Source: Isoetes taiwanensis
Taxonomy: Eukaryota; Streptophyta; Lycopodiopsida; Isoetales; Isoetaceae
Direction of reading: 5' to 3'
Assembly (NCBI GenBank): GCA_021234155.1
Contig: JAJEKV010000301.1
Location: 1-64,000, forward strand
Length of the DNA: 64,000 nt
Made by a program: the position numbers and the translations under genes
In this document: piece by piece, positions 1-64,000 of the stretch
Position numbering within the stretch: the first letter of the stretch is position 1
How the letters are laid out: each line of letters opens with the position of its first letter
The notes under the pieces: model-generated
Database searches by the model: none
Told to the model about the DNA's origin: nothing
The model's input: only the letters and a program-made list of their open reading frames with translations

Positions 1-3000
1 CAACGGTGGGATAGAGCGAGACTCGGGAGGGTGGTCGTGGCGTCGCGACCGAGGGGAAGCTGGCCGCGGGGAAGGGGGCTGCCTGGGGAACTTTTGGATC
101 CGCCTCCCAGGGGTCGGACTCTCCCCCTCTTGTGGGGATCCTGCAAGGAGTGGCCTCGTTTGGCTTGGGAAGGGTGCAGCTCCGGTTGCTGCACAGCGGG
201 CTCCCAAACCCAAGTTCTAATGCTAACCCTTTGACCCTAGACCTTCTCAGAAAATTCGAAAAGTGGGCCGTGTCTTTGGGAGATGAATTAGGGATCCAGT
301 GACAAAAAATGAATTTATTTTAATTGCAATGCATTAATTAGCGAATTCTCACGAATGTCTTGCCCTTTGCAAAAGCGCCCAAACTTCTACTTGCCACATC
401 GGGAGGAGGGCCGGGCCCAAACTCCGCTCGTCGGTTCCCCTTGCTCCGTATTCCATTGCGCGCTTCGGCGGTCCCAAGTGCAGCAGACCGGGACTCGGCC
501 CCAAAGCATAAACCCTTCTAGAGCACGGCAACCCACCGGGGTTTCGTTTGAGCCCCTCTCCTTGTCCGGTCGGCGGGACCTTGCGCCGTGTCTTGAAGTG
601 GAGTTGGGGGTGTTGGCCTTGGCGCGGACCTAAAATCCCCTCAGGGGGCTGCTTGCCCCAAATTTCCTCTCCCCAAGGCCACAGGGGCCGGACCGGGCGA
701 CCTCCCCTCTCGGAATGCGATGCGGCTCGCCAATGGACTCGAGAAGCGTCGACATTGCCACGGGGACCAAGTTCGTGGCAGAAGACCACCCGAACTCCAA
801 GAAGCGCCAAAGTAGCTCACTTCCATCACACTTTCGTAGTCAATTGGCCTAGGATGTGGATGCGGGATCTTGTCGTGGGCGTGAGTGTTTCTTTCTTTTA
901 CCAAAAAACCGACCAGTGTAACTTGCTCCCTAGGGTAATTTCGCCATTAGGACGATTTGGCGGAGTCGATTTGCCATTCGGAGCCTCCCGGTGCGAGCGA
1001 CAAAGCAGTGCGGTTTCTACAAAGCCCGGACATCGGGGCGCCCAGCGGTTTGACAAGTTCTCGGGGCCGTCTGGAATCTTTTGGGCCTTCGAAGAGGGGC
1101 CCATGAGCGGAGGATCCAGCGGTGGGATAGGGGAGGCGGGGCTCGGGGAGGGTGGTCATTAGCGTGCGGCCCGGGGCGGCGGGGAAGGGCTGCCTCGGGA
1201 ACTTTTGGATCCGCCTCACGGGGTGGGACTCTCCCCTCTTGTGAGGATCCGCAAGGTCGGCCTCGTTTGACTTGGGGAAGGGTGCCGGCTCGGTTGCCAC
1301 AGCGGGCTCCCAAGCCCGATTCTAATGCTAACCCTTTGACCTAGACCTTCTCAGAAAAATTCGAAAATTGGGCGTGTCTTTGGAGATGAATTAGGGATCC
1401 AGTAGGCAAAAATCGGAATTTATTTTCGTGCAATGCATTAATTGCGAATTCTGAATGTCTTGCCAGCAAAAGCCCCAGACTTCTACTTGCCACATCGGGG
1501 AGGAGGACGGGGCCCAAACTCCGCTCGTCAGTTCCCCTTGCTCGTATTCTCATTGCTTTGCTTCTCGGCCAGTCCCAAGTGCAGCAGAGACCGGGACTCG
1601 GCCCCCAAAGCATAAACCCTTCTAGAGCACGGCAAGCCCACGGGGTTTACGTTTGGAGGCCCTCTCTTGTCCGGTCGGTAGGGACCTTGCGCCCGTGTCT
1701 TGAAGTGGGTTGGGGTGTTGGCCTTGAGGCCTTGGACCCTAAAATCCCTCCGGGCTGCTTGCCCCAAATTTCCCTCTCCCAAGGCCACAGGGGCCGGACG
1801 AGGCGACCTCCCCTCTCGGGAATCGCATGATCGGCTCACGCCAATGGACTCGAAGCGTCGACATTGCCACAGGGGACCAAGTTCGTGGCCAGAAGACCAC
1901 CCGAACTCCAAGCGCCAAAGTAGCTCACTTCCATCACACTCGTAGTCAATTGGCCTAGGATGTGGATGCGGGATCTTGTCGTGGGGCGTGAGTGTTTCTT
2001 TCTTTTACCAAAACCGGCCAGGTGTAACTTGCTCCCTAGGGTAATTTAGCCATTCGGACGATTTGGCGGGGTCGATTTGCCATTCGGAGCCTCCCGGTGC
2101 GAGCGACAAAGCGATGCGGTTTCTACAAGGCCGACATCGGGGCGCCCAGCGGTTTGACAAGTTCTCGGGACCCGATCTGGAATCTTTTGGGCCTTCGAAG
2201 AGGGGCCCATGAGCGGAGGATCAGCGGTCGGATAGGGCAGGGCTCGGGAGGGTGGTCATTAGCGTGCGGCCGGGGGGGCCCATTTGCCGCGGGAAGAGGC
2301 TGCCTCGGGAACTTTTTGGATCCCGCCTCACGGGGTCAGGACTCTCCCCTCTTGTGAGGGATCCACGCAAGGTCGGCCTCGTTTGACTTGGGGAAGGGTG
2401 CGGCTCGGTTTGCCTGGCGGGCTCCCCGGCCGTTCTAATGCTAACCCTTTGACCTAGACCTTCTCGAAAATTCGAAAAATTGGGCCGTGTCTTTGGAGAT
2501 GAATTAGGGATCAGCCGGCAAAAATCGGAATTTATTTTCGTGCAATGCATTAATTGCGAATTCACGAATGTCTTGCCCGCTTTGCAAAAGCCCCCGACTT
2601 CTACTTGCCACATCGGGGGAGGAGGACAGGCCCAAACTCCGCTCCGTCAGTTCCCTTGCTCCGTATTCGGGCTTTGCTTCTCGGCCAGGTCCCAAGTGCA
2701 GCGGACCAGGACTCGGCCCCAAAGCATAAACCCTTCTAGAGCACGGCAGCCCCCGGGGTTTCGTTTGGGAGGCCCTCTCCTTCCCGGTCGGTAGGGACCT
2801 TGCTTAGGTGTCTTGAAGATGGAGTTGGGGTGTTGGCTTGAGGCTTGGACCCTAAAATCCCTCAGGAAGGTTGCTTGCCCCAAATTTCCTCTCCCCAAGG
2901 CCACAGGGGCCGGGCCAGGCGACCTCCCCTCTCGGAATGCGATGCAGCTCTGCCAATGGACTCGAAGCGTCGACATTGCCACAGGGACCAAGTTAGTGGC

Positions 3001-6000
3001 AGAAGACCACCCGAACTCCAAGAAGCGCCAAAGTAGCTCACTTCCATCACACTTTCGTAGTCAATTGGCCTAGGATGTGGATGCGGGATCTTGTCGTGGG
3101 GCGTGAGTGTTTCTTTCTTTTGCAAAACCGGCCAGGTGTAACTTGCTCCCTAGGGTAATTTAAGCCATTAGGACGATTTGGCGGGGGTCGATTTGCCATT
3201 CAGGAACCTCCCCGGTGCCCGAGCGACAAAAGCAGTGCGGTTTCTACAAAGGCCGACATCGGGGCCCAGCGGTTTGACAAGTTCTCGGACCCGATCGGAA
3301 TCTTTTGGGCCTTCGAAGAGGGCCCATGAGCGGAGGATCAGCGGTCCGGATAGAGGCAGGGCTCGGGAGGGTGGTCATTAGCGTGCGGCCCGGGGGCTTA
3401 TTTGCGGGGAAGAGGCTGCCTCGGGAACTTTTGGATCCCGCCTCACGGGGTCGGACTCTCCCCTCTTGTGAGGGATCCTGCAAGGTCTGGCCTCGTTTGA
3501 CTTGGGGAAGGGTGCCATTTCGGTTGCCACAGCGGGCTCCCCGACCCGTTCTAATGCTAACCCTTTGACCTAGACCTTCTCAGAAAATTCGAAAATTGGG
3601 CGTGTCTTTGGAGATGAATTAGGGATCAGTAGGCAAAAATGGAATTTATTTTCGTGCAATGCATTAATTGCGAATTCACGAATGTCTTGCCCTTTGCAAA
3701 AGCGCCCCCGACTTCTACTTGCCACATCGGGAGGAGGACAGGGCCCAAACTCCGCTCCGTCGGTTCCCCTTGCTCCGTATTCTCGGCTCTTTGCTTCCGG
3801 CGGTCCCAAGTGCAGCGGACCGGGACTTCGGCCCCCCAAAGCATAAACCCTTCTAGAGCACGGCAACCCCCCGGGGTTTCACGTTTGAGGCCCTCTCCTT
3901 GTCGGTCGGTAGGGACCTTGCGCCCGTGTCTTGAAGTGGAGTTGGGGTGTTGGCCTTGAGGAGGCGGACCCTAAAATCCCTCCGGGCTGCTTGCCCCAAA
4001 TTTCCTCTCCCAAGGCCACAGGGGGCCGGATGAGGCGACCTCCCCTCTCAGGAATCGCGATCTGGCTCGCCAATGGACTCGGAAGCGTCGACATTGCCAC
4101 AGGGACCAAGTTCCGTGGCGGAAGACCACCCGAACTCCAAGAAGCGCCAAAGTAGCTCACTTCCATCACACTTTCGTAGTCAATTGGCCTAGGATGTGGA
4201 TGCGGGATCTTGTCGTGGAGGCGTGAGTGTTTCTTTCTTTTGCAAAACCGGCCAGGTGTAACTTGCTCCCTAGGGTAATTTCGCCATTAGGACGATTTGG
4301 CGGGGGTCGATTTGCCATTCAGGAGCCTCCCGGTGCCGAGCGACAAAAGCAGATGCGGTTTCTACAAAGGCAGACATCGGGGCGCCAGTGGTTTGACAAG
4401 TTCTCGGGACCCGATCTGGAATCTTTTGGGCCTTCGAAGAAGGGGCCCATGAGCGGAGGATCAGCGGTGGGATAGGGGAGCGGGGGCTCGGGGGAGGGTG
4501 GTCATTAAGCGTCGCCCGGGGGGGCTTGCCGGGGAAGGGCTGCCTCGGGAACTTTTGGATCCCGCCTCACGGGGTGGGACTCTCCCCTCTTGTGAGGATC
4601 CACGCAAGGTCTGGCCTCGTTTGACTTGGGGAAGGGTGCCGGCTCGGTTGCCACCTGCGGGCTCCCCGACCGTTCTAATGCTAACCCTTTGACCTAGACC
4701 TTCTCAGAAAATTCGAAAATTGGGCCGTGTCTTTGGAGATGAATTAGGGATCACCCGGCAAAAATGAATTTATTTTCGTGCAATGCATTAATTGCGAATT
4801 CTGAATGTCTTGCCCTTTGCAAAAAAGCCCCAGACTTCTACTTGCCACATCGGAGGAGGGCGGGCCCAAACTCCGCTCCGTCGGTTCCCCTTGCTCCGTA
4901 TTCACCGGCTTGCTTCTCGGCCGGGTCCCAAGTGCAACAGAGACCCGGGACTTCGGCCCCCAAAGCGCAAACCCTTCTAGAGCACGGCAGCCCACGGGGT
5001 TTTACGTTTGGAGGCCCTCTCCTTGTCGGTCGTAGGGACCTTGCCGTGTCTTGAAGATGGAGTTGGGGTGTTGGCCTTGAGGAGCGGACCCTAAAATCCC
5101 CTCGGCTGCTTGCCCCAAATTTCCTCTCCCCAAGGCCACGGGGATGGGACGGGCGACCTCCCTCTCGAATCGATCGATTCGGCTCGCCAATGGACTCGAG
5201 CGTCGACATTGCCACGGGGACCAAGTTAAAAGTGGCGGAAGACCACCCGAACTCCAAGAAGCGCCAAAGTAGCTCACTTCCATCACACTTTCGTAGTCAA
5301 TTGGCCTAGGATGTGGATGCGGGATCTTGTCGTGGGCGTGAGTGTTTCTTTCTTTTGCAAAACCCGGCCAGGTGTAACTTGCTCCCTAGGGTAATTTCGC
5401 CATTCGGACGATTTGGCGGGGTCGATTTGCCATTAGGAACCTCCCCGGTGCGAGCGACAAAGCGGTCGCGGTTTCTACAAAGGCCGACATCGGGGGGCCC
5501 AGCGGTTTGACAAGTTCTCCGGGCCGTCACGGAATCTTTTGGGCCTTCGAAGGGGCCCATGAGCGGAGGATCAGCGGTCGGATAGGGGCGGGCTCGGGAG
5601 GGTGGTCATTAAGCGTGCAGCCCAGGGGGCTTTGCCGGGGAAGGGCTGCCTCGGGAACTTTTGGATCCGCCTCACGGGGTCGGGACTCTCCCCTCTTGTG
5701 AGGATCCTGCAAGGTCTGGCCTCGTTTGACTTGGGGAAGGGTGCGGCTTCGGTTGCCACCAGCGGGCTCCCCAGGCCGTTCTAATGCTAACCCTTTGACC
5801 TAGACCTTCTCAGAAAATTCGAAAATTGGGCGTGTCTTTGGAGATGAATTAGGGATCGGTAGGCAAAAATCGGAATTTATTTTTAGTGCAATGCATTAAT
5901 TGCGAATTTGAATGTCTTGCCCTTTGCAAAAAAGCCCCAGAGCTTCTACTTGCCACATCGGGAGGAGGGGACAGGCCCAAACTCCGCTCGTCGGTTCCCC

Positions 6001-8470
6001 TTGCTCCGTATTCTCCGACTGGCGCTTCTCGGCGGTCCCAAGTGCAGCAGACCGGGGACTTCGGCCCCAAAAGCATAAACCCTTCTAGAGCACGGCAACC
6101 CCACGGGGGTTTTTCGTTTGGAGGCCCTCTCCTTGTCCGGTCGGTAGGGACCTTGCTTTTGGCCCGTGTCTTGAAGTGGAGTTGGGGTGTTGGCCTTGCT
6201 CCCCGGCTTGGACCCTAAAATCCCCTCAGGAAGCTGCTTGCCCCAAATTTCCTCTCCCCAAGGCCACAGGGGCCGGACGGGCGACCTCCCCTCTCAGGAA
6301 TCGCGATGCGGCTCTGCCAATGGACTCGAAGCGTCGACATTGCCACAGGGACCAAGTTCCGTGGCGAGGAAGACCACCCGAACTCAAGAAGCGCCAAAGT
6401 AGCTCACTTCCATCACTTTCGTAGTCAATTGGCCTAGGATGTGGATGCGGGATCTTGTCGTGGAGGCGTGAGTGTTTCTTTCTTTTGCAAAACCGGCCGT
6501 GTAACTTGCTCCCTAGGGTAATTTCGCCATTCGGACGATTTGGCGGGGTCGATTTGCCATTCGGGAACCTCCCGGTGTGCGAGCGACAAAGCAGTCGCGG
6601 TTTCTACAAGGCAGACATCGGGGGGCCCCGTGGTTTGACAAGTTCTCGGGGCCGTCTGGAATCTTTTGGGCCTTCGAAGAGGGGCCCATGAGCGGAGGAT
6701 CAGCGGTGGGATAGAGGCAGGGCTCGGGAGGGTGGTCATTAGCGTGCAGCCAGGGGGGCGGCGCCGGGAAGAGCTGCCTCGGGGAACTTTTGGATCGCCT
6801 CACGGGGTGGGACTCTCCCCTCTTGTGAGGATCCACCGCAAGGTCGGCCTCGTTTGACTTGGGGAAGGGTGCCATTTCGGTTGCCCAGCGGGCTCCCCGC
6901 CCGTTCTAATGCTAACCCTTTGACCTAGACCTTCTCAGAAAATTCCGAAAATTGGGCGTGTCTTTGGAGATGAATTAGGGATCAGTAGGCAAAATCATGG
7001 AATTTATTTTCGTGCAATGCATTAATTGCGAATTCTGAATGTCTTGCCACTTTGCAAAAGCCCCCAGGCTTCTACTTGCCACATCGGGAGGAGGGCAGGG
7101 CCCAAACTCCGCTCCGTCCGGTTCCCCTTGCTCCGTATTCTCGACTCTTTGCTTCTCGGCCGAGGTCCCAAGTGCAGCAGAGACCAGGACTCGGCCCCCA
7201 AAGCATAAACCCTTCTAGAGCACGGCAGCCCACGGGGTTTTACGTTTGGGAGGCCCTCTCCTTGTCGGTCGGCGGGACCTTGCGCCGGGTGTCTTGAAGT
7301 GGAGTTGGGGTGTTGGCCTTGAGGCCTGGACCCTAAAATCCCTCAGGGCTGCTTGCCCCAAATTTCCTCTCCCAAGGCCACAGGGGCCGGGCCGAGGGCG
7401 ACCTCCCCTCTCGGAATCGCGATCTGGCTCTGCCAATGGACTCGAAGCGTCGACATTGCCACGGGGACCAAGTTAAAGTGGCAGAAGACCACCCGAACTC
7501 CAAGCGCCAAAGTAGCTCACTTCCATCACACTCGTAGTCAATTGGCCTAGGATGTGGATGCGGGATCTTGTCGTGGAGGCGTGAGTGTTTCTTTCTTTTA
7601 CAAAACCGGCCAGGTGTAACTTGCTCCCTAGGGTAATTTCGCCATTCGGACGATTTGGCGGGGTCGATTTGCCATTCCAGGAGCCTCCCGGTGCCGAGCG
7701 ACAAAAGCAGTCACCCGGTTTCTACAAAGTAGACATCGTCGGGGGCGCCCAGCGGTTTGACAAGTTCTCGGACCCGATCTGGAATCTTTTGGGCCTTCGA
7801 AAGGGGCCCATGAGCGGAGGATCAGCGGTCGGATAGGGGCAGGGCTCGGGAGGGTGGTCATTAGCGTGCGACCCGGCTTGGCGCGGGGAAGGGATGCCTC
7901 GGGGAACTTTTGGATCCGCCTCACGGGGTCGGGACTCTCCCCTCTTGTGAGGGATCCCGCAAGGTCTGGCCTCGTTTGACTTGGGGAAGGGTGCCATTTC
8001 GGTTGCCACAGCGGGCTCCCGGCCCGTTCTAATGCTAACCCTTTGACCTAGACCTTCTCGAAAATTCGAAAATTGGGCGTGTCTTTGGAGATGAATTAGG
8101 GATCCAACCGGCAAAAAAATGAATTTATTTTCGTGCAATGCATTAATTGCGAATTCTGAATGTCTTACCCTTCTACCAAAAGGGCCCCCGGAGCTTCTAC
8201 TTGCCACATCGGGGAGGGAGGACAGGCCCAAACTTCCAAGGCTCCGTCGGTTCCCCTTGCTCCGTATTCTCGGCTGCTGCTTCTCGGCGAGGTCCCAAGT
8301 GCAGCAGGACCGGGACTCGGCCCCCAAAGCATAAACCCTTCTAGAGCACGGCAACCCACGGGGTTTTACGTTTGAGGAGGCCCTCTCCTTGTCGGTCGGT
8401 AGGGACCTTGGGATGTGTCTTGAAGTGGAGTTGGGGTGTTGGCCTTGAGGCGTGGACCCTAAAATCCCCT
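1..8470. repeat. Tandem satellite array, about 1.1 kb unit, about 7.6 copies
   Basis: The same unit recurs head to tail. The anchor 'cctagaccttctc' begins near 236, 1340, 2452, 3569, 4694, 5800, 6923 and 8047, giving steps of 1104-1125 bp. A second anchor, 'caattggcctaggatgtgg', recurs at the same period. The array is GC-rich compared with the rest of the window. It stops abruptly near 8470, within a unit, and is cut by the window start on the left. Copies differ mostly by 1-3 base insertions or deletions at runs of G or C and at CG-rich spots, so reading frames are not kept between copies. I see no protein family in any frame. It could be a chromosomal satellite or part of a larger tandem locus; nothing visible ties it to ribosomal DNA. 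Confidence 0.95.
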
Positions 8471-9159
8471 CGTTTGCCGGAAGCTGGTATTTATAGTTCA
8501 TACTTTGGTCTCTATTGTGTTTGCGGGTGTTATTATGTTCTCTAAATATTCATGTATGTATGATGCAGATGCTGCGTGTATACAACCCCTGCATAAGGTC
8601 TATGATCTGCAAGTCTTTGTACACATGTATACAACCCTGCATAAGGTCTATGATCTGAGGGAATGCTGTAAGCGTGCATTAATTATGAATTAAGTGCCAA
8701 CAAATATTGGTAATGAGTATACTTGTTCATTACATTTATAAACTTAAAGATCTTATATATTTGAGACTCTGAAGCTGTGTCCAAAACCCTTAGCGGTAAT
8801 CTATGAAGAATTGCAGCCATATATGAAGTTGTATGTGATCATGCGAGAGAATATGGCAAATCAAAAAGCTCTTCTTAAAGCTTTGCATGGTTGTATATGT
8901 ATGGCTGGGCATGCCTTGTGTAGATTGTATCTTGCAGAGGAGCAACTTTGGTGAGCCATATGTTTACCTTTGCTTCTGATCATGGTGAAGTGGGTGGCAA
9001 GCTTGATTTAGTATGAAAGTATGCAAGTGAAGCTCAATGGTGCAAAGTTACGGTTTATTAAAGTGGATAGATAAACAAGGATGGAGAGAAATCTAAGTGG
9101 ATAGATAAACAAGGATAGATAAAATACATAAGTAATGAAACAAATCTAAGTTGCTAATA
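8471..9159. other. Stretch without a recognisable gene, holding a short duplication
   Basis: AT-rich sequence between the satellite and the CGTCG repeats. A segment of about 32 bases starting 'tgtatacaacc' occurs twice, near 8576 and 8627. No gene is supported here. Confidence 0.6.
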
Positions 9160-10215
9160 ATATTAACTTAAAAAAAAGGACCGTCGTTTGGAACAGAAAC
9201 ATCGTTATAAACCTCGTTCAGCGAAAATTACGGGCGTCATTATAAAAAAAGATTGCTAATAATAATAACTTAAATAAAAAAAAAGGACGTCGTTATAAAC
9301 CAAAATGTCGTCAAATGAAAGCATAGGGCGGGCTCTAGAATAGGTATAAGCTTAAGCTGTCCAAATCCGGTGCGACAACAAATTAATTGCGTGGCGGTCA
9401 CATTCATTATGGACTCATTATGGAGTGTCACGAAATTGAATATCTCGAACTTCGAAATTCAAGGTGAGTAGGATATGTTATATTAAGGTGATTTATTTCT
9501 TTGAAGGATCTATCTTGTGCCACCACAATATAGATAAAAACATAAGTAATAAAACAAATAGATCTAAGTTGGTAACTTAATAAAAAAAAAAAGACGCGTC
9601 GGTATACACATTGGCGTCGTTATAGCGTCGTTTAGCGACTATTCTGAGAATGCTCATTCGTCATTCCATAAATCTGGCCCACCTCTTTTCTCTGCTCTGT
9701 TTATGCGGTCGAATATTGTAGCTCAGATCCATCGATTGAAAAGGCTGTTTTTAATCATCTAAGTTAAATTGAAAGATAAAAATTTGAGTTTGATTTCTAC
9801 ATTTTCTATCACAAAAATATGCGGAGGTGGAGGCAAACCGGGACTTTCAACATCTGTTCAAAACGACTTCACGGAGTTAGATTCTTGCATAAATGACACC
9901 CTCCTTCGGGTAACAATCCTTCTTTGTATAATAATTATAATTATAATAATAACTTATAATTATAACTTAATAAAAAACAAGGCCGTCGTTTAACACAAAA
10001 AGGCGTCGTTATGGGCGTCGGTCAGCGACTATAACAGACTATAACGGACTATAACAAATAGATCTAAGTTGCTAGCTTAATTAAAAAAAAAGACCGCGTC
10101 GGTATACACATTGACGTCGTTATGGATGTCGTTTAACGACTATTACAGACGTCGTTAAGCGGCGTTACGGCGTCGTTAACGGCGTCGTAACTTTTACGAA
10201 AAGCGGGGGCCCGGC
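9160..10215. repeat. CGTCG-type repeats with diverged direct copies
   Basis: A motif of the form 'aagttgctaa...taactta', an A-run, then 'gaccg(c)gtcg' and several 'cgtcgtt' or 'aacgacg' words recurs near 9140, 9560, 9960 and 10070. The same words fill the right end of the CACTA-like element at 16150-16690. In CACTA elements, subterminal arrays of short direct and inverted motifs bind the accessory transposase, so this is probably the matching subterminal region. A left terminal CACTA sequence is not seen here. Confidence 0.55.
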
Positions 10216-11095
10216 TTTTCGCCGCCTAGTTTTGGTTCTAAGCATTTGGAGGGCGTTTTTAGAGTGGCGATTTTTGGCGGATCATCCTTGCGGTCCTTTT
10301 CAAGCTTCAAGCAAGCATCAAAGGTATTTCAATGGATCAATCAACTCTATTTTTGAATTAGGCTTGTTGTTTGATAGATTTAGGGCTTCTTGTTTTTTCT
10401 TGTTTGTTTTCAATCCATCCCATTTCTATCCTCCTCTTCTTTCCATCCTTGTTTTTCTTCAATCCATTTCGCCTCTTCTTAGTATGAATCGAATCCTCCT
10501 CCTTCTTCTTCCAATCATTGGTTTTTTCCTTCTAATCTTCCGTTCTTCCAATCTTCTATTCATTTTCTTCTTCTTCTTCTTCATCACTTTCTCATTCTAT
10601 TCAATCTTTCTTTCCTATCTCCCCTTTCTTCTTCTTCTTCTTCTATTTCTTCTTCTTCTTCCTCTTCTATTTTTTTTCCATGGAAGAAGAGGGGACGTCG
10701 TTGAAAGACGAGGCCCATTCTTCCTCTATTTTTTATTACAAGAAGGGGACGTCGTTGAAAGACGAGGCCCCTTCTTTTTATGTTCTTCCTTTTTTTTTAT
10801 TTTTTTATTTTTTTGTTTTTATATGTCAATATATAGTTCTTTTTAATTAACAATGTAAATAGTTTTAATGTCAATGATCTTTTTAACGTGAATGGTCTTT
10901 TTGTTTTTTTTTTTAATTTCTTTATTTATGTAAGTTTTCTAATTATTGAATGCCTTTATTTTTTTGCATGTACACTAATAACAAAATCGTAAGCTCTTGG
11001 AAATCGTTTTTCGCATCTCGAAGACATTCTAGGTAAGAATTTGAGTTTGAGTAGGAGAATAAAATTTTAATGTTTTATTTAGGTTAAAAAAAAAC
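10216..11095. other. Pyrimidine-rich non-coding stretch
   Basis: The segment 10400-10850 is dominated by CTT/TTC runs. Within it, 'ggggacgtcgttgaaagacg' occurs twice, near 10691 and 10746, about 55 bp apart, linking it to the CGTCG repeats on either side. A long open frame here only encodes F/L-rich low-complexity sequence, so I do not call a gene. Confidence 0.5.
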
Positions 11096-11096
11096 T

Positions 11097-11440
11097 TGGG
11101 GAGACTTGGACAAGGGCATGGTCGGCTCTCTTGAGTGGAAAAGACTAGGTGTTCGGGTCCAAGCTCACCGATTTACTCTTGTAATTTTATTGATTAATGT
11201 ATTTAGATTAAAAAAATTGGGGAGACTTGGACAGGGGCATGGTGGCTCCGCCTTGAGTGGAGAAGACTAGGTGTTCGGGTCCAAGCTCACTTGGTTACTC
11301 TTGTAATTTTATTGATTAATGTATGTAGTTTAGAAAAAATTGGGAGACTTGGACAAGGGCATGGTCGGCTCCGCCTTGAGTGGAGAAGACTAGGTGTTCA
11401 GGGTCAAGCTCACCGCCCTACTCTTGTTTATTTTTTATTA
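11097..11440. repeat. Three tandem copies of a 120-bp unit
   Basis: Units begin 'ggggagacttggac' near 11099, 11218 and 11339. Each contains 'gagtggaraagactaggtg', then 'ttcgggtccaagctcac', then an AT-rich tail 'ctcttgtaattttattg'. The middle words loosely resemble the internal A and B promoter boxes of tRNA-derived SINEs, but no cloverleaf can be folded by eye. It may be a diverged SINE-like repeat or a simple minisatellite. Confidence 0.75.
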
Positions 11441-11636
11441 ATATATCAATAAATAGAAATCTTTTCTGAGGATTGGACAAAGGCGGGTTTTTGAAAAAAA
11501 ATTGCATTATTGATTTTCGGGTTTCTAGTTAAGAATGTTGTTTTTTTAAAATGTTAGGGATGTCAAAGAAAACGATGTGGAGTGGTTAAGAGCAAGAAAA
11601 AATTTCAATAGTTGGTTTTAAAAAAAATTTAAAAGG

Positions 11637-12110
11637 AAGGAAGGAAGGAAGGAAAAAATTAAATGTCCCCACGGAACCCAATCGGGTTATGGGACCACAA
11701 GTACAAAAAGCGGACCGAAGTCCCTAACGAGAACAAGGACCAAAGTAGAACAAACCATAATCACCATATTGATTTGCCGGGATGACTACGCATCAAAATC
11801 CATGCTATTGCAAAAAGCAAAAAGCATACCTCCAACAGACAAGACTTCAAACCGGGCAGTAACCTCTTCACTGGCGGGTCTTTGGAAAAGCGGCGAATCT
11901 AAATTGGTTTTCGCCCGGTGGGGAGGTGCCTCCTCACTGCTCCACCGATCCGGGCATGCTCTCAGGCACCTGCCGTCTCAGGCTGCGCTCGCCAGGCAGG
12001 CGCCACCCATCTTTGCACCTGCCATCCATCACTACGCCCTAGTGGATTAAGCGGCCCGGAAGGGCCTTCAGTGGCGCCAAAGGAAGGGCGGGCGCAAGGC
12101 TAGAAGGTCT
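11637..12110 (-). mobile_element. Probable LINE 3'-end fragment
   Basis: A (GGAA)n run at 11637-11653 is followed by 'ccccacggaacccaatcgggttatgggacca'-type sequence. Related words occur at the 3' ends of the LINE-like copies at 48182-48300, 49890-50460 and 50466 onwards, in matching orientation relative to their oligomer tails. Read on the minus strand this is a 3' untranslated region ending in a (TTCC)n tail. No reverse transcriptase is present, so it would be a strongly 5'-truncated copy. The right boundary is approximate. Confidence 0.45.
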
Positions 12111-12779
12111 TAATAAATAGGTAAAGATTCATAATGAAGGTTTGAAAAAAGTCACAAAGCAAGATTAATGAATCTAAATTGGGAGGTATGGCAAAGTGTG
12201 AAGACACAAATGATTAGTGAGATTAGGCAGCGTGGTCATAAATGAGATACCATTTTCCCGAAGGGAGATGCAAACCGGTCAGCATAACCGACCATTTTGT
12301 TAGACATGTGAAAAGGAAGTGCCAATTTGAGTTAGCACAAAATGGCCGGTCAAGAAGAAATGTTGACTTCTCTCCTTGACACACATAAAGCCAATGATTG
12401 GAAACCCCATGGATGAGCCCGAAGACATGTTTGAAGCATTGGTCGCGGCTTAAAAGTCCCAATGCGAGGCTCGTGTCAAGGAATGGGTAGCTTCATGGAA
12501 TTGCTCAAAAAGGCGGCGGCGGATCACAAGAACATCATTGCGGATCTCAATGCCGCGTCGGTTGGAGGTAATTAAAATGCTTTGCATCGGGGGGAAGCTC
12601 TAGTGGGGCGAGGGCCTAGCAAGGCCCACTTTTCTTTGGAGAATCACATGAACACATCAATCTTTGTTGATCCCATACCCATAGAGGCCGTGGATGTGAT
12701 CGCCTTATTGAGGAGAAACCAACACATCGCATGCGTATCAAATCAAGATCAACGAGAACACAACACTTCCAAGATGATG

Positions 12780-13739
12780 AGCTATACAGTGGATGGGTTT
12801 TCAAGGGCAAAGATAGAGGCAGAGGCGTATGAGGCGGCTCAAAGATACATGCAGCTTCAAGAGCCGCATCTGCTTTGGCTACATCCATTGGACTTGCATA
12901 TGAAGTTGCTAGCTCTAGTGGGGATACCATAGGGCCAATGGTGATTCTACCTTTCATGAATGGAGAGACACTTGCACACTTGTTTGACTATTTACCTAAT
13001 AACTTGTCACGTTTTAGAAGATGGTCAAATGCAATTGCTAAGCGCCAAGAAGAAGCCCGACAAACACATAGGCGCTGAACTTAGGAGCAAAATGCGAGTT
13101 GTATATCGGTATGTTCGAGAGATAGCTCTTGCCCTAGCGAGAAGGTGTCGTTGAGATCCACAAAAGGCCACTTCACTCACACAAAGCTTAATTGCAAGAT
13201 AGTCAAATTACATTTTGATGATGAGTACCAAAATGTGTGGGTGGCCATTGGTGATTGGGACAATGCAATTCATTTTACGCCAAGGCGTCGTCCCTTGTTG
13301 AAGTGTCGGTACTTACTTTCGGATGGACAAGCAAAATATCCATGGTTAGAGGAAGCGTGTTTGAGAAATCAAAGGATGATGATTGTGTATGGGGGCGAAA
13401 TTCATGATGTCTATGCATTGGGATATATTTATGAGATGCTTACGGATTTCGTGCAAGCTATCACGACGAATGGAGTGGTTTAATAATAACAACAATGCCC
13501 AATGGATTAATCCAACCCATATGTACCAACGACGTCTTGACAAGTTGGAGGAGCAAAAAACAAGAATGATGTGCCTACGTGAAGACGTATTCTCATCACG
13601 ACCCAAAGCTTCTGAAGTTGTTGAAGCCTTACAAAGTGTTGGAATATCTTCTACCATGGTTGTGAGACAAAGACGACACATGAAGTGCATGGATGCCTTG
13701 GAGATGTTAAAATTGTTGTTGTCACAACTCAAAGAATGA
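12780..13739 (+). pseudogene. Decayed protein-kinase-like gene inside the CACTA-like element
   Basis: Three consecutive reading frames together follow the order of a protein kinase fold. A hinge-like segment reads GPMVILPFMNGETLAHLF (near 12930-12985). A helix E-like VREIALALAR lies near 13110. A catalytic/metal loop-like region contains LHFDDEY and IGDWDNA (13215-13265), where kinases have the N and DFG motifs. A helix F-like DVYALGYIYEMLT lies near 13407-13445, and a C-lobe RPKASEVVEAL near 13597. The HRD aspartate is not evident (GHFTHTKLN is found instead), so the product would be inactive even if expressed. The frame changes at least twice. It is probably a host gene captured by the transposon and decaying. 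Confidence in the kinase relation is moderate because only short motifs match. Confidence 0.4.
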
Positions 13740-14177
13740 ATACAATATTGTATATCTTGCCATGTTTAAGAGTATTAAATTTTTTAATTGTCTAATAACC
13801 AAATATATAGACACTTTTAATTATTCAAATCCCAATGTTTTGTAATGAACTTCCCATGTTGCTAACATTTACTATGTTATTCATCGCACTCCATATAAAT
13901 AACTTGCAAGTTTTTGCACATGTCCAGCAACCATGGGATGCGGACGCGATGGCATATCTATTGTTCATAACTTTACTTCGTGTGGCTTGGTAGCCTTAAT
14001 GGCGACCCTAAACACGCAAAAGGCCTTTAAGAGGCCGAAGTTGGTGCGTTCGGGTTTAGCTTCGCCACCACCGCCACCTCCACCATTGTCGGATTTGGTA
14101 TGGATTTTTTTTCTAGGATAAAATGTAAGTTAATCATTTATTTTTAACGTTCTAATGTTTTTAAATGTAGCGTGTAA

Positions 14178-15696
14178 ATGCGGTTGCGTCCTTCTTTTCC
14201 TATGCATAATGTTAGCGTCGTCGTGGTTCTGGGCGGATCTTCTTCTCATGAAAGGCGAAGAGTGGGAGGAAAAGGACCTCGATCGAGGAGGGACGAAGAT
14301 TTGGGAACTTTCAGAGATATCAACGAAGCGATAACCACGAAGATAGGTGGAATGCCTTGCAACTTGGGATGTCGCCATGAGGAAATGGATATTGCGCCAT
14401 TTGTTGAACAAAGTAGGCGAGAGGTCCGCTGTGACCCTCCGTCATAGCTCATACACTCCTTGAGAATTCAATCTTGGGCCCCTTCAGGGGCGAAGGGATC
14501 CAACCCCACGACGAGCACCGGCCCGTCGTTCACGTCGGAGTGGACTTAATTCCTCTTCAAGCTCTATTAAAGATCGTTCACCACCGCACCACCTCCACGA
14601 AGGCATGTCTTTGAATATGAGTGAGTTCATCTTGAATTATGCCCTTTTTTGTTCACGAACACATATTCATATGTTAGTCGTATGTTGAGTGTAGTAACAA
14701 GAAGGTCTTGCGCCACTGACCGCAGATGGCGACAATTTTTTGGAGGATGGCTAATAGTGTCACAAATAGCGTTTGCCATAATGTCCACAAGGGTGAATGG
14801 AACTTCGGGAGCCTATGATGAGGAAAAAGAGAGGATCAAGGAGCTTTTAGAAGCAGAATATCCGAGCTCAAGTCGGGGAGAGATCTCATGGAGGGAGGTT
14901 TGTTCAAAGCGGGGTAAACATGTTAAAGCCACTAGGTATTAGGCTCTTTTCGTTCTTCATTATAACCTCATTATACTCATATTTTATTTATATTTTGCGA
15001 GGTAATCGGAAGAAGCGGTGAAAGCTCTTGCCAAAGCTCTGAGGAGTCTCGATAGAGGAAGTGGCACAACCTATCTGGTTGACTAATGAGGCATTTCAAG
15101 TACATATCTCTCCCATGAGTCGTATAATTAGATGACGCCATGTGGACTAAGTCCTTGTATTGCATTGTAGTCGGGAGAGTCGTATAATTAGATGACGCCA
15201 TGTGGACTAAGTCCTTGTATTGCATTGTAGTGTTTGAAGGCCAACATATTATCAAAGAAAGGGGAAGCTAGAACAAAGGCTTTTTGGGGCGAGAATAACG
15301 ACGAAGCAAGTGGCAGCCATAGTGCCAATAAGACTGGGTCTGGCGGTTATGGCTTTCTGGATAAGCTATTTGTAAGTATAAATTTGGTTTATAATGTAGG
15401 TTCTCGAGTTGAACACTAACATTAGTTTTGGTGCTCATTCTCAATAGAAGTCATTTCTTTGGTCGCCTACCGCTAAAGATGAAGCGAAAGGGCCTTCAAA
15501 AAAAGATCATCATGCGGCCATCGAAGACATTGCGGCGTGAGCGAGGGGGCGTGTGTATCATTCATTAGATAATTATTTGTGACTACAATGAACTAATTGT
15601 TGCGATACAATATAATGCAGGTAAATGAAGACGAACCCGCCAATGAAGAAGAAGAAGAAGAAGAAGAAGAAGAAGAAGAAGAAGAGAGCAACAACT
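14178..15696 (+). CDS. Intron-containing gene of unknown function in the CACTA-like element
   Basis: Short open segments on the plus strand are joined by good splice signals. One segment ends 'ctattt' before donor 'gtaagtata' near 15370, with acceptor 'tctcaatag' near 15448. The next ends 'gcggc' before 'gtgagcgag' near 15536, with acceptor 'ataatgcag' near 15620. The last exon begins near 15621 and encodes an acidic C-terminus with about 16 consecutive glutamates from a (GAA)n run, ending SNN and a stop at about 15696. Upstream segments near 14180-14447 and 14649-14942 are probably earlier exons; the latter has an E/R-rich helix (EEKERIKELLEAEYP). No family is recognised. Its place next to the subterminal array suggests a TnpA-like accessory gene or a captured host gene. 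Exon limits are approximate. Confidence 0.4.
15117..15231. repeat. 60-bp tandem duplication
   Basis: A segment of about 54 bases beginning 'gagtcgtataatta' is repeated exactly with a 60-bp period (15117 and 15177). It lies in what is probably an intron of the surrounding gene. Confidence 0.9.
15640..15682 (+). repeat. (GAA)n microsatellite encoding a poly-glutamate tail
   Basis: About 14 consecutive GAA triplets run in frame with the last exon of the preceding gene and encode its acidic tail. Confidence 0.85.
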
Positions 15697-15699
15697 AAA

Positions 15700-16140
15700 G
15701 ACTCAATATATTTTGTAATGTGCAAATTATATTGTGAAATATATTAAATTTTTTATGCTTTGTTCTTATTATTTGTGATTTTTTTTTGTTATGTTAATTT
15801 TATGCTCGACTCTATTTTTTTATTCTTAGATTTATTAAACATTTAATTACATATTAAATAATAATGCTTATCTACCATGATACTGAATACTAATATAATT
15901 TAATCAATATTTGTTTCTATTTTTCGAATTTTTAAATTTTTTAATTTTTATTCTCGATTTATTTTGTTCATATTTAATATTTATTAATACTATTAATATT
16001 ATTGTTAATATTAATATTATTTAATAATATTAATAAATATTACTAAATATTTATTTATATTAAATATTTGTTAATATTGAATATGAATATTAATTGTTCT
16101 TTAAATAATATTGAATAATATTAAATAAATATTTTTTTTT
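15700..16140. other. Very AT-rich spacer
   Basis: Nearly pure A/T with repeated 'taatatt' words between the gene's 3' end and the subterminal array. Nothing else is visible. Confidence 0.7.
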
Positions 16141-16149
16141 CAAAATTCC

Positions 16150-16694
16150 TTAATCGTCGTTTAACGACGTTGAGGGCGTGGCTGCCACGTGTATCGCCAC
16201 CGCATCATTCGTCGCCACGTCAGGCGCGGCCGCCACGTCAGACACGTCGTTGAACGACGTGGTGGCGTGGCTGCCACGCCAGCAGACAGGTGACAGCCAC
16301 GTCAGCAACGTCGTTGAACGACGTTTTACACGTAGCCGCCACGTCAGCGCTACGCGGTGGCAACGCCACGCTGGACGCACGACAGGAGATAGGATGACGT
16401 GTACAAATCGTCGTTGAATGACGTTGCCAGGTCATCTGCCACGCCAGCCGGCCGCGCTGGCGCGGTCACTCTGGCAGCAGTGCCGCGTGGCTGACCCACG
16501 TGTACGCAACGACGTTGAACGACGTCAGGTCGTCGCTTAAAGACGCCGCGGTTGCGACGCGTATAGCGACGCATAAACGTCGTTTATCGACGCTTAAACG
16601 TCGAAATAGAGGTCGTTTATCGACGTCAAAACGTCGATAAACGGCGTGCAAACGACGTCTGGACGTCGTAATAGACGTCGTAACAGGGCTTTAA
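16150..16694. repeat. Subterminal palindrome array of the CACTA-like element
   Basis: Palindromes of the form CGTCGTT(G/T)AACGACG are centred near 16162, 16252, 16316 and 16416, with further variants to 16680. They are mixed with 'gccacgtcag' and 'ggctgccacg' words. Spacing is irregular (90, 64 and 100 bp). Such arrays are typical transposase-binding regions in CACTA elements. Confidence 0.7.
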
Positions 16695-19475
16695 TCTTGT
16701 AGTGCCTCCTTTGAAAATCTCAAAGAGGCTCTAACGACAGCTCCAGTCCTCGTCCTTCCAGATCCGAGCAAAGATAAGCTAGTGGCCACGGATGTGAGCA
16801 AGATAGCAACAGGTGCAGTTTTGATGCAAGAAGGAAAGGTAGTCGCCTACGACTCGAAGAAGATGAGCGACGCGGAGCAACGTTACACAACCCATGATCA
16901 GGAATTATTAGCCACTGTCAGGGCATTAAGGATTTGGAGGCATTATTTGCTGGGGAGGAAGTTTCAGTTAGATACTGATCACCAGATCCTCCAGTATCTT
17001 TTCACCCAACCACTCCTCAATCTAAGGCAAGGGAGGTGGATGGAATTCCTTGAGGAATATGATTTCGACATAGTGTATAAGCCCGACAAGCTTAATGTCG
17101 AAACGAGAACGCATTGTAATGCTATTTCAACTCTTTCGAGTGGGTATGGTAAGAAAATTGAGGAGACATTGCCATCTGATGAAGATTTCAAGGAGGTATG
17201 GACAAGCCTCTCTAAGGAGGCTAGAACAGATAAAGGAACGGGAGGCCTTCAAACATTATAGAAAGGAAGGCAACCTATTGTACCATAAAGATAAGTTGTG
17301 ATGTGCCGGAATCGTCAGGAATAAGGAAGTTAATTCTTCATGACACACACAACGGCCCAATAACCGGGCACACAGGATTTATGAAGACGTATTTCAAGAT
17401 TCGAAGTAGCTATTTCTGGCCAGGAATGAAGAAACAGATAGCCAGATATATTCGGGAATGCCAGTTGTTCCAGCAGACCAAGGCAGAGCAGCTTCGGATT
17501 CCGGGAGCTTTGGAACCTTTGGCAGTGCCGAATGCAAAGTGGGAAGTAATAAGCATGGATTTTATTACAGGACTTCCTAGGACTCTTCGAGGCAAAGATG
17601 CACTAATGGTCGTTGTAGATAAATTATCTAAGCTGGCACACTTCGTGCCTTGCAAAACTACGGACACAGCCTTAGACACTGCCGTTCTATTTGTTAAGGA
17701 GATTTTTAGATTCCACGGCATGGCTCGAGAGATAATCTCAGATAGGGATTCTAAGTTCATGAGTGCATTCTGCCAGGATCTTTTTGCCACGATCCAGACC
17801 AAGCTCTCGATGAGCACAGTTTACCATCCTCAGACGGATGGTCAAACGGAGGGACGAATCGCATCATCGAAGATATGCTCAGAAGTTATGTTTGGAATAA
17901 GCAGTCCAAGTGGGATGATTTCATCCACTTGGTAGAGTTCGCCTACAACAGTACGAAGTAGGAGTCATCCCAGATGTCTCCCTTCATGATCAATTACGGG
18001 TATCAGTGCCTCACTCCGGATACTTGGCACAATCCTGTGTCAAAGGTCGAAGTATCCCAGCAAATGCTAGGAGATATGCAGCAGCTGGTTGAGGAAGTAA
18101 GGGGGTACCTATTAGCAGCAAGAAGTCGGCAGAAGAGTGTAGCCGACAGGCACAGGACGGTAAGGGAATTCAAGGTAGGCGACAAGGTGTGGTTGAAGAT
18201 CAAAATGAAGCAAGCTAAGCTTCGCATAGGGAATTGCAAGAAGCTTGCCCCCAGGTGGGCCAGTCCATTCAAGATCTTGGAGAGAGTGGGCTCTCAGGCC
18301 TACAAGTTGGACCTCCCGGCGCACCTCAAAGTTCACAAGGTCTTCCATGTAAGTTTATTAAAAAGGCACAATCCTAACCCTGATGAGGTTTTGGATATTC
18401 CAACTTTATTGGAAATGACAGAAGATCAAGTTGAAATCGTGCCTGAATTGCTTCTTGATAAGTCATTCAACAAGACTAGGAGGTCCTAGTTCCTCCAGTA
18501 TCTAGTCAAGTGGAAGCACTTGCCCGTGGAAGACGCGACATGGGTATTGAAGCAGGATTTGGAGAAGCAATACCCAGAGTTCATGAAGGAGTTTGATGGG
18601 CGAGTCGTCTCCGACTTAGTCGATGCCGACTTGCCAGGAGGTTAGCTTGGTATGTTTCTTAGTTAGCCTTAGCTCTGGCATATGTATTCTAAGTTAGTAG
18701 AGTCCATGTGCCAGAATCTTGGAACGTGTAGGCGATGATGGGATACGCTAAGGTATTCTCTAGGCCAACACGCACCAAGAGGTGCGCATGACCAGTAGGG
18801 TCATGTGAGGGAGGAATGAGGCATGGTGGGCGATGATGGGACATCTGTCGGATGCTCTCTATGCCGCGATGCGGGGTACGCGCACCTGACCATAGGGGGG
18901 TCATGGTGAAGGTTAAGTGATCATGCGTGATGGTGGGATCGTGAGACGTTCCCTAGCTTGAAACCCTTGGGGCATGATGCACTGGGGTGTACTCGACAAC
19001 GGGTAATCGAGTACAAGGTAGCACTTGATCATGGGCGATGATAAGAGCATCTTAAATGTTCTTTAAGCTCAAATCCTTAGGGGCCATGATCGGGTGCAAG
19101 GTAGTAGGGTAACCTTCAGCTAGTAGTTCGGCTCAAGGAGGTAGGTAAGGGGGGTGGTCCCCTAAAACCACAATTATTAACTTAACTAATGTAATGTGCT
19201 ACTCGTGCAGGGCGAGCATAGGGGAGCACCGACGGGAGCACATTAAGTGGAGGCGGGGAGGCATAATTTAGACTTAAAAATTATGAACCCTAATGTTATG
19301 TGATAATGTTTTGACTTACTATAGCGTTACTATTATTAAGGCTATATAATTTTGTATAGGTATAAATATAGCCCATACTATATGTTAATTGAATAATAGA
19401 TATTGCATGTATCTTGTTTTTGCAGGAGCGTGTAGTGTAGTTACCTTAGCGTAATGCTGAGGATAGCATTATCCT

Positions 19476-19487
19476 AAGGGGGGAGAA
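19476..19487 (+). promoter_or_regulatory. Polypurine tract of the Gypsy fossil
   Basis: 'aaggggggagaa' directly precedes the TG of the 3' LTR, the expected place of the plus-strand priming site. Confidence 0.8.
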
Positions 19488-21106
19488 TGTGACGTTCCAG
19501 GGGAATATATGCCATAAATACGTATATTCCTGGACCCGTCACTATACAAGTCTACCAATGTAGCCTTGTATACCTTAGGAAGTGGCAATGGGTGCACATC
19601 TAAGTTACATGCTTAACTTAGATAACCTTAGGATAAGGTCCATTTCCACATGGCCTTATCCTATTGGGCAACCGCCACACGACCCCACCCCATTGGTGCC
19701 ACATGGCATCCCATGCGGACCCTAACTTATATTAGCCCAAACCCTAACCCTAGACCTCTTTCCTGACCCTAGCACCCTGAGACTCATCTACGCACTCGAA
19801 ACTCCGTTTCGAGCACCGTTTGCTGTGGCCTAGTCTAGTGCAGCAGCCCCCGGAGTGTGGATTTGATCTTGGATCAAGTGCAGCTTTGACCATTCGAAGA
19901 CCATGGAGATGCCAGGATTGGGAGGGAGTGCGTCTGGAGCAGGTATGTGGAGTAGTGCTCTTGGTAGTTCATCTGGAAGTTAGCACTCCAGATGGGTTAG
20001 TATTTCGTATCTAGAGTAGAGCCACCCTAGAACCCTTATTCAACATCTTGAACCCTAATCAAGGAACCCTAACTATAAGTTAGATATGTATGATTAGGTT
20101 AAGATGTTCTTATGATGATTATCATGATATGATGTTATGTGATGTTGGTTGATCATGTTTGCTCCTCTTGTATTGGGAAGGGGGGTAGAGACCTAGAGCC
20201 ATATGTAGTATGCTCCTAGTTTAGACCCCTTAGTTCCTATTAGATGCGGCCTGTGCATAAGAGCCCACCGGGCTATTGGGGCTATGATGTGACTTAGCAC
20301 TATATAACGGGGCTAGAGGCAATACGGAGGGAGGATCCCTGCTGAGCGTGGCTACTGGGGATCGGTCACTTTGTGTGGGTCGGGCATGGGTCTGACACCT
20401 CTTGGGGCAATGGTGTCGCCCTGCCTCTCAGGAGTTGCAAGTGTCGGCTTGGCTCCTGTTTTGGGGGGTTAAGTCGGGTACGAATCGTGTGTTGCCACGA
20501 TTCTCTAGCCACTCGTGGAACCTCTAGACCCCGGGAAAGGGAGATGCAACCCTTCCTGCCTCGACGGACCGAGGAGATGCAACCTGGAGTAGTCCTGATG
20601 GGTGATGCCATGGGATTGCGTATCCGGAAGGCTAGAGTCATGCCAGAGCCCGATCTAGCTCATTCTGCAAAGTATGCACAGGAGGGGCGGATGGAGTGGT
20701 CAACCCTAGCCATTGTCTATAGCCAGCCCCGCCATTGTTATGACTCGGTCTGCTCTATCATGAGGCCCAGCCAGTCAGTCATCCTCCTGATGAGTTGGAG
20801 CCATGGGTAGGAGCTCTCATGTTTTATGGCATATGCTTATCTTCTTTGTAGCTATGGATATGTGGATGGGCTACCCTTCGAGGTAGTATGATGTATTGTT
20901 ATTGCTAGTTCTAACGTTGTTTATGCTTCCGCTGTGACAGGAGCCCATAGGGGAAGGGCACGCAATACATCTTCGTGTCCCCTTCCCGCACTGAGGTGAT
21001 CCCATAGTGTAGGATAGACGGAGGGCCCGTGCGGTCGAAGGACCGGATGGGGGATTTCCTGCGGAGTGTACGACCGGGTGCCGTATATTTAGCAGGGAGC
21101 GTCACA
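19488..21106 (+). repeat. 3' LTR of the Gypsy fossil, 1.6 kb
   Basis: It starts TGTGACGTTCC and ends GGGAGCGTCACA, a TG...CA pair with a 7-base terminal inverted repeat TGTGACG/CGTCACA. It follows a polypurine tract. The solo LTR at 21990-23543 is a diverged relative on the opposite strand, sharing terminal and internal words such as the GTGTCAGACCCAT block. No partner LTR is in the window, so age cannot be estimated. Confidence 0.8.
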
Positions 21107-21989
21107 ATGGTAAAGCAGTATTTTCTATTTGGTGTCTTGAATGTGAAAAGAAATATGGGAAAGGTGGAGATGATACCATGTGTAACTTTGAACGCAGCCA
21201 TCTAAAGTCCAAGGGCCATGCCGAGAATTATGAGCGTAACCTCGAGCGTGAGGAAAAGGTCTGCCGGGGGGTCTGCAGATTGAGGAAAAGGAGGATCAGC
21301 CTTGTAATGATGAGGAAGAGTTGCATATGTCCAAAGAGAACCAAGCTCTAGTTGAAAGTATGTTTTCTGCTGCCATTGCAAAGTTTCAAGAGGAAACTAG
21401 AGTATTCAATGTTGTGTTTAAGCTTTATGAGAATACCATTTGTGGATTTGTAAGGGTTGAAGACATTCATATCATTTGTGCCATGTGTGAAAGGCTCCTT
21501 GAGTTGTTTCCAAAATCTGGAAGTCTCATTGGCCATATGAAAGACCATATTCTCTCAAAGAGGCACGTGCATGCCGTCATGAATATTGAGAAGGATTCAG
21601 ATGAGCAAAGAACAAGAGGTGGGCGGCCCAAGAAATCTGCTGAACCAGACCCGCATCAAGGAAATTTGCTGAATTTTTTTGCAAGAGGTGCGCTACATTC
21701 TATTTGCTACAAGTGTTCATATTCTAGCTAATTTAATGTTGAATAATGTTTGCTGATTTTTATTTTGCCTTGTTTTGTAGCGACCCCTCCATCTACGAGC
21801 AGCCAAGCATCGTCAAGTAATAGTTCACGTGAGTACTCTTAAGTGCTTTGTAACATTTATTGTATTGTAATTTTGTAGATTATTTAGACTTCGTTGTCTT
21901 TCCTAACAGAAACATCTTTGGCTTTACTATGTTGGGGCTTTTGGCAAAACAAATATAAGTATGGCGGGGAAGTATGGAGATAAAGTAAA
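21107..21989 (+). CDS. Hypothetical coding region left of a solo LTR
   Basis: Between the Gypsy LTR and the solo LTR there is a coding-like stretch. Its clearest part is an open frame at 21321-21731. It encodes an N-terminal region with CAMCERLLELFP, then H-containing segments (HMKDHILSKRHVHAV) and a basic GGRPKKS motif. An upstream frame near 21118-21240 has paired Cys (CLECEKK) and His (HLKSKGH) residues like a BED- or C2H2-type zinc finger. Zinc-finger plus basic stretch would suit a DNA-binding host protein or a hAT/MULE-type transposase N-terminus. No catalytic domain is recognised. Introns are likely near 21725-21780 and 21830-21908. Confidence 0.35.
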
Positions 21990-23543
21990 TGTGACACTCC
22001 CTGAACATATACGGCGCTTCGGACGTATACATACGGGGACTTCCCCCTCCCATGGCAACCAACTCGCCATGAGCAGGGCCCTCCGTCTAACTCGGACCAT
22101 CTATGAGAAGATGCTTGGGTGAAGGACATGGAGGTGTCATTCGGCCCACGCCTTCAATGGGGCTCCTATGTCGCGGAAGCGTGCATACAAGGTTAGCATA
22201 CAGCATAATCATATCATAAATAACCACCACGAAGGGTGGCACATCCATCCAACTGATAATAACAGAGTAGATGCATTTAATACTAGAGAAAACATCCCAA
22301 AACCCATGGTTCTACCCCGGCTCAGATTCCAATGAGGATCGACTGACGGCTAGGTCTCAGGAGATCAGCAGACGGAATCTTGGCATGGTGTTGGCTGGCG
22401 TAGAACATCAGCTAGGGTTGTCCACTCCATCCGCCCCTCCTGTGCACACTTTGCAGATGAGTTGAATCAAGCTATGGCGTCATTGTAGCCTCCCGGAGAC
22501 GCAATCCCAAGACATCACCCTTCGGGACTACTCCGGGTTACATCTCCCCGGTCCGATGAGGCAGGTCAGGGAAGTGTCCCTTCCCAGAGTCGCAGTGATT
22601 CCATGGGTGAGCTAGAGAATACGTGCCGCATCAGCGACCCCCGCATCCGTACCCGACCTACTCCCCTAAATCTACACAAAGTACAGGATGATCACACTAC
22701 TGTACCCAGGGAGTGTCAGACCCATACCCGGCCTAGTTCACTGGCCAGCTATTAAGCCTAGCTCACTGAAGGAGTCCCTGTAGCCTTTTATGCTCAGGCG
22801 AGACCCCACCCCACACTTCATCACCATGGCTCCTTGTCTGGTGCTTCAATCATGCCATAGATTCCACAGCTCGGTGGGATCTTGTGCACAGGCCGCAAGT
22901 ACTAGGTACTATGGGAGATACTAGGAGCATACTAATGAACATAGGTCACAGAGGTCTCTACCCCCTTAATCCCTGCTTTCTGGAAGAACTAACAGAGATA
23001 CTACCAAAGATACATCCATCCATCCATCACAAAGCATAATCAATAGTTGAAACAGTTCTAACTATCAAACAAGGGTTAATTATCATTAGAAACAAACAAA
23101 GAAGCCTGACAGGCTGACCCTAGAAGTACCAAGTTAACCTATTCACTAACCCGAATTCTGGCTGGAACCATTGGCATGTGGCATCTCCATCTTCTAGCAG
23201 TCTGGGCGCCCAGCAACTCCTCTCTCTGGATCCGATTTGGGGTAAATTGGGATTGGGATCCAATTTGCTGCCCCATATTAGCAGTTTCCTGCTGGCCAAT
23301 CGAGTTTGGCCAGGTGTCCTTTTCCTAATTACTTAATTAGCCTAACTTAATTAGCTTAATTAAGTTAATTAGCTAATGATTCCTTAATTATAGGTAATTA
23401 ACCTTTAATTAACCCCTTATTAATTTAGCATGGCTAAATTAATCCCTTGTGGTTAGTCTACATACCCCCATGATGGCGTATCCTTGATCCGTGACGTGTC
23501 TGTATATTCATACGTACACCGTATGAATATGTGGAACGTCACA
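21990..23543 (-). repeat. Solo LTR of a Gypsy family, 1.55 kb
   Basis: On the plus strand it starts TGTGACACTCCC and ends GGAACGTCACA. It is flanked on both sides by the 5-base duplication 'gtaaa' (21985-21989 and 23544-23548), the footprint of LTR-element integration. There is no internal domain, so this is a solo LTR left by recombination between the two LTRs of a former element. It is related to the LTR at 19488-21106 but clearly diverged and in the opposite orientation. Confidence 0.85.
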
Positions 23544-24860
23544 GTAAAGGATTTAAGACCCTTTCTGCATGAGCTGAAAATGGGAACACAATGGTATTGT
23601 GACAAGAATGGAAGATTTACAAACCGGGTTTATAAGGTTGCCCCAGTCGCCCAGCCGATTAAACATCCAACACACCTAAAATGCTTTCTTTCTTGACTCC
23701 TTCGAGCTCATCAGCTTGTGCAGGCACATGACTCTACTTCGCACTGCAGAATCAATAGGAAAATTGTCTCTGGACATCTCCACGACAACGCTCTCTCCAT
23801 GCGGCTGCCACCTTGATTCTGCCCTACGTTTTCCTCTATGCCCTTACAATTAGGGATTTAGCTTTGACCCTTAGATCTATCCCCTAGGCTCAATTTTATC
23901 CCTTGGCTATTTTCTACAGGAATGGGGCTTTTTCCTTAGTTAAAAAATTGCTTGGCCATAATTGCATGACACCCTTATGTGCCGCAAGTTCTTCTTGTCG
24001 CATATACCTTAACTCCAGGTCCTTGCAGATTAACTTGATCCAATCGTTGCCCACCGCCCATCATTGGATGAAAATAGGTTAAAATCCATAATTTCTAGAA
24101 TATTCATTTTTTGAAGAATATTCCATAGATTATCTATATAATTTCCAGAAAATTCGTTTTTAAGGAATATTTTATGGATTATCACTTGCTCTGTTGCATT
24201 GAAATGCTCCACTACCATATGATAAGGCTATGTTACTACTCTTTTGCATTCAAATGACTCTAATCCGCTGCCATATGATGATTACAAGTCATGGAAAGAG
24301 AAATCACAGGCATTTTTGGTTCAAGATGTGATTCAATCAAGATTTTGGCTTGTTCATGTGATGGCAAAAGGACAGATTTGCTTGTTCATGTGATTCCAAC
24401 GATGCAAAAAGTTTGAATGCTTGTCCCTCTGCAACAAATCCGGCCAATACAGATGCCCAAAAATGGGCTTTTATGCTGCCCATTAGAGTTTTTTTGGGAT
24501 CACTTATTGTCCCAACCTCGATGCCAACATGGAAATCAAGTGACCAATGAGAATGCGGGGCATGCTTTTCTTCATCCATGCCCGCCTTCCCATGCAGGTG
24601 TCGTCAAAGGTACAGGTTTGGCATTATCGACCTACCGCCTACGGAGGTTTCGGTGCATGGAAGCAATAATTACAATTTATTCCATACTGAATTACCGCCC
24701 AAATGTTGGGGTGTCTATAAGTACCCCCTTCCTCAACGGCCCCCTTCCCCGTCTTTTTTTCGCCTCTCCATCCAGGTTTGCTAATGCTTTCAATCCTTCT
24801 AGTTCTGCGAGCTCATCTGATTCAGACTGTTTGATCTGATTAATTTGCCGGTTCATTTCA
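23544..24860. other. Coding-like remnant then non-coding DNA
   Basis: Directly after the solo LTR, 23549-23690 is open on the plus strand (KDLRPFLHELKMGTQWYCDK), probably the continuation of the coding-like region left of the LTR. Beyond 23700 I see nothing I can support except a short duplicated segment: 'aaaatattc'-type words near 24095-24180. Confidence 0.35.
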
Positions 24861-25684
24861 GATGGCGATTACCTCTGTCACAGCTGAGAACGATTTCGGC
24901 TGCTTCAATATATTTCTTGGGAGCTTCATTACAATCAGGCCCGCCACTCGAGGAGGTCCCCAAGGGTGATCAAAGGCAGGAGAAATGTTATTTCAAGCCA
25001 TTGGAAGGCTATTGTTGTCGGGTTCGAGGTGAGAGGGGAAGTATATATCGAAGTCAGACACCTATACACACCGACAGACATGAGAAAAGAAAAGATAAGA
25101 TCTCGACGTAATTTCCCTGAGCTTCATGCTAATTGTGAGTTTCATTATATCTGTGCTAATCCGTCATTCATTATATTTTGAAGAAATCAACTAATTGGGT
25201 CTCTGGTATCTCAGGGCTCTGTATTTTCGATGTGCTGGACCTGGAACCATCGAGTTCTATCACAAGCATCTTCCGTGCTTTCTATTATGATATTGGATCC
25301 TTGCTTTTTGAAGGTCAAACAGAAGTGCAGCTGCGGGAAAGGGGGATTTGGTTCCTAAAATATGAGTATTATCCTCGGAAAGGCAAAATTGTGGACTTAA
25401 CATTGCCCCCATTATCACAGCTTAGTGCCTGCCCAATGGATTCCAGTTCTCTGTTTCTTGCCAAGCTGAAATTGTCACAGGAAATTTTCAGTGCTTTGAA
25501 GGAGAAAGGTGGAGTCTGTGGACACGTGAAAGTAAATGTACCCATCGATATGTTTATTACGTTGTTTAAGAATGTCGAATCACATGATCCCACCACACTT
25601 ACAGGTTTCTACAGATTACATGTTTTTGCTCAAGGGCTTGATATGATTGTGATTCAAACCCTCTACTGCACTCGAAACATTTAG
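24860..25684 (+). CDS. Hypothetical gene, two or three exons
   Basis: An ATG at 24861 opens a short frame (MAITSVTAENDFGCFN). A second open segment (24966-25181) contains WKAIVVGFEVRGEVYIEVRH and LYTPTD, which weakly resembles the W/Y..P..D core of a BAH domain. The last segment, 25178-25684, is 168 codons with GLCIFDVLDLEP near its start and no recognised motif. AG and GT dinucleotides at the junctions would allow splicing (for example a 'gtatctcag' acceptor near 25214). The function is unknown; the BAH resemblance is only suggestive. Confidence 0.35.
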
Positions 25685-25689
25685 TATCT

Positions 25690-27060
25690 ATTTATTTACT
25701 CCAACACTCTGCAATGCCACTACCAAAACGACTAGACCCTTGAAAGCTACAATGGTGTAGCACTATGCTGATATAATATGAGCAATCACTTGGGAGAACA
25801 CTGAACACCAAATCCAATGTGCAAAAATGGTTATTGCATTATAGAGAAATAGAGGAAATATATATGAGGAACATTTCTCAAAATTTGCAACATTTTGAAG
25901 CCTAGGTGTTTGTTGTGGTTCCATTGTAATAGAAGCTCTGAATCTTTTGTTCCGGACCTTAAAGCATTAAAACAAAGGAATCAATAGGTAAAAGCATAGC
26001 TTGTTTATTTGCAAAAGCTCTCATTACATAAACTCCCTCATGGGGATTTCCATGTGGTGAAGCATCTTGTTTCTCCTTATAATTTATATTCTATGTTTAT
26101 AGAAGAATTATGCGTGAGATGTCAACTATCAAAATGCAAGTTTTGAAGCAAACCTGAAAAGTTATTTACACATAATAAACAATTAGTTTAAATTTCTGCT
26201 ATGAATGAACGATATTTCAACGTTCGTAAGACCAAATAGGTCTATTGGACAAATATACAATGTTAATCTATAGAATTGATGGAAATATTGCATCTAATCT
26301 ATTTGGCATAAACGTTTCATGGCGGCGCCGCTCATCCTTCCAGAAGCCTCCATGGGGTTTCAAGCACAACTCTCGGCCATCGCCATCGTCCTTTAGGGTT
26401 CTGCCATTGCCCTTGAAGAGGAAGATTCATGCTATTTTTCTTGTGCTTACAAATGCGGATTGAAGAGCATCTCTGAAGCTGGCTGATCTGGAAGCAAGAA
26501 TCAACAAAATTTATTTATTTATTTATTTATTGGTGCTGGCAAGTCTGGAAGCAAGGATCAACATTATTTATCTGTGAAATTTACAGTGCAGAAACAAGGA
26601 TAAACAACATCCATCTGCCTTTTGTTCTACAAGTTTTCCTGCAACGTGATTCAGTTATAGGTTTCTTGGTCGCATGAACTGCTATAGGGACCTTGCGAGC
26701 AATCTGTTGGGCCACTTTTCCAACAAAACCAATCATAATCAAAGCATTCTTGTATTTTCTTTCCTAGCCCTTGGCATGTTTCAAGGACATCAACTTCTAT
26801 CTCTGTTTTGCTTGAATAAAAAGTTCATATGATACTCCAAATCTAAGCTTTCATTTGCTGTGGTATGAGCTTTGCTCTAAGAGCTTCTATTGTTAAGTCT
26901 CTATATTATTTTCTAGAGCTCACTCTAGCCATGACAATAGATCCATTGCTTGCCATAGCTGAGAGAGGAAACAATATGTATGTGCAACAAGGTATTGATC
27001 GCAATTTGATTAACCATTTATTATGCCTATGAAAATACAGTTCTCTAAACTTTCTCTCGA
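25690..27060. other. Intergenic stretch
   Basis: AT-rich DNA with no supported gene. A small GC-rich patch at 26315-26430, with an ATG and a short open frame, may be the 5' end of a lost or unrecognised exon. Confidence 0.5.
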
Positions 27061-27065
27061 GAATA

Positions 27066-27462
27066 TTCCCTCGGTGGCATTGCCAGACTCAGCAGTCCTG
27101 GGGCCTTGTCGCTTGGCGTCGCCTCGTCTGGCAAGGGTGCCTTGGGAAATTCCCTCGAGGAATTTTATTGAGCAATATTTTCCCTAGTATATACTTCTGA
27201 TTGATGAGGAGGTTAATCCTCCCCTCCAGATGATTATGTAAAATAACCCTCGAGGCCAATATTCCCTCGGCGGCATCGCCAGACTCAGCAGTCCTGGGGC
27301 CTTGTCGCTTAGGCGTCGCCTCGTCTGGCAAGGGTGCCTTGGGAAATTCCCTCGAGGAATTTTCTTGAGCAATATTTTCCCTAATATATACTTTTGATTG
27401 ATGAGGAGGTTAACCCTCCCCTCCAGATGATTATGCAAAATGACCCTCGAGGCCGGGACGCC
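27066..27462. repeat. Tandem duplication of a 199-bp unit
   Basis: The block beginning 'ttccctcgg(t/c)ggcat(t/c)gcc' occurs at 27066 and 27265 with few differences. Each copy carries the shorter inverted words 'ccctcgaggaa' and 'gaccctcgaggcc'. The frames are not conserved as protein. Confidence 0.9.
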
Positions 27463-27479
27463 GAGAGGATTATTATTTG

Positions 27480-28090
27480 CACAATCATCGAAAGGGGAGG
27501 GTTGACCTCCCGTAACTCCAGGTCCGAGCAGATTAACGGAACAAGAAGAAGCTATGCAAAAAAAAGAAAACAAGAAGCTTAGAAGGCTTTGTTATTTGTC
27601 TTGCTTACCAGATCTGTTTGCTCGGAAGCACAACATCAAAGAGCCCAAAAGTGAAGAAGATGAAGACATGCAAGTTAACCATCAAGTCTGCACAAATCCG
27701 ATAGCTATGGAGCCTTTCTTGGTGCTCTACAAATGCCAGTAGCCCATATTCCGGCTCTGCGACTCATTTTTACTAGATTACAAGACGAGATTTATAGCTA
27801 AACATACATTTGCATCTGTCATTCATGTACCTGCTCAGAAAATCCTTCAAGCAACTAGTATGGGGCTGCGCAGCAATGCTTGGCGGCAGAAAGACTGTAA
27901 ATGGGCTTCTTTGGCATTAGAGGTTTGGTGGAGTCTATTAACGCCCTTGTAAGCCCTTCCCAAATTTGGATTTTAGTTGGTACCCGAACCTGCAGGTATG
28001 GGCAAAAAGCCCCCACGAACCTTAACCGAACCTCAGCCCTGGAGCATCCGAACCTGGTAAATGTCATTATTACTTGTTGTTTTACTCATT
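27480..28090. other. Stretch without a supported gene
   Basis: Short open frames only. A lysine/glutamate-rich frame at 27554-27742 is not recognisable. Nothing else is supported. Confidence 0.5.
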
Positions 28091-28164
28091 ACGCCTAAAT
28101 CCCTCCTCCCCCCACCTTCCCCCCAGAACTGGGCTACAAGGGAGTAGGCGGGGACACCTCAAGA

Positions 28165-29437
28165 ATGCCTCAATTGGGCGCCAAAGCTTTGGAGGACATT
28201 TCGAATTTAGTTTTGATGTCAATCCTCGCCCAAATCCGAAGGAATTCTCTAGTTTTTCTTCGTATTTTGGCGAAGAATTGCATCAATTTGGTCGCCGAAC
28301 TGTGGAGCTCGGAAAGCGATCACGCGACTCTGAATTCGATCTATGGCAGAGGTAACTGTTCTATTAATTTCGGGCAATGACAATGAGTAATTCTTTTTTG
28401 AATACCTAAACCGAAAGGCCAATTCCGGGTGGAGGTGCCCAAGAACTGCTTGCCCTACAAAAATCAATATAATCGGAAGGAGCAGTCGATGAGAATGCTC
28501 TCTTCGAAGCTTGGTGCAATGAATATTGATCTCGGAGCGTGGGGAACGGTATCCCATCGATCCGATCACCAGAAGACATCCTGAATTTCATTCTCCATCG
28601 GGGCTTATTCATTTTGCCTGTAAGGGTAATCAAGGTCTGCTTGGCTATTGCAATAATATTTCAAGTAATTCTGATGTGCATTTGAGAACAATGTACAATC
28701 AATTGTGTGGAGTGCATTGCAATATGGTAGCACACTGTAATTACCTCCAACAGTGTAACTATTTCTTAACCAACAGGTCTAAGAATACAGAAGAACTGCA
28801 AGCTTCCAATCAAAGGTTGCTTATGGAGGTGGAGTCACTTAAACAAGGATTGAAGAGATGCTCTGAGGACAATGACAAACTGGAGAGGAAGTTAAAAAGA
28901 CTAAAAATGACACCACTGGGATGAGGGAGAGGAAAAAAGAACTGAAGGCCCTAAATATACTTGCCCCTAGTGGTGGGGGCTCTAGAAGAAGAATCCACGC
29001 TATTAAAAATCTGGTGGATCCTACTATGGCTGAAAAGAAGAAGAGAAAACCTTGTAATATGGCTAGTTTGTTGAAAAAGCTTGTAACTAAAGATGATGTT
29101 ATAGATATGTTGAAGCTTCCTGGAGCTAACCATTTAAGAAAAGCTGTTGTTGAATAGGTGCTTACTGAATTGGGAAAGAGTCAAAGTGCTAATAGCATGC
29201 AAGAATTATGTGACAATGTGGGTATCAGTCGACAAGCTTACATTGCTCTCTTTAGATGTTTGCAGGATGGTATCAAGCAACAGGGTATTACAAAGACCAT
29301 ACTGCCAAGACTCAGTTATGTCAGAGCAAGCAGAACAAAGAGGAATGCAGAAGTACGCGAACATTTGGGAGAGATGTACCAGATCACCACATCCGTGCAC
29401 TTGGGATCACTAATCACTGGGAAAAGTAAGAAGAAGG
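28165..29437 (+). pseudogene. Transposase-like gene, 5' part, cut by the Copia insertion
   Basis: A possible first exon (28165-28352) ends at a good donor, CAGAG|GTAACTG. Downstream coding sequence holds a coiled coil with heptad-like leucines (EELQASNQRLLMEVESLKQ, about 28785-28880). A helical region follows (LLKKLVTKDDVIDML, about 29060-29115), then NVGISRQAYIALFRCLQDG (about 29215-29272), which looks like a small DNA-binding helical bundle. The coding sense resumes in the same style beyond the Copia element at 35019, so this is one gene split by the insertion. The gene has several other breaks. I do not recognise a named family from this half; see the 3' part for why it is called transposase-like. 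Confidence 0.5.
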
Positions 29438-30116
29438 TGTTAGAAGTGTCATGTTATTTCTCTATAGTGCAGAACTTGAGTTACAGTGTTAATATACAAT
29501 TTAGGATAAACTATTGAAGCTGTAACACCTAGGTCAAGGCAAGTTGTTGGAGCAGTGAGCATCATCACATACTAGGTATGAATAATGTCTGCATGGGTTG
29601 AAGCTCAAACCTAGGTATGCACAAAACCTTTGTCGTGAAGTATGGTTAAAAGTTAAGTCTTAGCTTTTAACATTAAAATTATTGTTGAGAAATCGAAGTT
29701 CAATGGTTGGAGCCGATATGACCGAAATGCCTGTGGGATATCTATAGACTCAAGAAATATGGGATATTTCTTGAGATAAGTTTGACTCATATAGAAGTTC
29801 GATGGTTAAGCCTTGCCGATCGGATTCTACAAGAAACTCAGATATATAGATGCAGATGAACAGTGTGAGGTGATCGTAGTTGTTTGGTGTGCCGGAATTG
29901 TATGGATCCATGAAATAATGGATGCCCAAGTTCTTCAAGTGTTATACTGCTACAGTGTTTCAATGAATACCATTTGAACAGTAATCTCTATGATTGTTTT
30001 AATGGTCAAGAATACATAATAGACTTGTGCTTAAGAGTTAAGTGTTAGATATTTCTAAGGGTGTTTGCACAAGGTTGTATCGGATAGAACTTGCAAATAT
30101 AATCTAACTTCTAACA
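29438..30116 (+). repeat. Copia 5' LTR
   Basis: It begins TGTTAGAAGTG and ends CTTCTAACA, with matching terminal inverted ends. It is preceded by 'gaagg' and followed one base later by the primer-binding site. Confidence 0.95.
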
Positions 30117-30117
30117 G

Positions 30118-30130
30118 TGGTATCAGAGCC
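30118..30130 (+). promoter_or_regulatory. Primer-binding site (initiator Met tRNA)
   Basis: TGGTATCAGAGCC matches the complement of the 3' end of plant initiator methionine tRNA and lies one base after the 5' LTR. Confidence 0.9.
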
Positions 30131-30133
30131 ATG

Positions 30134-33100
30134 TCAAGCAGGTTTGGAGCAGGGTTATTGAACTCAGTTACAGTGTATAAAGGGGGGCCAGGCTTTCAGA
30201 TTTGGAAGGAACAAATCAAGAATGTTCTAGTAAATGAAGGGCTTTGGGAATTAGTTCAAGGAACTAATTCAAGTGGAGATGCAATCTCTGTAGTTGCAAG
30301 AAGAAGTTCCACCTCTGGAAAATCTGGTGAAGCCTCTGAAGAATCTGGTGAAGTAGAATCAAGCAAAAGTGGTAAGGATGAAGTTATTAAGCTTAGAGAA
30401 GCTTATGGTATTCTAACCAGCAAAGTTGGGGCTTCGATTTTACTAAAGATAAGGGGAAAGTCTCCCAATGAAATTTGGAAGTTCTTGCTTAAGAACTATG
30501 AGGAAAAAACATCATCTCAAATTGATGTTCTTGACAAGGCACTCAGGATGCTAAAGGTTAAAGAAGGTGATGACTTGCAAAAGTTTTTCTCTAAATTTGA
30601 TAATATTGTTGCAGATTTAGAGGGAGCTGGGGTCCTGCTTACTGAACAGCAAAAATTATTACATGTGGCAAGAGCGGTTGAGGGGAATAAGCAGTTGTCC
30701 ACCTTGATTAGGAATGTGGCTAAAACCAGAGAAGCTGCTGAAGAAATGATACGTACAGAGTTTGAGCAGAACAAGGTAATGTATGAAGATGATGTTGAAG
30801 ATAATGTTGAGGTATTGTATGCAGGGAAAGGGAAGGGCAAGTTCATAGGCAAAAGTGTGAAGGATAAAAGTGATATTGGTCCCTGTTTTCATTGTAAGGC
30901 CAAAGGTCATTTGAAGGCAAGTTGTCCTAAGTTAAAAGAGGTTGAGTGCTTTAATTGTGGAGGCAAAGGACATTTTGCAAGTAAGTGTTCTAGCAGCAAA
31001 ATAAACAGGGGCAGATCCAGCAGAGGGAGAAATGTTTCTAGAGGACGTGGAAGGAAGCTTGATGGTCAAAAATCAGCTGTAAATTTGGTTCAGGATATTG
31101 AAGAGGAGGACTCTAGTGAAGAAGATGAAGATGTGGAGGTAAGTAACCAAAATATTTTAGTTATTTCAAAGGAAAGTTCTAACAACATTGATGAAATGCT
31201 AATATTAGATAGTGGAGCAGAAAAATCCGTGACCAGCTCAGCTAAATTGTTCAAGGAGGGAAAAGAAGGAAGAATTAAGCATATCAAGCTGGGAAATGGA
31301 AAGTTACAAGATGTTCAATGTACAGGGATGTTAGAACTTTTTGATCTTCAAGGGAAAGTAGTGAACTTGAAGGATGTTTTATGTGTACCTTCACTTGTGA
31401 AGAATCTAATTTCAGTAGCACAGTTAGTAGATATGGATTACACTGTTGTGTTTGACAAATATCAATGTAAAGTGTTCTATGATAATGAAATTAAGTTTCT
31501 TGCAAAAAGATTTGGAAACTTGTTTGCATTGGATGGCAGTTGTATACCCTCTGTTAATTCTATTGAGATTGCTGATCTAGACATTTGGCATCAGAGGCTA
31601 TGTCATGCTAATCATAGCATCATAGATGCTTTGGTCAAAGGAAAATTAATTAAAGCAAAAGATGAAGTCAAAAGACCAAAAGTCTGTTTGGGGTGCATGT
31701 TAGGAAAACATGCAAGACTGCCTTTTAAAAGAGCAAAAAGGAAAACCAAAGAAGTGTTGGAAATACTGCACTCTGACCTTTGTGGTCCACTTAATGTTCG
31801 AGGAATATCAGGGAAAAGGTATTTTATTACCTTTATTGATGACTTTAGTAGAAAGACTGTGTGCATGTGTCTTAGAACTAAAGATCAAGCCTTTGAGGCT
31901 TATAAATTATTTGCTGCAGAAGTAGAGTTGGAGACAGGAAAAAAGATCAAATGCATTCGTTCAGACCGTGGTGGAGAATTCATGTCAACTGAATTCATCA
32001 AGTTTTGTAAAGTCAGGGGAGTTAAAAGGCAATTTACATGTAGTTACTCACCTCAAACTAATGGAATTGCTGAAAGGAAAAATAGAACAATCTTGAATGC
32101 AGTTAGAGCTATGATAAAGCATACATGGCTACCTAATTACTTGTGGGAAGAGGCTGTTTTGACTGCAGTAGAAGTTCAGAATTTATTGCCAAACAAAAGT
32201 CTTAATGGAATGACACCAAATGAAATGTGGTCAGGAGCCAAACCAAACTATGAGCACCTAAGAGCTTTTGGTTGCTTAAGCTTTGTTCATGTGCCAAAAC
32301 AGAAGAGACTCAAGTTGGATGATCGAGCTAGAATAGCTTTCCTAGTAGGGTATGACAAAGAGTCAAAAGCTTATAGACTATTTGATCCACAAAGTAAGAG
32401 AATTTTAATCAGCAGAGATGTCACATTTGACGAGTCTCAATGTTATAAAAATATTGAATTCTCCTCTATTAATGTCAAAGATAAGCAAACTCAGAAGTTG
32501 CCACAGCTGCAAGATGCCAACATTATGGATGATGATGAAAAAGACATTATTAAGGTCGATAACCAGCAAGTTAGGTCTGCAGATGATGTACATACTCAGC
32601 AAGATAGGTCTGAAAGTGATGTAGATATCCCTGCAGATATTACTGACAAAAGATCAAAACCTAGTAGAAGGACAGCAGCACAAATTCTACAACAAGAGGC
32701 TAATGTAGATTCTGGGGTCTTTGGAAGAGATAGCTGATATAAACCTGGTTGAGATTCTTGCTCTATTGGATACTGAAGTACCCAAGTCATTTAAGGAGGC
32801 TATAAATGCAGTTGATGGAGAAAAATGGAAAGTTGCCATGAATGATGAACTGGATGCCTTCAAAAGAACAGGGACGTATGAGCTTGTGGATTTGCCCAAA
32901 AATAGACATGCAGTAGGATGTAAATGGATATTTAAAATAAAGCAAGGTGCTCAACCCAATTCAGTAAAGTATAAAGCTCGATTAGTAGCACAGGGTTATA
33001 CTCAGAGAAAGGGGATTGACTATGAGGAAACTTTTTCCCCCATAGTCAAAATGACAAGTATCAGAATGCTATTGGCTATAGCCAATGCAAAAAACTTTGA

Positions 33101-34339
33101 GATACATCACATGGATGTGTCTACTGCATTTTTAAATGCAGAATTAGAAGAAGAAATATTTATGATGCAACCCCCTGGTTTTGAGCAAGGGAAAGCCAAA
33201 GTATGGAAGCTTAAGAAAGCTGTCTATGGACTTAAGCAATCACCAAGACAGTCATGTGCATGGATACATATCTGAGAGAACAAGGTTTTTTAAAATTGAA
33301 AGATGATGGTAATATTTATCTGTTCAGAGATGGAAATGAAGTTTGCTATATTGCATTGTATGTGGATGATAATGTCATGGTTAGTAGCAGTCTTGAGGTG
33401 CTACAGAAGTGTAAAGATATTCTCAAAAGTAGGTTTAAGATGGTTGATTTGGGAAAACTCAAGAAGTTCTTGGGTATTGAAGTTTTTAGAGATCGAAGTA
33501 AACAAATTCTAACTCTAACACAGGGTCAGAACATTGCAGGCATGCTCAAAAGGTTCTACATGGAAGATTCTAAGGTAGTTCAAACTCCCATGGTTCCTGG
33601 TAATAAACTTACTGCTAATGTTGGTGAACAATCTGATAAAGAAAAGTTAGAATTGGAGAAGATCCCATATCAAGAATTAGTTGGATGTTTGTTATATTTA
33701 TCCAACTGCACCAGACCTGATATTTCATTTGCAGTGAACATTTTGAGCAGGTATTGTCATAATTTTGGAAGAACACATTGGCAGGCTGCTAAAAGAGTCC
33801 TTAGATATTTGAAAGGTACTGTAGATTTGGGCATTCAATTCAATTCTAACAACATGGAGCTTTTGTCCTACTGTGATTCAGACTGGGGTGGAGACCCTGA
33901 TGAGAGAAAGTGAACCTCAGGAATTATTTGCATGCTAGGTGGAGGACCTATCTCTTGGAAGTGTAGAAAAAAAAAGGCTATAGCACTCTCTTCTGCATAA
34001 GTAGAATATGCAGCTACAACTCTTGCTGCAAAAGAAATGGTATGGAGTGAAATATTGTTGAAGGAAATAGGGATAGAACAAAGAAAACCTTTGCAGTTAT
34101 TCTCTGATAGCTCCAGCTGCATAGCAATGACTAAGAATCCCATACAGCACGAAAGAACCAAGCATATTGAGCTGGAGATGCATTTCATAAGGGATCTGGT
34201 AAGTAAAAAAATTATTGAAGTACGTTATATACAAACTGAATTGCAGCTAGCAGATATTCTAACTAAGGCATTGACTGAGATAAAATTCAAGAAGCTGAGA
34301 CAAATGATCAGTTGCAGAGAAAGTAACATGAAGGGAAAG
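30134..34339 (+). pseudogene. Copia gag-pol internal coding region
   Basis: Family parts lie in the order gag, zinc knuckles, aspartic protease, integrase, reverse transcriptase (YVDD near 33358) and RNase H. In life this family makes one polyprotein that the protease cuts into capsid and replication enzymes. This copy is recent but carries a few breaks and is recorded as a fossil. Confidence 0.9.
34331..34339 (+). promoter_or_regulatory. Copia polypurine tract
   Basis: 'aagggaaag' directly abuts the 3' LTR. Confidence 0.85.
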
Positions 34340-35018
34340 TGTTAGAAGTGTCATGTTATTTCTCTATAGTGCAGAACTTGAGTTACAGTGTTAATATACA
34401 GTTTAGGATAAACTATTGAAGCTGTAACACCTAGGTCAAGGCAAGTTGTTGGAGCAGTGAGCATCATCACATACTAGGTATGAATAATGTCTGCATGGGT
34501 TGAAGCTCAAACCTAGGTATGCACAAAACCTTTGTCGTGAAGTATGGTTAAAAGTTAAGTCTTAGCTTTTAACATTAAAATTATTGTTGAGAAATCGAAG
34601 TTCAATGGTTGGAGCCGATATGACCGAAATGCCTGTGGGATATCTATAGACTCAAGAAATATGGGATATTTCTTGAGATAAGTTTGACTCATATAGAAGT
34701 CCGATGGTTAACCCTTGCCGATCGGATTCTACAAGAAACTCAGATATATAGATGCAGATGAACAGTGTGAGGTGATCGTAGTTGTTTGGTGTGCCGGAAT
34801 TTTATGGATCCATGAAATAATGGATGCCCAAGTTCTTCAAGTGTTATACTGCTACAGTGTTTCAATGAATACCATTTGAACAGTAATCTCTATGATTGTT
34901 TTAATGGTCAAGAATACATAATAGACTTGTGCTTAAGAGTTAAGTGCTAGATATTTCTAAGGGTGTTTGCACAAGGTTGTATTGGATAGAACTTGCAAAT
35001 ATAATCTAACTTCTAACA
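34340..35018 (+). repeat. Copia 3' LTR
   Basis: It has the same length as the 5' LTR, with six substitutions and no indels by eye. It is followed by the duplicated target 'gaagg'. Confidence 0.95.
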
Positions 35019-36541
35019 GAAGGGTGGCTCCGGAAATGATCTATTTATTCTTAATGAGAAGAATAATTGTTGGATGGATCTCTCTAAAATGCTTCTTCTG
35101 TTAGTTCGCTTCTATGATATGAAAGTGGAAGAATGTGCAGGGAAACTCCAAATTGCTATAAAGTTGGATGAGATGGAACTGATCAAAGGTGAAAAGTATG
35201 AGAGGGTTTCTTTGACATTAATGAACAGGGCGTTGTCAAATTCTGATAATGAGGAAGGGAAGTTCTCTGTTCAATCAGAGGACCATATTTGGTGGATAGG
35301 GATATTTCAAGTACCGGAAGAAAATCATGGTGTTCTTCAGTGGGTCTTTCAGCAGACACCTATTCCTACTATTATTGCTGCTCATGGAGTCGGAGAGAAG
35401 CTTCAGGTTCCTGGCTACGGAGATTACGAGGTTGAATGGCATTTGGCTGCTGATCTAAAGACCATCAAGTGCATGTATAACATGAAACATGGTTCTCGTA
35501 AGACTACCCACGCATGTCCTTACTGTTTGTATGCTAGGGTAGATGATAAGGGAAAGGAATGAGTACTCTCGAATGTGACCGGGATCTTTGAACCAATGCG
35601 TGAGAAGGAGGACAAAACTTTGATCCCCCGTACTTGCAATTCCTGTGAAGAGAGTACATATTTGCACTCTCCATGCCTTTCTAAGAATAGTGGATAAGAT
35701 GGTGTACATGAGCATTCTTTTTGCTTGGAATAAGTCTCCACAATCAGCCAGAGAAAAGTGTATGAAAGATGTTGAGAACGTGCTTTCTGATCTTGGTCTT
35801 CATGGTGGTGACTATAAAATCTTGCAAGATCCTAAGAAGGGAGGCAAGGTTCCTTGTAAACCATCCATGGGTGGGGTGAAAGCGAAAAGATTTCTGCCTT
35901 GTACTAAATTACGTAAGAATGGATCCTTGCCAACTGGAAAGTGGGAGGGGTATAAGGACTTGCTGGTAGCAGAAGATGACCGTACTTCACGTGGGAGGGC
36001 AAAACTAAAGAAAATTAAAGCGTGGCAGAATTTGAGCAGTCTGGTAAATTTGATGGCAGAGAAGAAAATGGTGGGTGGAAAGTTAGATGAATTCAAAGTA
36101 GCAGTAACTGAATTCACGAAGTCGTTTATACAAGCATGGGGAGAATGCAATGTCACACATTACATTCATATACTTCACGCCCATGGCTTGTGGTTTGCCA
36201 AAGAGTACGGGAGCTTGGGAATATGGAATACGCAGGGAATGAAGAAGTCACATAAGCAAGCCAAGAATGCTTTTTTCAGGTTCACACAACATCGAGGTTC
36301 GTGTGGTAACTCATTGCAACAGATGTGCCAATGGTTCTATAGAAGGATTATCTGCAAGCTAGAGAAAAAAGATAAAGCTAAACAAGACACGACGTTGGCT
36401 AGAATATTGAGGAGAAAAGTTGAGCAGGAAAAAAAGAAACAGATATGGTGTAGCTCTAGTGCAGCAGACAAGTTAAGGCAGTGGCGATCCATAAGGATCA
36501 GACAGGGTAGAAGATATACTTCTGGGGTTTCAATTGTATGA
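35019..36541 (+). pseudogene. Transposase-like gene, 3' part
   Basis: Coding sequence resumes right after the Copia 3' LTR (KGGSGNDLF...) and runs to 36541. It includes WHLAADLKTIKCMYNMKHGS (an Asp in a strand-like context), then CPYCLYARVDD, VHICTLHAFLRIVDK, FIQAWGECNVTHYIHILHAHG and GSLGIWNTQGMKKSHKQAK. It ends in a basic lysine-rich tail. CxxC, several spaced Asp/Glu in strand-helix settings and conserved His are the style of RNase-H-fold transposases of the KDZ/Zisupton type. I have no alignment to prove this, so it could equally be a virus-like or host protein of unknown role. The reading is interrupted more than once. The stop lies 20 bp before a Helitron end and, ignoring that Helitron, about 77 bp before palindrome cluster I. 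Confidence 0.45.
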
Positions 36542-36560
36542 ACACATTCATATTAATGTA

Positions 36561-39500
36561 CTAGTAACGGTGCCCAGCGTTGCTGGGCATTTAAGTTGAG
36601 AACCTGTATGAACAGGACATAAGTTGAGAGCCAGTATGCATAGAAACCTTTTCAGCTCAAACTCCAGTGTCGTAAATTTACTATATTAGAAAGTGTCCAG
36701 CGTTATAAGATTGGACTTGAATTGCTATGTCATTGTTATGTTGTAGAATTTGGTTCCATCAACTTCTTGGCTATCGATAATTTTAAATGTCTTTACGTTG
36801 TGGAATCCATTGTCTATATTTGAATACATCCAATGGTGATTTTAAATGTCTTTATGTTGTGGAATCCATTGAATACATCCAATGCACCATGTTGGCAATT
36901 TAGATATTTGAATTAATTCAAGCCTCAATAGAAAACCAATGCACCACATGGCATTTATTGAAGTAATTCAAGTCTAAATAGAAAACCAAGTCTAAATGGC
37001 CCCTCACATTCGTATCAAACTACGTATTGTCAATAACACCTTGCAAATAATTTAGGTCCTTTCTTGATGTGTTATTGATGAAGAAAATCTAACACAAATT
37101 TTGTATACATTGTCAAGCAACATCTTGCAAATATAGACAGATCAGTTTACTAAGTTGGCAATACATAGTACATGTATATTCTTGTATAGAAATCTATGTA
37201 AGCAACTACAACATGCAGTTTAGACACATGCAAAGCGATTGACCATCCTTCCAACTCTGCAACATCATGCCAAAGGCATGCTTAATTATCCAAATGTCAT
37301 GATATTCATATATCCCTCGGTTAATAACCATGATAGTCATGTCCCCGTGACAAAGAAACTTATTGAGCAAAGACTTTTCATTTCATCGTGTCCAAGTTGA
37401 AAACCTGCAGAAGAATAGTTCACGTCCTGTAACAGGGTATTTCTGTAGTTTATGTCCTACAGAAAATGATTAAAGTCTAGAGGATCAAAAACAGAACTCA
37501 ATGTTTGCTTAACTTCTAGGTACACAGAATGCTTGATGCAAAAGTTGCATCCAAATAGAAAGGGAATCTTCTTCCCAAAAATCTCAAACATAGGTTGATT
37601 CTTTAACTTGCTTGGAGCTTTGTTTTCTTGTCAGCTTAGGCAGTTAATGGGGCGCTTCCAGCATGAAATATAGAAGAACCTACAAAAAGAAGCCTGCAAA
37701 GGGTAAATACTTGCATCTGTCTGCATATGCACAATAAATGCCGTCCAACATGATTTCTTGTGAACTGCTCTGCTTGCTAAAATAGAAGGCTACGAATTAT
37801 TTGCATGCTTGACTTGATACTTTTACTGAATCAAAAGTCTGCTCTGGGTGCAGATCTATAGTTGCAAGATGATAATGTGCTAAAGCAATCTTGTAGATTG
37901 CTAGAAAGGCTTGCGAGCATTGGATAAAGACTAAAACATTTCGCCAGGCAATGGGACCAAATTTGAAAAGCCATGGACTATTTGATCTGCATAAATATGA
38001 CAAACCACTTGAGTTGCAGTGGATCGATACTAAATACACGTTGCAAATGTCCAAAGGAGCATATACTGCACTGCATATGTATATTTACCAGATCTGCGTA
38101 TAGTACTTTTGCAGCAGACCATGAACCTTTGCTAAGCTTGCTAGCAACTACATCAAATTATCCTGCATTGAATATTAACAATTAGCAGATTGTATATGCT
38201 TCAGCAAAAGACATGAAAATACCAACAATGCTAAGAGTTTACAGCTAAAATACCACTGAGCATAGACATGCCCTTGATTGTATATTTGCAGGGAACAACC
38301 GTTTTTGATTAGCATTCCAAACTCTCAGTTTTCCTGCAAATAAATCGGGATAATATTATGTGCACAAACATGGCTTTCCGCAGCACTGAAACAAACTACA
38401 AACACAACTTCCTATCATCACACATAAAAATTGTGAAGTGCTAACCATGTTTGAATGGATATAGCATGTATAATAGAAATCATAATTGTGTCATTTAAAA
38501 AGACAGAAATTTGGCCTGCTTGAAAGTGCTGCTATCAAAACAATGCTCAAGTGCAACTACTTTTGTTGCATGTTACCTGTATTTAATCGTACTATTCCCT
38601 TGATTAAGCCATAATAGGCTGCTTGTGGAATTTTAAACTCCCCACCTCTCTTGCGAAAAGGTTTCCCATCTTCATGCAGCCGCAACAAATACTTGAACTA
38701 TTTACATCAAATGACTACAACAATTTCCTTGCAAGACAGAACTGCTCTTGCAGCACATGATACTGAGATCAAATGGATATACGGACAAAGCTGTTGTGAG
38801 AAAAGGGACCCTTTTATGTAGACAAAGCATCTTTTAGCGGTGAGTTTTTAGAAAATTTAACTACCAGACAGGAACAGATACTTGAATCACTACAGAATGT
38901 AAAATAGAGGCTACGGCATAAAATAACATCCAAACTTTGGCCATTCAAATAACTGCATAGAAGTTCTTCATACAATTCTGGTATCTCTTACTCATGATTA
39001 AGAATGATGTTGTTGACGGAGAAAAGATGAGTTTACCACTGTGCAATACCTGGAAATATTGTTGTTACTGCACATAATCTCTGCAAAAGAAAAACACAGC
39101 TTGGTTCGCCATCTTGCCAAGCATGGGCAAATCCAAAATGTAGAAACTATCTCCACACTGTCTGTATAGAAACAAAAGGAGAGAAGATGAGCTTACCACT
39201 GTGAAATTTTGTTGTTGTTTCTGCAAGTTAGCTTGCATCGTCAAAAGCTGCAAGCTAACTTGTTACCATAGCTGCTGGAATCTACAATCCTCCGACCAGA
39301 GGCCTTCACATTTAGTGGTATAGCTAGGATTTAGCCTCTGCTGTTCTGAAGCTTCCACATGCCATAGCCATAGCCGCCTAGCCTGTCATAGCCGTCACCG
39401 AGAGCTGAAGAAGATATATGAAATCGTGGTCACTGTAGAGATGCAGAAAAGATCGCATGCACCTATGAAGAACTCACCTCCAGCATGGCTGTGAAGTGGC

Positions 39501-39811
39501 ATTTTTCGCCATCATCCTTGGGCAATGGCTTCAAATCTGAGTAGGCACTGATCGGATGGTAACAACACAAATATGGCGCCGTCCTTATGCTTCCAAAGAA
39601 GCTCATCTGCCAATGTATTAGAACATAGATTCTATAAAAAACACAGGCCGTTTAGCTCTACCGGAGGGAAAGAGTCCCTTAATCCGTTACTGTATGGCAA
39701 CCCTATCAAAATTCACGCATCAAGGACCATCCAAAATTTTAAGTGAAATCTGCGCCGTTGAAAGTTTTAGGGTTTGATTGACGACATACACCAAAACCTT
39801 ATAATATTAGA
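36561..39811 (-). mobile_element. Non-autonomous Helitron, 3.25 kb
   Basis: On the minus strand the element starts TCTAATATTATAAGG at 39811 and ends ...CCGTTACTAG at 36561. An 8-bp-stem hairpin (TGCCCAGC-loop-GCTGGGCA, 36571-36589) lies six bases before CTAG. The flanking host bases are A on the 5' side and T on the 3' side, the AT target expected of Helitrons. These are the canonical marks: 5' TC, 3' hairpin plus CTRR, insertion between A and T, and no target duplication. The interior has no Rep/helicase frame and no long coding region, so it would depend on an autonomous relative. It may contain captured host fragments that I cannot identify. Confidence 0.8.
36571..36589 (-). terminator. 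Helitron 3'-terminal hairpin
   Basis: Perfect 8-bp stem with a 3-base loop, six bases from the CTAG terminus. In Helitrons this hairpin is a transposition termination signal, not a transcription terminator. Confidence 0.8.
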
Positions 39812-39861
39812 TAACTATTGACCATGATGTGCAACTATAATGTTTCAAATATGTTAGGTTG

Positions 39862-40000
39862 GCAGCGTGGGCACGGTGCGAACTTAGTTGGTATTCAATT
39901 GATGAATGACAAGTATTCGCACCGTGGCCACGGTGCGAATGAAGTTGGGAATTAGTTATAGATTAAGCGCTATTTCGCACCGTGGCCGCGGTCGCGAAAG
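39862..40000. repeat. Palindrome cluster I (three units)
   Basis: Centres lie near 39870, 39927 and 39985 (57 and 58 bp apart). The middle unit, 39915-39940, is a perfect 26-bp palindrome around GCACCGTGGCCACGGTGC; the outer two are degenerate. The cluster lies 3' of the transposase-like gene (ignoring the Helitron) and upstream of the histone-like gene. Confidence 0.9.
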
Positions 40001-40172
40001 CATTTGGTTTCGTGGCTATCTTTTTTGCCGTTTTCGCCGCGGTAATCTGCGGTACTCTTTATATAATTATCTTTGTTATCGATGTTGTCTGCTTTTGATA
40101 TTTGTTCTAAGTCATTACATTGCATATTTATCAATCTTGTCCACTCATTTGTTGCATTGCAGTTCAGAGACA

Positions 40173-40546
40173 ATGGCACAAAATAGCGGTAATGCCGGAT
40201 CTAACAATCCCAGCAACCAAAGAACGAAGAAGAGAAGGCCATCTGGGCACACACATCATGGGGAAGACAAATGAGGGCGGCGCCACTAACTATGTCGTGC
40301 TTTAACAACCGCAACGAGCTCCGTCTTAGAGCGGAAAACATCCATCAAGCAAGTCCGGGATTTGTAGTTGAGAATGTTGCCAATGAGGCGAAGGAGATTT
40401 TTAGAGACATACCTTTCGAGCCAAAGGCGTGTTTACCGTTCTCTTCTTCGCCATTTAGTCCGGAGAAGGAACCTTTGTGCGAGGCACATGCTGTCATGGA
40501 GTTCCCGTGGTCGATGATTGCATCGCCGTTAACGCCGATGTGGTAG
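40173..40546 (+). CDS. Probable 5' exon region of the histone-like gene
   Basis: An ATG at 40173 opens a short basic peptide (MAQNSGNAG...TKKRRPSGHTHHG). The next open segment, 40271-40546, contains RLRAENIHQASPGFVVENV and AKEIFRDIPFEP. The two do not share a frame with each other or with the large downstream ORF, so either introns or breaks separate them. No domain is recognised. They are placed here because they lie between cluster I and the histone-like ORF on the same strand with little gap. Confidence 0.35.
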
Positions 40547-40562
40547 TTGCACCAGACACGCG

Positions 40563-41513
40563 TTGCCTGTTCCTTCGATGGGAGCTGACAACTTGCTTGA
40601 GGCACTCCATTCCTTCATCGTGTGGCCCAGGTTGATGGCTTCTTTGTCGCCAACAATAGGAACATTCTCTGTACTGGCTAATGAGATAGATTACATCATC
40701 GGACTTCCTCGTAGAGTGCCGAAAGTTGGATTGGTGGAGATAAACCAGGGGCCAGACTTGCTTGGAGACGACAATGAGAATGCTAAGCCCCATGAGGATG
40801 ACCATCAGGATGTGCATGTCCAGAATGTTCCTGTTGCTGTTCAGAATGAGGATGTGCCTGTCCAGAACGTTCCTTTTGCTGTTCAGAATGTATTTCAACC
40901 CCTGAATGTTATGTACCAGGGTGTCCCTATCCAGGTCCCTGTGACAGCTCAAATCGCAGAAAATATCATTCTACAAGAGGCAGCTACAGTACCTGTGACG
41001 GTTGTACCTGAAATCGTAGTACCAGATACAGTAGTGGTTCCTGTGGTTGAGCAGCCTTTAGAGGTCGCGGAATCCAGTAGACATAAGAGGAAGACTAAGC
41101 CTAAGCAGCTGCAGAAGAAACAGGTTCTCTGTAAAGGCCCTCCTAAGCTGAATAAGAAGGGCCAGCCGTTTAAGCCAAAGTATAGATGGATTCGGGAAAT
41201 CCGGCACTTCCAGAACCATGTGGAGTGGGTGCTTCCGAAGCTCACAATGGCTAGAATATGTAAGGAGGTGGTTCAGGAGAGATACATTAAGATGAAGAGG
41301 GATAGTGGAAGGTACCAGAAAGCTGGTAGAAGTTTTCCAATGCCAGAAGAGGTGACTCGATTCACTGCAGATGCCCTTGATGCTCTGCACGAGGCCGCTG
41401 AGAATCACATGGTCAGGTTCTTCGAAGACTGTGTGAAATGTGCTGTGCATTCCAAGAGAGTGACAATAATGAGGCAGGATATTGCCTTGACAAATTACTT
41501 CCGAGGCATGTAA
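40563..41513 (+). CDS. Histone H3/CENH3-like fold protein with a long N-terminal extension
   Basis: A 316-codon uninterrupted frame. Residues 83-165 are a V/P/Q-rich repeat region (NVPVAVQN and NVPFAVQN repeats). Residues 172-208 are strongly basic, like a histone tail. Residues 209-316 match the H3 fold in order: REIRHFQ (211-217, alpha-N, as in plant CENH3), PKLTMARICKEVVQ (alpha-1), then EEVTRFTADALDALHEAAE (alpha-2). FEDCVKCAVHSKRVTIM (287-303) corresponds to the FED..LCAIHAKRVTIM signature of H3, and alpha-3 ends at the C-terminus. Loop 1 is about 20 residues longer than in canonical H3. The R-F/W-T-A-E/D-A-L pattern and EAAE favour CENH3 over H3.1. It probably binds DNA or forms variant nucleosomes. 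The true start may lie upstream. Confidence 0.75.
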   Translation: MPVPSMGADNLLEALHSFIVWPRLMASLSPTIGTFSVLANEIDYIIGLPRRVPKVGLVEINQGPDLLGDDNENAKPHEDDHQDVHVQNVPVAVQNEDVPVQNVPFAVQNVFQPLNVMYQGVPIQVPVTAQIAENIILQEAATVPVTVVPEIVVPDTVVVPVVEQPLEVAESSRHKRKTKPKQLQKKQVLCKGPPKLNKKGQPFKPKYRWIREIRHFQNHVEWVLPKLTMARICKEVVQERYIKMKRDSGRYQKAGRSFPMPEEVTRFTADALDALHEAAENHMVRFFEDCVKCAVHSKRVTIMRQDIALTNYFRGM

Positions 41514-41603
41514 AGTGTTTTATATTAATGAAACGATTTTTGTTGTATATTTTGTTTGCTTGCTAAGTATTTTGATTGTATCTATTCTCTATGTATATTT
41601 ACA

Positions 41604-41744
41604 ATGCACCGTTGCCACGGTGCGAAATGGGTGTAAATTACTTTGTGAGGGCAGGTATTTTCGCACCGTGGCCATGGTGCGAAATTCCTGTAAGTTACTG
41701 TGTGAGGGCAGGCAATTTCGCACCGTGGCCACGGTGCGAAATTG
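41604..41744. repeat. Palindrome cluster II (three units)
   Basis: Centres lie near 41614, 41671 and 41728, exactly 57 bp apart. The last unit, 41713-41744, is a perfect 32-bp palindrome. Here the two spacers are similar to each other (both contain 'gtgagggcagg'), unlike in other clusters. It lies about 90 bp after the histone-like ORF and 3' of gene A1, so between convergent genes. Confidence 0.95.
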
Positions 41745-41749
41745 AATCA

Positions 41750-42108
41750 TTCCATAGAAGGTGAATCACAAGATCAAAGGGAACATATTAACATATTAGA
41801 GAATATATTAACATATTAGAGAACATTTAGAGAACATATTAACACGGTATCATATGAATTATGTATGATAGATAGCAAGTAACGGCAGTATGTCCAAGTA
41901 ACCTTCCCCTAGGTTTCTAACCCCTTCCCCTTCCCCTTCCCCTTCCCCTACGAGGGGTAACCCACGCAGCTGGGTTAGGAAACCAGAGCTCACGCGTATC
42001 CCAGCCTGATTCTTCCCACCATATGGGATACCTAGTCATTAGAAAAAGTAATTCCACATGATGATACTCACGGAAGAAGAGCGGACCCAACTCCACAAAA
42101 CCATTGTA
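41750..42108. repeat. Short repeats and a G-quadruplex-capable (CCCCTT)n tract
   Basis: 'agagaacat(a)tta' words repeat at 41790-41845. At 41921-41948 five CCCC runs are separated by TT, so the minus strand has five GGGG runs two bases apart, a strong quadruplex former. It lies in the 3' flank of gene A1. Confidence 0.8.
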
Positions 42109-42507
42109 CTAGTTGTAGTACACCCTAATAAGGCCATACATCTGTCCCTTACAAATTTCATGAATGAACTCTGACATGTATTGATCCAGAGAGTGTGCTA
42201 AATAACCAACACAAAGAAGAGGCCTCAACTGCTGTAGCATCTCGTCCAGATAAGGAGGGGGTTCAAGAATTCCCCTCATTGCAAGCCTTCTATAACATTC
42301 AGATGGATTGATTTCCATCGGTGGTTCATGACCACAATCAAATCGCTCCAGAATGAAGTTGATCAACTCCATTGCAAGCTCCTTGGTGGGACTGTGGTGC
42401 AACCTCCACTCCAAGAAATGGTCAAATAGCTCATCAGTTTCAGGCCGCACAGAATGTCTGGGGCATGCTTGCAGGCCTTCTGGAGTGACCCAGGGAATCA
42501 TTTGCAA
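42109..42507 (-). CDS. Unknown small protein A1 (132 aa), paralogue of A2
   Basis: Intact frame. Motifs shared with A2 are a DEFF/DELFDHF block with an aromatic W-R-HxxPTxELA stretch (residues 27-45), ELINFI(L/I)(E/D)R (47-56), E-I-N near 67, GxLEPP near 80, and a (Y/F)xAxSLDQY segment (106-112). It is probably all-helical. I do not recognise the family. Upstream on its own strand lies a purine-rich degenerate repeat ('gcaaggagcatgaagatcaagta', 42505-42725), mirrored upstream of A2, so the duplication included the 5' flank. Palindrome cluster II lies beyond its 3' end and cluster III beyond its 5' flank. Confidence 0.6.
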   Translation of the reverse strand: MQMIPWVTPEGLQACPRHSVRPETDELFDHFLEWRLHHSPTKELAMELINFILERFDCGHEPPMEINPSECYRRLAMRGILEPPPYLDEMLQQLRPLLCVGYLAHSLDQYMSEFIHEICKGQMYGLIRVYYN

Positions 42508-42730
42508 AGAGCACGAAGATCAAGTAGCAAAGAACAAGGAGCATGAAGATCAAGTAGCAAGGAGCATCAAGATCAAGTAGCAAGAAGCAAGGATCAAGGA
42601 CGATCAAGGAGCAAGAAGATAAAAAAACAAGGAAGATCATGAAGCAAGGAAGCAAGGAACAAGATCAAGTAGCAAGATCAAGAGCAAGGAACAAGATGAA
42701 GTAGCGAAGAACAAGCATCAAGATCAAGTA
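42500..42730. repeat. Purine-rich degenerate repeat upstream of A1
   Basis: Repeated 'gcaaggagca(t/g)(g)aagatcaagta' units of about 20-30 bp. Open frames across it are repeat translations. Confidence 0.75.
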
Positions 42731-42935
42731 GCAAGGAACAAGGAAGACCAAAGACCAAGAAGTGTGAAAACATGGAACAAAGGTGAGAAGTGAAAGCAAG
42801 CTGTCAGAATTTATAGCTACGAATCCAATAATGTTGAAGTATAATACTAATACTGTTGAAGTATAATACCAAGAATGATGCAATAATGCTGAAGTATTAT
42901 ACCAGTCGGTGGTGGTAACAAAACGTGATCTACGT

Positions 42936-43020
42936 ATTTCGCACCGTAGCCACGGTGCGAAATAGGCCCTTCAATAATTTGGAATTGAAGCGATTTCGCA
43001 CCGTGGCTACGGTGTCGAAT
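42936..43020. repeat. Palindrome cluster III (two units)
   Basis: Centres lie near 42949 and 43006, 57 bp apart, each with one or two mismatches from the perfect palindrome. It lies about 200 bp after the 3' end of A2 and upstream of A1. Confidence 0.9.
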
Positions 43021-43225
43021 ATGACCACAAATAGAACAATCACATGAAAAAATACAAGGAAAATGGTAGAAGATATCATTCAATTACACTAAAAGTGTAA
43101 GATTGCCAAGATAATACATGATAAGATAAGGATGTTACTTAATTACACGAAAATCACTTGCTTATATACTTAATTTCTATGAAAATCTTTATACCAGTTT
43201 ATACACATATTCCAATGGAGTATCT

Positions 43226-43792
43226 TTACCTGTGATATGTATGTATTATGTGCTGTGTGCTATGTAGCCATAGGTCATGTGTATCCCAAGGAATTGTATC
43301 CCACTCGGGGAATTTAGACAGTAACCACAGGATGTTGAAGTCAAGGGAACGGAATAGGAGCTTACCAATATCCACAAAAGATTTGTAATGGAAGTCGTAA
43401 AGTTCAATGAGGATATAAATCCTATTCTTCTCACTAGTAGGAATGACCAGAGGCACATACTGATCCAGAGAGTAGGCCATGAAACCATGGAAAAGCATGT
43501 CCTTCAACTGTTCTATCCTATCTTCTAAATCTGAGGGGGGTTCAAGAAGTCCCAAAGCACTTAGAGTGAACCTTGCTTGATTCGAATTGATCTCCTCCAG
43601 TGGAGGGAGATGACGAGTATAGCGATCGATAATGAAGTTGATCAGCTACCTTGCAAGCTCTGTGGTTGGACCGTGACGCCATCGATGCTCCCAAAAGTTG
43701 CTAAAAAATTCATCAAAAGTGCACGTATTTCTGCCGCATGCTTGCAGGTATTCCGGATCAGCCCAGCGAGGATGTTCTTGCAAAGTTACCAT
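43226..43792 (-). pseudogene. Unknown protein A2, broken paralogue of A1
   Basis: Translation from an ATG at 43792 aligns with A1 along its length: F(D/E)EFF..FWEHRW.HGPTTELA, LINFIIDRY, EEIN, LGLLEPPSDL and FMAYSLDQY. It then extends further than A1, with a C-terminus ending HTYHR. The copy is not intact. Its ATG faces B1, giving the only divergent gene pair in the island, and no palindromes lie between them. The family is unknown. Confidence 0.5.
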
Positions 43793-43794
43793 TT

Positions 43795-43965
43795 GCAAGA
43801 AATTAGTGGAGCAGACAAGAAACAACTAGTGGAGCAGACATGGAGGCAAGGAGCATGCAAGAAAGGAGCAGACAGGGAGGCAAGGAGCCACAAGAGGCGG
43901 ACAGGGAGGCAAGGAGCAAATAAGAAGCAGACAAGAGGGGGAAAGAGGCAAAGACAATGAAGGCA
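43795..43965. repeat. Purine-rich degenerate repeat upstream of A2
   Basis: 'agcagacagggaggcaagg' units repeat several times, the counterpart of the repeat upstream of A1. Confidence 0.75.
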
Positions 43966-44039
43966 TAGATGCCTATTTAAAGAGAAATCAGGTATATATG
44001 CTATATACGTACATTATATTTATGCTTTGGATTGCAGCC

Positions 44040-44482
44040 ATGGATCATTTCTCACGCATTCACCAAGATCATTGTAGCTCATGTAGCAGAGTACCATACA
44101 AGTATGTATATGATCCAATAATTTCTATGTATATACCATCAATAATTTTGGTGGGTATATACCATCAATAATTTTGGTGGGTATAAATATACATCAAATT
44201 GCCGAGTGCAGCAACATTGGCCTCCGTCTAGCCATGTGGTCTCATTCTGGTCCTGAACGTGATTCCATTACCTGCAAGATGAATCACAAAAACTTCAAGC
44301 AGTGTCGCGAGCGAGAAATACCCATGGAAGACTGGACGACCACTGCCGCTCTCAATCCTCGCTATTATCCTGATCCCTTCGATGTTATCATCCATCTAAT
44401 ATGGAATAGAGAGCATCAAATGTACATGATAGAAAAGATCACTGGGGTGCCTGGTGACAATGACTCAGAAGAGTCCCCCTAA
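44040..44482 (+). CDS. Unknown small protein B1, paralogue of B2
   Basis: The conserved core is at 44174-44482. It has DSITC.M....F.QC..REIP...W followed by FDVIIHLIW and IEKITGVPGDND near the end, all matched in B2. An ATG at 44040 opens a frame (MDHFSRIHQDHC) that ends near 44180. A 27-bp tandem duplication ('ataccatcaataattttgg', 44135-44185) lies between that ATG and the core and may have disturbed the start. The pair of Cys in SITC and QC could bind metal, but no known zinc finger fits. The function is unknown. Confidence 0.5.
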
Positions 44483-44545
44483 ATCAATACTTGTCATCTG
44501 GATCATATTGTCAATACTTATTTGAAGAGTTCATGATCGTGTATT

Positions 44546-44960
44546 TTGTACATTATGCTCGTATATATAACCAATAATGCTGCTACAGTGCATGGCAATA
44601 ATTTTGTTCGATATAAGTACAGCTCCATTCAATGCAGAAGGCATCCATTTGCTATGTCTCGGCCTGGTCATTCTTATTACAGGGGGTCTACCTTGCCTCC
44701 TCATCCCGAAGCTATAGACTCCATTACTTGCACTATGAAATATAATGATCTTTATAGATGTTCTCAGAGGGGTATCCCCCTTGATCCCTGGCTGGAAGGA
44801 GTAACAGAGGGTCGAAATCATTCTTCCAAGGGGGTTTATCGTGTTGTTATCCACCTTCGGTTCGTTCCAGAGCCGCCACGCCTATGAGATTAATCGCATC
44901 ACTCAACTACCCGCTCATGATGATCCCGATGCGCGAATGATCTTCGTGATTTATGTATGC
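44546..44960 (+). CDS. Unknown small protein B2, paralogue of B1
   Basis: The core begins near 44656 (MSRPGHSYYRG) and has DSITCTMKYNDLYRCSQRGIPLDPW and YRVVIHLRF, aligning with B1. The next matching block (YEIN.ITQLPAHDDPD, like YMIEKITGVPGDNDS in B1) is in a different frame near 44890-44940, so this copy is disturbed near its 3' end. It directly follows B1 on the same strand. Palindrome cluster IV starts about 190 bp downstream. Confidence 0.5.
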
Positions 44961-45146
44961 TATGCCTCTTATATGAGTTCTAAATTCTGTTACTAGAATA
45001 TTTCAGACATTCGCTAGTTATAAGTATGTAACCATAAGAGATAGATACATATGATCCATCTATTTACCGTACATTTTCAATTTGGAAAGCTCTTGGCCAT
45101 TTTCCTTACATGTAGATTCTAAATTCAGATAAGCATTCTCTTCACA

Positions 45147-45341
45147 GTGTGTGTAGTCACGGTGCGAAATTGCACACTCCAAAAACGTTAGAACTGCTAT
45201 TTTCGCACCGTGGCGACGGTGTGAATTAGACCTTCCCACGGAATGTGGAATAGTCATTTTCGCACTGTGGCCATGTTGCGAATATTGGTTAGTTGTAAGC
45301 ACAGACAACACGGTTTTCGCACCGTGGCCACGGTGCAAGTA
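45147..45341. repeat. Palindrome cluster IV (four units)
   Basis: Centres lie near 45156, 45213, 45270 and 45327, all three intervals exactly 57 bp. The first unit keeps only its right half well. The three spacers have no evident similarity to each other. It lies between the convergent 3' ends of B2 and C. Confidence 0.95.
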
Positions 45342-45439
45342 AAATAGAAGCGTAAAACAAATTAAAATGAAGCTGAAGTTTATGTTCGATATAACAAGAA
45401 TAGAGATTTCAAACAAGTCTTTGCATTAATTGACAATGG

Positions 45440-46946
45440 TTACAACTTCATTTTCTTAGAAACATGTAAGTCATCGGACACTTCGACTTCTTCCAATTCG
45501 GACTCCTGCAGACCAGCATCCAACAGGTACATAAGGCGAGGAATCTGGGGCTCCCTCTCTTCCCAAGTCAGTCGAACTGTAGACAAGGCCAATGCAGCTC
45601 TACTGGCAGCCATAGAATACATACTAAAGCCACCAAAAATATGTGTGGCGATATCTCTCCTAACAGCCACTCGATCAGAATTGGCAGATAATGGGATGTG
45701 ATTACCAATCAACGAGAGGGCCTTGAGTTTCAAGACCTCTTCTGGTCCATATGGGCTGTACTTAGAATGGAACACAACGATCTCTCCCTTATAAAGGTAG
45801 CCCATATAGTGGGGGATACTTGCATCTCTGCCAAGGGTAACTCTGTCATGTCTGGCGCAAAAATCGTCCACAAAAATCTCTTGCGCAATAAACAATCGTT
45901 CTTAGGCACTTAACAAAATAAGCAAACTTATGGTAGCTTACCTCCACTTCATCAGATGCAATAACCCCTTTGGTAGAAATGTTGATGGACGACCTTGAAG
46001 AGCTTGATTCGCTCTTTGATACTTGTTTTGCACTATCTTTTTTAGCTTCTGATGTACTCGCCTCGAACTTTACTTCTGAGACTTCCTTCAAGCCCATTTC
46101 TGCCATCTCCAGAACTCTATCAAAAGCATTCTCAGGAGCTATTGAAGTTCCATCATAGGTTAAGAGATCGTGCAGGTCCCTAGGCACTTCCGGCTCGAAG
46201 TCAATGAAGTCGTCTAGACCAACAACGAAAGCATAGATTTGTCCAAGGACCTCATCTTCCCTCAAACCAAGTAATGGAAGATATATCGTGGAGAAGAAGA
46301 TAGTCCTTCCCTCCTATGTTAACCGGCAAGGCTTCGTGACACCCCATCTATCAAGATTCTCTTCATGCTCGCTTCACGTCTTCATCCTCCGCCCTCGCCG
46401 AGCTTTTCCACCAATTCCGCTCTTTCTCTGCATCAAATACCTCCTCTACAGGTGATTGAGGTTCTGCAATAGCCTTCACCTATGGTTCTTCCCTATATGT
46501 TGGTGGAACCGTATATATCATGTAAGTAGCAAACATGATGTCAACTGGATATAAATTATCCTTCCATCCTTCTCACATAAGTCGGCTGGCAGTCTCTTGA
46601 ACGACCTTCGAACCTTATCTTGGTCACCTTTGGGAAAAAGCTTCAGAAAGGACTTTAGACTCAATACAATCTTCCCAGTCGAGGGAGAAGGACGCGCTTC
46701 AGTTTCTGCCATGGCCATGAAACTCTGAATGTACTGACCATACACGTCAATGTGTTTGTTAGCCTCAGAGATTATATATACCGTTAGGAAAAAGTTATTG
46801 TAGACTACAGTGGCGTCTACCGGGTTTTCAGGCTGTTGAGCGAACTCATCTGGGTGTGACCCCGATACACGCTTTCCTTCTTGACGATCCGGGTCATACC
46901 ATACCTGGAACTGTTCCCAAGCTTTCTCTGACCTGCCGTTTGACAT
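45440..46946 (-). CDS. Unknown gene C, spliced
   Basis: Three open segments lie on the minus strand. The first starts at an ATG at 46946 (MSNGRSEKAWEQFQVWYDP, about 140 aa). The second is 46265-45950, with a serine/lysine-rich linker (KSESSSSRSS). The last is about 45885-45440, ending KKMKL with an acidic stretch just before it. A good donor (GTAAGCTACC) follows the second segment and an acceptor (GCGCAAG) precedes the third, giving an intron of about 64 bp. The joint between the first and second is less clear (46270-46520). No domain is recognised. The last segment has GYLYKGEIVVFHSKYSP and a helical AASRAALALSTVRL. The spliced structure argues that the island is, or became, a nuclear eukaryotic locus. 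Confidence 0.5.
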
Positions 46947-47060
46947 TGCGGAATTGTAGCGCCTCCTTTAGTGCAATAAAAAACCTGATCGCCTAAAAGT
47001 AAGTGCCTGCGAGCTCACGACGCGAAACTAAAATGTCTTAAGTGTCCTGATGAGAAATAT

Positions 47061-47268
47061 GTCGCACCGTGGCCACGGTGCGAAACAAATATAAACGCCA
47101 AAGACAACAATACGGTATTCGCGACCGTGGCCCACGGTCGCGATATTTTATTAAAAGAAGGCCAAATTTAGTTAAGCGCAAAACATACTACACCCGCCCA
47201 CGGTCTTGAAACTACACAACATGACTACACGAACTCCACATGTTTCGCACGGTGGCCACGGTGTTGAC
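47061..47268. repeat. Palindrome cluster V (four units, two degenerate)
   Basis: Centres lie near 47072, 47131, 47197 and 47255. The spacing is less exact (58-66 bp) than in other clusters. The second unit is a compensated variant, GACCGTGG.CCACGGTC, changed on both arms so pairing is kept. It lies between the 5' end of C and the 3' end of D. Confidence 0.85.
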
Positions 47269-47342
47269 TTTGCAAAAGGATATAAGTTATTGGCAAACAA
47301 TACTGGGATTTGAACCCAGTAACACCATTATTATTTATTTGT

Positions 47343-47849
47343 TTAACTGTTTTCACTTAAAGAAAGTACAACAGGAGGTATACAGAGCTTTGTTGTATAC
47401 AACTCTTCCCTACGTTTTCCTACCTTGACACCATCCACCAAAAAATGGAAGACGTTTAAGTCACATTTTGATTCCAAAATAATTCTTACATCAAATAAAG
47501 ACCATGCTTCTTCGACTTTTAAGGTTTTAAACAATTGACCACCTTTGAAGATAGCAATGTCAATGACCGCAGAATGGGTACCATCAACATCGTCTTGTTC
47601 CATTGGAACCCACGTCCATCTGCTCCCTTCTTTTACTTCCCTCCATCTTCTGTATTTGAAGGTAATGTAAACTGTTTGCTTTCGAATACAATACCTGATT
47701 CGAACGCTTTCTTTCTTTATCCTGCACTGTACCTTCTCAACTCCTTCATGCAGACGGGATGACCATTCATCACATAAAATGTCATCCAGAAACAACTGAC
47801 AATCACTTACAGTAAACATTTTTGAAGTCTTCTTGACTACTTCCCACAC
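47343..47849 (-). CDS. Unknown gene D, last exon
   Basis: An open segment preceded by a convincing acceptor ('ttttatccag' on the minus strand), so this is probably a 3' exon of about 168 codons. It begins WEVVKKTSKMF and ends LSLSENS. The end segment has alternating hydrophobics (LFKTLKVEEAWSLFDVRIIL, then NVFHFLVDGVKVG), compatible with a ubiquitin-like beta-grasp fold, but this is a guess from pattern only. Upstream exons were not found; insertions fill 48.1-49.7 kb. Confidence 0.4.
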   Translation of the reverse strand: MWEVVKKTSKMFTVSDCQLFLDDILCDEWSSRLHEGVEKVQCRIKKESVRIRYCIRKQTVYITFKYRRWREVKEGSRWTWVPMEQDDVDGTHSAVIDIAIFKGGQLFKTLKVEEAWSLFDVRIILESKCDLNVFHFLVDGVKVGKRREELYTTKLCIPPVVLSLSENS

Positions 47850-48181
47850 TGGATAAAAATAATTCCTTCAATTAAATCCTATAATTGTTACTCCACAAAA
47901 TTTACAATATTTATAAATATGTAGGTAGAGAACAATACAAAGATGAGGTATTTTTAACATCCATGGGAAGCAAATCACATTTCAACAGATAGATAGATGC
48001 CATGGAATAGAACTATACATAGTGCGACTCTGGGTGGTCTTGAATCTAATACATCGCTCTTCTGGAACAAGTGTGTTAAAGAAGGATGACTAATTTTGTT
48101 TTTACATTCCTTTTTCGCACTTTGTAATTGCAGTTAACAAATTAGTAGTACGGGGCATAGCCCCCAAGTTCTGCTTGGGCT
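47850..48181. other. Probable intron or spacer upstream of gene D exon
   Basis: AT-rich with no open frame. It precedes the acceptor of gene D on the minus strand. Confidence 0.4.
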
Positions 48182-48300
48182 TCTGCCCTCTTGTTTGGTT
48201 CTTGGTATTTGAGATTTGTTATGCCCTCTTTCTGTATTGGGTCCCATAACCCGATTGGGTTTCCGCGGACGATAAAATCTTTATCTTATCTTATCTATCC
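48182..48300 (+). mobile_element. LINE 3'-end fragment
   Basis: 'gggtcccataacccgattgg' and 'tccgcggacgataaaat' followed by a (TCTTA)n-like tail. The same 3' words occur, in reverse, at the end of the larger LINE at 50500. Strongly 5' truncated. Confidence 0.7.
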
Positions 48301-48349
48301 TTTATATGTCTCTCACATAGCGTCCATTTCATAAAAAGGATGCAATATA

Positions 48350-49691
48350 AGGAGGTTAATTGTCATGATATGGCATATAGGCTGACACAATTTGAGAGGG
48401 TTATTGCCGTGATTAGTGAGAGGTAAGGATTGACCTCTTTTAGACATCTAATGGAGGCGACTATCACCGATGATTTGATAACCTCTCTAAACAGGGTTAC
48501 TAGGGTCTGCAATTTCGACCCCAACTCAGATTTCTCTGGCATCAAATTCTGGAGCAATGGCTTCATCTGCATCAACTTGGTGCCTGTTCTCGTTTTCATA
48601 ATCTGCTTCAGAAGGAAAGTTGAAGCCTTCAATTTTTCTATTAGAAGTTTTGCCTGACAATGGGTCTTCGATGACCCCATCTAGAACTTTCAAGGGCGTC
48701 TTGCACTCTGCAACCAATCCAGTGTTTGTAACTGGCATTTCTCCATCTCCTTCCTCTACAATGATTCACCAATGTATTTTTCAACGGCCATGTCTACAAT
48801 CCTTCCTTCACCGAGGGTTGGGTCTTTGCTCTAGCCCTCTTCTTCCTGGGCACCTACAATAGCTTCGCTCTGGCCCTCTTGCTCCTTTGCACTATCGGCA
48901 ACTTCTCCAACTCTCTGATTTGCACCTTCTTTAGCTTCACAACCACTCTGCTTTGCTTGTTTTGCCTTCTCCCTCGCACTATCAGAAACTTTTCCGGCTT
49001 TCTACTTGGCCCCTTCTTTAGTCTCTTTAGCCTTCTGCCTTGCACCCGCTGCTGTCTCTCTGCCCTGCTCTGCGGCTAAGAATCCTTGAGCCACATCTTC
49101 ACAGATTTTTTGCTCGGTAATCTGCATCTCTGTGGCATCTAATTGCGAAGGCGTCCCTCCATTTTTGGAAATCCTAAATTCCTCTGGAACTTTCCCTTCA
49201 TGATGCCTCTTCCTTGAATTCACCGCTTGCAAATCTACACTCTCGGCTTCTGCAAATAGATTTCTGAAGATTTGGGTTTCTGCAGATGATTTCTTCGCCC
49301 ATACTTCGTCTTCTTCCGGATTATATGCCGTAATAGAAAAAAAAGCCGTTATTGCGGTTTTAGCTTTTAAAGTGAATACCTTCAAGCTTTTTTTCAATCG
49401 GGAGAGTCCTATCTTCATCGATTTCTTCTTTCTGCATTTTCTAAATTGGGGAGCCCCCTACTTCATCTCTCATCACTACGTCCCAGGATCTTCACATCTG
49501 CTCTGATACCATCTTAATATTATGAGAGTTAGAATAAGAGATTAGAGAGCGCTGGGACAAGAGACACTGTGTGTATATATTCATAGAAACAAAAGAGTAC
49601 AATATAACTAATCATAAGGACACGACTCTTTGCCTACATGGATGAGACATCATATGATATGCTGAGTTGGCAGGGTTGTTATATTCTAACA
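48350..49691 (-). mobile_element. Small LTR-retroelement fossil with unrecognised internal frame
   Basis: On the minus strand a 169-bp LTR (49691-49523, TGTTAGAATAT...AACTCTCA) is followed by a primer site TGGTATCAGAG (49511-49501). An internal region begins near 49440 and runs to about 48350. The internal frame (MKIGLSRLKKSLKVF..., then lysine/glutamate/alanine-rich) does not look like gag or pol. No second LTR is found in the window. It may be a non-autonomous LTR element or a fragment carrying foreign sequence. The left limit is uncertain. Confidence 0.5.
49523..49691 (-). repeat. Short LTR of the small LTR-element fossil
   Basis: TG...CA ends with partly inverted termini, and a primer-binding site a few bases inside. 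Confidence 0.65.
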
Positions 49692-49884
49692 GATCGAAGT
49701 ATTTGCAGCTATTGTGTTAGAGCTATTGTGCAGATTTTAAAGCTATTATGTATTTTGAAGCTGTTTTTTAGGTTTTTGAAGCTATTGCATAATGTTTGTG
49801 GCAGCATTACTATTCAGATTTTGCACAAATCAAATTTTGAGTGTGTCTTTTCTTCTCCTTTTTCCCTTTTTTTAATTTTAACTA

Positions 49885-50460
49885 AATTGAATTGAATTGA
49901 TTTTTATCATCCACGGAGACCGAATGGCCTGGGACCCAAATAAAGACTATAGCAAGCATATTATTGCTATAGAAAGCCCCCACCTCGAAGGATTTTAAGG
50001 GAAGCCTTGGCAATATTAGATATACTGAGAGATTGTACAATGATACATTATGATCCTTGCTTTGATGCATGCCAGGAGAGTACAAAGCAAGTTTGCAATA
50101 TGTAGGAGGCATAAATCCAATGCCCTATGGCAGAACAAAGTGGGAAGAAATAGAAGGGGATGTAAACCTGATGCCTATGCCAGAGTAGAATATGGCAAAT
50201 ACCAATTGCATTAAGTAGCTCGATATTATTAAACTATGGATTGTTTGTAAGCACATCAAAAGGAAGGAACCCTGACAAGAGGCTGGATTTTTTCATAGAT
50301 GGGTACAGAGTGAGAAGTAAAACACAAAGATGAAAGGCTACTAGCTGTAAGCTGGGAACCCAGAATGGTAGACCAAACTTCCATTCTGAGATGTAGGTTG
50401 GTGCCACGAGGCAGCACAAAATCATAACAACGCCAAAAAATGCGGCGCAACTTCAATTTT
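49885..50460 (-). mobile_element. LINE-related 3' fragment
   Basis: 'ttttatcatccacggagacc' and 'gggacccaaataaag' match the 3' end words of the LINE to its right. A tail of repeated 'ttcaa' type (on the minus strand) lies at 49880-49900. No coding domain is retained. Confidence 0.6.
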
Positions 50461-50465
50461 GTAAT

Positions 50466-53400
50466 AAGAATAGAATAGAATAGAATAGAATAGAATATGA
50501 TTTTATCGTCCGCGGAGACCAACTGGCCTATGGGACCCAAGTACAAAGAGAGAGCAGCAGGCGTATTACTACCAGGATTAAAAACCCCACCAGAAGGGTT
50601 TTCGAGGGAAAACCTTAGTAGCAATAAGGATCTTTGACATACCGCAGTTATATACATAATCACAAGTGCGGTGAGGTTAATGCCGGACGACAGGGGGCAT
50701 AATTGAATCACGTATCCATTACCTCCCCGGAGGTATGATCCCAACAAGCCTCTGAGGCCGTGCTCGGTAGCTCTCATGCGGCCCGATGGGGCACAACTAA
50801 CCGAAAGCATACCGAGCCCGGATATGCTCGCATTTTACGGACAGCTCGGGGGCGACTTTCATCCTTAATGGCTTCGTTGGCGGCATTGATGGACTCTGTC
50901 CTCACGCTGCCCTCGAATCCATCTCCCTGTCTCAATGCGGAGGTGGTGTGCACCTATCGCGAATGGAAGCAATCACCCCTGCGGCTTTTTTCATGGGTAG
51001 ATGGTTGCACGTAGTGGTGTGGGCCCCTCGTGAGCATGGGATTAACTCGCCGTCGATAATTTGCCATCTTGACATGTGACAGGGCCTCTGCATCCCAAAG
51101 CTTGGCCATGAAGCAAGCATCTAAGTACCGCTTCAAGGCAAGCGTTCCTTCGGTGTATGCACCGGTCCACATCCGTGGTGCTGCACATTCCATAGCGAGA
51201 ACCACCGGGCTTGCTTTGTCTTTCCAGCGAGGCTTTGAGTAAGCTCTGGGGCCCATCGCCACCGCCAAAGCAAGGTTGGGCAGCGGGCTTCATCCATAGC
51301 CACCACCTTCTCGGAAGTAAATAATGTGACGTTCAGTAGCAGCCCTCTCAGAATGGAAGGAAGCCCGTAATACGGAGCAAGATCGATATGGGACCGTGGA
51401 TTTCACTCCCGATTGCCGGGCCAATAAGGCTATCAGACTGCTCTAGATCGTTCCAAGTGGTGAGGGATATCACCGCCCCCCACACTTACGCCCCATAGAG
51501 GAGGACCGGTTCAACCAAGGCCTCGAACAAATGTGCCGGTGACCCCATGCATCTGACCGCCTTGTGATGTTGTTTTGCATTGCATCTGAGGGCTTTCCGA
51601 CTGCAGTGACCCGAATAACGATGGATGCATCCCAAAGATGTGGTAGTAGAAAACTCAATGCCCAAATACTTATAAGACTGAGCCACCTCCACTACCTGCC
51701 CCTGGTAAGTGAATGAGGGAAGGCGTGGGTGCCGGGATGATGGGACCAACAGCACCCTTGTCTTGGCCAAGTTAACTCTCATGTCAGTGAATTGGCAGAA
51801 AGTGTCCAAAGCATCCAGGTGGCGTTGCATGTCCTCTGGGGTATATGCGAGCAGGTCAACATCATCAGCATATATGAGTTGCCGGATTATGTGGTGCATC
51901 AACCCGGCGCCTCCCGTGCTTCGCCTAGCCATTCTTCTAGCTGGTCAATGTACAAGCGAAGAGCGTCGGGGATAGAGGGCAGCCCCGGGCGCACCCCAAT
52001 GCTACTAACAACAGCTCCCGACAAGCGATTGTGAGGCGGCCGAGCAAGCCTCAGATAGATGCAGTATATAGCATTACGCAAGTCGATGGGGGTCCCTAAG
52101 CGTCTCAATCTATCCCACAACTTATCCCGGCCTTCGTGTCAAAAGCCTTTGCGAAATCCACAAAGCAGCAAAGATGATTCTCAAGGCCGATTCGGCTATC
52201 CTCTATGAGTGTTCGCAGAGTGAAGATATGGTCAATAGTAGAATGCCGGGCGGAAGCTTTACTGGGAGAAACCGCGACTTCTCCATCCCTCGCCCAAAGT
52301 GTCAATCGGGCCAAGAATCCCGCAAGCAACTTGGCAAAACGCAGGTAACGACCATAATGGTGCGATGGTTGGTCAACGTGGGGGTCCCCTTTGTATATGG
52401 GCACAACTCTTGGTAGTCCAGTGGGGAAGCCTTCTTGCAATGCCCCGTTGAAGAGGCTTTGAGAACCGACACCATTGGGGCCCGCCCACTTGAGAAGCTC
52501 ACCGCGATACCATCCAAATCTGGGTGCCTTCCCGGATTAGCGGCGGCTGCAGGCCCATTATGACATCCCCTTCAAGAATGACCGCCAGCTGGGCCACGTG
52601 CGGGAGGTACCGGGCCCCGCTTCCCATTGGGTCATACAAACCGCCGCAAGTATCTCACCCATTGTTCGGGGTAATATTTCTCGCGGGTCGCGGGGCTTAC
52701 TCAAGACCTTTCTCCGTAAGGCCCTAGGGTGGCGGCCTAGAAGACCAAACATCACATTCGGTGCTCGCAAGGTACCGGGCTTTCTTGGTCTTGAGGAAGG
52801 AGCGGTATTGTGGGACGGCCTCGGGCGGCTAATGGTGGGGTCCAAAGACTTGGCGGAGCCATCGTTTCACTCCGACATTCGCCATCGAACCCGGTGATTG
52901 CGAGGGAAGGTGATTGCAGCCCCCGTGGATCGCCGAGAGCGCCTCTCCCAAAGCATCATCCCCTACCCTCGGAAGGAGCCGGTTCACCGGGCCATCCGGC
53001 CGTTGAAGTGTGGGGAGTTGCAGCACTCCGGCAGCTCATGCTCAAGCATCCGCGATAGACCGCGGCATGATCATAGTCCAGACGCAAACCGCGTGGTACA
53101 TGGGGTGTTGGGGCAATGGGTGCTTTCGGTTGGCACCGCCAATCTATCCGCAAGAACAGGGGGCTGATGGTCGGAGTCTACTTCCTCGCCCCGGCCACCT
53201 GTCCGCACACCGGGTGCAGTGATCAAGTGTAGGCATTGCTCGTCGCTAGCACGTAATCCACCACACCGGTGCCAGCCCCCTCGGTTCTCCCCGTCTACAA
53301 GTGAAGCGGGCTGGAGGGCTACCACCGTGACCCATTGCAAATGACCAGGTCAAAGATATCGCCTTCAAAGCGGCTTTACTGGCTTGGGCCATACCGGTGT

Positions 53401-53760
53401 CACCGGTCGTCATCCGACGCCTTTGGCCAAACCATCTCTCGCGGGGTCCATTTGCAACACATCCCCTAGAGGTGCGAATTTTGGGATGGCCTCGCCCCTC
53501 GCGCGCGCATTGAAGTCTCCAAGCAACATGACCTTGCCCAATTGTCTGTACTGCTGTATGTCATCATATAGATCAACATAGGGCTCCTGCCTGTCCACAT
53601 CCAAGTGCGTGTGGTAAAAGTTGCTCTCAGCATGTGGGAAGTAGCAAGCCGCCACAAAGAGAGGGCTGCCATCGCTGTTCTGCACTCGTACCCACAGGTA
53701 TCTGTTGTGCCTGTCTGCCTTGCACAGGGAGACCGATTGGGCCGATAAGGAAATGCCTTT
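50466..53760 (-). mobile_element. Non-LTR retrotransposon (LINE), 5' truncated
   Basis: On the minus strand, a partial AP-type endonuclease (VMLLGDFNARA near 53530) is followed by reverse transcriptase and a C-terminal part. The reverse transcriptase carries STIDHIFTLRTLIE and CCFVDFAKAFDT near 52200, then the catalytic YADDVDLLA near 51860. The 3' end is a (TTCTA)n tail, seen as 'agaatagaatag' at 50467-50500. The endonuclease N-terminus is missing at about 53760, typical of incomplete reverse transcription. The reading frame changes several times over 3.3 kb, so it is inactive. A LINE of this type copies its RNA at a nicked target using endonuclease and reverse transcriptase. Confidence 0.85.
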
Positions 53761-53929
53761 GTTTTGGAAGCTTTAAATATACTAGTTTCCTTTGACATCC
53801 TACATCCACCCAAAGGACTTCGTAACAATGAATTGCAACTTATACAAGTCATGGCATATATATATAATTATAGACAAGTGTTTGTAGTATAAAAGACTAC
53901 ATGAGGCCGACCTTGCAATGTGGATGGTG

Positions 53930-55530
53930 AAAGATGCCCTTAGATTTTTAAGATTCCACAAAGATTTCTCTAGATTCTCAAAGACTATTCCAAGACGCTC
54001 ATAAATTCCTCACGATTCTATGTAGGTTCTCCTACATTCATTCAAAATTTGTAAAGGTTTTCCTAGATTCCCCTATATTCTCAAAGATTTTATGAAGATT
54101 CCCTTGGATTCCTCGAGATTCTCAAAGATTTTCATGAGATTCCCATATATTCCCTAAGGTTCCCTTGAGATTCCCCTAGATTCCCAAAGATTGTCTCAAG
54201 ATTCACCTAGATTCCCCATGTAACTATGTAGATGCTCTTCGATTCCCTTAGATTTTATGAAGATTCCTTTAGGTTCTCCAAGATTTCATCAAGATTCCCC
54301 TCGATTACTAAAGATTTTATGGAGATTCCTTTAGATCCTACGAATATTCCCTTAGATTCTTCAAGATCGTATCAAGATTCCTCTAGATTTTCAAAGATTC
54401 TCTCACTATCACATAAATTTCTTAAGATTATAGATTTTGTAAGATCCTATGAAGATTCCCCTAGATTCTCAAATATTCCATGAAGATTCCCTTCGATTCC
54501 CTTAGATCCTCTCGAGATTCCCATAGATTCCTAAAGGTTGCCCCAAGATTCCCCATGATTCTATGTAGATTCTCTTGGATTCCCTTAGATTCTATGAAGA
54601 TTCCTCTAGGTTCTCAAAGATTTCATCAAGATTCCCCTAGATTTCTAAAGATTTTATGAAGATTCCTTTAAATTTCGTTAGATCTTATGAACATTCCTCA
54701 GGTCCTCCAACATTCCATCAAGATTCGCCTAGAATCTAAAAGATTCTATTAAGATTCCTAGATTCTCAAAGGTTCTATGTAGATCCTCCTAGTTTTTCGA
54801 AGATCCAATCAAGTTCCCCTTAGATTCTCAAATATTTTATGAAGATTCCCTAGCTTTCTATAGATTCTCTCGAGATTTGCATATATCCTCAAATATTGTC
54901 CCAAGATTCACCTAGATTCCCCACAATTCTATGTAGACTTTCTTAGATCCTATGAAGATTTCCGTAGGTCCTCGAAGGTTCCATCAAGATTCCCCTAGAT
55001 TTTTAAAGATTCCATCAAGGTTCCCCTACATTTCTAAATATTCTCTCAAGGTTCACATAGATTCCCCAAGATTCTATGTAAATTCTCCTAGATTCTTTAA
55101 AATGCTAGCAATATTCCCTTAGATTCTCAAATATTCTATGAGATTCCCTAGATTTCCATAGATCCTCCTAATATTCCCATAGTCCCTAAGGTTCTCTTGA
55201 GATTCCCTAAATTCCCAAAGACTATTCCAATATTCCTCTATTTCCCAAGATTCTATGTAGATTCTCTTAGCTTCCCGAGATCTTATGAGGATTCCCTTAG
55301 ATTCCCAAAAATTCTCCCAAGAATTCCATAGATTTTGCAAGATTCTATGTCTAAGATCCTACGAAGATTCCCCTAAATTTCCAAAGATCCTCTTGAGACT
55401 CCCTTAGATTCCTTCTATTGAGATTCCTCTAGATTCCTAAAGATCCTATGAAGATTCCCCTAGATTCCCTTCAATTACATAGATTTCATAAAATCCTAAG
55501 ATTCTAAGAAGATTCTTAGAATCCAATCAA
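53930..55530. repeat. Degenerate AGATTC minisatellite, 1.6 kb
   Basis: The word GATTC recurs every 10-12 bases over long stretches (for example 54090-54130), in higher-order units of about 30 bp such as 'cctagattctcaaagattctatga'. The unit 'tgaagattcc' (GAAnnTTC) occurs about ten times. Open frames across it are repeat translations. It has no close similarity to other repeats in the window. Confidence 0.9.
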
Positions 55531-55539
55531 CTGCGATGG

Positions 55540-56590
55540 AACGGTGCCAAAGCACCACTCATAAGTCCTCGACGAGAGGAATCCAAAGGCATGAGCCCCA
55601 CCTTCATCCGACCCCTCTACTGCAAGTTACGTGTCTTTGAAGACGATTAAAAAAAAAAGAAGCTTCTTGGAAAGTCCACTCATAAATGCTTTGCCACTCA
55701 CTAACTTTTTATTAATGAGAGTGCCACCTCATTTTTTTTAAAGAAAAAAAAAAGCAATTTAATATAAAAACTTAATGGCTAGGATTTATTCTCACCTTTT
55801 GATCTAACGATTAGAATTTGCTACACACCGTCTGCTTTTTGGCACCTTCCTGCTGCTAACAAGTTGCGTGCTGTTACTCAAAAGTTATTAAGGTCAGCAT
55901 GCGGATTGGATAAAGCACACGAAAAAGCTTGGTGGACAGTGATGAAGAAGATCGGTCAAGTACGTCCAGTTTTGAGAGTGAGGCAGAGGACATCAACAGC
56001 TCTGATAATCTCGACCTGAACGAGTCAGAAGATGAGATGCATCCCGATCTAGCTGCAAAATGTAAGTTTGTCAGATAACGTATGTATAGAAATAGGAAAG
56101 TATTCAGTGTTTACCAATATCAAAACGTATTATATTTTTGACAATTTTATTCATAATTTTGTAATGATTTCAAAAACTCGGAATGCACTACCTTTTTGTT
56201 GTTTAAGTGCACTACCTATGTTTTTTAACGTATGCTTCTTTATGTCCTCTATATTTTTACTATTTTTCATTATTAACCGGGGGATGAAAAGAGTAACAAA
56301 GATTTTTGCATTAAAGCTGAGTTAAATTACCACCCTAAAAAATGGTACCTAAAATGTCCAAAATGTCACACTTGTCACGCATAGACCACGAAAATGGATC
56401 TTTTCAAGGGAATTTTAGGGATTTTAAAGATTTCTTTTAAGGGGCATTTGAAGCAAAGTAGTGCGTTTCAATTTAAACATTCTCGATCTGATATAACAAC
56501 TTGATCTTTTTCCCTCTCTCTCTCTCAACCTCCTGCTCAAACATTTTACATACAGTGAGCTTGGTCTTTGTGCCTTAAAATGTAACATTT
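55540..56590. other. Intergenic stretch
   Basis: A/T-rich DNA with homopurine runs. A short open frame with an acidic segment (EDEDRSSTSSFESEAED-like, about 55930-56060) could be a decayed exon. No gene is supported. Confidence 0.4.
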
Positions 56591-56599
56591 TGTTTTCCT

Positions 56600-57880
56600 T
56601 GAGAAGTCATCTTTAAGTGTTATAAAAAAACTTTTTACTAGTCGTGCCTGTCACATTGACAAGGCCACATAAATGTGTGTGAATAAGATCAAGAATTCCT
56701 TTTGCTCTTTTTATTGATTTCTTGAAGCTGAGTCTAACGTGTTTTTCCACCATGCAGCCTTCACATACAACTATTTGCTCATTTGCAGTGATCATGTTCT
56801 TCTTAATCATAATGTATGTTATTCAAGTGAGTGTGACAACCTTTCATGCCATTGTCTTATTGTATAGATAGCTGCAAAATTTATTGCACTTTCAAAATTA
56901 AACTTATCAAGTGCAAATAAATTTCCAACCCTTTTGGCAAAGAATTTCAGTTCATTCTCAAGAAAGATATTATAATGAGTTTTCTCAAAGCAGATCTTGT
57001 AGTCTAGGTCTACTAGTTGACTAACAGAAACTAGATTTCTAACCATTGAAGGTACACAAAGCATGTTTTTGAGTTCTATTCACTGGCCATGCAAGTCATA
57101 AATCTCCAACAACCCTGATTCTTCTACTTGTTGTAAGTTTCCATCTCCAAATTGAATGTAACTTGAAGTGTTCCTAGATCTCTCCTTCAAGTCACTTGCT
57201 CTCTTGATCACACATCTCTGAGCTCCTCAATCTAAGACAAGCAGTTATCTTTATCATTAGTTTCATGTACTAGCAGAATTTAATGTTCAGGTTGAAATTT
57301 ACCTATGCATTTTCGTCCATCCCTTCCTCAACTTTATTTTCCCTTTCTTTGTCATGTTTATAATAGATATATTTCTTTCTCTAACTCCTCCTATTATCGA
57401 ATCTTCCTCTAGATCCACCTTTGAATTCATCCTTTCCTCTAACCTTTGCAAGATCTTTAGGACTAGAGCAGTCTCTTGCTTGGCGTCAAAGACAATCATA
57501 GTTAAAAAACTATTATCTCTTGCTAGCTTTGGGTAGTTATTCCTCAAATGCCCATAATTATTGCAGTGATAGCATGGGACAAGTTTGCTTGTATCATGTT
57601 ATGTGTTCTTTCCTTTTCCTTCTCCAACATACAAAATTTCTTAGTGCTCTTCTTGCTCACTAATTACTAACTTTTTGTTCAAGTTCTGATTTGACCATTA
57701 ATTCTGCATCCTCTCACTCTTAGCCACATTTCTAACTAAGGCAGATAACTGATCATTACCTAGTGGTCACCTGTGATCACAACTCCTGGTGCCTCAAAAT
57801 CTGTTACCATGTTATCAAATCTCTGAAAACAATTTGTCACTTCATCCCTTTCATAGAATTTTAGGGTCTTGAGCAACGAC
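56600..57880 (-). mobile_element. Copia fossil fragment (gag to start of integrase)
   Basis: On the minus strand the order is gag residues (about 57880-57780), a basic region, a zinc-knuckle-like part, a pre-integrase region (LCVPSMVRNLVSVSQLVDLDY, then WHERLSH) and the first part of integrase. The same blocks are seen in the young Copia at 29438-35018, so the two are related but old and diverged. No LTRs were found. Broken in several places. Confidence 0.75.
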
Positions 57881-58450
57881 TCCGAGCAACGAGAGCTGTT
57901 GGATGGGCATATTCACGACTTATTCTTTGATTTGGACCGTAGATAGCGATCCTCATTTTTTGGGTATGCTCGTAGAAGTTTTTTTATACTGTATAATGAG
58001 AGTTGCAAAATACTATAAGGTTTGAGACAATGTACTCAATGGTGTTGATTTCATGCATGTATTATACTATTTTAGGGGGTATAAGAGGGGCTCTCACTGC
58101 TCTACATCACCCCCCGTGTGAATATGCATCCAAACCAAAGGGGGTTTTAGGGGGAATTTAATTTAAAGTGTTGGGTGTAATGGTTTGCGTTAACTAGCAA
58201 ATTTTTTGGCCCCCTCGGGGCCTTGCGGATGGTGTAGAGATGGATGAAGAAAGTTGACGTATCCAACCAACCATAATGACAACACATCAATAGGGTCTTC
58301 GCCATGTGCAGGTGGTGGTTGCGCTGATGGTGGCGGGACTAATTGGACTTGATCTTCATTTATTGAGTTCTCTGGTACAATAATAATGTTTGGATCAACA
58401 TCGTGTTGACTTCATTGGTTAGATTGATATTAATTTAGAAAATAGAATTT
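57881..58450. other. Stretch without a supported gene
   Basis: No motif or conserved frame seen. Confidence 0.5.
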
Positions 58451-58452
58451 TA

Positions 58453-58608
58453 CTAGGGAAATAAACTTGAATCAAATAAAAGCTTTTGACACTGATATGC
58501 TCTACAATAATGTTTTATTCACAAACCTTTAGTAGCGAAACAAAATTGAATCAAATAAAAGCTTTAGACATTGATATGCTCGACAATAATGTTTTATTCA
58601 CAAACCAT
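58453..58608. repeat. Tandem duplication, 78-bp unit
   Basis: Two copies of a segment containing 'gaatcaaataaaagctt' and 'aataatgttttattcacaaa', at 58453 and 58531, with several differences. Confidence 0.9.
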
Positions 58609-59031
58609 TGCATGGAGGACAACAACATCAACGTTACTCTGCAGGAACAATTGGTGAGGTTCATATAGAACTAGTGACACTTTCACACGGGTTGCCTGGC
58701 TTTGATTTAATAGGTAAAGAGAATTGGCCAATTTGGTGATGTGGAGTAGGTTTCCTGTAACAGTCGGTGAAGCGAGATCAAGGGTAGAGGTTTTGAAGCA
58801 AGCTTGCTCTGTTAGCATTCCACGTGTTGTTACTTTAGCTACAGCTATTTCTCTTTCACAATGAAACCATTGTTTATCAATCCATATCTCTAGCTTAAAT
58901 ATAATGCATGATTCACCTTCTGGTTCGATTAAAGTTCCAAACCTACAATATAAATGTATTCTTGTGGCCACTGTTTGACTGATCTGCACGACACGTGGAA
59001 TAATCCGCCTATTGTGTGCACAAAAATCCAT
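58594..59031 (-). CDS. Hypothetical protein, 145 aa
   Basis: An uninterrupted minus-strand frame of ordinary amino-acid composition, beginning MDFCAHNRRIIPRVVQ. It contains LYCRFGTLIEPEGESCIIF and LEIWIDKQWFHCEREIAVAK. It has no low-complexity bias, which favours real coding sequence or an exon. The family is not recognised. Its 3' end runs into the 78-bp duplication. Confidence 0.35.
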   Translation of the reverse strand: MDFCAHNRRIIPRVVQISQTVATRIHLYCRFGTLIEPEGESCIIFKLEIWIDKQWFHCEREIAVAKVTTRGMLTEQACFKTSTLDLASPTVTGNLLHITKLANSLYLLNQSQATRVKVSLVLYEPHQLFLQSNVDVVVLHAMVCE

Positions 59032-59362
59032 TTGCTGATTGAGGCTGAAGGCTGGCTGCTATGAACAATCCGGCAGGCCAGGAATATCCAAGAAATTGGA
59101 AGCAAATCGAGGGCCTAAACTGTAAACTCTTTTTGAGTCTGCAGCAAATCTTAGAACAGACAAAGGGAAGGAAACAAAGGCGGGTTTTGCAGCATTGCAT
59201 TGTAGAACCAGGAAACCAATATCTTGTAAAAAAAAACCATTATGCTAACTGAAAAAACATTAAAAAACAAATACCTTTGTAAGTGTGAGCAAAAAATCCA
59301 CCTTGTGATAACCTTCCATCAGCAAAAATCCACTCCGGCATCAAGAATCCAAGAGCGCAAGT

Positions 59363-59437
59363 ACACATGCACACATGCACATGCACATGCACACACATGC
59401 ACATGCACACACATGCACATGCATACACATGCGCGGT
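59363..59437. repeat. (CACATG)n-type microsatellite
   Basis: Alternating 'cacatgcacatg' and 'cacacatg' units. Open frames on both strands here are artefacts of the repeat. Confidence 0.9.
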
Positions 59438-60041
59438 GCTCATGCACAAATACATGGAGAGAAAGACAACAATCCTTGAATTGTTTCAGCCAACAAAAAT
59501 TAATGGCCCATAAAGGGCGCACTCTAGAAATACTGTTTAATACACCTCAACGAATACGGCAACGAAATCATAAAAAAAATATGTGAAAAAGCATATAAAA
59601 ATCTAAAAATAACCCCCTGTTATTATGCTAGATATTCCAGCACATCTAATTGTGATGATGTTTTATTACAATATGTTCTAATGAGATATTTCTAAATAGC
59701 TTTAGGACTGATCCCTCTTACTTTCAAAAGTATATAGAATCCAATTTTATTGTATTTATACTCTTGGCGTAGATTCACTAATAGCACCACTACTTACCTC
59801 TGCATTGTTTGAACTTCCATTTGCAGTAGTTTTTGCCTCTACTACCTTATTCTTATTTGATTTACTAACCTCTTCAATATTATCAGCATCATCACCAGCA
59901 TAGGGCCACAGCCCTCAACTTCCAAGACTTCCTTGATCCTTTCTTTCCACACTTGAAAACCCTCTTGTCCCGTTAAACACATCAACTGCACTCAATAAGG
60001 ATGCATCCAGTCTAGTAGTGATGATTAGTATGTTGTGATAC

Positions 60042-60490
60042 CAAATAAAAATTTAATTTGATAAGTAAGACTTCACACTCTAAGATCAATGACTAACGAG
60101 ACTTAATACTTAAAGTGTTGTGGAATGCTCAAGCCACCACACTAAATCAAATATAGATTTTAAGTATGATTTATCTGCGTTTCTAGATATGCAGATAAAC
60201 CTAAAATTTAATTTGATAAGTAAGACTACACAATCTAAGGCTCTATCTCCCACCTCAAGGTAGCCGTAGTGGAACCTGCGGCTGGATTGAATCTCTTTCA
60301 GCATTGAATGGATGCCTTGGCTTTGAGAAGGACTTCTTCTTCTTCGTCTTTCTGTGGAATGCTCAAGCCACCACATTAAATCAATCATAGAGTTTAAGTA
60401 TGATTTATCTGCATTTCGAGATAAGCAGATAAACTTGCTACTTAAGACTAGTTGGCATGTCCTCTCTATTCTATTCTATTCTATTCTAGA
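60042..60490. repeat. Interleaved local duplications
   Basis: 'aatttaatttgataagtaagact' type words occur at 60046 and 60202. A longer block, 'gtggaatgctcaagccaccaca', recurs at 60119 and 60353 with about 80 bases alike. A (CTATT)n run lies at 60463-60486. Confidence 0.8.
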
Positions 60491-60559
60491 GTATTTAAGT
60501 ATGTTTCCCCCTCCTTTGTTCCTATCAGACGTTCTCGAGCCTCTCCCTTAGGTGACTTC

Positions 60560-63500
60560 TCCAAAAATTTTGTGAAGTTCCAATTTTGCTAATATTCTGT
60601 TGCGCTTAGCTTGCCATCTTCTAGCGGAAATCCACCTTTCCCATTGAAGCCACTCTAGCTAGTGTGACCAGCAGTTTGGGCCATGAAGGTGTCAATAGCG
60701 GGGTTTTCTGTTTGGTTGCTTTCATGTGTTTCGATGGATTGTCTTCTTGACATTTCTGAGTGTCTTGTTATTTTCTTTGGATTGTTCTCGTGGGCTAGAT
60801 CTGCATGTTGCTGCCATATATTGCTGGAAGCATTTTGATGCATCTTTTGTTTTGGCAATTCGACATGGACATTCTGCTTGCAAATGGATTTGCTAAGTCA
60901 TAGGTTTAATTTTAGGCATGTGGTCCGTAGCTTTTACTGGAGTATTTCTGCTTCTTTGTCATGCTTCCCTTGTCTTGCACATTAGATGTCGCTTTCTCTA
61001 GTGCAGCAGTAGTCGCTTCAAGAAGTGACATTTTGTTTTGATTTCTTGTCACACTAGTTCAAATGAGTATAATTAGTGTACTTTCTACCCAACCTCTGAT
61101 AGAGGATATTTATCTAGGGAGGTTGCAGGAAGCATGCCCCAATATTGTTGGTGTTTTGATCCTTCAGATATACATGAAATATGCATCCAAATTGGATGCC
61201 CATTCTTGGGCATGCCAAACTTCTTTCTTTGAGGTCAGTTCTCCTTTTATTATCTGCTCTAATAACTTTGAACTAGTGGTTGTTTGAAGTAAAGTTGTAT
61301 TCACCTCCTTTTGATGTCATTCCCTTGCTTTTCTTGATGGCATTTCAATACTCAGTTCTCCTGGCTGGACCACTTTTGATGGTTTTAGATGGAGAGCTTC
61401 ATCTTCCAATTTAGGTTTTACCTGATTTAGTTTGAATAGTTGCAATAACGGCTCCATAACCTACTTATCCTCAGAAAGCAATCCTTCCAAAAAACAATTT
61501 GCTCATTTGTACTCCATCTCTAACAGTGGGCTGCTTCTAAACTAGTAAAAGCCACCAACATGATGTCATTTCTAAGTTCCAATTCAAAACCAACATGAGT
61601 GAAGAAGTAACGAATGTCGCTGCTGTTATTCTGAGTCGCTTTTGTTCCACAACTTATTTGTACATGTTCTTAGATCTCACAAATGCCAAATGTTATTGTT
61701 CTCAAGGTTTTTGAGGTTTGCCACTACTTGTTCCCAAGGTTTTTGAGGTTTACCGCTATTGCCCAATTCTTCTATAAAATTTTGACCCGCCAAGTTTTCA
61801 TCCTAAACCCTTGGAATTTTTTATAGACATGGTTTTAGATTTAAGCGTTCAAGTTTCTGATAGCATCATCAGATTACCTGCCCACAAAGTTGTGCAAGTA
61901 CTTTCTTTTTATAGATTTCTTTGGTAAATGCAAGCATTTTGTTTTTGCTCCCATAGAAGTTCATAGACATGGAAATCTTCTGTTTGTGGTATAATGGCCT
62001 TTGTATCTCTTACCCAAAGCTAACTTGTACTACAATTAATGAGACTGAGCATATTCCCATAGATATTCATTAGGATCAGAAGGTTTTAGTGATTGAAAGG
62101 CAGAGTATTATGCCCTAGTACTTGGCTTTGAATGCCTTTCATGTGAAAACTTTTTCCTGTCATTGGAAAGATTGAACTTCCCACATGACAGCTTGTTAAC
62201 TGCAATGGTTGGATATTGACCAATAGATTATCTTTGGGTCATCTCTATTTTTCAGCTTTTCAGCCCTTTTTGCTAGTCTAATAAGCTAGAGTTCTAAGAT
62301 TGTCATGCTGATAGTGTTATTTTGATGTTAATTTTCAGCTTTTGAAGCCTTTCCTTCTTCGTTATGCTATTTTTTCAGTTTTTGTAGCCTTTTGCTTTCT
62401 TTGCTAGTCTAAGCTAGAGATTTAAGATTGTCATGTTAGTGTTATTTTGATGCTAGTTGTTATTGGTGTATAAGAGAGTAAGAGAGCTATCTTGAATGCT
62501 CTAAATATTACCTTTTTAGGCTTGTGTTTTTATAATTATTTGCCCAGCCATCTAAGATTGCTGAAGACTTCTCAGAAATTGTTATCCAGGTATTTAGATA
62601 GCCAGTTAAGGTTCTGGGTGCCCCAATTGATCCTGAGTTTGAAGTTGATAAATGGGCAAGGACAATTGTGTTCATTACTATTGCTTATAAGTTGATACTG
62701 ATTATTGAAATATCATTTGGATGCTCACAACTGAAGCCTATTTACCACTTTCATCTAACTAGAATGGTACTGGACGTGTAGCATTATTCATTGAAGGACA
62801 TGTCAAGTTTGAGTAAACATTGTGGCGCTAAATGCAATAGCTCTTTTGCTATGTGAATTTGCATAAATGTAAGTGCATTAATGTTCAGTCTTTTAATATC
62901 TATAGTTGCCATCAATAACAACCTTTTTCTCCCTTAGTCTCTATGTAGTCATTATAGTTTGCCGTTTGCTATGTTCTATTGGTTGGGCATGTGATAGTAT
63001 TGGGTGCATATTTTATATATTTGGTCTTCCAAGTTTGCATTTTTTGCCTTAGCTCATGATGTCTTGGTTAAAATTTCGAGCCTTGCATTTGTCTTGGTGT
63101 TGTCCATCACATCACCTTTGAGTTCATCTTGATGGCGTTGTAGAACTTTTGTAAAACTTTTTTTAACAAGTTGCCTTTCTTTATATTTTGTAGAACTTTT
63201 AGATAGGTCTTGACCTAAGATGCTTTTGAATTTTCATAGGTTACTTTTTACCGGTTCGAGCATATTTAGCATATTGTGTGTTTGGATATCTCTTTCCCTC
63301 ATTTGTTAATCTCTAGGGAGTTCTATATTGTCACATATTTGTTCTTGTATATTGGGATACACTTTCCTTGCTTTCCATCTAGTTTCTTAAGCATTTCTAA
63401 TCTTAAACGTCTTGAGGTTGTTTGGTGAATTTTTCTTGTGAAAATATGGTCTTATTTTGTGACACTAAAGTATTTAGGTGGTGGATGCCATTTTTCTTGT

Positions 63501-64000
63501 AGTTGCATTGTTGCACTACCTTGCATTTCCCTTGGATACTAACCTTTGCTTGCACTTCAAACTCAATTGGGGTCAAGTCCTTTATATTTTCTTTTAGTTT
63601 TGTGGTCCTTGTAGTTTTGTCCATTTGTGCTCGAGGTACTTTAACTATATTGTGTTTTATGGCACTACAGACTAAGCGTATATTTAGTTTTGATTCTTTT
63701 CCTTGTTTTTAAAGTGGTATTTACTCTTAATCCATGCAGAATCTTGCTTTCCCTCTTAGTTTAGAGCTATGTTGTTGCTAGATTTGTTAATGCGTTCTAT
63801 TATACGAGCTCTTGCACTATATGCTTTACTTTTAGTCCTTGATAATTTTTGTCAAGATTTAGACAGATTATTGTTGATTTTAATTGCTTGCTTTTATTAA
63901 CTTATCATGTTTTATTGAGGCGTTCGATGCTTTAGGCCACCATTTGCATTTCATAGGGTGTATTTATTTCATATTTCAAAATCATAGGCGCCTCCAATCA
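60560..64000. other. AT-rich stretch without a supported gene
   Basis: Only short open frames, none with a motif. Base composition is T-rich on the plus strand over 3 kb with many 'ttttgcta' and 'tagtct' words. That would suit a long intron or untranscribed spacer. A short direct repeat ('tgttattttgatg...', 62320 and 62440) is present. Confidence 0.5.

What the first reader, a model, noticed from the sequence alone, without database searches (positions are those of the whole stretch)
39862..47268. Palindromes spaced at exactly 57 bp with unlike spacers, in a nuclear genome
Sixteen copies of a palindrome with core GCACCGTGGCCACGGTGC fall in five clusters. Centre-to-centre intervals I measured are 57, 58 | 57, 57 | 57 | 57, 57, 57 | about 58, 66, 58. 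Most spacers (about 31 bp) show no similarity, yet length is kept. A simple tandem repeat would lose length as fast as sequence. So either spacing is under constraint (about 5.4 helical turns, suiting paired protein dimers or cruciforms) or an active process lays them down. The architecture superficially recalls CRISPR, but there is no sign of that machinery.
Basis: partly seen in the sequence, partly recalled or inferred. Interest (0 to 1): 0.92.

Follow-up and report, generated by a model that had tools for sequence, protein, structure and literature searches.

The report
Palindrome arrays bounding transposon gene cassettes
In what appears to be a quillwort genome, a many-gene jumping element that carries its own histone-like gene marks the ends of its genes with arrays of one palindrome repeated every 57 bases, and related elements seem to have swapped genes at those arrays.

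Summary
In detail: 16 copies of TTTCGCACCGTGGCCACGGTGCGAAA lie in five clusters, mostly at a 57-bp pitch. They belong to a ~12-kb repeated DNA transposon (window left end 27915) in a 1,658,258,908-bp assembly whose size matches Isoetes taiwanensis. The transposase family has a RAG1/Transib-like predicted fold. The element also encodes a divergent histone-H3-like protein and several unknown proteins.

Genome-wide there are 377 exact cores, 0 in the reversed control. The 57-bp peak survives collapsing transposed copies: 18 of 26 spacer types. Spacer sequences differ but keep a weak dyad at their exact centre. Palindrome and pitch recur in families whose H3-like proteins are only 40-45% identical.

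Arrays adjoin 22 of 25 resolved gene 3' ends and 0 of 4 divergent X2|Y junctions. Between families, 5 of 6 outer ends of homology blocks lie within 44 bp of an array, and the H3-like and X1 genes are present, absent or moved between arrays.

Best reading: sequence-specific gene-boundary elements, probably a protein-bound lattice acting as terminator or insulator, that also serve as recombination joints for gene cassettes. Binding protein and function are inferred, not shown.

The parts
27915..28034 (+). left end of the transposon (CATTAGAG...)
   Evidence: 93% match to the left end of the C3 copy; ends compared
28005..29437 (+). 5' part of the element, start of the transposase gene, before the copia-like insertion
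   Evidence: nucleotide match to other copies ends at 29437 and resumes at 35018
35017..36541 (+). transposase coding region, in two frames (35017-35562 and 35624-36541)
   Evidence: ORFs; relatives; fold of relative P0024
39858..39998 (.). array A, three palindromes, after the transposase gene (about 66 bp after its end once the 36560-39811 insert is discounted)
40174..41513 (+). H3-like gene; histone fold about 41103-41510; frame broken upstream of 40533 in this copy
   Evidence: Pfam Histone 3.4e-18; PDB H3 6e-14; 143 matches in the genome
41602..41741 (.). array B, three palindromes, between the 3' ends of the H3-like gene and X1
41917..42519 (-). X1, unknown protein, frame broken near 42109; paralogue of X2
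   Evidence: 42% identity to X2 over 84 residues, E 2e-17
42937..43019 (.). array C, two palindromes, after the 3' end of X2
43226..43645 (-). X2, unknown protein
44231..44482 (+). Y1, unknown protein, start codon chosen by eye
44657..44996 (+). Y2, paralogue of Y1, frame broken near 44887
45144..45340 (.). array D, four palindromes, between the 3' ends of Y2 and Z
45440..46967 (-). Z, unknown protein, in several frames in this copy
47060..47268 (.). array E, four palindromes (one degenerate, about 47184), after the 3' end of W
47343..47867 (-). W, unknown protein; nucleotide match to other copies stops at 47837, so the right end of the element is missing here

Best explanation
The clusters are gene-boundary arrays of a multigene DNA transposon. 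Shown: the element is a repeated ~12-kb unit with short inverted ends; its arrays share one palindrome and a 57-bp pitch across divergent families; they adjoin gene 3' ends and are absent from the divergent X2|Y junction; most homology-block ends between families lie at arrays. Inferred: a protein, encoded by the element or the host, binds each 26-bp dyad as a dimer, and the fixed pitch lets neighbouring dimers touch. The resulting lattice stops transcription or insulates neighbouring, often convergent, genes, so that read-through and double-stranded RNA do not expose the element to silencing. Because every array carries the same sites, recombination or template switching between arrays moves whole genes (cassettes) between elements.
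For: Discrete element with shared ends. Pitch: 83 of 106 intervals of 35-100 bp are 57; 18 of 26 spacer types. In the L019 array six spacers carry 36 substitutions and no length change, where 5-14 indels are expected from the rate between copies. The majority palindrome is the same 26-mer in the main family, C222 and L019, although H3-like proteins are 40-45% identical. Arrays adjoin 22 of 25 resolved gene 3' ends and 0 of 4 X2|Y junctions. Five of six outer ends of homology blocks lie within 44 bp of an array.
Against: No binding protein is identified and no function tested. Between recent copies palindromes mutate more, not less, than the rest (0.081 against 0.056) and spacer indels are only slightly rarer per substitution (0.296 against 0.386), which fits dead copies but gives no support. 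Arrays A, C and E also lie upstream of H3, X1 and Z, so a promoter role is not excluded. One block end (L019:8750) is not at an array, and L047 has a deletion inside its block that is not at an array. The spacer dyad is not predicted by a simple protein lattice.
Confidence: 0.5

Rival explanations
1. The arrays act as hairpins. In transcripts or single-stranded DNA two neighbouring palindromes pair with each other and the spacer arms extend the stem, giving an 83-nt hairpin in 3' regions that is processed, or that stabilises or ends the RNA.
For: Arrays A-D fold far better than shuffles as RNA (z -7.5, -8.8, -11.2, -4.7; E not folded). Spacers pair about their exact centre (0.385 against 0.250, 0 of 2000) with different letters (covariation 0.318 against 0.230, 3 of 500). 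Weak similarity to microRNA precursors, below the curators' cut-off.
Against: Any palindrome folds well, so the z-scores follow from the palindromes. Two of the pair-counting measures for the spacer are not significant (168 and 53 of 500), palindrome pairs do not covary (342 of 500), and spacers alone fold only slightly better than shuffles (mean z -0.74). Structure alone does not explain why the letters of the palindrome are kept.
Confidence: 0.18
2. The arrays are target motifs of an anti-silencing protein of the element, as in VANDAL transposons, which removes DNA methylation from the element.
For: VANC targets are tandem repeats of a short motif in noncoding regions of multigene plant transposons and vary between copies (PMC5735166 and PMC10398659, passages). 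Array length varies between families here (2-7 palindromes or more).
Against: No Pfam match to a known anti-silencing protein in the 10 window ORFs scanned. Arrays avoid the divergent X2|Y junction, where promoters are expected. The pitch is fixed; spacing of VANC motifs was not found discussed in the passages seen.
Confidence: 0.14
3. Plain tandem duplication plus a mutational process. The 57-bp unit was duplicated, recombination keeps palindromes alike, and quasi-palindrome correction makes spacers symmetric; there is no function.
For: Arrays differ in copy number, and duplicated units are seen (84% alike in B; three near-identical spacers in L019).
Against: Spacers far apart in sequence keep their length. 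Placement at gene 3' ends is not explained.
Confidence: 0.09
4. The arrays are true recombination sites, comparable to integron attC sites, at which cassettes are excised and inserted by a dedicated recombinase.
For: One array per gene 3' end or convergent pair; H3-like and X1 genes present, absent or relocated between arrays; most block ends at arrays.
Against: No recombinase other than the transposase was recognised by Pfam in the ORFs scanned. Independent block ends are only about three. Shared sequence alone could make arrays recombination joints.
Confidence: 0.06
5. The region is an endogenous large DNA virus and the arrays are origins or enhancers like baculovirus hrs.
For: Baculovirus hrs are dispersed ~30-bp imperfect palindromes that act as origins (PMC6669502, passages).
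Against: Discrete ~12-kb element with inverted ends and a transposase-like protein. No viral structure matches the transposase model at E<=0.001. The exact 26-mer is absent from the viral contigs scanned.
Confidence: 0.03

Closest known systems
VANDAL transposons and VANC target motifs (Arabidopsis; PMC5735166, PMC10398659, passages)
   Same: multigene plant DNA transposon with tandem arrays of a short motif in noncoding regions; arrays differ between related copies
   Different: here a 26-bp palindrome at a fixed 57-bp pitch, at gene 3' ends, with one sequence in all families looked at; no VANC-like protein recognised
Transib / RAG1-like transposons (PMC4411706, PMC9435367, passages)
   Same: predicted transposase fold with RAG1 and HzTransib as best PDB matches; D, D, CxxC, HxxxxH and E in the same order; Transib-like proteins have been reported from plants
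   Different: ends CATTAGAG, no target-site duplication seen, no sequence match to RAG1 or Transib chains in the PDB, and a set of extra genes including an H3-like one
Baculovirus homologous regions (PMC6669502, passages)
   Same: dispersed clusters of a ~30-bp palindrome
   Different: in a transposon of a nuclear genome; at gene 3' ends; role as origin or enhancer not tested
Integron attC sites (PMC8946536, passages; one site per cassette is recalled)
   Same: palindromic sites marking cassette ends; genes gained, lost and moved between them
   Different: arrays of identical palindromes instead of single sites of varying sequence; no integrase seen; eukaryotic
rDNA terminator arrays bound by TTF-I or Reb1 (recalled, no call)
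   Same: array of one protein site after a transcription unit
   Different: RNA polymerase I; not palindromes at a fixed pitch, as far as recalled

Membership tests
Transib/RAG1-like superfamily | RAG1-like RNase H transposase fold | tested here: met
Transib/RAG1-like superfamily | D-D-E residues with CxxC and HxxxxH zinc ligands (layout in RAG1 recalled) | tested here: inconclusive
   D464, C484, C487, H536, H541 of P0024 are conserved in 90% or more of rows; D367 and E759 are conserved by eye in rows that reach them; the model is weak around E759
Transib/RAG1-like superfamily | 5-bp target-site duplication | tested here: not met
   11 of 13 copies with both ends show no flush repeat of 2 bp or more, one shows 3 bp, one lies in a simple repeat (C1082 and C268 re-read by hand)
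Transib/RAG1-like superfamily | RSS-like CAC-type ends (motif recalled) | tested here: not met
   ends are CATTAGAG / CTCTAATG
Transib/RAG1-like superfamily | sequence similarity to known members | tested here: inconclusive
   no PDB chain at E<=10 with the 37-row alignment; no Pfam match above cut-off; other Transib collections were not at hand
VANDAL/VANC | motif arrays in noncoding regions of a multigene transposon | tested here: met
VANDAL/VANC | Mutator-type transposase and a VANC protein | tested here: inconclusive
   no Pfam match above cut-off other than Histone in the 10 window ORFs scanned; transposase model closest to RAG1; broken frames and remote relatives limit the test
VANDAL/VANC | removal of DNA methylation | not testable with these tools
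   needs bisulfite data
Baculovirus hr | dispersed arrays of a ~30-bp palindrome | tested here: met
Baculovirus hr | lies in a large DNA virus genome | tested here: not met
   discrete ~12-kb element with inverted ends
Integron attC | palindromic site at the 3' end of each cassette | tested here: met
   22 of 25 resolved gene 3' ends; the three exceptions are all Y1, followed by Y2
Integron attC | integron integrase (tyrosine recombinase) | tested here: inconclusive
   none recognised by Pfam in the ORFs scanned; not every frame of every family was scanned
Histone H3 | H3-type histone fold by sequence | tested here: met
   Pfam Histone 3.4e-18; PDB H3 chains from 6e-14; first loop longer than in H3 by alignment
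Histone H3 | assembles into nucleosomes | not testable with these tools
   no experiment

The most novel reading that the evidence does not exclude
A eukaryotic transposon family runs an integron-like modular gene system: palindrome arrays at cassette ends are the actual exchange sites, and the element's own H3-like histone is loaded on or near these fixed-pitch arrays to build a private chromatin domain that escapes silencing.
Probability: 0.1. Interest if true: 0.93.

Novelty: new variant of a known kind. Interest (0 to 1): 0.7.

Why it matters
It brings together a multigene plant transposon with a RAG1/Transib-like predicted transposase fold, a transposon-borne H3-like histone, and fixed-pitch palindrome arrays at gene ends. 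If the arrays are boundary and exchange sites, they give a testable model of how selfish elements insulate their genes and trade them. Collapsing copies to spacer types also shows how to test a spacing constraint in repeats without counting transposed copies as independent evidence.

Tried and rejected
CRISPR: rejected, because spacers are shared between element copies by transposition and no Pfam match in the 10 ORFs scanned points that way. Endogenous virus: see rivals. Rfam over the whole window at gathering scores: nothing; with a lax cut-off over 39700-47500 only weak microRNA-precursor and tmRNA matches below gathering scores. Exact 26-mer in viral contigs: none. Transposase profile in viral contigs: 13 pattern hits, none confirmed. 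H3-like query in the protein database: none at E<=0.001. Single-sequence fold of the L021 transposase ORF: useless (pLDDT 34.6). PDB sequence search with the transposase alignment: nothing at E<=10. Protection of palindromes between recent copies: looked for, not found. CpG columns of palindromes do not decay faster than others (0.163 against 0.162). Odd intervals of 67-70 and 78 bp (57 plus about one or two helical turns): mostly one orthologous position, so not claimed. Pooled dN/dS among recent copies is near or above 1 for X2, Y2 and the H3 N-terminal part (1.01, 1.45, 0.96). Dyad test: in the smaller set the offset next to the centre was also raised (11 of 2000); it was not (466 of 2000). 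Literature: ten searches. Those aimed at a histone-carrying transposon listed three and two papers; by title and abstract start none reports one, and I opened none of them. Only open-licence PubMed Central papers are covered.

Odds of the best reading were left as they were; two rivals moved by 0.01 so that the odds sum to one.
Full report
Observation. The palindromes are real and placed as described. Sixteen copies in five clusters have intervals 57,58 | 57,57 | 57 | 57,57,57 | 58,~66,~59. Thirteen are close matches; three are degraded or carry indels, and the one near 47184 was placed by eye. Two 57-bp units of the second cluster are 84% alike.

Where it lies. The window is contig C904 of a 1,658,258,908-bp assembly in 1110 contigs. 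The published Isoetes taiwanensis assembly is 1658.30 Mb in 204 scaffolds and 909 contigs, from nanopore and Illumina reads (PMC8566536, passages). I take it to be this lycophyte on these numbers alone. The 18-bp core occurs 377 times, and the pattern read backwards 0 times.

A mobile element. Stretches around other clusters align with the window over kilobases, mostly at 85-97%, and homology starts and stops at the same points. The C3 copy runs from L005:1924 to L006:3960, 12,037 bp. Its ends are short inverted repeats, CATTAGAG...CTCTAATG. First-look candidates were 181 for the left end and 208 for the right end; 40 of each were scored and all 40 matched. In the window the element starts at 27915. 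It is broken by a copia-like retrotransposon (29438-35017, named by eye from ORFs) and by another insert (36560-39811), and the match to other copies is lost after 47837. Of 13 copies with both ends, 11 show no target-site duplication, one has a 3-bp match and one lies in a simple repeat (the right junctions of C1082 and C268 were mis-placed by the script and re-read by hand).

Genes. In order: transposase (+), array A, H3-like (+), array B, X1 (-), array C, X2 (-), Y1 and Y2 (+), array D, Z (-), array E, W (-). The H3-like protein matches Pfam Histone at 3.4e-18 and H3 chains from 6e-14. It has a long N-terminal part and a longer first loop than H3. It has 143 matches in the genome (123 of 5990 first-look candidates were scored), several in open frames of 380-567 residues without stops. 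Pooled dN/dS between the window and 7-10 recent copies is below 1 for transposase (0.47), X1 (0.49), Y1 (0.59), Z (0.34-0.54), W (0.70) and the H3 fold (0.74), but not for X2 (1.01), Y2 (1.45) or the H3 N-terminal part (0.96). Against the divergent C222 copy, W gives 0.1 and transposase 0.2. Between the H3-like genes of two families pN/pS is 0.58-0.62 with synonymous sites near saturation.

Spacing. In the fetched stretches longer than 3.1 kb and the window, 83 of 106 intervals of 35-100 bp are exactly 57. Genome-wide, 414 pairs lie 42-72 bp apart; of the 50 listed, 47 are at 57 and one each at 56, 58 and 61. These are largely transposed copies: the 47 spacers fall into 10 types. Collapsing all fetched intervals gives 26 types, 18 with 57 as their commonest spacing. 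Types are nearly unlike (mean identity 0.345 against 0.305 shuffled). In the seven-palindrome array of L019, six spacers carry 36 substitutions and no length change, where the indel rate between copies (0.145-0.39 per substitution, the upper values probably raised by assembly errors) predicts 5-14. So length was kept while sequence changed. Between recent copies no such protection is seen (palindromes 0.081 mismatches per base against 0.056 elsewhere), which fits dead copies decaying freely.

Spacer dyad. Spacers pair with themselves about their exact centre: 0.385 against 0.250 (sd 0.026), 0 of 2000 shuffles for 18 types. Pairing persists with different letters by two measures (percentage paired 5 of 500, covariation score 3 of 500) but not by two others (168 and 53 of 500), and relatedness of the spacers can inflate such scores. 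Spacers alone fold only slightly better than shuffles (mean z -0.74). Two palindromes and their spacer form a long hairpin in RNA or single-stranded DNA. This is a real rival to a protein lattice.

Cassettes. H3 lies between A and B in the window, but between D and Z in L047, L048 and L019. X1 is present in the window and L048 and not found in L047 apart from its paralogue X2. A block of L048 (3684-7304) matches the window at 84-86%, while matches outside it are at 67-73%. Of six outer ends of such blocks in L019, L047 and L048, five lie within 44 bp of an array, where 14-18% of each locus lies that close; the sixth, L019:8750, does not and may be a truncation. The end at array D is shared by all three, so independent ends are about three. 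Breaks between recent copies of the main family, inserts and deletions for the most part, were not tested this way.

Mechanism. Letters kept in palindromes but not in spacers point to sequence-specific recognition; fixed pitch points to contact between neighbours; placement at 3' ends and absence from the divergent junction point to termination or insulation rather than activation. Exchange at arrays may be a by-product of shared sequence. All functional steps are inferred.

Noticed in passing
L006:4747-5337: Open frame beginning MARTKQTARK, like the N-terminal tail of histone H3, followed by unrelated sequence; it lies just outside the right end of the C3 element.
   Followed up: no
window 47297-47332: On the minus strand between array E and W, a stretch that looks like the T-arm and 3' end of a tRNA (GGGTTCAAATCCC); ARAGORN finds no tRNA in the window.
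   Followed up: no
window 1-8000: GC-rich region (0.57-0.59) whose ORFs repeat the same phrases, apparently a tandem array with a long unit; named by eye.
   Followed up: no
window 16695-18489, 30059-33913 and 51486-53867: ORFs that look like gypsy, copia and LINE-type retrotransposon proteins, named by eye; the copia-like one interrupts the element.
   Followed up: partly
C222:130000-156000 (L010-L012): Rearranged copy: a ~5-kb direct duplication (97%) and a ~2-kb inverted duplication (96%) carrying long palindrome arrays.
   Followed up: partly
arrays D and E in several copies: Off-pitch intervals of 67, 68, 70 and 78 bp exceed 57 by about one or two helical turns, but most are one orthologous position.
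   Followed up: partly
window 41921-41949: Short CCCCTT repeat at the 3' end of X1.
   Followed up: no
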